This document shows, piece by piece, positions 1-64,000 of a stretch of DNA of 64,000 nucleotides (its first letter is position 1; each line of letters starts with the position of its first letter). The position numbers were made by a program, and so were the translations under genes. The notes under the pieces were generated by a model. It did not search any database. It had not been told where the DNA came from and saw nothing but the letters and a program-made list of their open reading frames with translations. Source of the DNA: Cafeteria roenbergensis (taxonomy: Eukaryota > Sar > Bigyra > Bicosoecida > Cafeteriaceae); assembly GCA_008330645.1 (NCBI GenBank), contig VLTN01000025.1, positions 400,772 to 464,771 of the forward strand, in the 5' to 3' direction.

Positions 1-3000
1 AGCGCCCGGCGGTGCAGCCCGCAACTGCCCCGCTCAGCGTGTCGGCCAAGCCCGTGTCGTCGCTGGCCTCCTCGCGCCTCTGGGTGGGATGGGACCAGCC
101 TTCCAGCCTGGGCGGCGCCTCGTCGGTCAGCGGCTTCGAGGTGTCCTGGGGCGTGACGCCCACAATGGACGACTCTTGCGGCGACGCCAACGAGGTGCAG
201 CGCGTCGTGCTGGAAGTGCCCGTCTCCTCGTCCTCTGCGGGCAGCGTGCCGACGACTGGCGGCTTCACCCTGTCGCTGCCGGCGACGGACGCGGCCAACA
301 GCGCCGTGGAGACCACCGCCTGCATCGCGTTCGACGCGACTGGCAACGACGTGGCGGCCGCGGTGGCCGCTGGCTTCCCCGCGCGCGTGGCCGCCGCCGC
401 CCAGGTCTCGGCCGAGCGCTGCGGCACGGCCACCACCGCCCCCGGCGGCTTCGGCCACCACTGGACCGTGCGGTTCGCCGCGGAGCTGGGCGACCTCCCC
501 CTCATGACCGCTGCGCCGTGCGGCGGCATCGAGTCCTTCGTGGTGGTTGGAGCCTTCACCGAGGTGGACGGCCGAGGCAGCGGAGACGGTGCCTGCACCG
601 CAACAGCCCTGGAGCCCGCGGGAGGCAGCCCTGTCTTCGTGGCAGCCGCCGACGCCGCGGCGACGATGGGCCCCTCGGGCCAGGCCGCCGGGCTGGTGCT
701 CGAGGCCGTCCCCGCTGGACTCGCTGTGTTCGCCTCCGTGCGCGCCGTCACCACCGCCACCGGCCCCACCGGCAACTCGTACTCCCTTCGCTCCGCGGCC
801 GGCTCCACCTCCCCTGCTGCGCCGGTGTGGACCGCGGTTCGCCCGCGCGCGCCTCGCGGCGCCTCCGCCGAGCCCGTGGGCGCCGGCGCCGTCGCCGTCT
901 CGTGGGAGCTGCCCGCCGGGACCAACGCCTTTGGCAGCGGCGGCTCTGCCGCGGCGAGCTACTCGCTTGCGCTCGTGCCCGACGGCCGGCGGCCTGCCGT
1001 GGCGGACGTGGTCGTGACCGTGCCCCGCCCAGCCAACGGCACCGCTGCCTCGTCCGGCGGCTTCCGCCTGGCCTGGGCCGCATCCCCGGGTGCTGCCACG
1101 GAGTGCCTTCCCTTCGACGCGCCGGCGTGGCGCGTTGAGGCCGCGCTCGAGTCGCTTCCCGCCATCGACGACGTGTCCGTCGTTCCGGGTTCTCGCCGCG
1201 GCGCCCTCTCCGCCGTTGACATTCCGATGACCGGCCCCCCCGCGTCCCGCATGGAGGCCGAGGTGTGGTCGTGGTCCGTCGCGTTCACTGGCGACGCCGT
1301 CCTTCGCTTCGCCGGCGATGCGGCCTCGCCGCTGGTGGCCTCTGCGGGGTGGGCGGGGTGCGAGCCCTTCGGCGCGCCCTCGTCCTCCAACCCTGCGGCA
1401 GCGAGCGCCACCGTCGAGGTGAGCGTGGCAGACGCCGGCTCGCCTGGCGCCGCCCCAGAGGCGATCACGATCCGCGTGGCCGCCCCGGCAGCCGCCCCCG
1501 GCGCGCCGTGGTGGGGTGCAGCCACGGTGGAGGGCTCGCTCGCCCTGTCCGTGGACTTCGTCGGGGAGCTGACCCAGGAGGCCTGCGCCGCTTGCGTCTC
1601 CTCCGCTGCCGGCTCCGCCGTCCTGGCGACCTCGGCGGACCTCACCGGCCTGCTGGCGCCCGGGGTGCCCGTGCTCGTGAACGGAGAGGAGCACGTGGTG
1701 GCCGAGTCTGCCGCCGTGGCGCTCGGCGCCGCCGTCGGCTTCGCCTCCTCCGTGCCCGCCTCCTCCGGCTCCTCCGGCTCGCTCCACGCCACCGCCGACT
1801 ACGCCTCGGCGGGCGCCGCTCGCGCGGGCCTGGACTGCGACTCCGTGCCCCTGCGCGCGCTCCACTCCATGGGAGCCTCCGGGGCTGCCCTCAAGGTGCC
1901 CTCCACCCTCGTGGCGGCCGCTCGCGCCGTGAACGGCTCTGCCACCGTGCTCACGGGCATGGACGTCAGCGCCAAGCTGGCCGTCGGGTCGCTCGTCCTG
2001 CTCTCGGACCACGGGCCTGCCGGCGCCGCGGGCGTGGACCAGGCTGAGGCAGCGCCCGGCGCCCTGGTGGCCGAGGGCAGCCACTCGCTGTCGGCCGTGG
2101 GCTCGGAGGTCTACCGTGTTGTCAGCATCGCTGCTGGCGGCATGGCCGTTGAGCTCGACCGCGCCTATGACGGAGCCCGGGGCAGCAACGGCACCGCCCT
2201 GGTTGCCATGTATCGCCGCGCCTCCGTGAACGTCTCCGTGACTTCCACGGCAGCAGAGCTCAAGGCCGCCCTCGAGTCTCTGGCAGGCGTGCGTCGCGTC
2301 GACGTGTCTCGTCGCGGCCCCGCGGCCGACGGCAGCGTTGACTGGCGCGTGACCTTCCTGGCTCGCCTTCGCCCGGTCTTCTCTCCGGCCTGCGCCGCCG
2401 CGGCCGGCAACGCCAGCTTGCTCGACGCCGCCGCCGTCCAGGCTGGCGGCGCCTGCCTCCTGGTGGGGACCACAGACGCGTACACCGGGGCCGCTCTCCT
2501 CGCGGCGTCCGCGTCCGCGGACCCTGCCGCCGGCCCGCCCCGCGTCTGGGTGAGCAACGCGTCCGCCCTGGCCGACCAGACCGCAGACGTTGTGCCGCCG
2601 GCGCTGCTGGCGGCCTCGCCGTCGGACGCCGCCGCGGCCGTCGAGGGCGGCCGGGTCGTCGAGGTGGGCTCCGGCGTGGTGACGGAGGTGCAGACTGTCA
2701 CCGTGGCCGCCGCCGACGGGCCGCTCGTGGCCCCTGCCGGCGCGTCCCCCGCCCTGCTGGCCGCCCTGGCGGAGCCGGAGCGCGCCGTCCGCGGCAGCTT
2801 CGTCCTCTCCATCGACGGCGCTGGCGCCACCACCACGCGCCCGCTCCCCGCCGGCACCACGACTGCCCTGGATCTCCGCCTCGCCCTCGAGCGGGACCTC
2901 CCCGCTTGGGCCGGCCGCGTTGCGGTGGCGCGCACCGCGCTCGTCTCCGCGGGCGACGCCAGTGTGCGCACCACTCGCGGGTTCGCCTACGACGTGACCT

Positions 3001-6000
3001 TCACGACGCGCAGCGGCGAGGGCGACGTCCCGCTGCTGGCCGTCAACGGGTCCGGCCTGGCGCTTGCCCCCGGTCTCGCCGCGCAGGGCTGCGTGCTCCT
3101 GGCGGCCGCCGCGGAGACTCGCCGTGCCGTGGCCGCGCCTCGCTCCGCCACCGTGTCCGGCCTGGTGGCCGGCGCCCGCTACTTCGCGAGCGTGGCTGCC
3201 CGTGGCTCCGCCGGCACGGCTGACGACGCCATGGCCGTCGCGCCGGCGCTCGGCTTCCACAGCTCCGCGGAGCAGGACGCCGGCCGCGACGCCGGCTTCG
3301 TGCCGCTGTCGCTGTCGGCCACCGGTCCCGCCGGCGCGCTGCGCATCGTGGCCGTCGCGCCCCGCTCCAAGGGCGCTGCTGCCGTCACACTGGAGGCGCC
3401 TGCCTCCAGCGGCGGCTCCAGCGTGGACGCGTACGAGGTCGAGTGGTTCGAGCCGTCTTCCGCCGACGTCACCGAGGTCGTCGTCGTGCGCGCCCCGACC
3501 GCGGGCTTCGTGGCGGTTGGAGGCGTGCGCAACGACGGCGCCGAGACTGGCGCCGCTGGCCCCACGCTGGAAGGCTCGTTCCGCCTCGCGCTCTCCCCCG
3601 CGGCGAGCCCGCACCCGTCCGGCTACCCGACGGACGTGACCTCCGTGGAGACCACCAAGCCCATCGGCATCCGTGCCTCTGCGGCCGAGGTGGAGGCTGC
3701 GCTCGAGGCCCTGCCGTCTGTCCGCGGCGTGACTGTGACGCTGGCTGCCGCCGGCGCCGGCCCCGGCGCCGCGCCCGTTGCTGACGGCGACGCGTGCTGC
3801 ACCTGGCTCGTGACCTTTGACGGCCACAGCGCCGGCCTCGACGCGGCCGTGTCCGTGTCCGCCGTCGCGCTGCGCTCCTCGGCCCCGGCCGTGCTCGCGG
3901 CCCCTGCCGCCACTGACTTCGTGGTCGAGCAGGACGGCGCGGGCGCGTCCGTCAACGGCACCATCCCCGACTTCTTCGGCCGCGCCTCGGCCGTGTCCGC
4001 CGCCGCAGCGCCCACCGGCGCCCGCTACGGCCTCTCGCCGGCCTCGGGCGACGCGTCGGGCTCGTGGCCCGCGGCCCCCGCCTGCGGCGCCGCTGCCTGG
4101 ATCGACGGCGAGCCCGCCTCCGCCTGCGCGGACGGCCTCCCCGACGTCCAGGTCATCGTCACCGAGGCCAGCGGCGCCTCCGTGGACGGCTCCTTCCGCG
4201 TGTTCCACCGCGGGCGCAACGCCAGCGTGCCCGCCGGGGCCAGCGCGCAGGCGCTGGAGCGCATCCTGGCGTCGCAGCTGCTTCTGGGCAACGACGGCGT
4301 GCGCGTCACTCGCACGGCCAACCGCGAGAGCCCCTCGGTCTCGGGCGCCTACGAGTGGCACGTGACCTTCCGCGCAGCCGCCGCCGCGCCCGCCGACGCT
4401 GCGGACGCCTCGTCGGGCGCCGCGGACCGCCTCATCGTCGACAGCACAGAGCTTGTGGGCGCGAGCGCCGTCGCCACCGTGCGCGACCGCGTCCTCGTCC
4501 TCGTGGGCGCCGACCGCGCCAACACCCTGGCCGGCGCCTTCAGCATCGTGGTGGGCCACCAGGAGACCGAGCCGCTCGCTTGGAACGCCTCCTCGTCCGA
4601 GGTGCAGGCCGCGGTGCAGCGGCTGGGCGTCGTGGGCAACGTCGCCGTGCGCCGCACCGGCCACGGCAACGCGTGGTCGCCTGCCAGCCACGCCGACGAC
4701 GAGGCCACCCCGCGCTACGGCTTCGCCTTTGACCTTCTCTTCGCGGCCCTCGACTCGTCCGTGGACGTCGCCAGCGTGCACGCGCGCCCGGCGCCCTCCG
4801 TGTCGGGCGTGGGCGCTGTCCTGGCGACGCGCGGCCCTCGCGCCTCGCAGGCCCGCCGCATCGTGGTGGGCGCCGACCGCCCCGGCGTGCAGACGGTGTC
4901 CCTCCGCGCCTTTGGCGGCGTGCCCTCCGCGGGCTCCTACCGCCTCGCGTACACGCCGGTCTCGCCTCTCGGCCTGGAGCTCGGCTCCCCTGCCCTCGCA
5001 TCGGCAGGGTCGCGCGCGGCTCCCGGCTCCGTCTTCGCTGACGCCTCGCTCGCCCCCTCCGTGGCAGGTGCCTCGGGCGTCGTGCCTGTCAACGGCACCC
5101 GCTTCACGCCCTGCATCGCCTGGAACGCCACCGCTGACGAGGTCCGCGACGCCCTCCTCTCCGCCACTCTCGGCCGCGTGTCCGTGCGTCTCACCGGCGC
5201 TGCCGAGAGCGCCGGCGCCTCCGCCGGCCGCGTCTACGAAGTGACCTTCGTGGGCCGCCACGGCGACCAGCCGCGCATCGCGGAGCTGGCCGTCGCGGCG
5301 GCGGGCGACGTCGCCATCATCGCTGGCTCGGACGTCTGCGAGGCGTTTGCAGGCACCACCGAGACGGACGTGCTCGTGGACACCGTGGTTCAGGGCGTTG
5401 CCCCAGCCACGGTGGCCGCCTCCGCCGGCTACATCGCCCTCCGCCCGGGCGCCGAGTACGTGTTCCGCGCTGCCGCTCGCACCACGGGCTCCGGCTGGGG
5501 TCTGACGTCGGCCGCAGCGTCGGTGACGATGCCTTCTGCCGGCGTGTCGCCGACCCCGCCCCGCGGCGTGGCCGTCGGCCGGACCTACACGGCCAGCACG
5601 CTGTCCGCCGACTACGAGCCTCCCGCGGTGGCGGGCGGCCCGCCCGTGACCCGGTACGCGCTGGAGTGGGACACGTCCCCGTCCTTCGCCTCCCCTGCCC
5701 GCCGCACTCGCAGCCTTGAGCTTGTTGACGAGGTGCAGGAGGTCACCGTGGACTTCAAGACGGACGCCGACCGCAACGGCACCTTCGCCCTCTCCTGGGG
5801 CGGCCGCGACAGCGTGCCCCTGCCCTGGGACGCGTCGGCGCAGGCCGTGCGCGTGGCCGTGGCCCAGCTCTACGGCGGGTACAACGAGGGCACGCTCCCC
5901 GTGTCCGTGACCCGGCGCGAGCGCGGCAACGGCTTCGCCTGGCGGATCACCTTCGAGGGCCTGCCTCGCGGCAACCTGGGCCTCATCTCCGTGGACGACC

Positions 6001-9000
6001 GCCTGCTGGAAGGCAGCCTCGCGGCCGCCTCCTCGTCGTCCGTCGTCGAGGGCGGCTCCGACATCGTTCCGGGCGCCTTCACCCTGGAGTCGCAGGCGGT
6101 GCAGACGCGCGGCCTCGCGGCGATCACCAACGGCACGTTCGGCCTCCGCTTCGAGGGCGCGTCCAACTCGCGCTCGGGAAGCATCGCCTTTGACGCCGAC
6201 GGCGTCGCCCTGCGCGAGGCCCTCGAGAGCCTGACCACCATCCGCACCGTGAGCGTTGCCGCCTCAGACGCCGTGGCGGGGTCGGGCGCCTCGGCCGGCC
6301 GCTCCTGGGCGATCACCTTCACGCACACGGCCAGCCAGGCCGCGCAGGGCGCCGGCAACCTGCCGATGCTCGAGGCCTTCAACACCACCGGCGTCTTCTC
6401 GCCGGAGACCCCCGGAGCTGCGGTGCTCGTGAGCGAGATGGTGCGCGGCACCGACGCCCTCCGCGTGACTCTGAGCGACCTGGAGGCTGGCGTCCCCGTG
6501 TTCTTCCGCGTGGCCGCGTACAACAGCCGCGGGCACTCCCTCTTCGGCCCCGTTGCCGTCGCCACGCCTCGCGGCCACCCCGGCGCCCCGACCGACGTCT
6601 CCGTTGCCGTGGCCGGCGAGGCCGCCATCACCGTGGACTGGACTGCGTCGGACCCGCGCGGAGCCGCGGTGGACGAGTACGTGGTGGAGCGCTGGACGGG
6701 CGGCGCCGCTGCGGCCCGCCACGAGATCCAGGCGGTCACCACCAGCGCCGGCGACGGCGTGCCCGAGATCCAGGCCATCCGCACGGAGGCAGCCACGCTC
6801 TCGCTGTCCGGCGTGTTCCGCGTGGAGGCCCCTTCCACGGGCGAGCGCACGCCGCCCCTCGCCTTCGACGCCTCGGCTGCGGACGTCAAGGCCGCGATGG
6901 AGAGCCTGTCGGCCTTCAACTCCGTCAGCGTGTCGCGGGCCCGGTCCTGGCGCGCGATGCGCGGCCACGTCCGCGTGGCAGCGGGCGCCTCCGTCGTGCA
7001 GTGCGACCCGGCGTCGCCCTGCGGCCTTTCCTCGCTGTCTCCCGGCGACATCTTCATGGTGGCGGGCGTGGAGCTCAACGCCTCCGCCCCCGGCACCGCG
7101 TCCTCCGTCGCCATCACCTCCCCCTGGCCGATGGACTCGGTGAGCGCCGCCCCTGCCTTCTCGTGGGCGTTCGGCTACGAGTGGCGCGTGACCTTCACCG
7201 GCCACGTCGGCGACGTCCTCCCGGTCCGCCCGGTCGCAGACCTGCACTTCTCGGGAGACGACGCGCACGTGCTCGCCACGACGGTCAGGCAGGGCGCTGG
7301 GCCGCTCGGCGGCACCTTCGCGGTCGGCTTCGGCGCCTTCACGACGCCGCAGCTGCCGCACGACGCGTCCGCCCAGGACATGGAGACTGCCATCGAGGCG
7401 CTGCCCAGCGCCGGCGACGTCACCGTCACGCGCTCCAGGGTGGCCAACGGGCTTCGCTGGCGCGTCACCTTCGAGACCCTGCTGGGCGACCTGCCGGCCA
7501 TGACTGTCGACGGCGCCGCCCTCACCGGCCCGTCCGCCACCGTGGGCGTGGGCGAGGCGGTGCGCGGCGTGCTGCCGCCCGGCTACGTTGCCGAGACGGT
7601 GTCCGCCTCCACTGCCGCCGCGGCTGCGGCAGGCGTCGGCGCGCCGCCGTCCTCTCTCGTGGGAGCCGTGCGGTCCTCGGACCCGCGCGCCGCCCTCCGG
7701 CACACGCTCGGCGGCCTCACCCGCGGCGTGGCCTACACCATCCGCGTGATCGGCCGCTCCGCCGAGGGCCTCGGCGCCTCGTCCGCGGCGCTGGTCGAGT
7801 CCGCCCGCGGCGTGCCGGGCGCCCCCGACTCCCCGACCCTCATCTCGCTGTCTGCCTCCACTGTGAAGCTTGCGTGGAACGGGCCGAGCGACACTGGCGG
7901 TGCCCCCGTGACGCAGTACCGCGTCGAGTGGGACCGGACCAGCGCGTTCGCGGACGCCGCCACCGCTGGCTACCACGCCACCCTCAACGTGGCTGACCTG
8001 GTCGCCGCGGCCACTGCCCCCGGCAGCCCCCAGCGCCGCGCGAACATCACCGTCACGCCCGAGGCCGGGCCCTTCTTCTTCAACATCGTGCTGCCGGGCT
8101 CCTCGGCCGGCGTGCCCTGGTTCGCGCGCGTGAGCGCCGTCAACGACCAGGGCGCCGGGCCCTTCGCCGCCTCCGCCCCGCCCAGCATCGTGCCGTCGAC
8201 GTCTCGCCCCGGCGCTCCTCTGGGCGTCATCGCCTCGTCCGTGTCCGGCTCGCAGCTGGTCGCCGAGTGGGACGCGCCCTCGGCGGCGCTGCCCGTCTTC
8301 GGCGGCGACGGCGGCCTGCCGGTGACTTCCTACCTCGTGGAGTGGCAGTCCCCCTCGCTGGACCCCAACCCGAACGTCGTGGCCGCCGGCAGGGCCGTGG
8401 TGCTCCCGGCCGCGGCTGCAGCCTCGGCTGCCGCTGCGGGCGTGACCGCGAGCCGCGCCTTCCGCTTCGTCATCGGGCGCCGCGACGTCGTCACCGGCAT
8501 CGTGAACTCGTCCGTCGTCCTCGGGAACGGCTACCAGGTCCGCGTCACGGCGTACAACGCCAACGGCTACGGCCCCGGCGGCTACGCCCAGCCGGAGAGC
8601 GTCAAGGCCGCGGACCGCGTGCCTTCCGTGCCCCGCAACCTGACCCTGAAGCGCCAGCTCGGCAGCGCCACCGCCCTCGCGGCCTCGTGGGGCCTGCCTG
8701 AGTTCGACGGCGGCAGCACCATCGAGCGATTCCGCGTCGAGGTGGACACCGACCCGTCCATGTCCTCGCCGGCCCTGAGCGTGCGCGAGGCGTGGGCCCT
8801 GCCCGAGACGCAGATCGTCGCGGTCGACTCCGGCGTGCGCCAGGAGGTGCAGGCCGTGCGCGCCACGGTGGCTGTGGTGAACGAGCGCCAGCGCATCACC
8901 TCGACGCTCTCCGGCGGCCGCGACGAGGTCCAGACCCTGACCACGTCGGCGGACGCCGCGGCGCCGGAGGTGCAGACCGTGACCACGTGGACGCAGGACA

Positions 9001-12000
9001 TCGACGAGGTCCAGACCCTCACCACCTCGGGCACAGACCGCAAGGAGATCCAGAGCGTGCGCCTCACCACGCCCGTGGTGAACGAGATCCAGACCGTGCG
9101 CCTGTACCACCCGAGCCCGGTCGCCGCCGTGCAGCGCGTCATCGTGAGCGACGTGGCCCGCACGCAGGTGGTGAGCACCTCCGTGACCGGCGGCACCCTG
9201 GACGGGGGCTTCTTCCGCCTCTCGTGGGCCGACAACGGCGTCTCGGTGTGCGTGCCGTTCAACGCCGACGCGGCGACCATGCGCGGCCTCACAGACAACT
9301 TCGTCGGCGCCGGCCTCACCAGCGTCACGGCCGGAGCCGCGGCGGCGGACGGCTCCCGGTCCTGGACCGTCACGTTCGCCGCATCCGTGGCCGCGTCCCA
9401 GGTGCAGCCCATCATCGTGAACACCACCGACTGCGACGGCTCCGGCTGCCCTGCCTGCGGCGGCGGCGCCGGGCCGTTCCTCGAATGCTCCGGCTCGCCC
9501 GGCTGCGTGGGGAGCGTGGACGTGGACGCGGTGAGCCTCGGCGGCACCTTCACGCTGTCGCTCGACGTGAGCGCCCACCCCATGGTCACTGGCACGCCCG
9601 GCGTCTACACCACGGCGCCCATCTCCTTTGCCAGCAGCGGCGACTTCACGACGGACCTGGCCGCCAAGGTGGCTGCCTTTGACCCGGCCTGCTCGGCGCC
9701 TCCCTGCGCGTCCGTGACGCCCGTGTGGATGCCCGGAGACGGCACCAACAGCGGCACGGACTTCGAGAGCTGGGCTTGGGACGTGAGCTTCCCCGGCCTG
9801 TACGGCGACGTGCCCCTCATGGCCAAGGCTGGCACCACGTTCACCGGCTCCGACGGCGCAGAGACCGACGTCGTCGTCTCCACGACTGTGGCGGGCACCC
9901 AGGCTGCGAGCACCTTCCTCCTGTCCGTGAACGGCACGGCCAGCACGCCCGTTGCGGCGTCCGGCTACGAGACGACTCCCGCCATCGCCTGGAACGCCCC
10001 GGCCGGCACCGGCATCTCCTCTCTGCACGCCCGGCTGGTGCAGCTCGTGGGCGTGGACAACGCCCTCGTTGTGACCCGCGGCGCCCCCGAGCGCGAGGGC
10101 GGCTTCACCTGGACCGTGACCTTTGACAGCTCCAAGTCTGCCAACCAGGGCAACCTGGCGGCCATGCTCTGCGACGCCTCGTCCGTCGCCCTCTCGTCCA
10201 ACGCCTCCGACCACAGCTTCTTGTGCGACGTGGCCACTGTGCAGGACGGCGTGTACATCGACGGCACCTTCAGCCTAACTGTGGCCAGCCCCGAAATCGG
10301 CTCCTCCGCCAGCTGGACCACGGGCGCGCTTCCCGCCAGGGCCACTGCCGCAGAGGTTCGCGCGGCGATCGAGGGCCTCGACGCCTCCATCGGCACCGTT
10401 GCGGTGACCGTGGCCGGCGGCCCGACAGTGACTGGCGGCATGACGTGGCAGATCAGCTTCGTGACGCTTGTGGGCGACGTGCCGGCCATCACCGTGGCAG
10501 GCGCGCCGGCCATGGCCCCCGTGGGCGACGTCATCGCCGAAGTGGGCGAGGACGTGGACGAGACGCAGGTGGTCACCATCGTGGGGTACACGTCTGGGAC
10601 CTTCACGCTCAACCTCGACGCCAGCGGCGGCAGCTGCGAGCTCTGCACCGACACCACGAGCAGGACGACCGGCGCCATCAACCCCAGCGCCCCCGTTGCG
10701 GACGCGTCGTCCATCGAGTCGCGCCTCGCTGCGATCCTTGGTGCTGGCCAGGTGACCGTTACGCGCAACGTGACGGCGGCCGCGACGCCGGAGACCATCT
10801 TCACCGTGGTCTTCTCCGGCGCCGCCGTGCGTGGCAACGTGCCGCAGATGACCGTGGCGACCGACTCGGTCGTCACCAGCTCGGGCACGCCCGTGGCCGT
10901 GACCACCCAGCAGGACGGCAAGCACCGCACCGGCGCTGAGGTGCACGGCAACGTGGTCGGGGGCACCTTCCGCGTCTCCTGGTGCGCCAGGGACGGCGCG
11001 TCGTGCGCGACCTCGGCCAACATCAGCGCGCAGGCCTCCGCCGAGGACGTGCGCGCGGCCCTCAACGCCACCGTCAGCTCGGCCCTGGCCACTGCCGGAA
11101 TCGTGCCCGCCACGTCGGCGTCGCCCTTGACCGTGACGCGGTCCTCGCCGCGCGCTGCCGCCTACACTTGGGCGTGGTCCGTGACCTTCTCGGGCGACGC
11201 CGTCGGCGGCAACCAGAACCCGTTCGTCGTGGCCGACGTCTCCCAGCTGACCGGCGACGCCGCTGCGGTGGCTGTCACCGAGACCAGCCGCGGCAACGAG
11301 CTGCAGGGAACCTTCCGCCTGCGCCTGTCCTCGGGCGTGTCGACGCAGATCGCCTTTGACGCCTCCGCCGACGAGGTGCGCACGGCTCTCCAGTCCATCA
11401 CCACGGTGGTGGACGGCCGCGCGGGGTACGTGAACGTGAGCAGGACGGTGCTCCCCTCCGTGATCGGCGTCGACCAGAAGCAGGTCATGGGCTACCAGTG
11501 GGCTGTGACGTTCCTGTCCAACCAGCACGACGGCACCGACAACTACGCCGAGTGGGGCAACGGCATCTCGCAGTCGTGGGGCCGCAACATCGGCGACGTC
11601 CCGATGATGGCGTGCGACCCGGCCCTCCCGGCCACGTTCGGCACGACCAACGCCGCAGGCACCGTGCAGTGCTCCGTCTGCCAGGCCGGCACCAACGCGA
11701 CCAACGGCGGCACCGACTGCGCGGACGGCACGCCCCCGCTCGGAGGCACCTTCACCATCACCGTGGACACGACCGACTGCGTGGGCTGCCACGTCCGCGG
11801 CTCCCACACCACCTCCTTCATCGACCACAACGCCAAGCCCGACGCCGCCTCGGCTGCCGCCGCTGGCCAGGCAGGCCTCAGCGTCGAGGAGCGCCTCGAG
11901 GCCCTGCCCAACGTGGGCAACGTGACTGTGACCCGCTCCGGCCCCACGCTGGCCGACGGCGGCTACACTTGGAACGTCACCTTCAACCGCGACGTGCGCT

Positions 12001-15000
12001 CGGGCAACCCCGACTGCGTCGACGTGGCCTCCCACCCCGGCGTGGGCGGGGACGGCTGCCCCAGCCCTGGCGACGTGGCCCTCGTGGTCGTGACCGGCCC
12101 CGGCGGCGCAGGCCTTCTGGGCGCGGGCGCCAACGTAAGCGTGGCCGAGGTGGTTCGCGGCAACATCCTGCGCGGCTCGTTCCGCGTCGGTGTCGCCGAC
12201 TCCCACGCCGCCACCTTCGCCGCTGCCCCGGAGGACGAGGCCCAGACCCCGTCCGTCTTCACCGAGGCGCTGCCGTGGAGCGCCTCCGCCGCCGACGTCG
12301 TCTCGGCCCTCGAGGCCAGCGCGGTGGTCAGCGGCTCCGGCCTGGTCCAGGACGTGGAGGCCTCCAAGCAGGTCACCGACAAGTGGGGCTCGACCGTGTG
12401 GGACGTGCGCTTCACCCGCAACCAGCGGCACGTGCCGCCCGGCGCCGGAGACGTGCCCATGCTCCGCGTGGACCGCTCCGCGCTGTACGAGACGGGCGCA
12501 GGCGCGCCCTGCTCCGCGGCCGGCGGCGACCCCTTCTCCGTGTGCCTCCCGGCCAACACGAGCGCCCTCTTTGTGAACGAGACGACCAAGGGAAGCGCCG
12601 GCCTGTCCGGCGAGTTCCGTCTCGACTTTGGCTCGGACGGCGTGGCCGTGCCCTTCAACGCCACGGACGTGGCCCTCAAGGGCCTGCTCGAGGGCCTGAC
12701 CACGGTGGAGGAGCTGCACGTGACGCGGTCCTCGTACGGCGCCGGGTGGGACGCACAGGCCGTGCTTGTGGACGGCTCCGTCGGCGGCCTGGAGTGGCAG
12801 GTGACCTTCACCTCGCTGCAGGGCGCCACCGACGGCAAGACCTTCCCGCCGGGCTCCGGCGACGCGGCCCCGCTGGTGCCGAGCGCCAACACGCTGGCCG
12901 GCGCTTCGGCGCTCGCCTCAGTCGTGGAGGTCGTCAAGGGCTCCGAGGAGCTGACCGGCTTCTTCGCCCTGGAGCACACGCAGTCGGTGGACCCCGCCCT
13001 CGGCATGGGCACCTCCATCACCCGCCGCACCGCGCCCATCTCCCGCGACGCCACGGCAATCGCGGTGGCCACGGCGCTCGAGGACATCGACACCGTGCAG
13101 AACGTGACCGTGCGCCGCACCACGCGCCTCGCAGCGCAGCTCCCCAACGTCGCTGCGTCGGCGCAGCGCGGCGCGGGCGCCCTGGCGGTCTCCGGCGACC
13201 TCCGCGGCCTCCTCGCGCGTGGCGACCTGATCCGCGTGGGCGGCCGTGCCGACGCCCTCGGGGCGGCCGCCGGCACCGGGGCGGTGGCCCTCAGCGGCGG
13301 CGACGTGCTGCTCCCGGCGACGGCCGTCGCGCTGGTGCCCGGCTCCTCCTCCGTGGCCCTTTCCGCCCCCGTGCGGCACCTCGTCGCCGCCGGGCAGCGC
13401 GTGCGCATGCGGGAGACCGAGTTCGTCGTGGCCTCGACGGGCGAGGGCGTGCAGCGCGTGGTGGTGGACGCCTCCGCGGCGGCGGCCGCCTCCGAAATCT
13501 CTGCCAACCACACGCTGCGCCTTAGCTACGACAGCGTGTCGACTGTGTGCATCGGCGTCGCGTCCACCGGCGCCCAGGTCGCCGCGGCCCTCAACGCGCT
13601 GCCAGAGGTGGCTGCGCGCGGAGGCGTGGCCGTCACCGTCTTCCACGGAGGCGCCACCGGCCCCGCCGCGCCCGCCGCCGGCTCTGCCGAAGCCGCCGCT
13701 CTGGGCGCGGCCACCGCCGCCGCGTCTGCCGGCGGCGTCAGCGTCTGGTCCGTCTTCTTCGTGGGTGCCGGCTTCGACGCCTCCACCGGCGTGGCCGCGG
13801 ACTTTGCCCCGCTCGCCTTCGTCGGCGTGGGCTCGCAGGCCGCCTGCACGGACCCCTCTCCCATGACGGGCCCCGCCGAGCTTGCCGTGGTGGTGACCCC
13901 CACCGTCGTGACGCCGGCCGCCTCGGCGCTGGTCCTCAACCTGACCGCGCCGTACGCCGGTCGCCCCGCCTCGGCGGTGCCGATGTGGCGCGTCCCCAGC
14001 GTGTTCCGCGTGTCGACCGACGCCGCGAGGGTCTTCTCCGCCACCAGCGTGCCTCTTGGGACGGTGGCGGACGCCAGCGTGGCCGCGGCCCTCCTCGGCA
14101 ACGACGCCTCGTCGCCGGCGTCCCCGTCCGTGGCGGCCTCTGCTGCCTCCGCGGCGGTGGCCAGCGCGTCCCTCTTCCGCGTGTCCGGCCTCGCCTGGTG
14201 GGTCACGTTCGAGAGCGTCCTCGGCAACGCGGGCGGCCTCGTCCCGGTTCGCAACGCCTCGGCGCCCAACGCCTTCGGGCTCGTTGGCGAGAACGCGACG
14301 CTCGTCACGACCGACGACGCCGTTGCCGCCGCCCTGCCGGCGCAGAACTTCGTGCTGGACGGCCTGGTGACCGGCGTGCCCTACTTCGCGCGCGTGTCCG
14401 CCGCGAACGCCATCGGCTACGGCCCGGCCACCGACCCCCCCGTGACCGAGCGCCCCGCCTCCTCGCCGCCGGCCCCCCGGGCGCTCGCCGCCTCGCCCGC
14501 GCTGCACATCAACGAGGTCCAGCGCGTGACCACGGCCGCGACGCACGTCAACGAGGTGCAGACCATCGCCACGGCCGCCACGCCCGACCCCGAGGAGCAG
14601 GCCGTCGCCATCACGGCGGCGGACGGCGCCTCCGTCAGCGGCAACTTCTCCCTGTCCCTGGGCGGCGTGAGCACGCTCGACCAGGTGCAGACCATCGTGG
14701 TGAGCGCGTCCGCGGGCCCCATCGCCTCCGGCTCGTACATCCTGTCCTTCGCCACCAACGAAACGGCATGCGTGCCCTGGGACGCCTCCGCCGACGACAT
14801 GCGCGCTGCCCTCGAGGCTCTGCCCGCCGTGGCTAGCGCCGTGGTCGCGCGCGACGGCGACGGCTCCACCGCCGGCAGCGCAGGCGGCCTCGCTCCCTTC
14901 GGCTTCAAGTACACCGTAGTCGTGACCGCCTCGTCGCCGGCCGTCGCGGCCGCCCACCCGCTCATCGTCGCGGCCGACGCCCCGCCCTCGGGCCTCACCG

Positions 15001-18000
15001 CCACGTGCGGCGGCGCCTGGACCGGCGGCAGCGGCCACAGCGTCGCCGTGACCGAGTCCCTTGCTGCGGGCTCGACCCTGTCCGTTGGCGCCTCCGAGGC
15101 CGAGGTGGAGGCGCTCCTTGCGGCCCTGCCCACCTTTGGCGCGGTCGGCGCCTCCGGCCTCTCCGGTGCCGTCGCGCTGGCTCTCAAGCCGCTCGGCCCC
15201 GCCGGCGAGCCCGCCACCCTCGGCCTCGCGCCGCTTGTGACGCGCTCCGAAGCCGACGCGCAGGGCGGCTACCGCTACAGCATCGTGCTCCGCGGCCTCG
15301 CGGGCGACGCCACCGGCCCTGGAGTCATCGGCTGCGACGCTTCGCAGCTGGTGGGCGCGGGCGCGGCCTGCGCCGCCGCCACCGTGTCCGAGGGCAACGC
15401 CGTCGGCGGCGCCTTCGTGCTCGTGTCGCGCCCCGCCGACGGGTCCGCCGCCGAGTACACGTCCGCGCTCTCGCACGACGCTTCGGCAGCCGATGTCAAG
15501 GCGGCGCTCGAGGCCCTCGCGTCCGTCGGGACGGTCCAAGTCTCTCGCAGCGCTCCCGCGTTGGCCGGGTCCGACGCTGCCCGCACCGGCGGCCTGGTCT
15601 GGGCCGTGACCTTCGTGTCCGAGGTGGGCGACGTGCCGCAGCTGGAGGTCGTGTCGTCGCTCACGGGCCACGGCGCCTCCGTGACCGTGCAGGAGACCCG
15701 CCGCGGCAACTGGCTGGGCGGCTCGTTCGTCCTCTCCATGGGCGCGCAGGAGTCCACGCCGCTGCCGTTCGACGCCTCGGCCGCGGCGGTGCGCGACGCC
15801 CTCCAGGCGCTGCCCGCCGTGGGCGCCGTCGTTGTGGCCCGCAGCGGCTCCGACTCGGAGCGCGGGTTCACGTGGGACGTGACCTTTGTGGACGACGACG
15901 CCAACCCCGGCGACGTGCCGTCGCTGGGCGTGGACGGCTCCGGCCTGACCGGCGTGGGCGCCATGGCGCGCGTGCGCGAGGCCCTCAAGGGCGCCGCCGT
16001 GTCCGGCACTGCGCTGCACGTGAGCTTCGACCCGCCGGCCTCCACCAACGGGTCGCCCGTGACTGCCTACACGGTCGAGGTCGACACGTCGGCCACGTTC
16101 GCGTCGTCGTCGCTGCGGTCCGTGGTCGTGTCCGACGCCGAGCTCCTCTTCGGCGCCGGGCAGACCGTGCGCATCGTCGGCTCCTCCACCGACGCGGCAG
16201 CTCTCATCGAGGGGGGCACCTTTGCCCTCGCCTACGGCGGCGACGAGACCGCGCCCGTGGCCTGGAACGCCACCGCGCTGCAGCTCCGCACGGCGCTGGA
16301 GGCCCTGCCCGGCGTGGCGGCCGCGCACGTTGAGGTCACCGAGGGAGTGGCCGAGGACACCAACGGGGACGGCGTCGTGACCGGCCCCGCCCCGGCCCGC
16401 TCGTGGCTAGTTCGCGTGGACTCCCGCGCCGGCGACCCGGGGGCCGCGGCCCTGCCGCTCGAGGTGTCCCGGCTGGGCCTGCTCCCGGCCGCCGCCGCCA
16501 TCTCGGTGACGGGCGCCGGCTGCGACCGCTGCGCTCGCCTCGCGGGCCTCACGCAGGGCCAGGCCTACTACGTGCGCGTGCGCGCGTCGTCCGACGCTGG
16601 CGTCGGCCCCGTGCTCGTGATGGCCGGCACTGCCGTGCCCAGCCGCATCCCCGGCGCGCCCCGCGAGGCCTCGCTCGGCGTCGTGTCGGACTCGCGCCTG
16701 GAGCTGCTGTGGCGCGCGCCCGCCAGCACCGGCGGCCGCCCCATCTCCCGCTACTGCGTCGAGTGGGACACCACCAGCTCGTTCAGCTCCCTGGCGTCCT
16801 CCGGCGCCCCGTCCCGCTGCGGCGGCTACGCGCTCGGGTCCGCCTTGGTGCAGGGCGAGGCCATCGCAGGCCCCGGGCCCTACTCGCTTGTGATGGGCGG
16901 CCTGTCGGCCGGCCAGACCTACTTCGTGCGCATCAACGCCGACAACGGCCTCCCGTTCCAGGCCGTGTCCCACACCGGCACGCCCCCGGACAACCGCGCC
17001 TTTGAGCTGCCCACGCCGCCCTCGGCCACCCCGGCCAAGGTGGCGCCGGGCCCCTCCGCCAACGTGGAGGTCGTGGTCTTGTGGGGCGACAGCCTCCGCG
17101 TCGTCTTCGACGCCCCGATCCGCGACGGCGGCAACAACATCAGCTCGTACCGCGTCGAGTGGGACGTGGCCTCCACCTTCGCCTCGGGCGCCACGGGCCA
17201 GCCGCTGGGCGCCGCCACGGTGCTGACCACGGCGCTGGAGATCGTGCGCCCCGACAGCCTGGCGGCCGGCGGCAACCTCCCGGCCCGCCTCTTCTACGAC
17301 ATCACCGGCCTTTCGGCCGGCCAGGCGTACCACGTCCGCGTGGCGCCCATCGGCGACGTCAAGGGCTTCGGCCCCTTCGCCGTGGCCAGCCCCGCGCCGG
17401 CCGTGCCGGTGCAGCCGCCGTCGGCCCCGACCAACGTGCGCCTGCTGTCCACCCCGCTTGACGCGGTGACGGACCTCAGCGGCCAGAACGGCGCCTCCGC
17501 CGACGAGGCCGAGGAGGAGGCCCACCGCCCCGTCACCACGCTGGAGGCGTCCTGGAGCGCCCCGGCCTCCACCGGCGGCGCCCCCACGGACTCGTACCTG
17601 GTGGAGTGGTTCCAGGCCGCGACGGCCCGCCCCGAGGTGCAGGTGGTGCAGATCGACAACAGCGTTGCGCTGGCGTCCACCTCCGGCACCTGGCGCCTGC
17701 GCGTCAACTCCAGCTCCACGCTGGCCCTCGACGCCGACGCGTCGGCCGTCGCCGTCCGCTACGCCCTCATGAGCATGGACGCCGGCGCCGGCCTCGGCGG
17801 GCCCGTCGGCCACGTCGAGGTGACCCGCACCGCCATCGGCTCCGCGCCCGTTCGCGGCTACCGCTGGGCGATCACCTTCGCGGACGCCTCGGTGAACGGC
17901 GGCGACGTGGCCCCGCTCGCCGTCGTGGCCGACGGCCTCGTTGCCGGCCCTGGCACCACCATCACCACCTCGGTCGAGGAGGCGACCCGCGGCGTGCGCG

Positions 18001-20492
18001 CCGGCGGTGCCCGGGAGGTCCAGGCCGTGCGCACGCGCGCTGTGAACGGCGACCCCGTGGCCGGGTTCTTCCGCCTCGCCTTTGGCGTGACGCCCGCGGA
18101 CGTCGAGGCGGCCATCGCCGCAGGCACCGTGGTCGAGGAGATGTCGGTCCTGCTTCCCGCGGACGCCACGGCCGAGCAGGTGCGCCGCGCCGTCTCCAGC
18201 CTCCCGTCCGTCGGCGAGGTCGCCGTGACCCGCCGCGAGATCAACGCCGCGCTCTCCGAGTACGAATGGCTCGTGACCTTCGCCTCGGACGTGCCGTCGG
18301 CCCTGTCCAACGCGTCGTCCGTCTCCGTCGGCCTGCGCTCCCTGGTGGCCGACACCACGGCCCTTCTGCCCGGCAACGGCGCCTCGGTCGTTGAGGTGTT
18401 CGGCGCCGACTTCGAGACCAGCCCCGACGCCAGCGCCCAGCTGCGCCTGCTCTGTGACGCCTGCCTGCCGGCGGAGCGCCCCGTCGGCTACGCCTCCGTC
18501 CTTGTGTCCTCCTCCACCTTCGCCACGCGCCTCTCGGGGCTCGTGCCGGGGGTGCAGTACGCGCTGCGGGTGTCCGCCGTGAACCGCGTTGGGCTTGGCC
18601 TGCCGGCCGCCAGCACGCCCGCGACGCTGGCCCCGGCGCAGCTGTCCCCGTCCGCGCCCCGTAACGTCACTGCCTCGCCCGTGGCCAACGACGCCACCAG
18701 CCTGAGCATCGGCTACGTGGCCCCCCGCTTCGACGGCGGCGCCAGCGTGCGCCAGTACCGCATCGAGTGGTCGCAGAACCAGGAGTTTGCCTCCGCCGGC
18801 AGCCGCGTGGTGCGCTGCCCCAACAGCCCCGTTCGCGAGGTGCAGCGCGTGGAGACGTCCACCCTCGACGGCTCCACCATCACCGGCGGCGCCTTCGTCC
18901 TGTCGGTCACCGCCCCCGTGACCGGCACCGCCGCCCCCGCCGTGGAGCGCCGGACCATGCAGGTGGCGTGGAACGCCATCGCGGCCGCTGCCGGCGAGGA
19001 GGGCGGCAACGTCTTCAACGGCGACCCGTCCGCGGGAGGCTCGCTGGAGTCCATCCTGGAGGGCCTCGACAATGTCGCCAGCGTCAGCGTGGCGCGCCAG
19101 GGCCCCACGGCCACGGGCGGCTTCACCTGGTTCGTGACGTTCGTGTCCCCCGACGGCGACATCCCGCGCATGAGCGTGGAGTCCGTGTGGCTCAACACCA
19201 CGTCCAACGCCGGCGGCGCGGCCGGCGCCAACACCACCGCGACCGTGACGGAGCTCGGCAACGGCCAGCTGTTCGGCCCGTGCGAGGGCCCCCAGGTGAT
19301 CAGCGGCCTGGTCAAGGGCCAGCCGGTGGCCGTCCGCGTGTCGGCGTACAACGACATCGGCTACGGCCCCGCCGCGCTGGCGGGCCAGGGCAGCCTCGTG
19401 GCCCCGGCCGTGGTGCCCGGCCTGCCCACCGACGCCGCGCTGACGGTGGTCGACGGCGGGGCACTGCGGCTCACGTGGAGCCCCCCCGTTGACGACGGCG
19501 GCCGCACCGTGACCTCGTACGTGGTGGAGTGGTCGACGTCCTCCGTGTTCGCGTCCGTGTCCTCCAGCCGCGTGACGTACCTCTCCGGGGGCGCTCCCTT
19601 CGCCTACACCATCAGGGGCCTGGTCCAGGGCACCACCTACTTCGTGAGGGTCCGGGCCGGCAACGCCATCGGCGACGGCGCCGCCCAGACGCCCGTGCCG
19701 GCGTCGGCCAAGCCCTACACGCTGCCCTCCGCGCCCACGATGCTCCGCATCGGCGTCACCTCGGGCCGCAGCAACGACTCCAAGATCACCGTCGGCTTCG
19801 GAATGCCCGCCTACGACGGCGGCGACACCGTCACCGGCTTCCGCGTGGAGTGGGACGTCGTCCGGGAGATGGACTCCCTCACCCCCAGCCCGGATAAGGG
19901 CTTCGCCGACGTCGCCGCCAGCGACAGCCTCTCGTACACCATCAGCAACCTCAGCCCCTCGCGCGTCTACTACGTGCGCGTGAGCGCGCGAAACCGCGCC
20001 GGCTCTCGGGGCAACGACCAGCCCCTGGTGGCCCGGCCCGTGCTGCGGCGGCCGGGCAAGCCGTCCAACGGGGCCGTTGCCGCGACGGGCGCGTGCGGCT
20101 CGCCCCCGTGCCTGTCCGTGAGCTGGGCGCCGCCTGTCGTCCCCGCCCACGGCATCCCGTGCGGGGGCGGCGGCCTCGTCTCCACCGCCCCGGCTCGCTG
20201 CCCGCTCCTGATGGGGCGCGGGCAGGAGGCGGACGGCGGCTCCGCCATCGCCCGCTACGTGGTGCAGTGGTCGACCACGTCCGACTTTGCCTCGGCGTCC
20301 GCGCCCGACTACGGCGAGGCCACCGTGGCGTCGGCCGGCGCCTCTACCTTCTCGTACACCGTTCAGGGGCTGCGCAGCGGCGCGACCTACTTCGTGCGCG
20401 TTGCCGCCTCCAACGAGAAGGGACTCTCAGACTTTGCGGACAAGGGCGGCGAGGCCGCGGACGGCTCCGCGCTGACTGCCGTCACCGCGTGA
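1..20492 (+). CDS. Giant fibronectin-III / EVQ-module protein, 5' partial
   Basis: The frame is open from the first base to a TGA at 20490-20492, about 6,830 residues with no intron. The GTG at position 12 is not a real start, because the frame continues left out of the window. About 16 fibronectin-III C-terminal halves are visible (patterns like YFVRVSAxNxxGYGP), the last near 20390. Between and inside them are roughly 30 copies of an ~130-residue module. The module opens with an EVQ strand, then has a G-x-F-x-L-S strand, a helix such as FDASAADVKAALEALP, a VxVTRS strand, a W-x-VTF strand and GDVPxL. Similar module/FN3 mixtures are known to me from stramenopile and alveolate surface proteins. 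No transmembrane segment is visible before the stop. A large extracellular or adhesive protein is inferred, and its ligand and role are unknown. Confidence 0.85.
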   Translation, partial: RPAVQPATAPLSVSAKPVSSLASSRLWVGWDQPSSLGGASSVSGFEVSWGVTPTMDDSCGDANEVQRVVLEVPVSSSSAGSVPTTGGFTLSLPATDAANSAVETTACIAFDATGNDVAAAVAAGFPARVAAAAQVSAERCGTATTAPGGFGHHWTVRFAAELGDLPLMTAAPCGGIESFVVVGAFTEVDGRGSGDGACTATALEPAGGSPVFVAAADAAATMGPSGQAAGLVLEAVPAGLAVFASVRAVTTATGPTGNSYSLRSAAGSTSPAAPVWTAVRPRAPRGASAEPVGAGAVAVSWELPAGTNAFGSGGSAAASYSLALVPDGRRPAVADVVVTVPRPANGTAASSGGFRLAWAASPGAATECLPFDAPAWRVEAALESLPAIDDVSVVPGSRRGALSAVDIPMTGPPASRMEAEVWSWSVAFTGDAVLRFAGDAASPLVASAGWAGCEPFGAPSSSNPAAASATVEVSVADAGSPGAAPEAITIRVAAPAAAPGAPWWGAATVEGSLALSVDFVGELTQEACAACVSSAAGSAVLATSADLTGLLAPGVPVLVNGEEHVVAESAAVALGAAVGFASSVPASSGSSGSLHATADYASAGAARAGLDCDSVPLRALHSMGASGAALKVPSTLVAAARAVNGSATVLTGMDVSAKLAVGSLVLLSDHGPAGAAGVDQAEAAPGALVAEGSHSLSAVGSEVYRVVSIAAGGMAVELDRAYDGARGSNGTALVAMYRRASVNVSVTSTAAELKAALESLAGVRRVDVSRRGPAADGSVDWRVTFLARLRPVFSPACAAAAGNASLLDAAAVQAGGACLLVGTTDAYTGAALLAASASADPAAGPPRVWVSNASALADQTADVVPPALLAASPSDAAAAVEGGRVVEVGSGVVTEVQTVTVAAADGPLVAPAGASPALLAALAEPERAVRGSFVLSIDGAGATTTRPLPAGTTTALDLRLALERDLPAWAGRVAVARTALVSAGDASVRTTRGFAYDVTFTTRSGEGDVPLLAVNGSGLALAPGLAAQGCVLLAAAAETRRAVAAPRSATVSGLVAGARYFASVAARGSAGTADDAMAVAPALGFHSSAEQDAGRDAGFVPLSLSATGPAGALRIVAVAPRSKGAAAVTLEAPASSGGSSVDAYEVEWFEPSSADVTEVVVVRAPTAGFVAVGGVRNDGAETGAAGPTLEGSFRLALSPAASPHPSGYPTDVTSVETTKPIGIRASAAEVEAALEALPSVRGVTVTLAAAGAGPGAAPVADGDACCTWLVTFDGHSAGLDAAVSVSAVALRSSAPAVLAAPAATDFVVEQDGAGASVNGTIPDFFGRASAVSAAAAPTGARYGLSPASGDASGSWPAAPACGAAAWIDGEPASACADGLPDVQVIVTEASGASVDGSFRVFHRGRNASVPAGASAQALERILASQLLLGNDGVRVTRTANRESPSVSGAYEWHVTFRAAAAAPADAADASSGAADRLIVDSTELVGASAVATVRDRVLVLVGADRANTLAGAFSIVVGHQETEPLAWNASSSEVQAAVQRLGVVGNVAVRRTGHGNAWSPASHADDEATPRYGFAFDLLFAALDSSVDVASVHARPAPSVSGVGAVLATRGPRASQARRIVVGADRPGVQTVSLRAFGGVPSAGSYRLAYTPVSPLGLELGSPALASAGSRAAPGSVFADASLAPSVAGASGVVPVNGTRFTPCIAWNATADEVRDALLSATLGRVSVRLTGAAESAGASAGRVYEVTFVGRHGDQPRIAELAVAAAGDVAIIAGSDVCEAFAGTTETDVLVDTVVQGVAPATVAASAGYIALRPGAEYVFRAAARTTGSGWGLTSAAASVTMPSAGVSPTPPRGVAVGRTYTASTLSADYEPPAVAGGPPVTRYALEWDTSPSFASPARRTRSLELVDEVQEVTVDFKTDADRNGTFALSWGGRDSVPLPWDASAQAVRVAVAQLYGGYNEGTLPVSVTRRERGNGFAWRITFEGLPRGNLGLISVDDRLLEGSLAAASSSSVVEGGSDIVPGAFTLESQAVQTRGLAAITNGTFGLRFEGASNSRSGSIAFDADGVALREALESLTTIRTVSVAASDAVAGSGASAGRSWAITFTHTASQAAQGAGNLPMLEAFNTTGVFSPETPGAAVLVSEMVRGTDALRVTLSDLEAGVPVFFRVAAYNSRGHSLFGPVAVATPRGHPGAPTDVSVAVAGEAAITVDWTASDPRGAAVDEYVVERWTGGAAAARHEIQAVTTSAGDGVPEIQAIRTEAATLSLSGVFRVEAPSTGERTPPLAFDASAADVKAAMESLSAFNSVSVSRARSWRAMRGHVRVAAGASVVQCDPASPCGLSSLSPGDIFMVAGVELNASAPGTASSVAITSPWPMDSVSAAPAFSWAFGYEWRVTFTGHVGDVLPVRPVADLHFSGDDAHVLATTVRQGAGPLGGTFAVGFGAFTTPQLPHDASAQDMETAIEALPSAGDVTVTRSRVANGLRWRVTFETLLGDLPAMTVDGAALTGPSATVGVGEAVRGVLPPGYVAETVSASTAAAAAAGVGAPPSSLVGAVRSSDPRAALRHTLGGLTRGVAYTIRVIGRSAEGLGASSAALVESARGVPGAPDSPTLISLSASTVKLAWNGPSDTGGAPVTQYRVEWDRTSAFADAATAGYHATLNVADLVAAATAPGSPQRRANITVTPEAGPFFFNIVLPGSSAGVPWFARVSAVNDQGAGPFAASAPPSIVPSTSRPGAPLGVIASSVSGSQLVAEWDAPSAALPVFGGDGGLPVTSYLVEWQSPSLDPNPNVVAAGRAVVLPAAAAASAAAAGVTASRAFRFVIGRRDVVTGIVNSSVVLGNGYQVRVTAYNANGYGPGGYAQPESVKAADRVPSVPRNLTLKRQLGSATALAASWGLPEFDGGSTIERFRVEVDTDPSMSSPALSVREAWALPETQIVAVDSGVRQEVQAVRATVAVVNERQRITSTLSGGRDEVQTLTTSADAAAPEVQTVTTWTQDIDEVQTLTTSGTDRKEIQSVRLTTPVVNEIQTVRLYHPSPVAAVQRVIVSDVARTQVVSTSVTGGTLDGGFFRLSWADNGVSVCVPFNADAATMRGLTDNFVGAGLTSVTAGAAAADGSRSWTVTFAASVAASQVQPIIVNTTDCDGSGCPACGGGAGPFLECSGSPGCVGSVDVDAVSLGGTFTLSLDVSAHPMVTGTPGVYTTAPISFASSGDFTTDLAAKVAAFDPACSAPPCASVTPVWMPGDGTNSGTDFESWAWDVSFPGLYGDVPLMAKAGTTFTGSDGAETDVVVSTTVAGTQAASTFLLSVNGTASTPVAASGYETTPAIAWNAPAGTGISSLHARLVQLVGVDNALVVTRGAPEREGGFTWTVTFDSSKSANQGNLAAMLCDASSVALSSNASDHSFLCDVATVQDGVYIDGTFSLTVASPEIGSSASWTTGALPARATAAEVRAAIEGLDASIGTVAVTVAGGPTVTGGMTWQISFVTLVGDVPAITVAGAPAMAPVGDVIAEVGEDVDETQVVTIVGYTSGTFTLNLDASGGSCELCTDTTSRTTGAINPSAPVADASSIESRLAAILGAGQVTVTRNVTAAATPETIFTVVFSGAAVRGNVPQMTVATDSVVTSSGTPVAVTTQQDGKHRTGAEVHGNVVGGTFRVSWCARDGASCATSANISAQASAEDVRAALNATVSSALATAGIVPATSASPLTVTRSSPRAAAYTWAWSVTFSGDAVGGNQNPFVVADVSQLTGDAAAVAVTETSRGNELQGTFRLRLSSGVSTQIAFDASADEVRTALQSITTVVDGRAGYVNVSRTVLPSVIGVDQKQVMGYQWAVTFLSNQHDGTDNYAEWGNGISQSWGRNIGDVPMMACDPALPATFGTTNAAGTVQCSVCQAGTNATNGGTDCADGTPPLGGTFTITVDTTDCVGCHVRGSHTTSFIDHNAKPDAASAAAAGQAGLSVEERLEALPNVGNVTVTRSGPTLADGGYTWNVTFNRDVRSGNPDCVDVASHPGVGGDGCPSPGDVALVVVTGPGGAGLLGAGANVSVAEVVRGNILRGSFRVGVADSHAATFAAAPEDEAQTPSVFTEALPWSASAADVVSALEASAVVSGSGLVQDVEASKQVTDKWGSTVWDVRFTRNQRHVPPGAGDVPMLRVDRSALYETGAGAPCSAAGGDPFSVCLPANTSALFVNETTKGSAGLSGEFRLDFGSDGVAVPFNATDVALKGLLEGLTTVEELHVTRSSYGAGWDAQAVLVDGSVGGLEWQVTFTSLQGATDGKTFPPGSGDAAPLVPSANTLAGASALASVVEVVKGSEELTGFFALEHTQSVDPALGMGTSITRRTAPISRDATAIAVATALEDIDTVQNVTVRRTTRLAAQLPNVAASAQRGAGALAVSGDLRGLLARGDLIRVGGRADALGAAAGTGAVALSGGDVLLPATAVALVPGSSSVALSAPVRHLVAAGQRVRMRETEFVVASTGEGVQRVVVDASAAAAASEISANHTLRLSYDSVSTVCIGVASTGAQVAAALNALPEVAARGGVAVTVFHGGATGPAAPAAGSAEAAALGAATAAASAGGVSVWSVFFVGAGFDASTGVAADFAPLAFVGVGSQAACTDPSPMTGPAELAVVVTPTVVTPAASALVLNLTAPYAGRPASAVPMWRVPSVFRVSTDAARVFSATSVPLGTVADASVAAALLGNDASSPASPSVAASAASAAVASASLFRVSGLAWWVTFESVLGNAGGLVPVRNASAPNAFGLVGENATLVTTDDAVAAALPAQNFVLDGLVTGVPYFARVSAANAIGYGPATDPPVTERPASSPPAPRALAASPALHINEVQRVTTAATHVNEVQTIATAATPDPEEQAVAITAADGASVSGNFSLSLGGVSTLDQVQTIVVSASAGPIASGSYILSFATNETACVPWDASADDMRAALEALPAVASAVVARDGDGSTAGSAGGLAPFGFKYTVVVTASSPAVAAAHPLIVAADAPPSGLTATCGGAWTGGSGHSVAVTESLAAGSTLSVGASEAEVEALLAALPTFGAVGASGLSGAVALALKPLGPAGEPATLGLAPLVTRSEADAQGGYRYSIVLRGLAGDATGPGVIGCDASQLVGAGAACAAATVSEGNAVGGAFVLVSRPADGSAAEYTSALSHDASAADVKAALEALASVGTVQVSRSAPALAGSDAARTGGLVWAVTFVSEVGDVPQLEVVSSLTGHGASVTVQETRRGNWLGGSFVLSMGAQESTPLPFDASAAAVRDALQALPAVGAVVVARSGSDSERGFTWDVTFVDDDANPGDVPSLGVDGSGLTGVGAMARVREALKGAAVSGTALHVSFDPPASTNGSPVTAYTVEVDTSATFASSSLRSVVVSDAELLFGAGQTVRIVGSSTDAAALIEGGTFALAYGGDETAPVAWNATALQLRTALEALPGVAAAHVEVTEGVAEDTNGDGVVTGPAPARSWLVRVDSRAGDPGAAALPLEVSRLGLLPAAAAISVTGAGCDRCARLAGLTQGQAYYVRVRASSDAGVGPVLVMAGTAVPSRIPGAPREASLGVVSDSRLELLWRAPASTGGRPISRYCVEWDTTSSFSSLASSGAPSRCGGYALGSALVQGEAIAGPGPYSLVMGGLSAGQTYFVRINADNGLPFQAVSHTGTPPDNRAFELPTPPSATPAKVAPGPSANVEVVVLWGDSLRVVFDAPIRDGGNNISSYRVEWDVASTFASGATGQPLGAATVLTTALEIVRPDSLAAGGNLPARLFYDITGLSAGQAYHVRVAPIGDVKGFGPFAVASPAPAVPVQPPSAPTNVRLLSTPLDAVTDLSGQNGASADEAEEEAHRPVTTLEASWSAPASTGGAPTDSYLVEWFQAATARPEVQVVQIDNSVALASTSGTWRLRVNSSSTLALDADASAVAVRYALMSMDAGAGLGGPVGHVEVTRTAIGSAPVRGYRWAITFADASVNGGDVAPLAVVADGLVAGPGTTITTSVEEATRGVRAGGAREVQAVRTRAVNGDPVAGFFRLAFGVTPADVEAAIAAGTVVEEMSVLLPADATAEQVRRAVSSLPSVGEVAVTRREINAALSEYEWLVTFASDVPSALSNASSVSVGLRSLVADTTALLPGNGASVVEVFGADFETSPDASAQLRLLCDACLPAERPVGYASVLVSSSTFATRLSGLVPGVQYALRVSAVNRVGLGLPAASTPATLAPAQLSPSAPRNVTASPVANDATSLSIGYVAPRFDGGASVRQYRIEWSQNQEFASAGSRVVRCPNSPVREVQRVETSTLDGSTITGGAFVLSVTAPVTGTAAPAVERRTMQVAWNAIAAAAGEEGGNVFNGDPSAGGSLESILEGLDNVASVSVARQGPTATGGFTWFVTFVSPDGDIPRMSVESVWLNTTSNAGGAAGANTTATVTELGNGQLFGPCEGPQVISGLVKGQPVAVRVSAYNDIGYGPAALAGQGSLVAPAVVPGLPTDAALTVVDGGALRLTWSPPVDDGGRTVTSYVVEWSTSSVFASVSSSRVTYLSGGAPFAYTIRGLVQGTTYFVRVRAGNAIGDGAAQTPVPASAKPYTLPSAPTMLRIGVTSGRSNDSKITVGFGMPAYDGGDTVTGFRVEWDVVREMDSLTPSPDKGFADVAASDSLSYTISNLSPSRVYYVRVSARNRAGSRGNDQPLVARPVLRRPGKPSNGAVAATGACGSPPCLSVSWAPPVVPAHGIPCGGGGLVSTAPARCPLLMGRGQEADGGSAIARYVVQWSTTSDFASASAPDYGEATVASAGASTFSYTVQGLRSGATYFVRVAASNEKGLSDFADKGGEAADGSALTAVTA

Positions 20493-21123
20493 ACCCCTCC
20501 GTGATGCCCGCCTCCCGCCCGCGTGCGGACCGTCCCCGGCCATGGTCCCCGCCGCAACACCCACCCCCACTCCTCCCTGAATCTGCGTGTAGCGAAGAGA
20601 GGGCATCTTGTGCGTGTGCTGTGTTTCTTTCCCCAACCTCCCCTTCCCCCCCCCCCTGCTTGCTTTGGGGGGCGCGCCTCCCCGGAACGGGCGCCCGCCC
20701 CGCAGCCTTGCGGGGGGCCCTGACTGGCGGCCGCTCCCCGTAGCCGCCGGGCCTGTCCCCGTCGTTTCACTGCGCCGGCGGGGGCGAGGGGCCCGGCGGC
20801 TGCGTTGCGAGGGTGGTGCGACCGTGTGCGACCGCGTGCTCCGTTTGCCTGAGTGCCCGCGTCTGTTCCGCGCCCGCCCCCCGCCCCCGCAATGAGCTGC
20901 ACTGCATGCCCGTGGAGGCGCGCCGCGCCACGCGCCGCGCGCTCACCCTTCGCTGTGGGTCTCAATGCGGCTGCGCAAAAACTCGAAGAAACAAACAAAA
21001 CGCAAATGGACGCGATGCTGGCCCGCGCCGGCAGAGCCGCTGGGCCGATCGCGAACGGTGAGCGACGTCCTCAACAGCCAGGCGGGTCCACCTGCGGAGG
21101 CGCGATCGGGAGCGCGCGAGGCA
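20493..21123. other. Intergenic gap between the FN3 giant and the WW kinase
   Basis: About 630 bp without a convincing coding exon. It should hold the 3' UTR of the giant gene and the promoter and 5' UTR of the kinase. A C11 run (20646-20656) faces a G6 run (20667-20672) across a 10-nt loop and could fold in RNA. An ATG at 21006 opens a frame, but it does not splice in phase to the next kinase exon. No RNA gene was recognised. Confidence 0.5.
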
Positions 21124-24100
21124 ATGGCGGATCGCGTAAGCAGCGGCGCGCGCCCGCGGGCCGTCTTGGGGGGAGCGCTGGGGGCGCGCGAGCGGCGTCA
21201 GCCGCGCCCGAGCCTGCGCTGGGCGCAGTCCGGCCGGACGGGAACACCGCCGCCAGCGCGTGCGTCTGTGCAATCCGCGACCGCCCGGCCAGCCCGTTCC
21301 CGGCCCGCTCTCCGTGCCTGCAGGAGGACGAGATTTCGGCGCAGCTGCCCGGGGCCTGGACGGCCGTGTGGGACGACAACGAGAGGGTGAGCGCGCGTGT
21401 GACCCACTTGGCTCTCCCATCGCGAACGGGTTGGCACGCGAGCCTGCGGGTCTCGCCCCAGTCTGGGCCGCGAGCGCTTCCCCGGTGGCCTGCCTGGCCC
21501 CTCCGTGCCCGCGGCGGGGGCAAGCCCTCTTCGCCCCGCCGCCTGCTACTGCGACGCGCGCGCCTCGATCGCACGAGGATCGCGAGCAGCACCAAGTTGC
21601 CCGATGCTGCTCGTGCGCGCTTGCGCCTCAGCTGGCCCGCGAGCCACGCATCCCCCCAGTGAGCCGCCCCTGGAACACGCGCTCGCAGGACTACTACTTT
21701 TGGAACACGGAGACGGACGATGGTGGGTCACGCTCCGGAGTTGTCGGCGTGGCTGCCTTGCGGAGCAGACAAACCCGCGCGGCTGCCTTGCGTCCGCAGG
21801 CTAATCTGCCTTGCCCGACGCGCCTCTCCCCCCCCCTGCTGCCGCTTGCGCGCTGCCACCCGACCGCGTGCCGCAGTGACCTGGGACGACCCGCGCAAGC
21901 CGAAGCGCGAGCCCACCGTCGCCCTTCCCAAGGGCTGGGAGGAGGTTGTGGACGACAAGACTGGAGGTGAGCAGTTGATGCCCGCTTCGCCATCACGCTG
22001 GCGGAGGCGGGGGGACGCTCTCGTCCCCTCCCACGCGCGCGCGCTGTCCCTATTGCTCTCGCTTTGGCGCCCCGCCTTCCCCCTGCTTGCCACTCGGGTT
22101 CGGCGGCTGCGAGCCCGCGTCCTCGGCACGCGCCGCACGGGCCTGCGGGTTTGCGGCGCCCCGCGGCCGAACGAAACCACTGCTCGAAGAGCAGCAGCAA
22201 CGCCTCCTTCCAACCCCACCCGCCCCTTAGCTCGAGTGGCGTGCTTCCCTGCGACTCCGCAGACATCTTCTACTGGCACCCCGAATCGGACACGACCCAG
22301 TGGGAGGTCCCAACCGAGGCCGACACGCCGGTCAAGCATGCGAGCAAGGCTGCCCCAGCTGGCGGCGCCAGCAAGAAGAAGCGTGGCGTCATCATGGCCG
22401 AGTCGTACGACGTCGCCGAGGCTGGCTGGAAGCCGCCCGTGTTCAAGAAGGCCGTCGCCTCCGTGGCTACGATCAAGAAGGCCATCGCGGAGGCAGGCTT
22501 CATCTTCGCCGGGCTCGGCGCCACCGAAATCGAGCAGGTCGTCAACGCGTTCAAGCCAACGCCCGTTGCCGCTGGCGAGGAGATCATCAAGCAGGGCGAC
22601 AAGGGCGACGCCTTTTACATTGTCGAAAAGGGCGACTTTGACATTCTCGTCAACGGCACCAAGGTGGCAACGCGCGGAGCCGGCGACTACTTTGGCGAGC
22701 TCGCCCTCATGTACAACGCGCCTCGTGCAGCCTCGGTGGTGGCATCGGTCGCCTCCTCCGTCTTTGCCCTCGACCGTATGACCTTCCGTCACATGGTCGC
22801 CTCCAGCCGCGAGGACCAGCTGGCCGCCATCCTCAAGGGCCTCCGCGAGGTGCCGCTGCTCGCCAAGCTCACCGACGAGCAGATCGACCGCGTCGCTGAC
22901 GCCGTGCAGATCATCGACTTCAAGCCGCACGACGTGATCATCCGCAAGGGCGAGGCCGGTGACAAGGCGTCCACCTTTTACATGGTCAAGAGCGGTGACG
23001 TCATCTGCACGGACATTGGCTCCGGTGACAAGAAGCTCGACGACGTCAAGCTTGGCGCCGGCGCCTACTTCGGCGAGCGCGCCCTGCTCAAGGACGAGCC
23101 GCGCGCTGCCAACGTGTCGGCCGTGACCAAGACCGTGTGCATGACCCTCAACCGCCGCGCCTTCAACAACCTCCTCGGCCCCCTCCAGGAGGTGCTGGAC
23201 AACAACCTCAACCTGCGCGTCCTCTCCTCCATCCCCATGTTCGGCCGCCTCTCCCACAAGGAGAAGGACGCCGTCGTGTCCTCCTTCCGCGCCGTGCGCC
23301 TCGCCGCTGGCAAGGCCGTCGCTGCCAAGGGCGCCCCCCTCAGCGGCTTCTTCGTCGTCAAGAGCGGCTCCGTCCGCGTCGCGTCGAGCGGCGCCAGCAT
23401 CGAGACGATCTCGCCGGGCGGCTACTTCGGCAAGGACGCGCTCCGCACCTCCACCGCGTCTCCCTACGACTACACTGCCGCCGAGGATGGCACGGAGCTC
23501 TTCACCATCGACAAGCCCACATTTGAGAAGGTGGTCGGCGCCACCATGGTCACCGTGGAGGCGCGCACTGCCGCCGAGGTGGAGGCCGCCAACGCCGCCG
23601 ACTCGGGGCCAAGCGGCGCCGAAGCGGCTGCCGCGTCCGGCGCCGGCGGCTCCAGTGCCTCTGGCGTCCCCGTCCCGGCCTTCCAGAGCTCCCTGGCCCT
23701 CCGCGACCTCGAGATCATCCGCACCCTTGGCGCCGGCACCTTTGGCCGCGTCAAGCTCGTGCGCCACCGCCCCACCAACGCCGCGTACGCCCTCAAGGTG
23801 TTGCAAAAGGCCCAGATCGTCGCCTACGGGCAGCAGAAGAACGTGATGAACGAGCGCAACGTCATGTGCATGGTCAACCACCCCTTCGTGCTCAAGCTCT
23901 GCGCCACCTACAAGGACCGCAACTGCCTCTTCATGCTCCTCGAGCTCGTGCAGGGCGGCGAGCTCTTCTCCCTGCTCGCCAACCAGGAGACCGGCTACCT
24001 CCCGGCCGACGAGGCGCGCTTCTACGCCGCGTGCGTCGTCTCCGGCCTCGAGGCCCTCCACAGCAAGAGCATCCTCTACCGCGACCTCAAGCCCGAGAAC

Positions 24101-24649
24101 ATGCTCATTGACGCGCAGGGCTACATCAAGATCGTCGACATGGGCTTCGCCAAGGTGGTGGCCGACCGCACCTACACCCTCTGCGGCACCCCGGAGTACC
24201 TCGCTCCTGAGCTGGTGTACGGCAAGGGCCACAACAAGGGCGTCGACTACTGGGCCGTCGGTGTCCTCATCTACGAAATGCTCTGCGGCTCCTCCCCCTT
24301 CGCCGACGAGTCCAACGACCAGATGAAGATCTGCAAGAAGATTGTCAAGGGCCGCTACACCTACCCCGGCTGGATGCGCGACCGCGACGCAAAGGACGTC
24401 GTAAACAAGCTCCTCACCCAGAAGGTCACGTCCCGCCTTGGGTGCAAGCGCGGCGGCGTCGCCGACGTCAAGGGCCACCGCTGGTTCCGCGGCGTCGACT
24501 GGGACGCCCTCGAGGCCAAGCGCATCGCCGCTCCCTGGGTGCCCCCCCTCAAGGACCCCTTTGACGCCTCTCACTTTGACCCGTACGATGAGGACGACGA
24601 GGTGGAGCCGTACGTCGACGACGGCTCCGCGTGGGAGGCGGACTTCTGA
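21124..24649 (+). CDS. WW-WW-CNB3-AGC kinase (cGMP-dependent protein kinase-like)
   Basis: Five exons fit GT-AG rules and frame: 21124-21135, 21324-21386, 21689-21722, 21877-21966 and 22263-24649, giving 861 aa. The first exon encodes only MADR before a GTAAGC donor. Exons 2-5 assemble two WW domains (about residues 11-43 and 59-90). Three cyclic-nucleotide-binding domains follow. Cassettes A (GDYFGELAL, ~residue 206) and B (GAYFGERAL, ~333) keep the Glu and the PRAA segment. Cassette C (GGYFGKDAL, ~452) lacks both and probably does not bind nucleotide. The kinase domain (~549-820) has GAGTFG, YRDLKPEN, an activation loop with TLCGTPEY, and APE. The DFG position reads DMG. The acidic C-tail ends in WEADF. 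It is a cytosolic Ser/Thr kinase activated by cGMP or another cyclic nucleotide, by family analogy. WW domains suggest recruitment to proline-rich partners (inference). Confidence 0.88.
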
Positions 24650-26080
24650 GCGCCGCGCGACGCCGTTGCCACGCCCTCAGCTCTTCCCCTCCCCCTCCTC
24701 GCTTCCGTTTTGCCCGTCCGCCAGCCAGGCTGCTTCACATGCGGACGTTCTCGGTTCGCTGCCCCTTGCTCACAATCCAGGGCAAAGGGCTCCCCCCCCA
24801 GCGCCAGCAGCGGAACGAGCTTGCGACATTTGGTGCACCTGGCCGGTCTTGCGCGCTGGCGCTGCCCGCAGCCAGCGGCATGCCGGCGTGACTTGACTGC
24901 CACCACTTGCCTCCACCTCCCCCACCCCCTCAATGTTCCTCGTCAATCGCCAATTCTCTGCCTCTCATCTGCGACAGCGCCTCGTCGCGCTTGGCCGGTT
25001 GGCACCTTCATCCGTTGTCAAGCCAGCAACTTTCCCTCAACGCGCGGAGGCGGGCCTCCCACCCAAGAGTGTCCAGAAGCTTGGTGCACTTTGTGTGTGT
25101 GTGTGTCTGTGTGTGTTGCGGGCCAGGAGCTTGCGGCTTCCCGCCTCTTGCCTTCCTTCCACCGATCCAGATCTCCCCAGCGCCCTATCGACCATCTCCT
25201 CGCCACGCATGCTTGGCCCGAATCGTGGAGCCTCGAGCAAACGTGCCGCCCCCGGTTTTGCACTCGTCCGTTTGCGGTCCTGCTTTGCACGACATCTTCT
25301 GCGCTGGTCTCATGCCGCTCGCGATGCGCTCAGTACCGGTGACATTCGAGCCCCGTGTGGGGTTCAGACGCACCCCTCGTGGTCCCCAATAGGGAGCGGC
25401 TGGCCTGCTTGCGAGTTGCTGCCTGGAACCGTTTGCATTTTCTGCTCCGTGTATCACAATGGTGGTGCGCCAAGACACCTCGCGATCCCACCATAGTCGC
25501 AAAGCACGTTGTTTATTCCTCTTTCGTTGCTTCCAGCATCGAGTGTGCAAATTGGGGCAGTGACTGCAAGGGCGAAACGTGTGGATGCGCTCTCTCCTGG
25601 AGATACGCATTTGGCTCGTCGAAACAGTGTCGTGGATATCATGATCACCGCAGCTCGCCGACATTTGCAAGTTGGGGGGATCGGGAGACAGAATCCATCA
25701 ACTTCACGATTTCAGCACGATTACCATTTTGCAATGCGCCTGCGCCCCCGTGGTCAAATGCCAGCAGTGCAAATGGCATACATCAGCGCTGTCGGCAGGT
25801 TTGGCTTTGCTCTGCCGCGGGTTCAAGATGCCCAGGCAAAAGTACCCCCCCACACGCAACGCTTTGTCGCTACGATTGCGAGCTGGAGGCCAGTTTGCTT
25901 CCTCCAGCCTGCTGCCGCAGCAGACCTGCCGGTCCCGCACCGCTGGGCTAGTCGGCATTCCACGCTTTGGGGGGCTGCTGAGCAGTAGTGCGCGCAAAGT
26001 CCGCCGAGGGCAGCGCGTGTGTGAAAGCTCTTCGCTCAGGCCGCAAGCCACACGACCGCAGAGGCATCCGTTCGGCGCTC
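24650..26080. other. Gap between convergent genes, lower GC, no gene recognised
   Basis: About 1.4 kb between the kinase stop and the RPAIN stop on the other strand, so both flanks are 3' ends. From about 24900 to 25980 the GC content falls visibly below the surroundings. A TG dinucleotide repeat lies at about 25092-25117. Several overlapping open frames on both strands have no recognisable domain and no codon pattern like the real genes. I checked for tRNA-like and snRNA-like signatures and saw none. An unrecognised non-coding RNA or a small multi-exon gene cannot be excluded. Confidence 0.4.
25092..25117. repeat. TG dinucleotide microsatellite
   Basis: A short, slightly interrupted run of TG (one C interruption) in the intergenic gap downstream of the kinase gene. 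Confidence 0.8.
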
Positions 26081-27118
26081 TCACGAAACGATTTCGCTCC
26101 AGCCGCAGGCAGGACAGCCAAGAACAAGCGTCTGCCCTGCGCAAGTCGACTGCACGCGGCCAACGAAGGCGACGCCCCCCGGACATGCGGGCGACGCAGG
26201 CTCGTGGGCTGCAGCTGCACACATGAGAAGCGCCGGCAAGTGCTCCGGCCCTGCGCCAGCGCTCGTGTCAAACCTGAGCCCGCAGCCTGGCGCCGTGCAC
26301 AGAACAACCCTGCCAATGGCATGGAACGCCGTTGGGTGCATGCAAGCCGGGCAGGGGCAGCCGACGGGCACCATCGAGCCCGGCTGAAACGGTGACGGTG
26401 CCATCGCGTGCGGCTTTGCCGAGGTGCCGCCGCTTCCAGCCGCCGCAGCAGCACAGTGGGCGCCAGCAGCGCCGTCAACGTCAAGGTCGTCATCGTCATC
26501 GTCATCGTTGTCACTGTCTGACGCCAACTCCCCGAGAGCGCCAACAGCGCTCGACCACGGCTGGTTGCCGGTCCACCCACCCGCTCCTGCCGGGGCGTCC
26601 GCAACTAATCGCTCCAACGAGGCTGCCATCTCGTCCTCGTGCTGCTGGTGCGCCTCCGCCTGCCGAAGCAACGCACGCTCTTGGTCCAAGAGCTCAACCT
26701 CCAGGCCGTGCAAGCACTGCGCGATCAGCAGGTCGATGTCCTCCTCTGCTCCAGGCTGTCCGGCGGCGAGCGCGGCGGCAGCACCTCTCGCGCTCACCGG
26801 CGCCGAGTGCCCGCTGGAAGGCGGAGCCCCGCTAGACGACGCGTACTGGGCTGCCAGCCCGGCGGGGCGCGCGCTGGGCATGCCGGGTGCACCCCAAGGC
26901 GTGCACGCAGGTCGCAGCGCCGCTCGCAGCGCGCTGCGGAGCTCCTCTGCGGCCCCCGGTGCCCGCCGGCGAGCCGCGTGAACAAGGGCCGCCCGCTTTG
27001 TCCGCATAGCCTCCATGCACCGCATCGTGCGCCTCTGCTGGCTGTCGTGCAGCGACCGAAACCCGGTGCTGTGGAATGTGCTGGCGCGTTCGGCCAGGCT
27101 CGCCTGGGCCTCGCTCAT
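26081..27118 (-). CDS. RPAIN: RPA-interacting protein (RIP/RPAIN family)
   Basis: A single exon of 345 aa, starting at the ATG complementary to 27116-27118 and ending at TGA 26081-26083. An N-terminal basic stretch (RCMEAMRTKRAALV, ~residue 34) resembles the RIP N-terminal motif. The last ~95 residues are a Cys-rich zinc-binding region with CPCPAC, then CTAPGCGLRF, a spacer containing AAHEPASPAC, and finally LVLGCPACGWSEIV. This order matches the C-terminal domain of RPAIN. The middle is low-complexity with an acidic DDDDDDD run encoded by GTC-ATC repeats near 26480-26515. Family members bind replication protein A and help import it into the nucleus, and this role is assumed by homology. The frame extends upstream of the chosen Met, but that part is basic and low-complexity and is treated as untranslated. 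Confidence 0.75.
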   Translation of the reverse strand: MSEAQASLAERASTFHSTGFRSLHDSQQRRTMRCMEAMRTKRAALVHAARRRAPGAAEELRSALRAALRPACTPWGAPGMPSARPAGLAAQYASSSGAPPSSGHSAPVSARGAAAALAAGQPGAEEDIDLLIAQCLHGLEVELLDQERALLRQAEAHQQHEDEMAASLERLVADAPAGAGGWTGNQPWSSAVGALGELASDSDNDDDDDDDLDVDGAAGAHCAAAAAGSGGTSAKPHAMAPSPFQPGSMVPVGCPCPACMHPTAFHAIGRVVLCTAPGCGLRFDTSAGAGPEHLPALLMCAAAAHEPASPACPGGVAFVGRVQSTCAGQTLVLGCPACGWSEIVS

Positions 27119-27464
27119 GGCGCTTCCCTGCGCGGCCCCGGCCGCGACGCGCGGGGCGGAGCGGCGGCCTGCCGGTCGCCGTGCAGTGCGCGGCGTGCTC
27201 ACGCCTTGGGCGCAGCGGATATGCTGTGCGTGTGCCGCAGTTTTCTTGCCGGCCAGCTCTGCAGCGTCGGGCGGCGATTTCAAACAATGCACATGGCAGT
27301 TTCGAGGCGCGTTCTCCGTCGCTGCACCCCCCCCCCCCCCAATGCCAGACTACACGCACACACAAACGAGATGCAGTCGAAACACGCAGGGCGCCATCGG
27401 GACACACATTGCGGGCGGAGCGGCGGCATCCGGCCCGGGCGGCGCCGGGGCGGGCACCGCGCGC
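27119..27464. other. Short intergenic region between two minus-strand genes
   Basis: About 345 bp between the RPAIN start and the Nnf1 stop, both on the minus strand. It must hold the RPAIN promoter and the Nnf1 3' UTR. A C14 run lies near 27329-27342. No further gene or motif was recognised. Confidence 0.5.
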
Positions 27465-28371
27465 TCAGGCCGTCCCGGGCGCTGCCGCGGCCGCCGTCGC
27501 CGCCTCCCGCTCCTTCTGGAACTCCTCAGCCACCTCTCCGGCCTCCTCCAGCGCCCGCACACTGTCCTTCGCCCCCGACGAGATTGTGCGGACTTCGGAG
27601 TCCATGGCGGCAACCTCCGCCTCCAGGGCCTCGTTGCCAGCCTCCAGCTGCGGACAGGCAAGCACGCATGCACGCGGGTTAGCGGCGTCAGCCGGTGGGG
27701 CTGGGTGGCGGGGCAGTGTGGGACGGGGGGGGGGGGGAGCAGTCGCTCGGCCGGAGCACGTTTGGCGCCCGGCGGCGCTGCGAGGCGGCAGCTCTCGCGA
27801 CCGAAGCCAGCCGCGCGCCCCCGCTTTCTCACTTCCTCCAGGGATGCCTTGAGTGTTTTCGCCTGCTGCAACAACCGCTCGCGGAGGATGTGGTTCGCAA
27901 GCAAGCGGGGCGCGTTCTCCGAGGCAGCGGGCACCGCGAGGCCGGACGGCCGCCCTGCGCTGCCTGCCTTGCCAGCGACGAGCTCATCCAGCAGGTTCAG
28001 CTTGGCAGCCACGTCAGCGGACGCGCAAATCGTCTCGAACTCCGCCTGCGCCCGCAATCACGAGGTGGGGCACGGCATGCGATTGCGCGCAGGCCATAGT
28101 GCGCGGTAGCAACCGGCGCAGTCTTGCCGTCCCAGCAGCGCTGTTGCGGCGCCCTCACCTCCACATTCTTCCGGAGGGTGTCAAGCACCCCGATTCCAAG
28201 CTCGTCAACCGCGGCTTGGTGCTTGCGGGCGATGGTGGGCAGCGCCTGGTGGAACGTGGACAGCTCCACCGTCCTGAAGCACTCGTCCAGGGCCTTGCTG
28301 AGAGTGTCCCTCAGGCGGCGCATCCGCACGCCCTCCCCAGCGCGGCTGTCCCCGGCTGCAGCCTGAGCCAT
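27465..28371 (-). CDS. NNF1: Kinetochore MIS12-complex subunit Nnf1/PMF1
   Basis: Three exons, all joined in phase 0: 28159-28371, 27833-28045 and 27465-27647, giving 202 aa (human PMF1 is about the same length). Exon 1 carries a helix with ALDECFRTVELSTFHQAL and HQAAVDELGIGVLDTL. Exon 2 carries the family-typical AKLNLLDELV, then GRPSGL, then a helix ending QQAKTLKASLEE. Exon 3 is coiled coil (LEAGNEALEAEVAAM). The order and spacing match the PMF1/Nnf1 family: helix, LNxLDxxV, RPSG, coiled coil. In the MIS12 complex Nnf1 pairs with Mis12 and links the inner kinetochore to Ndc80 at mitosis. The identification rests on pattern, not alignment. An in-frame ATG at 28584 would add 71 Pro/Ala/Arg-rich residues but lies only 21 bp from the next stop, so the inner Met is preferred. 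Confidence 0.78.
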
Positions 28372-28604
28372 CGTGGCCAAGCGAGTCGGGCTGCCGAGTG
28401 TCGGGGATGTCCGTGGGCGGGCAACTGTCGGCAGAGCTTCCAACGGCGCGCAAGGCCGCTTCGGCGCTGGCGGCTGCAATACCGCGGCTGGAGGTTCACG
28501 CGTCCCCCCCTCCTCCCGCCCAGAAGCGAGTGCACGGGCAACAGGACAATGCAGCGTTGGGTCACGCGGGCGGTTGACGGCCATGGGGCAGAGGCGCGCA
28601 GCAC

Positions 28605-31600
28605 TCAGTCACTCGAGTCAATCGGCAGCGGGCGAGCCGGTCGCCTCCGCGGACCGAGGGGCACAAAGGCTCGACTTCGCTGCCCGTCTGGCGGCGCAGA
28701 CTCCCGGCGCCCCTTCGGGTGGCTCGGCGAGTCGGCGGCAAACGCAGGGGCCGGTCCAGACGACGCTCCTGCAGCAGCTGACGATGCAGGCCGCGGCTCG
28801 AGCGCGCGCTGATGTGCTGCCTTGCGCCAGTGCGTGGGCTTGCGGTAGTCGACCGGCTGGTAGTACTGTCCCGGCCCAGGCGGCCGCGTCTCGCCCGCGG
28901 CATGGGCGAGGGCTTGCGACTCCAGCAATCCGCCACTGCCCGCTGCGAGCTTAGCCCGCAAAATGGCCTGTCTCACCGTCAAGCCCGCTCCGGACGACGC
29001 CCCTGCGCCCCCCGGCCCGCCCCCGCCCACCGTGGCTCCAGCCCGCGTGGCCACGCCGAACCCGGTCCGCCGGTCGCCAGCAGGCCTGGGTCCGCCGCCG
29101 TCCGCGCCCCCCGCCTGCCGGGGCACCCTCACCCCCTCCGCGTCCCTTCGCAGAGACCCCGTGCCGGAGTCCTGGTCTGCCCGAATGCGCGCCTCCAGCG
29201 TGGAGCTAAGCACCATCGGGCTGAGCTCCAGCCCACCAGCACCAGCACCAGCACCAGAGCCAGAACCAGCGCCGCCGCGCCCGCCAGCCAGCTCTGAGGG
29301 ACGGACGCCCCCAGCCATGGCAGCACCGACCCGTCCGGCAGAGCCGCCTCCATAGGCCGACGCAGCGTAGAGCCCTCCCGCGGTCGGCAGAGCCGCCGCG
29401 TTCCTCCCCGAGGCCATAAGCTCTGCCACGTTCCCGCTCACAGACCCTCCCCCCCCGACTCCGCCGGGCCCCGGCCCCGCGGTGAGCTGGCCGGCTACGA
29501 GCAGCAGCGGCGCCGCCGCGGCGGGGCTGCCCCTCAGAGGCCGCCGCTTAGCCCCCGAGGGCGTGAGCGCGGTGCCGCGCCGCCCCCCCCACTTGACCAC
29601 AGTGGGCAGGGCGGCGCGCTGGCGGGGACCGCTCCCCCACGGGGCGTCCGCCCTCGACCCCACCAGCCCGCCCTGCAGGGAGGAGGATGCCCTGTCCAGG
29701 TCTGAGGGCGAGGCCCCCGGGCCGGACAGATCGGCAGAGCCAGAGGCGAGCGACGCGCCGCCGCCGTCGGCGGATCCCTCCAGGCTGAGGCCCACCAGGC
29801 CGGCAGCCGAGGCAGCCGACCGCGGGCTCGGGCGCCAGGCCGCTCGGGATCCGGCGCCGCCCCCTCGGCCGCCCGGCCTCCTCTGCTGGTGGCCCGCCCC
29901 GAAACCGCTGGGCACCCCCACGGCAGCCGCAACGTCCTCGCTGAAACGCCGCCCAGACGGGCTCCGGCTCGCCGGCCGGGGGGGGGACGCCCCCGGGACC
30001 CCCCTCTCCGCCTCCGCTGCGGCCGCAGCGGAAGCGGCCCCGCCGCTGCCGCGCCCGTGACGCACTGGGGAGGGGGTGGATTCCAGCCCCCTGCGGGAGC
30101 CGCGCCCCCCGCCAGGCGCGGCTGGCTGCCTCCCAACTCCCCGCGCCGGCTTCCGCTCTTGGGTTCGCCCCGTTGGCGCCCTGCGGCTTGCGCTGCCGGG
30201 CTGGGCGGAGTCAAGCCCCCCCGGCCAACCGCTGGCCGGAACTGGCCCCGGGTGGGTTCCCGACAGCGAGCGCCCGGAGCGAAGCACACTGGACGATGTC
30301 GCCTGCAAGACATCGTCCTCCGCGAAACCGCTGGAAGTGGGGTCGCTGGCATGGCTGCGAGCGGGGAGACCGACAGCCCCGCCCGCAGCCAGGCGAGGGG
30401 GGGAGGGTACCGCGGCAGCCCCGCCCGCAGTCAGCGCCGCGGAGGTGGCGGCACGGGCGCCGGGCGACGCTGGCTCCAGCCCGTGCTGGTTCTGCTGGTA
30501 TAGCGCCCTCGAGAGGCCGGCCGCCACGCCGAGGCTGCGGCGGCTCCGCGATCGCCTGTGGCTTTGGCTGCCCGGCCGGCCGCTGGCGCCACCGCTCCCA
30601 GCAGTGCCAGCGTCCCCGCCCGCCCGCTCCAGGAACTCGGCGGGCGGGGACGCTGGGCCGGCTGCGGCTGCTGCTGCTGCTGCTGCTGCTGCTGCGGCGA
30701 TGGCATCTGGCTGGAGGGTTGCGAGCAGGGGCCTGCCCCGGTGAATGCGGGGCTTGTAGAGCGACGGGGTGTCGCTCACCACGCCTCGCAGAGGCGGGGC
30801 CTGCTTTCGTTGGCCGAGGGGCGACGTGGGCGGCTGCCAGCCTGCGGCCGCTGCGGCCTGCGGGGGCGCCGCCTGGCCGCCAAGGCGAGGCGCGTGGCCG
30901 AACGTCCCGGCCTGAGACGCAGGGCGGCCTCCGATCGAGCCGCGGACATCGTAGATCGTCTGCGGCGTAAAAGGGCCGTTGGCGGGGCGGGGCGGGGCGG
31001 GGCGGGGTGGGGGTCTCGCCAGGGCGGGGCAGGGCGGGGCGGAGTGGGGTGGCCGCAGACGGCAGTGCTGCCACAAAGCTGCAGCCTGGCTCGAGACCAG
31101 AGGGGTGCGGCCCGCGCGTGGGCTGAAGGCGGCAACCGCGGGTGCGTGGGCCGTTGCGCCTCGGGCGATGCGGGCAGTGCAAAGCCGCACGTGCCTGGCG
31201 CGCCACGGCGGTGCAAGCGCGAGAGCAGCGAAGACGCGCCCGGGGAGCAAGGATGGCTTGTGGGCCTTCAGTTGCAAGCCGTAACGCACGGGGGGGGGCG
31301 CGCAGCAGCGCCGCCAAGCGTGGCAGCGTGCCGCGCCATGCCTTGCAGCACCCTCAGCCCTCCCCCCCACCCCCCCGTGCCACACACAGAACCTGTCATG
31401 GTGCAGCGCGCGACCCCATGTTCCCGACCATGCCATTGAGCCTCTCGCCTCACCTGGCACTCGACCTTGCTCGCCGCCGAAAGCTTGCGGTCCGATTGGT
31501 ACAGGCGCGGAGCCTTGGCGTAGCGCTCCGCTAGGATGCGCTCTGACTCAAGCCGGTCGCCGACGGTGGGCTGCTGGTCCCGCGCCGCCTTCTCCATGGC

Positions 31601-31717
31601 CTCGGCCGACACCGTCTTGCGGGTGGGGGAGTAGCGCGCCTGGCCGGTGGGCGCCTGGAACGAGTCGGTGATCATTGACAAGACGACGTGGTCGGTGGCG
31701 GGGGCTGCCGCTGCCAT
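28605..31717 (-). CDS. Low-complexity protein with SHIPPO-like PGPGQYY motif
   Basis: Two exons: 31454-31717 (88 codons) and 28605-30959 (784 aa plus stop), phase 0, 872 aa in total. The intron is 494 nt with a GTGAGG donor and a TTTTACGCCGCAG acceptor. The N-terminus (ITDSFQAPTGQARYSPTRKT) and the exon 2 start (TIYDVRGSIGGRP) look conserved-like. The middle is Ser/Gly/Ala/Arg/Pro-rich, with a poly-Ala run encoded by CTG/GCT repeats at about 30668-30706. Near the C-terminus is PGPGQYYQPVDYRKPTHW, where PGPGxY is the core of sperm-tail PG-rich (SHIPPO) repeats found in ciliary microtubule proteins. One motif is weak evidence. A ciliary or cytoskeletal role is a guess, and otherwise the function is unknown. 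Confidence 0.62.
30978..31060. repeat. GGGGC tandem repeats inside an intron (possible G-quadruplex)
   Basis: A run of GGCGGGGC units on the plus strand lies in the single intron of the minus-strand low-complexity gene. On the transcribed strand it is C-rich and sits just upstream of the splice acceptor, where it may serve as the pyrimidine tract. Confidence 0.6.
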
Positions 31718-31988
31718 GATCTGCGGGTGCTCCAGGCGGCCTCACGGCCGGCTCGCGAGGGCAAGCAGCAGCCCTCCCCGCAGGGCTACCGCGTGGGACA
31801 GGCACGGCCGGGCTGCGCAAGCGCGGCAATTGCGGTCGGTTGCATCTCACGACAGAGCCGTCAGCGACAGCGACGATCAGCAGAGGGAAGCGCCCAATCC
31901 GCAGCGGGAGCAGGTGCCTGTGACGTGTCTCCGCGGGCCCTGGAGGCACACCCGGCGCGCCCAGCCCGCGCACCCCACCGGATTCGAC
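31718..31988. promoter_or_regulatory. Shared region between divergent genes
   Basis: 271 bp separate the start codon of the minus-strand low-complexity gene (31717) from that of the aldehyde dehydrogenase gene (31989). Both promoters and 5' UTRs should lie here. No TATA box or other known element was recognised, so this is called from position only. Confidence 0.45.
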
Positions 31989-34176
31989 ATGGCAGCTGCC
32001 GACCCCGCGCTCCCGTTCGCCTCCGAGGGCGAAATCGAGGCGGCCTACCTCCGCTCCAAGGAGCTCTTTGCAACCGGCGAGACCAAGCCCATCGCATGGC
32101 GCCTCAAGCAGCTGCAAAAGCTTCGCGCCATGATTGTGAAGCACGAGGCCACCATCGAGAGCGCAATCGTCGCGGACATGCACCGTGCTGAGTGAGTCCC
32201 AGCCTGCCAAGCTGCCGCTCGCTCAGTTTGGCCGAAGCCGCGGAGCCGCGACCGGTTCCCCCACAGGCCGCGTCGGCCCGTGCCCCAGCCGTGCTGGCCC
32301 CGCGGCCGTGCGTCGTGCGCCGTGCATCACGCCAGGCGCGCGGCTTGGGGAGGGCGTGGCGCCGTGCTCCCCGAGCGGCTTCCTGATGTGGGCGTGCGTG
32401 CGGCTTCCATCCTGCACCCACCGCAGCTTCGAGGCACAGATCTTCGAGACCAGGCCGTGCATCGCCCAGATCGACGATACCATCTCGTTCATCACCTCCG
32501 GCTCCCTCTCTCGCGGCGTGTCGGTGCCCCTTGCCCTCGGCACGGCGTCGGCTCGTGTTGAGATGGTGCCCAAGGGCGCGGTGCTCATCATCGGTGCGTG
32601 GAACTACCCCGCCGCCCTGACCCTGGGACCCCTCGTGGACGTTCTTGGCGCAGGCAACACGGCTGTGATCAAGCCCTCGGAGCTGTCCCCCCGCTCTGCC
32701 TCGGTCATCGGCCGCCTCCTCGAGGAGACCTTCACGGACGGCGAGGTGCTCGTCCTCCACGGCGCGGTCAAGGAGACCACCCAGATCCTCAAGCTGCGCT
32801 GGGACCACATCGTCTACACCGGTAAGCAACCCCCCCCCCCCGTATCGCCGCCGGTGTTGATCCCCCTCCCGCACACACATGCACCCCACATCCTACTCCC
32901 GCCCCCTCGTCTCCCGCCACGGCCGTCGCCCCATCGCAGGTAGCTCCCCCGTTGGCCGCATCGTCATGTCCGCGGCCGCGAAGCACCTCACCCCCGTGAC
33001 CCTGGAGCTGGGCGGCAAGTGCCCCGTGATCGTCGACGCCACCGCCGACATGACGGTCGCCTGCCGCCGCATCGCCCAGGCCCGCTTCGCCAACGCGGGG
33101 CAGACCTGCCTCGCGGCAGACTACGTGCTGGTCGAGCGCCCCGTGGCCGATGCCTTCATCCGCACCATGAAGAAGACTGTGCGCGAGTTCTACACCGACA
33201 GCCCCCAGTCCTCGCCCGACTTCGGGAGGGTCGTGAACCAGCGCCACACGCGCCGCATCGCAAGCCTCATCGAGGAGGCCCGCAGCCTCGGCGGCACTGT
33301 GGTGGTTGGGGGGGAGTCCGACATCGAGGATTGCTACATCGCGCCCACCGTCATGACGGACGTGCCGCTCGACACCACGCTGCAGCGCGAGGAGACCTTC
33401 GGGCCCGTCCTGCTGGTGCAGCCCGTGGACAGCGTCGACGAGGCGCTGGAGCGCGTCAACGCCGGGGAGAAGCCCCTCGCGCTCTACGTGTTCAGCTCCG
33501 ACTCCGTGAGATGGAATCGCACCTGCGCCTGCGCCTGCGCCCGCAGCTGCACCCGCACCTGCACCTGCGCCTGCGCCTGCGCCTGCGCCTGCGCCTGCGC
33601 CTGCGCCTGCGCCTGCGCCTGCGCCCGCAGCTGCGCCTGCAGCTGCGCCCGCACCTGCGCCTGCGCCTGCGCCTGCAGCTGCGCCCTGTGCCCTGCGCCA
33701 TGTGCCCTGTGCCCTGTGCCATGTGCCATGTGGCATGTGCCCCCCCCCCCCCCCGGTTTGCCCCGGCCTCGTCCTGCCCGCAGCGCACCATCGCCAAGGT
33801 GGAGAAGGGCACCCTCTCCGGCTCGCTGGCAATCAACGACGCCCTCATGCAGCGGGGGATCGTGTCCGCGCCGTTTGGCGGCGTTGGCGAGTCTGGCATG
33901 GGCAGCTACAGCGCCGGCCACGGCGTCCGCGAATTCTCCCACCACCGCACCGTCTTCTCCAACCCCACCCTGCTGGACATCCCCCTCCGCTACCCGCCCT
34001 ACTCGGGCTTCACAAAGGGTCTCATCGGCAGCCTCGTTGGCACCTCCCTGCCCCCGCTCAGCTGGCGCCAGGTCGCGGTGCCCCTCGGCATCGGAGTCCT
34101 TCTCTTCGCTCTATTCTACACCGGCTACTTCAAGGGCGACCGCCTCGCCCGCATCCAGGACGCCTTCTCATTCTGA
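31989..34176 (+). CDS. ALDH3: Fatty aldehyde dehydrogenase, ALDH3 family, membrane-anchored
   Basis: Four exons: 31989-32191, 32427-32821, 32940-33505 and 33784-34176, with junction phases 2, 1 and 0, giving 518 aa. Introns use GTGAGT, GTAAGC and GTGAGA donors. The protein oxidises aldehydes to acids with NAD(P)+. Visible landmarks are GAWNYP and KPSE for cofactor binding, LELGGK with the general-base Glu (~222), and GQTC with the catalytic Cys (~256). The Glu-Cys spacing of 34 is typical of ALDH3. Further on are EETFGP and the C-terminal [13 protein letters not shown]. The last ~45 residues include a hydrophobic helix ([16 protein letters not shown]) followed by basic residues, as in microsomal ALDH3A2, so a tail anchor in the ER or peroxisome membrane is likely. 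Intron 3 contains a hexamer satellite. Confidence 0.93.
33521..33740 (+). repeat. Intronic hexamer satellite (TGCGCC)n with TGTGCC variants
   Basis: Intron 3 of the aldehyde dehydrogenase gene is almost entirely made of a 6-bp tandem repeat (CTGCGC, with CTGCAG and CCGCAC variants). It is followed by CCTGTG/CCATGTG variants and a C14 run just before the acceptor at 33783. The repeat stays open in all plus frames, which creates spurious long open frames across it. Confidence 0.9.
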
Positions 34177-34690
34177 GGGCACGGGGCCCAACCTGCTTCC
34201 TGTCGCCCGACGCGCGCAGCTTCGCCGCGGGCTTGGCTGTGGCCGGAGCCGCCACCGAGGCGCAGCGCGCAGCCCGCAGTCGCCCGGCGCCGAGCCCTCA
34301 CCGTCCACGTTGCGTTTGTGCTTGCACGCGCGCCAAATCCTCTCGCAGCCGCCAGCGTGCCTTCCCACACCTGAGCCACGGGCGCCCAGCACTGGGGCGC
34401 GCCGAATCACACCCAGCAGAGTTGCAGTCGGCGCGCGGCAGAGCCAAGCGTTGCGTGCAGCGGCGGCGCCTGCGAACGGCAATCGCTGTGCACCCCACGC
34501 CCGCGTGGGCGACCAGCACGGCCAGAGCAGACGAGGGAGAAACCTTTTGCTCCGCCGCCACCGGCCCGAGTCGCAGCTGTCGCGCTCATCGCTGGCCAGC
34601 GGGCCGTTGCTGCCCGCGCTGCCCGCGGCCGGGCCGGTGCCGCGCCTGCTCCACAGGTGCAGGCGTCCGCTCGGCAGACGGCACCGAACC
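34177..34690. other. Intergenic region upstream of the cysteine-rich gene
   Basis: 514 bp between the aldehyde dehydrogenase stop and the next ATG. The plus frame is open, but its sequence (Arg/Ala/Ser/Pro mixture) has no domain, so it is treated as 3' UTR, promoter and 5' UTR. No motif was recognised. Confidence 0.5.
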
Positions 34691-37600
34691 ATGGGGCCCC
34701 GCATGTGGCTGGCTGCGCTGTCGGCGAGCGCAGCGGTCGGCGCTTCGCTTGTCGCGGCCCAGGGCGCCGCGGTTGACCGATGCAGGCAAGGAGCGTATCG
34801 CTCGCTCGACCCGAGCGCGGCACCTTGGCGCGAGGGCTGCGCAGGCTTCGTGGAGGTGCAGCCGGGGTACTTTGCCCTCGACGGGCGCCGCTTTCCGTGC
34901 CCTTCCGGGACGTATTCGTCCAAGCCGGGGTCGCTCGGCTGCGAGCCCTGCGCCCCCGGCTATTTCTGCGAGCAGCGCTTCGACGCGGAAACTGGGGCTG
35001 TCCGGGGCAGCACAAGCGCCACACAGCATCCGTGCGGCAGCCCCGCGGTGTTCTGCGCGGGCGGAAACGCCGCGCCGGTGCCCGTAGCCACCGGCTTCTG
35101 GAGCGTCGACAGCGCCGGCGAAGCCACTAGCGCCTCTGCCGCTGTGCGAGCAGGGCAGGAGCGTTGCCCGCCGGGCTCCTACTGCCGGGACGGCGAGCGC
35201 GCCCCCTGCCGGGCCGGCCGCTTCGGTGCAGGGTGGGGGCGGTCCGCGCCGGACTGCGACGGGCCCTGCGCCTCTGGCCACTTTTGCCGCGAGGGGTCGG
35301 TGTCGCCCCGGCAGCACCCGTGCAACGGCGCGTTGGAGTTCTGCCCGCCCGGGAGTGCGGCCCCGACGCCCCTGCAGAAGGGTCCGGACTCGGGCCCAGG
35401 GTCGCTCGGGGGCGGCACTGGGGCCCAGTTCACGCTTGGCTCCGTGAGCGATGCGGAGGTGGCGGCCGGCTCAGCTTCACTGCCGCCGCCTCTGTCTGCC
35501 GCGGGGGAGCGTCTGCCTCCGAGCGACGCGTCGACTCTCACGTCGGCAGTGCCCTCAGCCGCTCGGCTCTGCCCGGCAGGATTCTTCTGCCCCCCGGGTG
35601 GCGGCGGCGCCCGCGTCCCGTGTCCCCCGGGCACGTTCAACGCCCTCACCGGGGCCTCCTCCGCGGCCGCCTGCGCTCCCTGCTCCGCTGGCCACTTCTG
35701 CCCGCCTGCGTCGGCGTCCCCGACGCAGAACAGGTGCGGTGCCACGGACGTCTACTGCCCCGCTGGCTCTGCCGAGCCCCTCCCCGTAGGGACCGGGAAC
35801 CGCACCGTCGGAGGGGGCCCCACGACGCGCTCTGCCCAAGCCCGTTGCCCGCCGGGTCACTTCTGCCCCGGGGACGGCACGGCGCGGCTCTGCAGCGCGG
35901 GGACCTTCGCGTCGCTCTCAGGGCAGAGCCGCTGCCGCCCCTGCGCCGCCGGCTTCTGGTGTGGGCCCGGTTCGACGTCGCCGACGGAGCACGCGTGCGG
36001 GTCCGCCGCCGCGTTCTGCCCGCCGGGGAGCCCTTCGCCGATCGCCGGCGCGGAGGGATACTACACTGTGAGGGTGGAGCCTGCCGCGGCGGCGGCCGCG
36101 GTGGTCGCGGCGTGGTCAGGACCGGCGGCGAGCTTGGGGCTGTCCGGCCTGACGGGCGGCGGCGGTGGGGTGGGAGGCCATGGGAGGGTCGCAGCGGCTC
36201 TGCGTGGGGCTCCGATGCGGCTCCCGGCCGAGGTGGTCTCGGCTCTGCAGCAGAGGCGAGCAGTCAGCCTGGGCGGCGCGGCGGGCGTGGTGTCGCCCTG
36301 GGCGTGGATGCGGCGACTGTCGCAAGACGAGGCCCACGGCGGGGGCTGGTGGCTGCAGGCGCCGCTGGCTGCGGACCAGGCCTGGACGCTGGCGGAAGGC
36401 TCCCCTCTGGCCGAAGCAAGCCCAGACGGCAGCGGCAGCGGCAGCGGCAGCGTCGCTGCTGGTTCAGCGGGGGGCCTCGGCGCTCTGCGGCTGGGAGCAG
36501 CGGCCCCGCAACACCTGCACCCGCTGCTAGCGCTGCAAGGCGGCACGGGCATCGGGCTGGAGCCGAGCGCACGGCAGCTGCTGGCCGGGGAGGCGGGGTC
36601 GGCTTGGTCGATCGCTTGGTCCAACGGAACAGGCCCGACGGTGGCCATTCCTCCCGGGGAGCCGTCAGCGCTCGCGCCTGCCGTTGCTGTGTTCGCTGGC
36701 GTCACCCACGACACCTCTCGCCATCGGTCCAGCGAGGCTCGCTGTGAGCTGGGCCACTATTGCCCCGGCGACGGGTCACGCTATCCGTGCCCCGCTGGCT
36801 CGTTTGGGAACATCACGGGAATGTCAGCTGCGGGTCAATGCCACACCTGCCCGGCAGGTTTCCGCTGCCCTGAGGCGTCCACAGCCGGCGATGCCATTCC
36901 CTGCGGCGGCGCCGACCGCTTCTGCCCCGCGGGCAGCGGGGCCCCCACCCCTGTCGCCGCCGGCCGGCGCACTGACCCGGCAGAGCCTGTGGACAGACGG
37001 TCACGCCAGCTCCCCTGCCCGCCGGGGTCGTACTGCGTGGGGGGCGTGCAGCAGCTGTGCCCGGCGGGGACGTACGGCGCGCGGGAGAACGAGACGTCGG
37101 CGGGTTGCTCCGGCCCTTGCGCGCCGGGGTACTTTTGCGGCGAGGGCTCGACGACACCGACGCGGTCCCGGTGCGGGTCAGCGGGGCTGTACTGCCCGCT
37201 GGGGTCCGGGCACCCACTGCCTGTTCGGCGTGGGTGGTACAGCGTTGGTGGCCGGACCGCCGACAGCGGAGGGACCTCCCAGCCTGACTCTCCGCTGGCC
37301 TGCCCCAGCGGCACAGGCCACAACGACACTGCCGCCCTGGGGAACGACGCCGCCCCCCCGCTGACCCTGTCCTTGCTCGCGCCGGTCGTTGTGCCAGAGC
37401 CCGACTCGCGGAGGGCCTGCCGCGGAGGACCCCTTGGAGACGAGGACACGCGGGCCGGGCAGGCGCCGTGCGAGCCCGGGTCCTTCTGCGCCGCGGGAAG
37501 GCGGTTCGAGTGCCCTCCTGGTCGCGCTGGGACGCACTTCGAAGAGGCCAGGCCCGAGTGCAGCGAGCTCTGCCACGCAGGCTTCTTCTGCGGATGGGCC

Positions 37601-38959
37601 TCAACGACGCCAGACAGGAGCCCCTGCGGTGGCGCCGACCGCTTCTGCCCCGCGGGCAGCGGGGCCCCCACCCCTGTCGCCGCCGGCCGGCGCACCGACC
37701 CGGCAGAGCCTGTGGACAGGCGGTCACGCCAGCTCCCCTGCCCGCCGGGGTCGTACTGCGTGGGGGGCGTGCAGCAGCTGTGCCCGGCGGGGACGTACGG
37801 CGCGCGGGAGAACGAGACGTCGGCGGGCTGCTCCGGCCCTTGCGCGCCGGGGTACTTTTGCGGCGAGGGCTCGACGACACCGACGCGGTCCCGGTGCGGG
37901 TCAGCGGGGCTGTACTGCCCGCTGGGGTCCGTTCAGCCACTGGTGGTGCCACCGGGGTGGTACAGCACCGGAAGCGCCCTGGATCACGGCCCGAGCGGCG
38001 CCAGTCGACCGGACGACCCGTCCAACTCCACGCGGTCTGCCGTGCTCCGCTGCCCCGTTGGCCACTACTGCACGGAGGGAGTGATCAGGCAGTGCCCGGC
38101 AGGCACCATCGGCAACGCGACAGGGCTTGCCTCCGCCGACTGCGAGCGTCCGTGCCCGGCGGGCTACTTTTGTCCGCCCGGCTCGCTTGCGCCGCTTGAG
38201 TGTGGGGCTGTGTTTGTCAACGCAACGCTGGCCCAGGTACTGGTCAGCAGCGGCGCCGGCTTCGCGGATGCGTATGCCCAGTTTGCCCAGACGGCAGCCG
38301 GGGGCTTTGCCGTCGGCGCTGGCCCTCTCGGAGGAGCGGAAGCCTTGCGCCGCCTTGCCGCCCTCTCGGACGTCCAGAGCGCGACCGACCCGTCGGGGCG
38401 CGGCACCGACACGAGAGTGCTGGCCTGGGAGAGCGGGGGAAGGGGGAAGCTGCCCAGCGTGGTTGCAGACCTGCGGGCGGTGTCCTCGGAGGCGTCGCTG
38501 CCCATTTCTGTGGGACCAGCTGCTGTGTTTTGCCCCAACGCTTCGGGTTGGCCCCGACCCGTGGGGGCCAGCTTCTACTCGACGGGCACTGCAGAGGACG
38601 ACCCGGACCCTCTTCGCAACGCCACCAGGCGGGGCCGGGAGCTGTGCCCCGCCGGCCATTTCTGCATCGCAGGCATCCGGATGCCCTGCCCTCCGGGAAC
38701 CTATGGCGATGCGCCGGGCCTGTCCTCCCACAGGTGCTCCGGCCGCTGCCCAGCGGGGGCGTTCTGCCCGTTGGGCACCTCTGACCCGCAGCCGTGCCCA
38801 GAGGGGACGTTCTCGGCGGGCGCGGCGCATGAGTGTTCGCCGTGTCCCACTGACACGCTCAGCCGCGGGATGTTCGAGGCGCTGGAAGGCCAGCCCAACA
38901 AGCTCCTGGCGTCTCCCCAGGCGCGGTGTCGCACGTCAAGGGCTTGCTGCCAGCTCTGA
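34691..38959 (+). CDS. Secreted cysteine-rich repeat protein (GCC2/GCC3-like)
   Basis: A single exon of 1,422 aa beginning with a signal peptide (MGPRMWLAALSASAAVGASLVAAQ). The body is a string of Cys-rich repeats: CPPGxYCxxG, CPAGTYG, CSGPCAPGYFCxEGSTTPT, CGSAGLYCPxGS and PxGWYSTG. These resemble the ephrin-receptor-like GCC2/GCC3 modules common in surface proteins of protists. Two in-frame low-complexity insertions interrupt this pattern, at about 36068-36720 and 38207-38521. A 306-bp segment is duplicated almost perfectly. No C-terminal membrane anchor is visible, and the protein ends soon after a Cys-rich segment. A downstream exon cannot be excluded, although no strong donor was seen near the stop. 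It is probably secreted or part of the cell surface, and its ligand is unknown. Confidence 0.82.
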   Translation: MGPRMWLAALSASAAVGASLVAAQGAAVDRCRQGAYRSLDPSAAPWREGCAGFVEVQPGYFALDGRRFPCPSGTYSSKPGSLGCEPCAPGYFCEQRFDAETGAVRGSTSATQHPCGSPAVFCAGGNAAPVPVATGFWSVDSAGEATSASAAVRAGQERCPPGSYCRDGERAPCRAGRFGAGWGRSAPDCDGPCASGHFCREGSVSPRQHPCNGALEFCPPGSAAPTPLQKGPDSGPGSLGGGTGAQFTLGSVSDAEVAAGSASLPPPLSAAGERLPPSDASTLTSAVPSAARLCPAGFFCPPGGGGARVPCPPGTFNALTGASSAAACAPCSAGHFCPPASASPTQNRCGATDVYCPAGSAEPLPVGTGNRTVGGGPTTRSAQARCPPGHFCPGDGTARLCSAGTFASLSGQSRCRPCAAGFWCGPGSTSPTEHACGSAAAFCPPGSPSPIAGAEGYYTVRVEPAAAAAAVVAAWSGPAASLGLSGLTGGGGGVGGHGRVAAALRGAPMRLPAEVVSALQQRRAVSLGGAAGVVSPWAWMRRLSQDEAHGGGWWLQAPLAADQAWTLAEGSPLAEASPDGSGSGSGSVAAGSAGGLGALRLGAAAPQHLHPLLALQGGTGIGLEPSARQLLAGEAGSAWSIAWSNGTGPTVAIPPGEPSALAPAVAVFAGVTHDTSRHRSSEARCELGHYCPGDGSRYPCPAGSFGNITGMSAAGQCHTCPAGFRCPEASTAGDAIPCGGADRFCPAGSGAPTPVAAGRRTDPAEPVDRRSRQLPCPPGSYCVGGVQQLCPAGTYGARENETSAGCSGPCAPGYFCGEGSTTPTRSRCGSAGLYCPLGSGHPLPVRRGWYSVGGRTADSGGTSQPDSPLACPSGTGHNDTAALGNDAAPPLTLSLLAPVVVPEPDSRRACRGGPLGDEDTRAGQAPCEPGSFCAAGRRFECPPGRAGTHFEEARPECSELCHAGFFCGWASTTPDRSPCGGADRFCPAGSGAPTPVAAGRRTDPAEPVDRRSRQLPCPPGSYCVGGVQQLCPAGTYGARENETSAGCSGPCAPGYFCGEGSTTPTRSRCGSAGLYCPLGSVQPLVVPPGWYSTGSALDHGPSGASRPDDPSNSTRSAVLRCPVGHYCTEGVIRQCPAGTIGNATGLASADCERPCPAGYFCPPGSLAPLECGAVFVNATLAQVLVSSGAGFADAYAQFAQTAAGGFAVGAGPLGGAEALRRLAALSDVQSATDPSGRGTDTRVLAWESGGRGKLPSVVADLRAVSSEASLPISVGPAAVFCPNASGWPRPVGASFYSTGTAEDDPDPLRNATRRGRELCPAGHFCIAGIRMPCPPGTYGDAPGLSSHRCSGRCPAGAFCPLGTSDPQPCPEGTFSAGAAHECSPCPTDTLSRGMFEALEGQPNKLLASPQARCRTSRACCQL
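36902..37207 (+). repeat. 306-bp duplicated segment, copy 1
   Basis: Almost identical to 37625-37930 (offset 723 bp). It encodes CGGADRFCPAGSGAP through CGSAGLYCPLGS. The two copies differ at only a few silent sites, whereas neighbouring repeats of the same protein are strongly diverged. Confidence 0.9.
37625..37930 (+). repeat. 306-bp duplicated segment, copy 2
   Basis: The second copy of the segment at 36902-37207. Flanking sequence on both sides is unrelated between copies, so the homology is sharply bounded. Confidence 0.9.
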
Positions 38960-39254
38960 GTTGCGCGTGCCACCACTTTTGCGCAGCGCGCGCTAAAATT
39001 GGTGCGCGCAGTCGAACTGAGTGCGCCTTGCTAGCCACGTCGCGCCGGCCGGCCGTGCAACCCGGCGAGCTGCAAACCGGAGCACACCCACTGCCCGGTC
39101 AGGGAGCGCCCGCCGGCCCGTTTGGAGCAGCACGCGGTGTCAAGGCGGGCGGGGAGATGGCCTGACAACTCTGCCGGTCACCAGCGCATCAGCCCCGCAG
39201 AAATTCGTCCCGCGTCCGAAAGAGAGGCACTTCAGAGCCATTTCTGGCGGGGCG
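38960..39254. other. Intergenic region upstream of the lactate permease gene
   Basis: 295 bp between the cysteine-rich gene stop and the permease ATG. A small inverted repeat (GCGCGC ... GCGCGC around TAAAATTGGT, about 38986-39009) lies close to the upstream stop and could form a short hairpin. Nothing else was recognised. Confidence 0.45.
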
Positions 39255-41831
39255 ATGGTCGACTTTGTGCACAATGCGGCGCCGGTGGACTCGCTCGGCG
39301 TCAGCTTCGTGCTTGCCGTCCTGCCGCTTGCAGTGCTGTTCGTCGCGGTGATCAAGCTCAAGGTGAGAGCGCAACTCAGCACGTGGTGACCCGCAGCTCC
39401 GCAGCGCGAGGAATAGTGGACTTCGACCACCGCCCCGGACAAGCAGCTTCCGGGGCATGCAAGCCGCCACGCTCCCACTGGGGCTAGTTGCACGCGCAAG
39501 CGGGCTGCGAGGACGCGGGGCGTGCGCCCGCGAGCCCGGCGCGCGCTGGCAGGCGAGCCCTCCAGCACTGACTCCAACCTTCTGCGCGCGCGAGCGAGCG
39601 CCTTCCTTTCGCTGCAGGTCATCGTGGCTGCCATACTGGCCCTCGCGACGGCCCTCCTGGTGGCCACACTGGCGTACCGAATGCCGGTGGACATGGCGTT
39701 TCTGGCAGCGGCCGAGGGCGCAATCGTTGGTTTTTTCCCCATCGGCTACATCGTGCTCACTGCGCTCTTCATTTACGACCTTGCCGTGGCAACAAGCGCG
39801 ATTGCCCGGCAACGGGACTTCTTGAAAACGCTGACCTCGGACAAGCGCCTCCTTGCCCTCTTGATCGCCTTGTTCTTCGGCGGGTTCATCGAAGGAGCGG
39901 CCGGCTTTTCAACTCCAGTGGCGCTCGCTACCGCTGTGCTGGCGGGCGTGGGGTTCAACGCCGTAGAGGCGGGAGGGCTTGCCTTGCTCTCCAACACAAT
40001 GCCTGTCGCCTTTGGGGCAGTTGGCACGCCTGTCACTGCGCTTGCCGGCGTGGTTGGCATTCCCATTGCGGTGCTCACCCGTGCGGTCGGCCGACTCCAA
40101 CTTCTGCCGTCGCTCCTGCTTCCGTTCTGGATCGCATGCGCGGCGGCGGGGTCCCTCCGTCGCGGCTTGGAGGTGTGGCCCGCTTGCCTTCTGACGGCCC
40201 TTGTCTACACGGGGTCGCGCACCATCCTGACCGAGTTTGTGGGGCCGCAGCCTGTCGCGGTTGTCGCGTCACTCGCCTCGATGGGCGCGCTCATCGGTTT
40301 GCTCTACTCCGGCTGGAGGCCAAAGTACCCGATGGCGCCCTCCGACTCCGAGCGCCTAGCGGAGGCAAGGGGACCAGACGCCGCCCGGGCCGCGCCCGCA
40401 AAGGGTGAATCCTCGGCTGCGACGGCGTCTCCCGCGGAGCACGATCGCAGAGCCGAGAGCAAAGGCGCTGTGGCTGTGGAGCTGAGCTCTGCAGGTGCAA
40501 TGGCGTCTGAGTCGCGGGGTGCTGCCAGGAACGAAGGCACACCGGCAGGAACGGACGCCTCCGGAGCGAACGGAGAGCCAGTCGCAGACGACACAACTGA
40601 CGACGCACCCTCCTCCCCATCCTTTGTCGCCAAGGTGCAGCGAAGCCTGCGCCGAGGGAGCGGCTTGGACGTCAGCTCCATCACTGCCGTCATCTTTCCT
40701 GATGCCACAGAGCCCGCTGCGGATGGCGAGCCGTGGAGCGGCTCAGCTGATGCCATTGCCCGTGCCACCACACTCCAGCGCAACTTGGCCATTGCGAAGT
40801 CCAATGGCTCAGGATCCACGCAGTCGTCAGCCCATGCCAGCGACGTTGGGTTGGACGACGCCGAAGCGGGTGGCGCCAAGCCCGAAGCAGTGCTCGCAAA
40901 GGAGTGCGATGCGGGCAGTTCAGCAGGTGCTTTGGCCGCAGCACGTCATGTTGAGTCGGCTGCTGCCAAGCGCTGCCACACAAGCAGTTCGGCAATGGAC
41001 CAAGTTCGCGCTTGGTCGGTGTGGCTGGTCGTGGCAGTGCTGGTCATCGTGTGGGCACTTACGCCAGTCCAGCAAGGGCTCTCGTTTGCAACGGTCGTCA
41101 CGCCGCTGGCTGGCCTCGACCGACGCATTGGGCGAGTGGCACCGGACGGCACAGTCCTGCCCCAGCGGGCGATCGTCACGCTGCCGTTCTTGGGCGCGAC
41201 TGGAACGTGCCTGCTACTATCGGCCCTCATCAGTGCCCCAATTCTCGGAGCATCTGTCCCGCTGCTTGGGCGGACGCTCGTCGGAACAGTTCGCCGAGTC
41301 GCGCTCAGTCTTGTGACCATCGCCACGCTGCTGGCGCTTGCGTTTGTGATCCGCCGAAGTGGAGCAGACGGAACGCTTGGCTTGGCGTTCGCAGAGACTG
41401 GCCCAGCATTTCCCTTCGTTGCGCCAATTGTCGGGTGGCTCGGGGTCGCGCTGACGGGGTCTGCAACGTCCAGCAACGTGCTGTTCGGGACGCTCCAGAA
41501 GGTTGCAGCACAGGCTCTCGGCCTCGACCCGATTGTCACGATCGCCGCCTCGGCAGCTGGCGGCCCGCTTGGCGGCATGGTGTCGCTGCAGTCGGTCGTT
41601 GTCGCAGTCGTGGCGACGCAAGGGCTGCAAGGGGCTGGCGAAGGTGGGGTCTCTACTTCGCAATTGCTGCGATTCACGGCTGTTCACAGCATCGCGAGCG
41701 TTTTGGTCTTTGGGCTTTGGACGTTGCTGCTCGCGAACGTTGCAAGCGCGCCAGTGAGCGCCTGCTACACAGCCGAGGGGACGCTGGACTCTCGTGCCCC
41801 GGCTTCCGGGTTCTTTTTGGGCTCCTGCTAG
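39255..41831 (+). CDS. lctP: Lactate permease family (LctP) transporter
   Basis: Two exons, 39255-39362 and 39618-41831, phase 0, 773 aa. The intron is 255 nt with a GTGAGA donor and a GCTGCAG acceptor. Exon 1 encodes the first membrane helix (VSFVLAVLPLAVLFVAVIKLK). The family hallmark follows: FFGGFIEGAAGFSTPVALA, then GFNAVEAGGLALLSNTMPVAFGAVGTPV. Later helices include GWLGVALTGSATSSNVLFGTL and GGPLGGMVSLQSVVVA, both typical of LctP. Bacterial LctP is about 550 aa and imports lactate or glycolate with protons. The extra length here is a hydrophilic Ser/Ala/Glu-rich loop of about 220 residues (~274-496) between the two membrane halves. Substrate and membrane (plasma or mitochondrial) are not decidable from sequence alone. 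Confidence 0.88.
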
Positions 41832-42477
41832 CCCATTTGGGCCAGGTTGAGCCAGTTGGCTTGAAGCTTGAGTGGTCTGGAGCAAAAATGTGAGCCGCTC
41901 GCGGCGTGGCCGTGCACCAGCCTGGCCAGACACGCGAGCATTGCATTTGGTGCCCCTCCGCACTCGTTGAGCTCAAGCCACAGCCTCGCCGCAAGCAGCG
42001 CACCACGGAGCACAGCACCCGTGAGACTTGCCGTTTCTGGGGCGCAGACAAGCGCCACGCGCACGGCTGGTCTCTAGCAGAGTCACGACGTGGTGGTTAC
42101 TGGCGTTTCTTGGGCATCCCCGGGGCACCGCCGCATGCGCCACTGGGCTGGGAGACAGTCGCGTGGTAAGCGCTGTTTGCAGCATCCCAGGCAGCAAGCG
42201 AGGTTTGCCTTGCGCTTGAGTCGCGTTTGCTCCAACGCAGTCTTCTCTTGGGCTCGCGAAACTTGGCGCTCTGCTGCTTGTCGACGCCTGGCTTGGCCAC
42301 TCGAGAAACTGACCTGCAGCGAGCTCACCGGGCTGAGACCAACCGTAGCGCGCTGGTTGAAAAGCGCGGAGACCAGCTCCCGGCTTGCCGCTTTTGGCTG
42401 CTCGGCACCGAGAACTGCTGGCCGCGAGGACGGAAAGGTTTCAAGCTGATCGCTAAACCGTCGCGTTGACCTGCACA
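41832..42477. other. Intergenic region between permease and Ig-repeat giant
   Basis: About 650 bp of mixed composition with short open frames on both strands that show no domain or codon bias. It should hold the permease 3' UTR and the promoter of the following gene. No RNA gene was recognised. Confidence 0.45.
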
Positions 42478-45400
42478 ATGAAGCAGCCTTTCGCGTGGCT
42501 GCTCGTGATCGCCGGTGAGAGCTGTCCCCGCGCCCCTTCCCGGTGGCTCCCCGCCTTGCTGCGCATGCCAAACTCTCGCTCCGATCGAGTCATCCCAACG
42601 GGCCCGATGCATGGGACCGCATGGCCGGGAAGCGAGGCCGCGAACGCTGCAGCCACTTGTGCGCGCATGAGCTGCCCCTCCTCGCGACCCCTGGCCTCAC
42701 AGGTGCTCTCTCTGTCAAGGCTCAAGACAGCACAAAGCCAACAGCAACTGTGCAGCCGGTGGTTCGGGCTACAGACGCTCAGGCACTCTCTGTGAACCTG
42801 TTTGGGGACGCGGTGATTTCTGGACTCTCCGACGACACCTCCGCCACGGCGGACCTTGTCGTGACACTTGGAGCAGCAGGGGGCGATAGCGGCCAGCTTA
42901 CCGGCCTCACACTTTCCGCCCCGTGCACATCCGGCTTCAAAAAGCTCGATAGCCCTGGGTGCGTCGTGACAGGGTCATCAGGCGGAACAATTCCGTCAGG
43001 AAATGCCGGGTCACGCAGTTTGGTTCTCACGGTGACTGACGAAGCCGCAAATGCACAGGACTACCCATTCACCCTGATGATCCGGCCCCAGCCGTCGCTG
43101 GCCTTCAGCGGCACCGACGCCGCCGCCGGCACCTCCACGCTCACCGTCACGTGGACGGCCGCCGTGGCGTCGTGGGCCGACCAGTCGAACCTCAACCTCG
43201 TCGGCATCACCTGCGTCGCGCTGACGACGTCGGACAGCGGGGCGACCTACTCGGGCACGTGCACGGCGGACGGCTCCACGGCCGCGCCCCAGGCCTCCAT
43301 CACGACCACGACGTCGCTGGACACGGGGGCGAGCGTCGGCGCGGCGGCCACGTTCACGTACAGGTGAGTCGCGCCCGCACGGGTCCGAGCGGAGGGAGAG
43401 GGCGTTGGCAAGCGCGGGAGGGGCACAGCCGCGAGCGGGGATGCTGGGTTCGCGTCTGTGTATGCGTGCGTGGCAGCGGGCGGGTGCTGGCTGCGCCGCC
43501 ACTCGCCCCGCGACCGACCGTTCGCTCGCGCCTCTCACCCCGTTGCGTTTCGCCCCCGCGCCCTGTGTCCGGCCGCGTCGGCCCTCGAGTGTCCGCAGTC
43601 CGGAGCTGACGGCCGTGGCCCTGCTGCAGGAGAAGACGGGCGGCGGCGACCACAGCACCACCGCCATGGTTGGGCCCAACTCGAACATCTCGCCCAAGCG
43701 GAACATCGAGGTGAAGTTCACCTTTTCGGGCAACATGCAGGGCTTCGATGCAACCGACCTCACCGTGGACGCCGGGTCGCTGACCGGCGTGTCCGTCGTG
43801 CCGGACACCGCCGCCGCGACCGAGGACACGGCGTGGTACTTCGTCCTCACGCTCCCCGACGCCACCGACACGGACATCGTCCTCACGCTGGCGCTGACGG
43901 GGAGCACCGTGACCTTCACCGCGGCCGGCAGCCTCAACGTGCAGACCGTGCGACTGGACATGACGCCGCCGTCCATCACCGTGGGCGCAGCGCCGCAGTA
44001 CCGCGCCACGTCCCTGCAGGCCTTCTCGCAGGCCCTGGCCACGGGCGCGAGCACGTTCCAGGTCACGGACACGACGGACGACGCCAAGTCCAACACCCTC
44101 ACTCTGTCGCTCGTGGCGCTGAGCGCGGGCGGGCTGGAGGCGGCAGCGGCCTGCTCGAGCTTCGAGCACACCGGCGCCGGGGTGCCGACCTGCATCATCT
44201 CCGGGACGGATGCGTCCGATGTCATCCCGAGCGGCAACGAGGCCGATCGGACCTTCACGCTGCGCGCGACGGACACTGCTGGCAACTACGCCGAGGACAC
44301 CATCACGGTGCGCGTGCGGCCCCAGCCGTCGCTGGCCTTCAGCGGCACCGACGCCGCCGCCGGCACCTCCACGCTCACCGTCACGTGGACGGCGGCCGTG
44401 GCGTCGTGGGCCGACCAGTCGAACCTCAACCTCGTCGGCATCACCTGTGTCGCGCTGACGACGTCGGACAGCGGGGCGACCTACTCGGGCACGTGCACGG
44501 CGGACGGCTCCACGGCCGCGCCCCAGGCCTCCATCACGACCACGACGTCGCTGGACACGGGGGCGAGCGTCGGCGCGGCGGCCACGTTCACGTACAGGTG
44601 AGTCGCGCCCGCATGGGTCCGAGCGGAGGGAGAGGGCGTTGGCAAGCGCGGGAGGGGCACAGCCGCGAGCGGGGATGCTGGGTTCGCGTCTGTGTATGCG
44701 TGCGTGGCAGCGGGCGGGTGCTGGCTGCGCCGCCACTCGCCCCGCGACCGACCGTTCGCTCGCGCCTCTCACCCCGTTGCGTTTCGCCCCCGCGCCCTGT
44801 GTCCGGCCGCGTCGGCCCTCGAGTGTCCGCAGTCCGGAGCTGACGGCCGTGGCCCTGCTGCAGGAGAAGACGGGCGGCGGCGACCACAGCACCACCGCCA
44901 TGGTTGGGCCCAGCTCGAACATCTCGCCCAAGCGGAACATCGAGGTGAAGTTCACCTTTTCGGGCAACATGCAGGGCTTCGATGCAACCGACCTCACCGT
45001 GGACGCCGGGTCGCTGACCGGCGTGTCCGTCGTGCCGGACACCGCCGCCGCGACCGAGGACACGGCGTGGTACTTCGTCCTCACGCTCCCCGACGCCACC
45101 GACACGGACATCGTCCTCACGCTGGCGCTGACGGGGAGCACCGTGACCTTCACCGCGGCCGGCAGCCTCAACGTGCAGACCGTGCGACTGGACATGACGC
45201 CGCCGTCCATCACCGTGGGCGCAGCGCCGCAGTACCGCGCCACGTCCCTGCAGGCCTTCTCGCAGGCCCTGGCCACGGGCGCGAGCACGTTCCAGGTCAC
45301 GGACACGACGGACGACGCCAAGTCCAACACCCTCACTCTGTCGCTCGTGGCGCTGAGCGCGGGCGGGCTGGAGGCGGCAGCGGCCTGCTCGAGCTTCGAG

Positions 45401-48400
45401 CACACCGGCGCCGGGGTGCCGACCTGCATCATCTCCGGGACGGACGCGTCCGACGTCATCCCGAGCGGCAACGAGGCCGATCGGACCTTCACGCTGCGCG
45501 CGACGGACACTGCTGGCAACTACGCCGAGGACACCATCACGGTGCGCGTGCGGCCCCAGCCGTCGCTGGCCTTCAGCGGCACCGACGCCGCCGCCGGCAC
45601 CTCCACGCTCACCGTCACGTGGACGGCCGCCGTGGCGTCGTGGGCCGACCAGTCGAACCTCAACCTCGTCGGCATCACCTGCGTCGCGCTGACGACGTCG
45701 GACAGCGGGGCGACCTACTCGGGCACGTGCACGGCGGACGGCTCCACGGCCGCGCCCCAGGCCTCCATCACGACCACGACGTCGCTGGACACGGGGGCGA
45801 GCGTCGGCGCGGCGGCCACGTTCACGTACAGGTGAGTCGCGCCCGCATGGGTCCGAGCGGAGGGAGAGGGCGTTGGCAAGCGCGGGAGGGGCACAGCCGC
45901 GAGCGGGGATGCTGGGTTCGCGACTGTGTATGCGTGCGTGGCAGCGGGCGGGTGCTGGCTGCGCCGCCACTCGCCCCGCGACCGACCGTTCGCTCGCGCC
46001 TCTCACCCCGTTGCGTTTCGCCCCCGCGCCCTGTGTCCGGCCGCGTCGGCCTCGAGTGTCCGCAGTCCGGAGCTGACGGCCGTGGCCCTGCTGCAGGAGA
46101 AGACGGGCGGCGGCGACCACAGCACCACCGCCATGGTTGGGCCCAGCTCGAACATCTCGCCCAAGCGGAACATCGAGGTGAAGTTCACCTTTTCGGGCAA
46201 CATGCAGGGCTTCGATGCAACCGACCTCACCGTGGACGCCGGGTCGCTGACCGGCGTGTCCGTCGTGCCGGACACCGCCGCCGCGACCGAGGACACGGCG
46301 TGGTACTTCGTCCTCACGCTCCCCGACGCCACCGACACGGACATCGTCCTCACGCTGGCGCTGACGGGGAGCACCGTGACCTTCACCGCGGCCGGCAGCC
46401 TCAACGTGCAGACCGTGCGACTGGACATGACGCCGCCGTCCATCACCGTGGGCGCAGCGCCGCAGTACCGCGCCACGTCCCTGCAGGCCTTCTCGCAGGC
46501 CCTGGCCACGGGCGCGAGCACGTTCCAGGTCACGGACACGACGGACGACGCCAAGTCCAACACCCTCACTCTGTCGCTCGTGGCGCTGAGCGCGGGCGGG
46601 CTGGAGGCGGCAGCGGCCTGCTCGAGCTTCGAGCACACCGGCGCCGGGGTGCCGACCTGCATCATCTCCGGGACGGACGCGTCCGACGTCATCCCGAGCG
46701 GCAACGAGGCCGATCGGACCTTCACGCTGCGCGCGACGGACACTGCTGGCAACTACGCCGAGGACACCATCACGGTGCGCGTGCGGCCCCAGCCGTCGCT
46801 GGCCTTCAGCGGCACCGACGCCGCCGCCGGCACCTCCACGCTCACCGTCACGTGGACGGCGGCCGTGGCGTCGTGGGCCGACCAGTCGAACCTCAACCTC
46901 GTCGGCATCACCTGTGTCGCGCTGACGACGTCGGACAGCGGGGCGACCTACTCGGGCACGTGCACGGCGGACGGCTCCACGGCCGCGCCCCAGGCCTCCA
47001 TCACGACCACGACGTCGCTGGACACGGGGGCGAGCGTCGGCGCGGCGGCCACGTTCACGTACAGGTGAGTCGCGCCCGCATGGGTCCGAGCGGAGGGAGA
47101 GGGCGTTGGCAAGCGCGGGAGGGGCACAGCCGCGAGCGGGGATGCTGGGTTCGCGTCTGTGTATGCGTGCGTGGCAGCGGGCGGGTGCTGGCTGCGCCGC
47201 CACTCGCCCCGCGACCGACCGTTCGCTCGCGCCTCTCACCCCGTTGCGTTTCGCCCCCGCGCCCTGTGTCCGGCCGCGTCGGCCCTCGAGTGTCCGCAGT
47301 CCGGAGCTGACGGCCGTGGCCCTGCTGCAGGAGAAGACGGGCGGCGGCGACCACAGCACCACCGCCATGGTTGGGCCCAGCTCGAACATCTCGCCCAAGC
47401 GGAACATCGAGGTGAAGTTCACCTTTTCGGGCAACATGCAGGGCTTCGATGCAACCGACCTCACCGTGGACGCCGGGTCGCTGACCGGCGTGTCCGTCGT
47501 GCCGGACACCGCCGCCGCGACCGAGGACACGGCGTGGTACTTCGTCCTCACGCTCCCCGACGCCACCGACACGGACATCGTCCTCACGCTGGCGCTGACG
47601 GGGAGCACCGTGACCTTCACCGCGGCCGGCAGCCTCAACGTGCAGACCGTGCGACTGGACATGACGCCGCCGTCCATCACCGTGGGCGCAGCGCCGCAGT
47701 ACCGCGCCACGTCCCTGCAGGCCTTCTCGCAGGCCCTGGCCACGGGCGCGAGCACGTTCCAGGTCACGGACACGACGGACGACGCCAAGTCCAACACCCT
47801 CACTCTGTCGCTCGTGGCGCTGAGCGCGGGCGGGCTGGAGGCGGCAGCGGCCTGCTCGAGCTTCGAGCACACCGGCGCCGGGGTGCCGACCTGCATCATC
47901 TCCGGGACGGACGCGTCCGACGTCATCCCGAGCGGCAACGAGGCCGATCGGACCTTCACGCTGCGCGCGACGGACACTGCTGGCAACTACGCCGAGGACA
48001 CCATCACGGTGCGCGTGCGGCCCCAGCCGTCGCTGGCCTTCAGCGGCACCGACGCCGCCGCCGGCACCTCCACGCTCACCGTCACGTGGACGGCGGCCGT
48101 GGCGTCGTGGGCCGACCAGTCGAACCTCAACCTCGTCGGCATCACCTGTGTCGCGCTGACGACGTCGGACAGCGGGGCGACCTACTCGGGCACGTGCACG
48201 GCGGACGGCTCCACGGCCGCGCCCCAGGCCTCCATCACGACCACGACGTCGCTGGACACGGGGGCGAGCGTCGGCGCGGCGGCCACGTTCACGTACAGGT
48301 GAGTCGCGCCCGCACGGGTCCGAGCGGAGGGAGAGGGCGTTGGCAAGCGCGGGAGGGGCACAGCCGCGAGCGGGGATGCTGGGTTCGCGTCTGTGTATGC

Positions 48401-51400
48401 GTGCGTGGCAGCGGGCGGGTGCTGGCTGCGCCGCCACTCGCCCCGCGACCGACCGTTCGCTCGCGCCTCTCACCCCGTTGCGTTTCGCCCCCGCGCCCTG
48501 TGTCCGGCCGCGTCGGCCCTCGAGTGTCCGCAGTCCGGAGCTGACGGCCGTGGCCCTGCTGCAGGAGAAGACGGGCGGCGGCGACCACAGCACCACCGCC
48601 ATGGTTGGGCCCAACTCGAACATCTCGCCCAAGCGGAACATCGAGGTGAAGTTCACCTTTTCGGGCAACATGCAGGGCTTCGATGCAACCGACCTCACCG
48701 TGGACGCCGGGTCGCTGACCGGCGTGTCCGTCGTGCCGGACACCGCCGCCGCGACCGAGGACACGGCGTGGTACTTCGTCCTCACGCTCCCCGACGCCAC
48801 CGACACGGACATCGTCCTCACGCTGGCGCTGACGGGGAGCACCGTGACCTTCACCGCGGCCGGCAGCCTCAACGTGCAGACCGTGCGACTGGACATGACG
48901 CCGCCGTCCATCACCGTGGGCGCAGCGCCGCAGTACCGCGCCACGTCCCTGCAGGCCTTCTCGCAGGCCCTGGCCACGGGCGCGAGCACGTTCCAGGTCA
49001 CGGACACGACGGACGACGCCAAGTCCAACACCCTCACTCTGTCGCTCGTGGCGCTGAGCGCGGGCGGGCTGGAGGCGGCAGCGGCCTGCTCGAGCTTCGA
49101 GCACACCGGCGCCGGGGTGCCGACCTGCATCATCTCCGGGACGGACGCGTCCGACGTCATCCCGAGCGGCAACGAGGCCGATCGGACCTTCACGCTGCGC
49201 GCGACGGACACTGCTGGCAACTACGCCGAGGACACCATCACGGTGCGCGTGCGGCCCCAGCCGTCGCTGGCCTTCAGCGGCACCGACGCCGCCGCCGGCA
49301 CCTCCACGCTCACCGTCACGTGGACGGCCGCCGTGGCGTCGTGGGCCGACCAGTCGAACCTCAACCTCGTCGGCATCACCTGTGTCACGCTGACGACGTC
49401 GGACAGCGGGGCGACCTACTCGGGCACGTGCACGGCGGACGGCTCCACGGCCGCGCCCCAGGCCTCCATCACGACCACGACGTCGCTGGACACGGGGGCG
49501 AGCGTCGGCGCGGCGGCCACGTTCACGTACAGGTGAGTCGCGCCCGCACGGGTCCGAGCGGAGGGAGAGGGCGTTGGCAAGCGCGGGAGGGGCACAGCCG
49601 CGAGCGGGGATGCTGGGTTCGCGACTGTGTATGCGTGCGTGGCAGCGGGCGGGTGCTGGCTGCGCCGCCACTCGCCCCGCGACCGACCGTTCGCTCGCGC
49701 CTCTCACCCCGTTGCGTTTCGCCCCCGCGCCCTGTGTCCGGCCGCGTCGGCCCTCGAGTGTCCGCAGTCCGGAGCTGACGGCCGTGGCCCTGCTGCAGGA
49801 GAAGACGGGCGGCGGCGACCACAGCACCACCGCCATGGTTGGGCCCAGCTCGAACATCTCGCCCAAGCGGAACATCGAGGTGAAGTTCACCTTTTCGGGC
49901 AACATGCAGGGCTTCGATGCAACCGACCTCACCGTGGACGCCGGGTCGCTGACCGGCGTGTCCGTCGTGCCGGACACCGCCGCCGCGACCGAGGACACGG
50001 CGTGGTACTTCGTCCTCACGCTCCCCGACGCCACCGACACGGACATCGTCCTCACGCTGGCGCTTGACGGACCTTCGGCAACCTTCACCGCGGCCGGCAG
50101 CCTCAACGTGCAGACCGTGCGACTGGACATGACGCCGCCGTCCATCACCGTGGGCGCAGCGCCGCAGTACCGCGCCACGTCCCTGCAGGCCTTCTCGCAG
50201 GCCCTGGCCACGGGCGCGAGCACGTTCCAGGTCACGGACACGACGGACGACGCCAAGTCCAACACCCTCACTCTGTCGCTCGTGGCGCTGAGCGCGGGCG
50301 GGCTGGAGGCGGCAGCGGCCTGCTCGAGCTTCGAGCACACCGGCGCCGGGGTGCCGACCTGCATCATCTCCGGGACGGACGCGTCCGATGTCATCCCGAG
50401 CGGCAACGAGGCCGATCGGACCTTCACGCTGCGCGCGACGGACACTGCTGGCAACTACGCCGAGGACACCATCACGGTGCGCGTGCGGCCCCAGCCGTCG
50501 CTGGCCTTCAGCGGCACCGACGCCGCCGCCGGCACCTCCACGCTCACCGTCACGTGGACGGCGGCCGTGGCGTCGTGGGCCGACCAGTCGAACCTCAACC
50601 TCGTCGGCATCACCTGTGTCGCGCTGACGACGTCGGACAGCGGGGCGACCTACTCGGGCACGTGCACGGCGGACGGCTCCACGGCCGCGCCCCAGGCCTC
50701 CATCACGACCACGACGTCGCTGGACACGGGGGCGAGCGTCGGCGCGGCGGCCACGTTCACGTACAGGTGAGTCGCGCCCGCACGGGTCCGAGCGGAGGGA
50801 GAGGGCGTTGGCAAGCGCGGGAGGGGCACAGCCGCGAGCGGGGATGCTGGGTTCGCGTCTGTGTATGCGTGCGTGGCAGCGGGCGGGTGCTGGCTGCGCC
50901 GCCACTCGCCCCGCGACCGACCGTTCGCTCGCGCCTCTCACCCCGTTGCGTTTCGCCCCCGCGCCCTGTGTCCGGCCGCGTCGGCCCTCGAGTGTCCGCA
51001 GTCCGGAGCTGACGGCCGTGGCCCTGCTGCAGGAGAAGACGGGCGGCGGCGACCACAGCACCACCGCCATGGTTGGGCCCAACTCGAACATCTCGCCCAA
51101 GCGGAACATCGAGGTGAAGTTCACCTTTTCGGGCAACATGCAGGGCTTCGATGCAACCGACCTCACCGTGGACGCCGGGTCGCTGACCGGCGTGTCCGTC
51201 GTGCCGGACACCGCCGCCGCGACCGAGGACACGGCGTGGTACTTCGTCCTCACGCTCCCGACGCCACCGACACGGACATCGTCCTCACGCTGGCGCTGAC
51301 GGGGAGCACCGTGACCTTCACCGCGGCCGGCAGCCTCAACGTGCAGACCGTGCGACTGGACATGACGCCGCCGTCCATCACCGTGGGCGCAGCGCCGCAG

Positions 51401-54400
51401 TACCGCGCCACGTCCCTGCAGGCCTTCTCGCAGGCCCTGGCCACGGGCGCGAGCACGTTCCAGGTCACGGACACGACGGACGACGCCAAGTCCAACACCC
51501 TCACTCTGTCGCTCGTGGCGCTGAGCGCGGGCGGGCTGGAGGCGGCAGCGGCCTGCTCGAGCTTCGAGCACACCGGCGCCGGGGTGCCGACCTGCATCAT
51601 CTCCGGGACGGACGCGTCCGACGTCATCCCGAGCGGCAACGAGGCCGATCGGACCTTCACGCTGCGCGCGACGGACACTGCTGGCAACTACGCCGAGGAC
51701 ACCATCACGGTGCGCGTGCGGCCCCAGCCGTCGCTGGCCTTCAGCGGCACCGACGCCGCCGCCGGCACCTCCACGCTCACCGTCACGTGGACGGCGGCCG
51801 TGGCGTCGTGGGCCGACCAGTCGAACCTCAACCTCGTCGGCATCACCTGTGTCGCGCTGACGACGTCGGACAGCGGGGCGACCTACTCGGGCACGTGCAC
51901 GGCGGACGGCTCCACGGCCGCGCCCCAGGCCTCCATCACGACCACGACGTCGCTGGACACGGGGGCGAGCGTCGGCGCGGCGGCCACGTTCACGTACAGG
52001 TGAGCGCCTTTGTCGATGCCTCACTTTTCACTTGTCGCGTTCGCCCACTCCCGTGCAGGATTCGTGCCTTCTACATGTCTCGGTTCAGTCCCTTGCTCAA
52101 GCAATTGGTCCTGTTCATGCCGTGTTCATTCTTGTGCCCTGGTCTTCGCAGTCCGAAGCTGACGTCGATGACCGTTGTGGACACATTCGATGCACCTTTG
52201 AAGGGCCCCGGGGCTGACATCATCAAGTCCCAGGCTGTTAAGGTCATCGCTGTCTTTGCGGGCAAGATGCAGGGCTTGTCTACCGGGTCGCTCGCCGGCT
52301 TCGCTGACGCTGCTCAAGTGGCGAGCATCGACCCCTCTAGCGGCGTGGGGACCAGCTTCACCTTTGCCGTGACACTCGACGATGCTGACTCGACAACAAT
52401 CACTCTGGGCCTGTCTGCGCCCACGCTGGCCTTCACAAATGCAGCCGCAGTATCCAATTCTCTCACGGTGTGGTACGATTCGACGGATCCCACGGTGACT
52501 GCAGCAACCATCGCTGCGGGAGAGTTTCACATTCTTGCCACGGATGACTTTGCATTCAGCTTCACGTTCGTGACTACGGCTGGAGCATTGCACGCAGATG
52601 CAAGTCAGGCCTTTGCCGCGCTTGAGGATACTGCTCCATTCCAAACAGCCGACCTCACTCTCACCATCACTGGAAAGACAGTTTCCGATGCTTCAGGACT
52701 AAGCCTGGCTGGGTGTACCGGGGCAAAGTTCTCGTCAGGGTGCTCCATCGCAGGCTCTGCAGCTGGCAGCATCCCGGCCGGGGAATCTGGGGATCGCACT
52801 TTGGTGATGGAGGCAGTCGACCTGTCAGGGCGAGCAAGCAGCGCTGAGTTCACGCTGCAGATCCGCGTGCGGCCGACACTGACACTCTCCACAGTCGATG
52901 CAAAGGCCGGCACCTATTCCATCACTGTCGACTGGTCACAAGCTGTTTCTGGCTTTTTGACGAGCCACCTGACACTCCAGGGCCTGACTTGTGGCTCGCT
53001 CACATCCAGCCTCGCGGACAAGCGGTACTCTGGTGACTGCATCGCGACTGGAACGCATGCGACAGTTGGCGTTAGCCTAGCGGCTGCACTCTCTGGCGTG
53101 TCCCCCACGACGGAGCTTGCCTCTCAAGTGACCAAGCCCTACACCCCGGAACTGACTGCCATCGAGCTCATCGACACCGATTCGCCGGCAGCGGCCCTGC
53201 GCGGTCTCCACGAGAACATTACCCCCAACCTGGGCATCGCCATTCGCTTCACCTTCACAGGCAAGATGTCCGGTCTCACTGCGTCCGACGTCAATGTGGC
53301 CGGGGATGACAGTGGAGTGCCAACAGTTGCTGAGCCAGTTGCCTCCTCGGAAGCCAAGGTGCACACGTTTGGCATCACCCTCGACAGCGCCGACGTTGCG
53401 ACGACCATTTCGCTGCCCCTTGGGGCAAGCGACGCTCCCTTCTCGTGGACTTCCGCCTCGGCAGAAACAACGGTCTACTACGATGTGACGGCCCCGACCG
53501 CCACACTTTCCGCAAGCGACTTTTTCCTCACAGATGGATCCGAAAATCAAGTCCTTGACATTGTGACCCAAGTCCTGGCAAGCATTTCGGACAATATTTC
53601 ACCGACTTCCCGCATCATTCTGGATGCTTCCTCTGACCCTGACGTCTCCGGTGTCCTCTCTCTCAGTGCCTGCAGCAGGTCCCAGCACCAAGTTGGCTGC
53701 CTGATCAAGGGCGCGGCCGCCTCCAACAAGATTCCTCCAGACAACACCGGTGTGTCCACCATCACCCTTTTGGTCGAAGACGAGGCCGGAAACTCCCTCG
53801 AGCTCGAGTTCTTCCTCGTCCGTCAGGCAGTCATTGCGTTCACGGCTGACCAGTCGAAATTGTCCAAGAGCGGACATTTTGCTCCCTTTAACAACCCTGT
53901 GGGCACTCGGCGGAGCTTTTCGGAAGACCTTTCGAGCATATGCACGTCCTCCTCGCAGCCCGACGACATCGTGGTGACAATTGCCTTGACGGACGCCGCA
54001 GGTGCACAGAGTGCCAACTGCGAAACGGTCAGCGGCGTCACGCAGTCTGCAACCCCAGGCCCGTCGATCAGCTGCAATTTTGACCAGCAAGGGACTGTAC
54101 GATGGAGCGTGGTGTGTTCGGAGTCACTTGGTGACCCTGAAAATCATGCTGACGTCCCAGCTTCGACGTCAGGCACGTGGGCGATTGTTGAGCAGAAACG
54201 GCCAGCCGTTTCCGCGTCAGGAACCTTCTACTACCTGGAGAACGCCGGCAACAAGCTGCTCAGCGACGAGATCACTTTTGCCATTTCAGACACAGAGGAT
54301 TCTGACCTGCGATTCGTCACAGTCACGAGGGAGGACTGTGCGGTTGGCAAGGACCAGCTTGGCATCGGGGCAACTCCCCCCGCAACCGTCACCGCAACGG

Positions 54401-57400
54401 TTGAGGCCGACCAGTGCGTCATTACGATCGTGCCAGCGCACCCAGCCACGGAGGCACCCATCGGAGACTTTCTGCAAGTCCTCAATGCCGTCACTTTCAC
54501 GCACGTGTCTGACAATCCCAACAGAACGCTGGGTGTCACCATCACGGTCAACGTGACAGACGACGCCGGCGGGGAGGCGGGCACGCCACCATCGTACGCT
54601 CTCTCGCAGTCTTCGACAATCCACTTCGAGATCACGGAGCTCAACGACGAGCTTGGCTTGCTCGTGCAGTCTGGCGCCTCCAATGAGTCATCCCTGTCCT
54701 TGGCTGACACGCAGCTGCGCATGACGGAGCATCCAGACGACGGCAAGTGCTTGTACGACAGCAACGGGGATGATGTGGTTATTGTCATTGAGGACGTTGA
54801 CACGATCCAGGACGGGCGCCCGGGAACTGCCCAGCTCGACGACGTGGGCTTGAAGCTGCTTGAATGGCCAGGCAGCGGAGCTATGCCCGACACGGAGCTT
54901 TGGTCCGTGGTCAGTCAGGGTGACCCCGCGACGTCACCTACCACCAAGACAGGCTCATCCCTCGTGCCAGGCTCACAGGAACACTTCGTGTTCCAGCAGT
55001 TCAAGGTTTGCATCACGCCTCGCGGCGAGCTCGGGTCTGCAGGCGTGCGGCGTCAAACTTGGCAAACCCTGGACTTTGAAAATTTGCAGCCCTCCGAGTT
55101 CAGCGGATTCCGGCCGGCAGACAAAAAGTACCCCCTTCGTTTCCGCGCGTCCAGCCCCTCCGGAAAGAACGTTCGCGAGTTCACGCTGTGGTACCAGGTC
55201 ACCGATGTGGAGCATGAGAAGCCTCACTTCTTCCACCCTGATGCTGGCGTCACAAACTCCGAAGGCATCCGGTCGGGATTCCTAGGCCTGCAGTGCTCCA
55301 GGGAGTTTTACCGCAGCTCCTTGCAGTCGCCGTACACGTTGCAGGACTCCCAGCTCAACGTGGCAACTGGGAATATCCGGGCTGACGTGGCCAAGGTCAA
55401 CTTGTACCGAGAGCCTGCCTACACAGCCGGCGAAGCACACCATGTGGTGTACGCCCCGATCGACTTCGTTCACGGCATGTTCAATAGGAAGGAGATCCGC
55501 ACAAGCACTGTCGTGGTCGATCCCGACGAGATCGGCAGCTTGGTGTTGTCCATCCGCTTCTTGGGCGAATGGACCAAGGCTGCCACGCCCGGCAACTCCA
55601 CTGCGATGCATGCAGCGAACGAGACCCTGGCCGCAGGGCAAGAGAGCAGCCTTGGCGGTGTGTTCTCGAATAAGACCGCATTCGGGTTCATGATGACCCA
55701 CAACTCTACCCATATTGTGCTCACAGGAGCGCCCCAGTACGGCCCCGAGTACAACATGAGTCGCGCGCTCTCAGAAGTGTCGTCCCCGCGGTCCCGTCGC
55801 TTTGGGTTCAGCCTCGTCGCGACGCATGCTGTCACTGGCCTGGTTGCAGAGCGCGACTTTTTGGTGGACATTGAGGTGCGGGGCTGCATGGACATCCGCG
55901 GCGCCTATGCGGACGGCCCGAACAGGGAGTTTCTACCCGCTGATTCAGACTTTGTGATGCCTCCGAAGTCTGAGCTTGCAAAGTACGACGACCTGGCGGC
56001 GTCCGGCTGGCGCAACCCCAGCGGCAACTTCAACCCCAATGCCACCATTCCGGCCTTGTGCACGTTTCCTCCTCGGGCAGTGGCGACCACCGAGACGTCC
56101 ACTTTTGCACTGACCGGAGCGCGCACAGAGACGACTGCAGCGGAGCTGGAGTCGGCGCTCAAGGCCTCCCCTACGGATGACAACATCGAGCAAGCGCGCG
56201 GCTTCGTGGCTCTCGAGGTCCCGCCTGGAGCCATCACGGAGCCCATTCCCATCGAGGTGTCTGGTGTGACTGACGACGTGGCCCTGGCTGTGGCTCCTCC
56301 CAAGGAAGACGCAATCGTGACCACAGACCTGACGCTCAAGTTGGGGCCCTGTGGACAGCAGTTTGAGCGGTCGCTGCAAGTGTGCATTTTCGTCGGCGCG
56401 GCGCAACCCGGAAGGTACTTCACCATCTACCACGCCCCTGCCGTGAACTGCGAGCTCCCCGAGCTTGGCTACGCGGAGTTCCAGCCCACCTCCGAGACTT
56501 CCTACAACCCAGCCACGGGGAAAGCTTGCGGCTCCATCTCAACCTTCTCGATCGTCTCAGGTGTCAGTCTCCTCATCCCGCAGACATCGCAGCTTGAGTC
56601 GCGCTTCCTGGAGGCGGGTGGAGGCTGCCCGCGAGACTGCTCCGGAAACGGCGAGTGCTTGGCCTACTCGAAGTGCAGCTGCTTCCAAGGTTGGACTGGC
56701 TACGACTGCGCCAGCCGAACCTGCCCGGCCGCAGACGCGTGGGCCATCAACCTTGTTGCTCCAAAGCAATCGGCCGAATGCTCGAACAAGGGCGCGTGCA
56801 ACCGGATCACGGGCGAGTGCGAGTGCGAGCCGGGCTTCGAGGGCTCGGCGTGCCAGCGGATGGGGTGCCCGAGCGATTGCTCAGGCCACGGGCGCTGCCG
56901 CTATCTGGCCGACCTTCCTCAAGTCTCCTCTCAGAAGCAGTTGGAGTACGCCTGGGAAGGCGACCGAATCAGCACGTGCATGTGCGACCCGGGCTACGGG
57001 GGCCCTGACTGCTCAGTCAGGATGTGCCCTTTCGGCGACGACCCTGCCTCTCATTGCGCTTCAAACGGCTTCGCCAAGTTCAAGGCCACGCTTGCAGTCC
57101 CAATTTCGGAGGCAGCAGCGTCAGGCAGTGCCTATCCCGGGCCAGGGGTGACATGGGCGGTGCAGTCCGCGTCTCTGGTTCTGGAGGTTGCCGCAAAGCA
57201 CGGGTCCCAGTTCACGACGAGACCAGTCAACGGCCTGCTGGGGGCGGCAGCCGCGTCCGAGGCAGACGTCATCAGCGGCGTTGAGTCGGCGCTCCAGGCG
57301 CTCCCCAACTTCCACGTAGACGACGCTGTGATCGTGACAGACTCGCTGAGCGCGGGCGGCGAGATCCGGCAAGTGTCGCTCGAGATGGCCGGCTACCAGA

Positions 57401-57984
57401 ACGCGGGCGACATGCTGAGTGTCTCCTGCCCGGCACCGTACGGGTGCGCTGAGCCGGGTTGCCGTCCGCGCTACCGGCAGCCCCTGTTGTCGGCTGAAGA
57501 CGTTGTTGGCTCAGACATCGCGCTTGATGCCCTGGGCATCATCAAGCCACCCAGCTCCGCCAATGGCATCGCGGTTAAGGTATCCGTGGCCTCGACCGCA
57601 ACCTACGCGGGGGCGGCCGTCAAGACGTTTGAAGTGACCATCTGCCCCCTGGTGGCCACGTCTGCGGCCATCACGGAGACAACTGGCGACTGCGCAGTTT
57701 CGGTGGCCCAACGGCCCGTGCCCTCTTCGCGTGCTCTGGACAAGAGCGCTGCCGTGGGCATGGGGGCGAAAATCAAGTTCCGGAGCGCCGCACCTGCGGA
57801 CGGCGCCTACAACTTCTACCTCATCCCAGGCACGTGCGCTGTCGAACGCATCCGGCCCTCGGGCGCCGATCGTCGCAGCACCGAGTGCTCCAGCCGCGGC
57901 GTCTGCGACCGATCCACGGGCATGTGCAAGTGCTTCGACGAGTTTGAGGGAGACAGCTGCTCGCTTGTGCCGCTAACCGTGTGA
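42478..57984 (+). CDS. Giant secreted Ig-like repeat protein with ZU5-like and EGF-like regions
   Basis: Ten exons: 42478-42514, 42703-43363, seven repeat exons (43599-44597, 44833-45831, 46066-47064, 47300-48298, 48534-49532, 49768-50766, 51002-51999) and 52152-57984. All junctions from exon 2 on are phase 2. The signal peptide (MKQPFAWLLVIAG, then ALSVKAQ) is split by intron 1. Each 333-residue repeat has two parts resembling bacterial Ig-like domains (VKFTFSGNMQGFDATDLTV; LTVTWTAAVASWADQSNLNL). The last exon has two more diverged repeats, a cadherin-like region (~54200-54660), a ZU5-like segment (LEVPPGAITEPIPIEVS, ~56210) and EGF-like repeats (CSGNGECLAYSKCSCFQGWTG, ~56635, and CSSRGVCDRSTGMCKC near the end). 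No membrane helix is seen. An adhesive surface role is inferred. One base is missing in repeat exon 7: as written, translation stops at 51299 after 2,329 aa. Without the deletion it would be about 4,500 aa. Confidence 0.8.
43364..51999 (+). repeat. Tandem array of seven 1,234-bp intron+exon units
   Basis: Units start at 43364, 44598, 45832, 47065, 48299, 49533 and 50767. Each is a 235-nt intron (GTGAGT...GTCCGCAG) followed by a 999-nt exon. Unit 3 has a 234-nt intron (CC instead of CCC at 46050-46051) and unit 7 a 998-nt exon (51257). Copies are near-identical in intron and exon alike. The few variable sites (GCACGG/GCATGG, CGTCTG/CGACTG, CCCAACTCG/CCCAGCTCG, GATGTC/GACGTC, TGCGTCGCG/TGTGTCGCG/TGTGTCACG) occur in different combinations in different copies. 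The end of exon 2, from about 43083, belongs to the same homogenised family. Confidence 0.97.
51257..51259 (+). other. One-base deletion in repeat exon 7 (frameshift)
   Basis: The other six copies read CTCCCCGACG here, whereas copy 7 has CTCCCGACG. The frame then reaches a TGA at 51297-51299. The downstream exon (52152-57984) is intact and in the frame expected without the deletion, so an assembly or homopolymer error is the simplest reading. Confidence 0.9.
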
Positions 57985-58139
57985 GCGTTGCAGTTGCTCT
58001 CCCGGTTGCCTCCCAGCTCGCTTGAGTGTCAAATAGAATACGCCTGCCCTTTCAGACACCGACCCCACGCCCTGCTGGCACAAAGCGCACACAGGCACAT
58101 GCACGGCTGCTCCCCTTGCATGTGCTCCTGCTCCCTGCA
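57985..58139. other. Short gap between convergent gene ends
   Basis: 155 bp separate the stop of the Ig-repeat giant (+) and the stop of the MLO-like gene (-). Both 3' UTRs and polyadenylation signals must fit here or overlap the neighbouring gene. No AATAAA was seen. Confidence 0.5.
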
Positions 58140-61100
58140 TCAATCAGAGTCGCTTCCCGAGTCCGTGTCAACTCGCAACGTGTCATCCGTGGAGTCCGTG
58201 TGGTGTCCAGCATCATCGTCTGCAGCGGCAAGGTGACGGGCAAGCGATGCTGCGCCGATGGCCTCCAGAGCGGAAACGTTGACTCCGGCAGCGAGCTCAG
58301 AGGGGTCCATGAACAGCACAGATCCCGACTTCATCCGTCTTGCCCGGATGACTTGAAGCTCTTCGGCCAGAGCAGCCGTCATGGTGTCGTCACCTTCATT
58401 GTCGCCCTCGAGCGCCACCGCAAGCGGTTGATCGTTTCGGACGTTGCCGTGCGCGTGCGCCCACCGCTTGCCTCGCGCTGCTGTAAGGCTGGTGGTGCTG
58501 CCGCCGAACTCTGCCTGGGGCCGCTCAATGACCCCTCGCGTTGTCGGCGGCTGCGCGAATTCTTCCCTAAACGGAGCCACGCCTGGCTCGTCGCCTCGAG
58601 CGGAAGTTGGCGCAACGCTTCCCGACGCTTGAAGCCTGGACGCAATGGCGGCAACCTGCAGTTGGGCTGAGCTCATGCCGTGGCGGTAGTCTCTGTCCTC
58701 AGTATAAAAGGTGAACTCGCCGCGAGAAGCCAACACGGACGCAATCGAGGAGCCCTCGGCCCCGGCAGCCCTTGAGTACCTGCCATGGTGACGGGAGCGA
58801 TGCGTCGAGGCGCGAGATACCCGTGCAGCGCTGGGCACAACCGAGCCTCTCGTGGAAAGACGGTTGGCCTCCGCTGCGACGAACGGCGACCCCCTCTCAG
58901 TGCTGGCTCGCCTCTGTGCACGGCGGCTGCTGTGGCCATGGCTGGAGCTCTGGTGCCCGTGCCCGTGCCCGTGCCCGTGCCCGTTCCCGTTCCCGTGCCC
59001 GTGCCCGTGGTAGTGATGGTGGTGCCCGTGGTGGTGGTGGTGGTGCCCGTGGTGGTGGTGGTGGTGGTGCCGGGCGTGCAGTCGGCGCCGCATAGCCAGC
59101 TCGTCAGAGTGGTCGTGACCGTCGGAGCTGGACGGATCCCCGACCAAAATCTGCCTCCATGGGACGATGAAGAGCAGCCTTGCCGTGACAAGCGCCGCCC
59201 ACTCAGCCTGGAGGCTGGGCACCTGGATCCCGACCAACAGCAGCAGGACTGCAGACACCGCCAGCAACGCCACGTCGGCAGAGCGCCAGGCAACTCGCAC
59301 TGCCGTGTCCGTGTCCACGCAGGCGCCGAAGCACCAGCACCCGCAGCATGCAGAGGCCCTCTTGGAAGGCGAGGAGCTGCTGCCGGCAGAGCCATGCTCG
59401 CTGGCGATGCGGCCGCCGTACTCAGCCATGGCGATGTCCTCGAAGTCCCGCTCCAGGGCCAGGGCGTGAATGGCTGCCATCTCCGAAGGGGTTGGCGACA
59501 CGAGCACGGCACAGCGGCCGGTGCAGATGTACGCGGCCGATCCCGCGCACCGGATGAGCAACTCCATCAGCATCAGCGATCCGCAGACGAGAGACATAAT
59601 GGACCCCACGCCAACCGCGCCGCTGCCCACCTCGCTAATGACGTGCACCTCCGTCTGCAAGACAGCCGATGCGGCGCCCACCGCAATGACGATGAACACA
59701 CCGGCGCGCCAGAGCCGGGAGCGCGATAGCAAGTCGCCCAGCCGCGCGACGAACCCGGCGCAGCCGCCAGGCCGGTAGCGCTTCAACGCGATCCTGGCCG
59801 GCGCAGCCTGCACCTTGATGAACGGGCTGGCCCCGCCCCCCCCCGGGTTATGCCTCTCAGAGGCGCTGTGCGATGGGCCACCCATGGCGGCCTTGGCGCT
59901 CTGCATCCCCGTCGCCCACCCGCCGCTGCCAGCCGCGGCTGGTTCAGCCTGCAGCTCAGCGGACAGCTCCTCAGCGCCGATTCGGCCGGCGCCGGCGCCA
60001 CTGCCGTCAGCTCCACCCTCGCACCTGCCTCCACAGTCCTCCTCGCCGTCGTCGTCGCCGTCGTCCTGGTCGTCATCGTCGCTGTCCGTGTCGTTAGCGT
60101 CCTCCCCAAACACGGCCGGCAGAGCCTCGGAAGAGCACCAGTCACCAGCCGCCGACCACCTGTCCCTAGCCGACCACCAGCACCGCCGCAGAGACTTGCA
60201 CCCGCCACACGGCCTGCCCTGGGCGGTTCCCAGCCTCGCCTCCTCCTCCTCCTCCTGCTCCTGCTGACGCTGTTGCTGAACCTGCTGCTGCTCCAGTTCC
60301 AGCTCCTCCTCCTCTGAGTCGCTGAGCGACACATCGTCGCTGAACGCAGCCAGCAGCGCCTCTCTCGCGCGCCGGGGCAGTTTCAGCGCCTGGTCCTCCG
60401 GCAGCCCGGCAAGCAGCGCCGCCCACTCGTCGCGAGACAGGTCTCGCGCGGGATCCGGGCCGGACACGGGCGAGGCTGCGATGGGCGATCCTGGAAGGGC
60501 CGGGTTTCCGCCTGTGAGGACGGCCCGTGCCTGGTCCGGACGCCAGCCGGAACCGCCGGCAGAGCCCCAGAAAGCCCCTTCGATGGGAAGGGGCGTGGCC
60601 GATCGGGACACGGACCCGCCCAGGGCCGCTTCCACGGCAAGAGAGAGGCCGCCGGCACCGCTGGCGCCGTCGCCGCCTCCGTGGTGGCCCCGCTCAGAGC
60701 CCGCCGGCGTGCCTGCCACTGTGCCGTACCCGACGAGGGACGAGCTTCGCGGAACGTTGATGGTGCTGTGCCGGTGGGAAGGGCGGCCGTCATCGTCCTC
60801 GAAGCCGCGAGGCGGCTGGAGGCCGTGGGTGTGGCCCGCCGGGGCTCGCACTGGCGGCGGCGCCAGAAGCCGACGGCGCCCGCCCTCGGCAACCGCACTG
60901 CCCGCGTCGCCCACGCCGTGGCCCACGCTGAGGGAGTGAGCGGGGATACCCACGCCAACGGCTGCAACGGGGGCGGAGCCGTGCGTGCGGTGCTCGCCGC
61001 TCCGATGAGCAGGCGGCAGAGCCAGGCCCAGGCCGAGGGAAGCACTCTCCGCCCCTGCCCCCAGTCCAGGGGGCTGGGACGCTGCCGACTCGCTAACAAC

Positions 61101-63830
61101 GGTCGCTGACGCCACGGGCGATCCAGGAGGGGATCGGCCGTCAGCTGACGGTGCCCCCCTCGCGGCAGGCGCGGTCCCTCTGAGAAGCGCCACTTGCTTG
61201 TGCAGGACAGGGCCTGCGAGGCTGGGGGCGGCGGTGGCCGGGGCGGGCTGGCCCGCCGCGGTGGGAGACTGCGGCTGGGAGGGCGGCGCATCGTCGTCCG
61301 TACGGTGGAGCGCGCCGCCGCGTGATGACGAGGCGACGGTCGGGGGCACAGAGCGCCCATGCCGCGAGCTCTCCAGGCCCGAGGGGTCCGGGGCGGAGCT
61401 GTCGCGGAAATGCGCCGCCGGGAACCCCTCCGACACGCCAGGGGCCGACGAGGGCCCGCCCCGTTCCGGGGCTGCGGCGTCGCCGCGGGCGCTGCCTGCG
61501 TCGTGCCACTGGGCGGCAGATACGGAAGCAGCCCCCCGGGTGGTCTTGCTGGCTGTGTCGTCGTCGTCCCCGGCGGTGGAGGCGTGGCTCGCCGCAGCGA
61601 TGGCTCGCGCTTGCATCCGCCTGCGTCGACGCTCCGCGCGGGCGATCTTTCGAGCGACGCGAATGGCGTGCCTGTCGTCTGACTTGCGGAGTGCCTGCAG
61701 CAGGAGTCGCTCGTCAACGAGCTCCCCGATGTGGGTGGTGAGCACGTACAGGGGCACGACGCGCTCGAGCAGCACCGCTAGGCCGAGCAGCATGAGGGCG
61801 ATGGCCACGCCCACAGCGGTGAGCTCGGCGGCCGATGCGCCCTCTGAAGCGTACACGGGGCCGAACTGAATCACGAGCGCGAGCAGCACGGAGGCCACGA
61901 AGACCAGCCCACGCATGAGGCGGACGATGAGGGTGGGGTTGCGGAACCAGAACAGGTCCCGCTGGTGGAAACGCTCTCCCGCTCGGTGGCGGCCGGCGCA
62001 GCAGGTGGCCTCAGCCACGGGCGGAGGCTGGTGCTGCGACACGGTGTGCGTGATGGCGGCGGGCGGGGCGGGGGTTCCGAGCCCGCCTGCTGCGCTCGTG
62101 ACGACAGTCGTGTTGGTTGGGCTGGTCGCGACCGCGGCGGTAACTGCCGTGGCGCCGCTGTCCGACGTTCGCCCGGCGCTGTGCGCAGACGAGGCCCGAT
62201 TGGCCGCCACCGCCGCCAGGGCCGCCTGCCTCCCAGCCTCCTCTCTGGGGCCGAGCTCTGTGAGGGTTACCGACCACGCCAGGCCGCGCCTGGGGGGCCT
62301 GATCGTTCCCCGGCCCGAGTGGCGGGCGGAGCCCGCGTAGCCGCCGGCGCCGCCTCCGCCCCGGGTGCCGACGCTGCCCCCGTCGCTGTCTCCGACGAAG
62401 GAGCGCACTCTCGGGGCGCGGATCCTTCCGCCCACGAGCGTCTCCGGGCGCCGGTGCGTGGTGGCTCGCCGCCGCACGGAGGTGCCCCCGCTGCCGGCGT
62501 CGTGGGGGGCGGCGGGCACGGTGATGGCCCTTGTGAGCGGGCCTGCCGCCGAGATGAGCGCCGGCATGGTTGCGTTGGCGGGGGCGTGGCGGGGCCCGGG
62601 CTGAATCGTCGTACCGACGGCCGCGGGGCGGGTCCGGGCTGCCGCCGGGGGCACCATGCCGCCCTGTCCCGGACCGGGGCGAGAGGGGTGGTTGCTGCGC
62701 CTCGTGGGGCTATCGGCGTCGGCACTGGCACCGGTGCCCGCGTCGGTGGCTGGGGGATGGGGCGGGAGGGGAGCGCCGGCCGCTACGGCCGCGGGCACCG
62801 ACGCCGTTGCAGCGGTCGCGGCCACGCGGTCAGGCGAGCCCGTGGCCACGCCCGCGGGCCGGACCCCGGTCAGGGCGCCCGCCGGCGCGTCGGCGCCTCC
62901 AGGTCCGCGTTCGCGGCGGCGCGCGGGCGCGGCGGCAGACTCGGACATGCGGCGACCGGAGGGCCTGTGGCCGATGGCCGCCGCCCCCTCGGCCTCTGCT
63001 TGGCGGCCGGGCGCGATGCGTCCTGCCTCGTGGTGGCGGTCATGCCATTGGGGGTCGGTGATGTCGACGTCGCCGTCGACGTCGCCGTCACGGTGAGCGT
63101 CGCCGTCGGACGAGCGGCTGCGCATAGGCGTGGCGCTGTCTCCAAGGGCGTCGCTGCGGGAAGCGCCGCTCTCCGCCGAGTGTCCAGCGCCCGCGGCCTT
63201 GATGCTGCTCAGCTTCCGGTCGACCATCCGCCAGGAGCTGGCGTCGCGAGCGACGTCGGCGTCGATTTCCACCACCTGGCTGTGCATGATGGCCCAGTAC
63301 ACGGCGCGCACCTTGACGAACAGGGCGACGCACCCCAGGAGCACCACGCCGCAGGCCAGGGGAACGGCCACGACGAGGCTCACGCCCTCGCTGTAGACGG
63401 GCGAGTTGGACCGCACCAACAGGTCCACAAGCAGGATCGCCGCCAGCGCCGCCCACAGGCCGGCCGGGAGCGACCCCAGGTCGCGGAAGATGTGCTGCTT
63501 CGCCTTGCGAAGGTAGGCCGTGAAATGGAAGTGCGGCGGCAGGTGGTTGTTGCGCAGGAACCGCCACTTGAGCTCGTGGAAACGCACCAGCTCGAGCAGC
63601 AGTGAGTACTGTAGCGCGTCGGCCGCCCCGCAAAAGACGCGGAGCAGGCACGGGCGGGATGCGATTCGCGCCGACAAGGCAAACTTTTCTTCCTTCGCCT
63701 CGCGCCAGTGGCGGAAGTCGTGCGCCTCGATGCGCTCCCAGCGCTTCGAAATGCGCATCGACAGGAAGACAAGCGTGACCACTACGATGGCGTGCACGAT
63801 GGCGACAAGGAAGAGGGTCATGTGAACCGT
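58140..63830 (-). CDS. MLO: MLO-like membrane protein with long C-terminal extension, 5' partial
   Basis: A 3'-terminal exon of about 1,896 residues. A splice acceptor (GGCCCCGCAG) precedes 63830, so the N-terminal MLO helices are probably encoded beyond the right edge. Family hallmarks on the minus strand are: VHAIVVVTLVFLSMRISKRWERIE (helix 3 and cytoplasmic loop); a loop with FLRNNHLPPHFHFTAYLRK; two helices (~120-141, ~150-175); LFWFRNPTLIVRLM (~625) before helix 6; and VPLYVLTTHIGELVDE (~690), equivalent to the MLO LPLYALVTQMGS segment. A basic stretch after it (RAERRRRRMQAR) sits where MLO binds calmodulin. The loop between helices 5 and 6 is enlarged to ~440 low-complexity residues. 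After the MLO core come >1,100 more residues with about four further hydrophobic helices (~1368-1550), a His/Gly tract (~1585-1628) and a Ser/Asp tail. MLO proteins are Ca2+-linked membrane proteins. The extension is of unknown function. Confidence 0.75.
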   Translation of the reverse strand, partial: TVHMTLFLVAIVHAIVVVTLVFLSMRISKRWERIEAHDFRHWREAKEEKFALSARIASRPCLLRVFCGAADALQYSLLLELVRFHELKWRFLRNNHLPPHFHFTAYLRKAKQHIFRDLGSLPAGLWAALAAILLVDLLVRSNSPVYSEGVSLVVAVPLACGVVLLGCVALFVKVRAVYWAIMHSQVVEIDADVARDASSWRMVDRKLSSIKAAGAGHSAESGASRSDALGDSATPMRSRSSDGDAHRDGDVDGDVDITDPQWHDRHHEAGRIAPGRQAEAEGAAAIGHRPSGRRMSESAAAPARRRERGPGGADAPAGALTGVRPAGVATGSPDRVAATAATASVPAAVAAGAPLPPHPPATDAGTGASADADSPTRRSNHPSRPGPGQGGMVPPAAARTRPAAVGTTIQPGPRHAPANATMPALISAAGPLTRAITVPAAPHDAGSGGTSVRRRATTHRRPETLVGGRIRAPRVRSFVGDSDGGSVGTRGGGGAGGYAGSARHSGRGTIRPPRRGLAWSVTLTELGPREEAGRQAALAAVAANRASSAHSAGRTSDSGATAVTAAVATSPTNTTVVTSAAGGLGTPAPPAAITHTVSQHQPPPVAEATCCAGRHRAGERFHQRDLFWFRNPTLIVRLMRGLVFVASVLLALVIQFGPVYASEGASAAELTAVGVAIALMLLGLAVLLERVVPLYVLTTHIGELVDERLLLQALRKSDDRHAIRVARKIARAERRRRRMQARAIAAASHASTAGDDDDTASKTTRGAASVSAAQWHDAGSARGDAAAPERGGPSSAPGVSEGFPAAHFRDSSAPDPSGLESSRHGRSVPPTVASSSRGGALHRTDDDAPPSQPQSPTAAGQPAPATAAPSLAGPVLHKQVALLRGTAPAARGAPSADGRSPPGSPVASATVVSESAASQPPGLGAGAESASLGLGLALPPAHRSGEHRTHGSAPVAAVGVGIPAHSLSVGHGVGDAGSAVAEGGRRRLLAPPPVRAPAGHTHGLQPPRGFEDDDGRPSHRHSTINVPRSSSLVGYGTVAGTPAGSERGHHGGGDGASGAGGLSLAVEAALGGSVSRSATPLPIEGAFWGSAGGSGWRPDQARAVLTGGNPALPGSPIAASPVSGPDPARDLSRDEWAALLAGLPEDQALKLPRRAREALLAAFSDDVSLSDSEEEELELEQQQVQQQRQQEQEEEEEARLGTAQGRPCGGCKSLRRCWWSARDRWSAAGDWCSSEALPAVFGEDANDTDSDDDDQDDGDDDGEEDCGGRCEGGADGSGAGAGRIGAEELSAELQAEPAAAGSGGWATGMQSAKAAMGGPSHSASERHNPGGGGASPFIKVQAAPARIALKRYRPGGCAGFVARLGDLLSRSRLWRAGVFIVIAVGAASAVLQTEVHVISEVGSGAVGVGSIMSLVCGSLMLMELLIRCAGSAAYICTGRCAVLVSPTPSEMAAIHALALERDFEDIAMAEYGGRIASEHGSAGSSSSPSKRASACCGCWCFGACVDTDTAVRVAWRSADVALLAVSAVLLLLVGIQVPSLQAEWAALVTARLLFIVPWRQILVGDPSSSDGHDHSDELAMRRRLHARHHHHHHHGHHHHHHGHHHHYHGHGHGNGNGHGHGHGHGHQSSSHGHSSRRAQRRASTERGSPFVAAEANRLSTRGSVVPSAARVSRASTHRSRHHGRYSRAAGAEGSSIASVLASRGEFTFYTEDRDYRHGMSSAQLQVAAIASRLQASGSVAPTSARGDEPGVAPFREEFAQPPTTRGVIERPQAEFGGSTTSLTAARGKRWAHAHGNVRNDQPLAVALEGDNEGDDTMTAALAEELQVIRARRMKSGSVLFMDPSELAAGVNVSALEAIGAASLARHLAAADDDAGHHTDSTDDTLRVDTDSGSDSD
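58951..59071. repeat. Low-complexity tract encoding the His/Gly-rich segment
   Basis: Tandem GCCCGT, GTTCCC and GTG/GTGGTG units on the plus strand. On the minus coding strand they encode HHHHHHHGHHHHHHGHHHH followed by HGHGNGNGHGHG. The tract lies inside the MLO-like gene and keeps frame. Confidence 0.9.
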
Positions 63831-63833
63831 CTG

Positions 63834-64000
63834 CGGGGCCGACAGTGGGCAGGAGTCGGGAGGGCCAGCGGGGCGTTCGCGGCGGCGGCCGCGCGGGAGC
63901 TGGGGCGCACTCTGGGCGTTGCGGCAAGCACGCGCGCCCACAAGCCAAAGAAGTGAGAAGCGGCCGGGCAGCCACGCTCGGGGCCGCGGGCTGCATGCGA
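63834..64000 (-). other. Probable intron or upstream sequence of the MLO-like gene
   Basis: The minus frame stays open here, but the sequence upstream of the CCCCGCAG acceptor reads as Arg/Pro/Ala-rich without MLO features. It is treated as intron running out of the window. An alternative is 5' UTR with translation starting at the Met at 63821-63819, which would leave the MLO domain without helices 1-2. Confidence 0.5.

Follow-up and report, generated by a model that had tools for sequence, protein, structure and literature searches.

Silent-site GC steps at the edges of a near-identical intron-exon array inside one large gene

How do whole intron-plus-exon units inside a single gene come to be, and to stay, nearly identical? 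The question is raised by a gene in the 64,000-nucleotide stretch of DNA analysed here (the window), which is almost certainly from Cafeteria burkhardae (roenbergensis) strain BVI, a marine bacteria-eating flagellate with a genome GC of about 70%. The gene codes for a very large, probably secreted protein of about 4,500 residues, which begins with a signal-like stretch, continues in repeated Ig-like segments and ends in a C-terminal module with homology to stramenopile tubular-mastigoneme proteins. A first-pass annotation of the sequence had offered two answers, that the array is very young or that it is kept uniform.

Anatomy of the array and its gene

Seven head-to-tail units, each a complete intron followed by an exon, fill positions 43364-51999 (Table 1), as the first-pass annotation had described. 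Its single unit length of 1,234 bp applies to five of them, two being 1,233 bp long, and the true start of the array lies further left, at 43083, because a 281-bp partial unit occupies the end of exon 2. The array comprises 7.2 units, its left part terminating inside exon 2, and its edges are sharp (43083 and 52004). The introns are 235 nt long except for the third (234 nt). All array exons begin at codon offset 2, in agreement with the phase 2-2 claimed earlier; the claimed length of 999 nt is found in six of the seven, the seventh having 998 nt and a broken frame as written. The phase-2 exons are symmetric, so that copy number is frame-neutral, as had been proposed.

Table 1. Features of the array gene in window positions. 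The first position of each unit is the donor of its intron; an eighth donor, past the last unit, opens intron 8.
Feature	Position	Strand	Length	Remarks
Exon 1	42478..42514	+		start codon and signal-peptide-like stretch MKQPFAWLLVIAGALSV; signal-like call by eye
Exon 2, unique part	42703..43082	+		divergent Ig-like domain 2; GC3 0.595
Partial unit 0	43083..43363	+	281 bp	domain 3; left edge of the putatively homogenised array; GC3 1.0; 2 differences from unit 1
Unit 1	43364..44597	+	1234 bp	intron 43364-43598, exon 43599-44597 (999 nt)
Unit 2	44598..45831	+	1234 bp	intron 44598-44832, exon 44833-45831
Unit 3	45832..47064	+	1233 bp	intron 45832-46065 (234 nt), exon 46066-47064
Unit 4	47065..48298	+	1234 bp	intron 47065-47299, exon 47300-48298
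Unit 5	48299..49532	+	1234 bp	intron 48299-48533, exon 48534-49532
Unit 6	49533..50766	+	1234 bp	intron 49533-49767, exon 49768-50766
Unit 7	50767..51999	+	1233 bp	intron 50767-51001, exon 51002-51999 (998 nt)
Intron 8	52000..52151	+	152 nt	GC 0.546
Exon 10 start	52152..53820	+		two divergent unit copies
Middle region	53821..56592	+
C-terminal EGF module	56593..57984	+		homologous to OCM5 and other tubular-mastigoneme proteins (PDB 9ufe); then TGA

A whole-genome DNA search with the unit returned at least seven full copies and at least one partial copy. All matches listed (8 DNA and 11 protein) fall inside the array gene, and no second locus carrying the unit was found among them; since all the DNA matches listed lie at the array, it is not a product of chance or low complexity. 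The flanks hold diverged relatives of the unit. The exon 2 acceptor at 42703 is one among several that preserve the open frame. Intron 8 sits at the same repeat position as the array introns, and no similarity to them is detectable past its first 5 bases. The divergent units of exon 10 are 31-35% identical to the array in amino acids; domain 3 is missing from the second, and their boundary at 53145/53146 is read through with no intron. From 54193 onward the middle region is common to a paralogue on contig C26 (46% over 1256 aa), and no Pfam match was obtained within 54193-56592 at E 0.01.

In the alignment of the seven units the intron varies by 2 SNVs and 1 single-base indel, bearing out the near-identity noticed at first; the exon varies by 6 SNVs, 1 single-base deletion and a 12-site cluster confined to unit 6. 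With the cluster and the indels set aside, mean pairwise divergence is 0.28% overall (units 99.72% alike), 0.45% in the intron and 0.24% in the exon. Across the seven units no difference in the rate of variable sites was found between intron and exon (Fisher p = 0.65), and introns diverge no less than exons. Genome-wide ANI between C. burkhardae strains is given as 99.05-99.67% (PMC6972860). The cluster in unit 6 (12 differing sites at 50065-50080) changes LTGSTVTF into LDGPSATF, and no other genome site qualified as its donor with up to 2 mismatches allowed. Outside the cluster, 5 of the 28 pairs formed by the 8 variable sites failed the four-gamete test, as expected from exchange between units.

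Silent GC steps at the array edges

Silent and intronic GC is raised in the array copies relative to the homologous flanking repeats and intron 8. At the left edge, GC3 rises from 0.595 over the 126 codons before it to 1.0 over the next 93, and the best change point within exon 2 is 43068, 15 nt from the edge. On the right side, compared unit with unit, GC3 falls from 0.96 to 0.64; array exons have values of 0.95-0.97 and the divergent exon 10 units 0.64 and 0.70. Whole-unit GC1/GC2 is 0.575/0.59 in the array versus 0.56/0.57 in the first exon 10 unit. The array introns have a GC of 75%, compared with 0.546 in intron 8; intron 1 (0.697), which lies outside the array, differs less from the array introns than intron 8 does.

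The steps run in one direction. At identical residues (M and W omitted, unit 1 standing for the array), codons whose third base is G or C in the array but A or T in the flank stood to those with the opposite pattern as 37:0, 23:3 and 15:1 for the three flanking repeats, and flank-flank controls gave 19:17 and 15:12. The left step of 0.38 was compared with 4,213 control block pairs from four coding stretches, which overlap and hence are not independent; none reached 0.36 (maximum 0.247). Adjacent 93-codon blocks at the right edge drop from 0.99 to 0.74, a difference of 0.247 that equals the largest control value, itself derived partly from exon 10. GC1 (0.62 to 0.53) and GC2 (0.56 to 0.71) shift at the left edge too, because the two sides encode different domains. 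These one-directional silent GC steps at the array edges were first noticed in the present analysis. They make an array of long standing, kept uniform through GC-biased gene conversion or unequal exchange, more probable than a recent burst, and because the array's silent sites and introns are GC-richer than the flanking repeats and the following intron, the choice between very young and kept uniform now leans to the latter.

Proposed upkeep of the array

We consider it probable that this intragenic array in a secreted-protein gene is homogenised by unequal crossing-over and GC-biased gene conversion, and that its product is rod-like and attached via the C-terminal module. An ancient, diverged triplet of Ig-like segments would already have been repeated in the gene when one triplet, with its preceding phase-2 intron, was amplified through unequal exchange between homologous repeats. 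Recurrent unequal crossing-over and conversion with a GC bias would keep the copies alike, and the biased conversion would have lifted silent and intronic GC within the array while leaving the flanking repeats unaffected. The symmetric phases of exon and intron would allow units to be gained or lost without damage to the frame, so that allele lengths probably differ. More tentatively, the gene may be a natural experiment on biased gene conversion, in which one transcript carries the same repeat as exchanging (array) and non-exchanging (flank) copies, their silent GC apart by about 0.3-0.4 and the left step within about 15 bases of the array edge, and in which exchange also varies the length of a flagellar-hair-type protein among alleles and strains of a marine grazer.

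Copies might instead be alike only through youth, following a recent burst of tandem duplication from an already GC-rich founder such as a converted or imported unit. The low divergence of 0.28% agrees with this, and so does an array GC3 (about 0.96) inside the genome range, at least 0.95 being reached in 2 of 29 paralogue rows; given that range and a genome of about 70% GC, a GC-rich founder unit would look alike, and the 8 SNVs outside the cluster are too few to reveal a GC bias among inter-copy variants. We nevertheless regard a burst as unlikely, with no match outside the array gene among those listed (a distant or lost donor could escape), mosaic patterns at 5 of 28 site pairs, and a layout of 7.2 units ending within exon 2 that is unlike a simple one-segment duplication. 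It is improbable that the array is in part an assembly product, in which assembling raw PacBio reads and polishing with short reads distorted copy number and near-identity and in which the one-base indels are errors. Both one-base losses fall in C runs; only 2,542 of the 8,618 array 300-mers are unique within the array. The assembly was made by Canu from raw PacBio reads and polished by Racon with PacBio and then Illumina reads (PMC6972860). Sanger checks of selected virophage elements are described as giving indels and substitutions in these assemblies; conserved-gene fragmentation was not confirmed by those checks (PMC8547959). Short-read polishing may have blended copies and could also create mosaic variants. 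Against an artefact, the units bear distinct variants, including the private 12-site cluster of unit 6, and the silent-GC step would be left unexplained. That an array of some kind exists can scarcely be questioned; the figure of seven can.

In the seventh exon a C-run near 51254-51257 falls one base short, and at 998 nt the frame of this exon breaks there as written, probably, though not provenly, through an assembly error. Were the break real, the gene would be decaying and its product would end without the C-terminal module, and stops are indeed met when the frame is read onward. We hold this to be improbable: the stretches on either side of the break are each open in the expected frames, as are what remains of exon 9 and a 5.8-kb stretch of exon 10, conservation of the exon 10 stretch with a paralogue extends over 1256 aa, and the loss of a single base in a homopolymer is a common long-read error. 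The TGA in frame at the donors, to which the first-pass annotation had attached a truncation after each repeat, is present, AGG TGA being translated at the first array donor and following at the others from the equal codon offset and shared TACAGGTGAG. It is not special, being a consequence of AG/GTGA in this phase, where any such donor yields TGA, and it is no sign of regulation; a retained intron of 235 nt, a length not divisible by three, would in any case shift the reading frame. A message with a mid-gene stop would also be a target of decay, and a programmed intron retention that uses the TGA read at the array donors for shorter products of various lengths is very improbable.

An introner element was considered for the array intron and rejected: among the matches listed, 7 of 7 lie in the array and none is dispersed, and the intron gives no inverted-repeat signal (75 of 300 shuffles score as high). 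Viral contigs contained no match to the array intron pattern and no relative of the C-terminal module. In a search for similar arrays in relatives, 29 paralogue loci (3.1-6.8 kb, several overlapping, each covering part of its gene) and three further, longer stretches from contigs C26 and C65 showed no repeat with a period of 100-5000.

The encoded protein and known systems

The C-terminal module matches OCM5 (PDB 9ufe) with E 3.9e-45 as a single sequence and 1.2e-69 as a profile of 5 Cafeteria modules, the profile match spanning the EGF cluster, the beta region and the last EGF; its non-EGF part alone matched no mastigoneme chain in phmmer. Because of this match to 9ufe chains, the surface protein proposed at first is better described as secreted and possibly flagellar-hair-related, as judged from sequence. 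The N-terminus is hydrophobic by eye, the highest 19-residue hydropathy (1.57) lies within the repeats, and no clear membrane helix was seen by hydropathy. Phytophthora mastigoneme proteins are described as having a signal peptide and no membrane helix (PMC12223298). All segments are presumed to be Ig-like in fold. For Big_12 (Pfam PF19078, bacterial Ig-like), the unit scores 27.4 bits, barely above the gathering cut-off of 27, and the exon 2 and exon 10 proteins score 15.1 and 15.4 bits, under it. AlphaFold modelled the unit (with 5 window sequences) as all-beta at a mean pLDDT of 54.5, too poor for use; no Foldseek hit for this poor model reached E 0.001, and NCBIfam gave 0 families for three proteins. 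The protein is probably a long extracellular rod of Ig-like segments, which the C-terminal module may attach to surface assemblies of mastigoneme (flagellar hair) or related type. The silent-GC step with its flanking control lets one ask whether recombination pushes the high genome GC (70%), and if copy number varies, the gene would be a workable case for tying a VNTR to an extracellular structure in a marine grazer that is grown in the laboratory.

This type of array is already known from human LPA KIV-2 and spider silk genes, and homogenised intron-plus-exon arrays are documented in animals (PMC11201333, PMC9779670). Among the papers listed by a literature search aimed at precedents, not at excluding one, none described such an array in a protist or a mastigoneme-type gene. 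Like the present array, the KIV-2 VNTR consists of tandem near-identical coding units including introns, with diverged homologous domains on either side and an edge that is blurred, the second exons of KIV-1 and KIV-2 being identical; alleles are reported to hold up to 40 repeats, and 2-36 were measured in the plasma protein (PMC11201333). It differs in its 5.6-kb units of two exons each, its proven allele length variation and its unrelated protein. Argiope MaSp2, like flagelliform silk, resembles the array in having near-identical small introns between similar exons, with an average intron similarity of 97.6% (range 94.3-99.7%) in MaSp2 (PMC9779670). Silk genes encode animal silk repeats, some with two alternating intron types, whereas the array is a protist's, with one intron type and Ig-like segments.

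GC-biased gene conversion was reportedly described for mammalian histones by Galtier in 2003. In concertedly evolving rDNA, too, a GC elevation is ascribed to inter-copy recombination (PMC6562748). Those cases concern exchange between genes or rDNA units; here it would take place inside one gene, with unconverted homologous flanks as an internal control. The stramenopile tubular-mastigoneme proteins include Ocm and Sig1, and orthologues of Sig1 have been reported from stramenopile mastigonemes (PMC8027222). These proteins share with the array protein the C-terminal EGF cluster, beta region and last EGF, and OCM5 aligns nearly end to end; the 9ufe chains have 209-748 residues, compared with about 4,500 in the array protein, which carries a long Ig-like region in front.

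The intron-plus-exon array and its gene

The first-pass annotation had placed seven tandem intron-plus-exon units inside one gene, and we recovered all seven at those positions. Five of the units have the proposed length of 1,234 bp and two are 1,233 bp; the array also begins earlier than proposed, with a partial unit that differs from unit 1 at 2 positions. Unit similarity breaks off sharply at both ends: on the left at 43082, on the right after the first five bases of intron 8. The source assembly (almost certainly strain BVI; 36,303,456 bases, 167 contigs) was searched with the unit and with the array intron alone. The former gave at least seven full copies and at least one partial copy and the latter at least seven places, with all matches listed lying within this array (match counts are lower bounds).

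Features of the gene, in window coordinates
Feature	Position	Remarks
Start codon ATG	42478	exon 1 ends 42514
Exon 2	42703-43363
Partial unit	43083-43363	281 bp; end of exon 2
Array intron donors	43364, 44598, 45832, 47065, 48299, 49533, 50767
Array exons		seven, between exon 2 and exon 10
Intron 8	52000 on	first non-array intron after the array
Exon 10	52152-57984	ends with TGA

All array introns are in phase 2. A frame-neutral exon of 999 nt, expected in every unit, was found in six; the seventh, as written, is one base short in a C-run near 51254-51257. Frames predicted from the other six exons are open on both sides of this run and also in exon 10, and the frame break is probably an assembly error. 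The passage of PMC8547959 on Sanger checks of selected virophage elements in these assemblies reports indels and substitutions, and there none of the checks confirmed fragmentation of conserved genes. The exon 2 acceptor is one among several that leave the frame open. Placement of the array acceptor is supported by a diverged repeat in exon 10, which reads across the same repeat position without an intron (PYT-PELTAIEL versus TYR-PELTAV in the array). The in-frame TGA at each donor, previously singled out, is nothing special, since AG/GTGA in phase 2 always yields TGA.

Upstream of the gene, at 39417-41831 and from 32861 onward, are frames for L-lactate permease (PF02652, E 2.7e-100) and aldehyde dehydrogenase (PF00171, E 1e-50). 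Inside the long frame 32861-38959, the stretch 36878-37150 matches itself at a lag of 723 (identity 85% or higher), and simple hexamer and 21-bp repeats (CCTGCG; GTGCCC with GTG runs) occur at 33522-33742 and 58953-59069.

Predicted protein and its relatives

The pieces sum to a predicted product of ~4,500 residues, in which no clear membrane helix was found (top 19-residue hydropathy 1.57). Each array exon may be read as three beta-rich, Ig-like segments that form one triplet. Within the triplet, Pfam Big_12 hits two stretches with 27.4 bits, where the cut-off is 27, and the Ig-like reading of the remainder comes from repeat alignment and a weak all-beta model. Because exon 10 begins with two diverged unit copies (31-35% identity to the array) and the unique part of exon 2 shares 40 identical residues in 115 aligned (M and W not counted), the array appears to be one triplet of an older repeat, multiplied. 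A paralogue on contig C26 resembles the gene from 54193 onward, at 46% over 1256 aa. By tblastn, the paralogue carries only one repeat-like domain ahead of the shared part, and no array was seen in the stretch scanned.

The last 463 residues match tubular-mastigoneme (flagellar hair) chains of PDB 9ufe. Chain OCM5 was matched at E 4.6e-46 by the single sequence and at E 1.2e-69 by a profile of five Cafeteria modules, which covers the EGF cluster, the beta region and the last EGF. The non-EGF part alone retrieved no mastigoneme chain (phmmer, E up to 10); thus it is chiefly the EGF arrangement that underlies the single-sequence match, and evidence for the rest comes from the profile. The module family is large in this genome: of 59 candidates, 37 scored as matches, the query itself among them. 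Several mastigoneme-like EGF frames are found near one another at C20:424907-436198, C16:577383-578963, C41:112969-114708 and C19:87223-105047 (contig:positions), which suggests gene clusters of the family.

Unit divergence, GC content and exchange among copies

Across the units, the introns differ by 2 SNVs and 1 one-base indel, and the exons by 6 SNVs and 1 one-base deletion. On average, two units differ by 0.28% (0.45% in the intron, 0.24% in the exon; unit-6 cluster and indels left out), and the variable-site rate does not differ between intron and exon (Fisher p 0.65). In the six exons of 999 nt, four of these exon SNVs are synonymous and the other two alter the protein sequence. Unit 6 additionally holds 12 clustered substitutions of its own (50065-50080), which keep length and frame and turn LTGSTVTF into LDGPSATF; the 24-base pattern from this cluster has no second site in the genome at up to 2 mismatches. 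Among the 8 SNVs, 5 of 28 site pairs fail the four-gamete test. This suggests that units have exchanged sequence, unless they were mixed by polishing.

GC3 rises from 0.595 in the 126 exon 2 codons before 43083 to 1.0 in the 93 codons after, and within exon 2 a single change point fits best at 43068. In the array exons GC3 is 0.95-0.97, whereas the diverged pair of units in exon 10 has 0.64 and 0.70. GC1/GC2 are nearly alike from unit to unit (array 0.575/0.59, exon 10 unit 1 0.56/0.57); at the left edge, where one domain is replaced by another, GC1 (0.62 to 0.53) and GC2 (0.56 to 0.71) shift as well. Intron GC is 0.75 in the array, 0.546 in intron 8 and 0.697 in intron 1. Third bases were also compared at the residues that array unit 1 shares with a flanking unit, M and W excluded. 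Array GC facing flank AT is commoner there than the opposite, at 37:0 for exon 10 unit 1, 23:3 for unit 2 and 15:1 for exon 2, versus 19:17 and 15:12 in two flank-flank controls. Control pairs for the edge steps were overlapping 93-codon blocks taken from exon 10, the paralogues on C26 and C65, and the lactate permease frame (four coding stretches). None of 4,213 pairs reached a GC3 difference of 0.36, the largest being 0.247. By the same measure, the left-edge difference of 0.38 lies beyond all control pairs; the right-edge difference of 0.247 only equals the largest, and intron GC falls there too. GC3 as high as that of the array does occur elsewhere in this genome, since 0.95 is reached by 2 of 29 paralogue rows in the assembly, some overlapping, and the genome GC of strain BVI is given as 70.1% in the assembly description of PMC6972860.

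GC-biased gene conversion among exchanging array copies would account for the high GC of silent sites and introns, for a GC rise bounded at the array edges and for the near-identity of the units. The array would then be old and kept uniform, one of the two options, with youth, that the first-pass annotation had offered. A young burst of copies from a founder unit that was already GC-rich is the less likely reading: no donor for such a founder was found in the assembly among the matches listed, although a lost or since-changed founder would escape detection. Intron retention is required by neither biased conversion nor a young burst.

Comparison with known repeat systems

Near-identical units with introns, as in the array, also make up LPA KIV-2, for which the relevant section of PMC11201333 describes up to 40 units per allele and edges blurred toward neighbouring kringles. 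Near-identical repeated introns are likewise shared with Argiope silk genes, where they are on average 97.6% alike according to the corresponding passage of PMC9779670; its authors limited short-read correction to indels, against artificial homogenisation. The same caution is needed here, because short-read polishing was applied to the BVI assembly (PMC6972860), and only 2,542 of 8,618 300-mers are unique within the array. The diverged flanking repeats are useful here as a control for conversion bias within the same gene. GC-biased conversion is reported in rDNA (PMC6562748). Arrays of this type thus have precedents, and this one occurs in a setting that is new.
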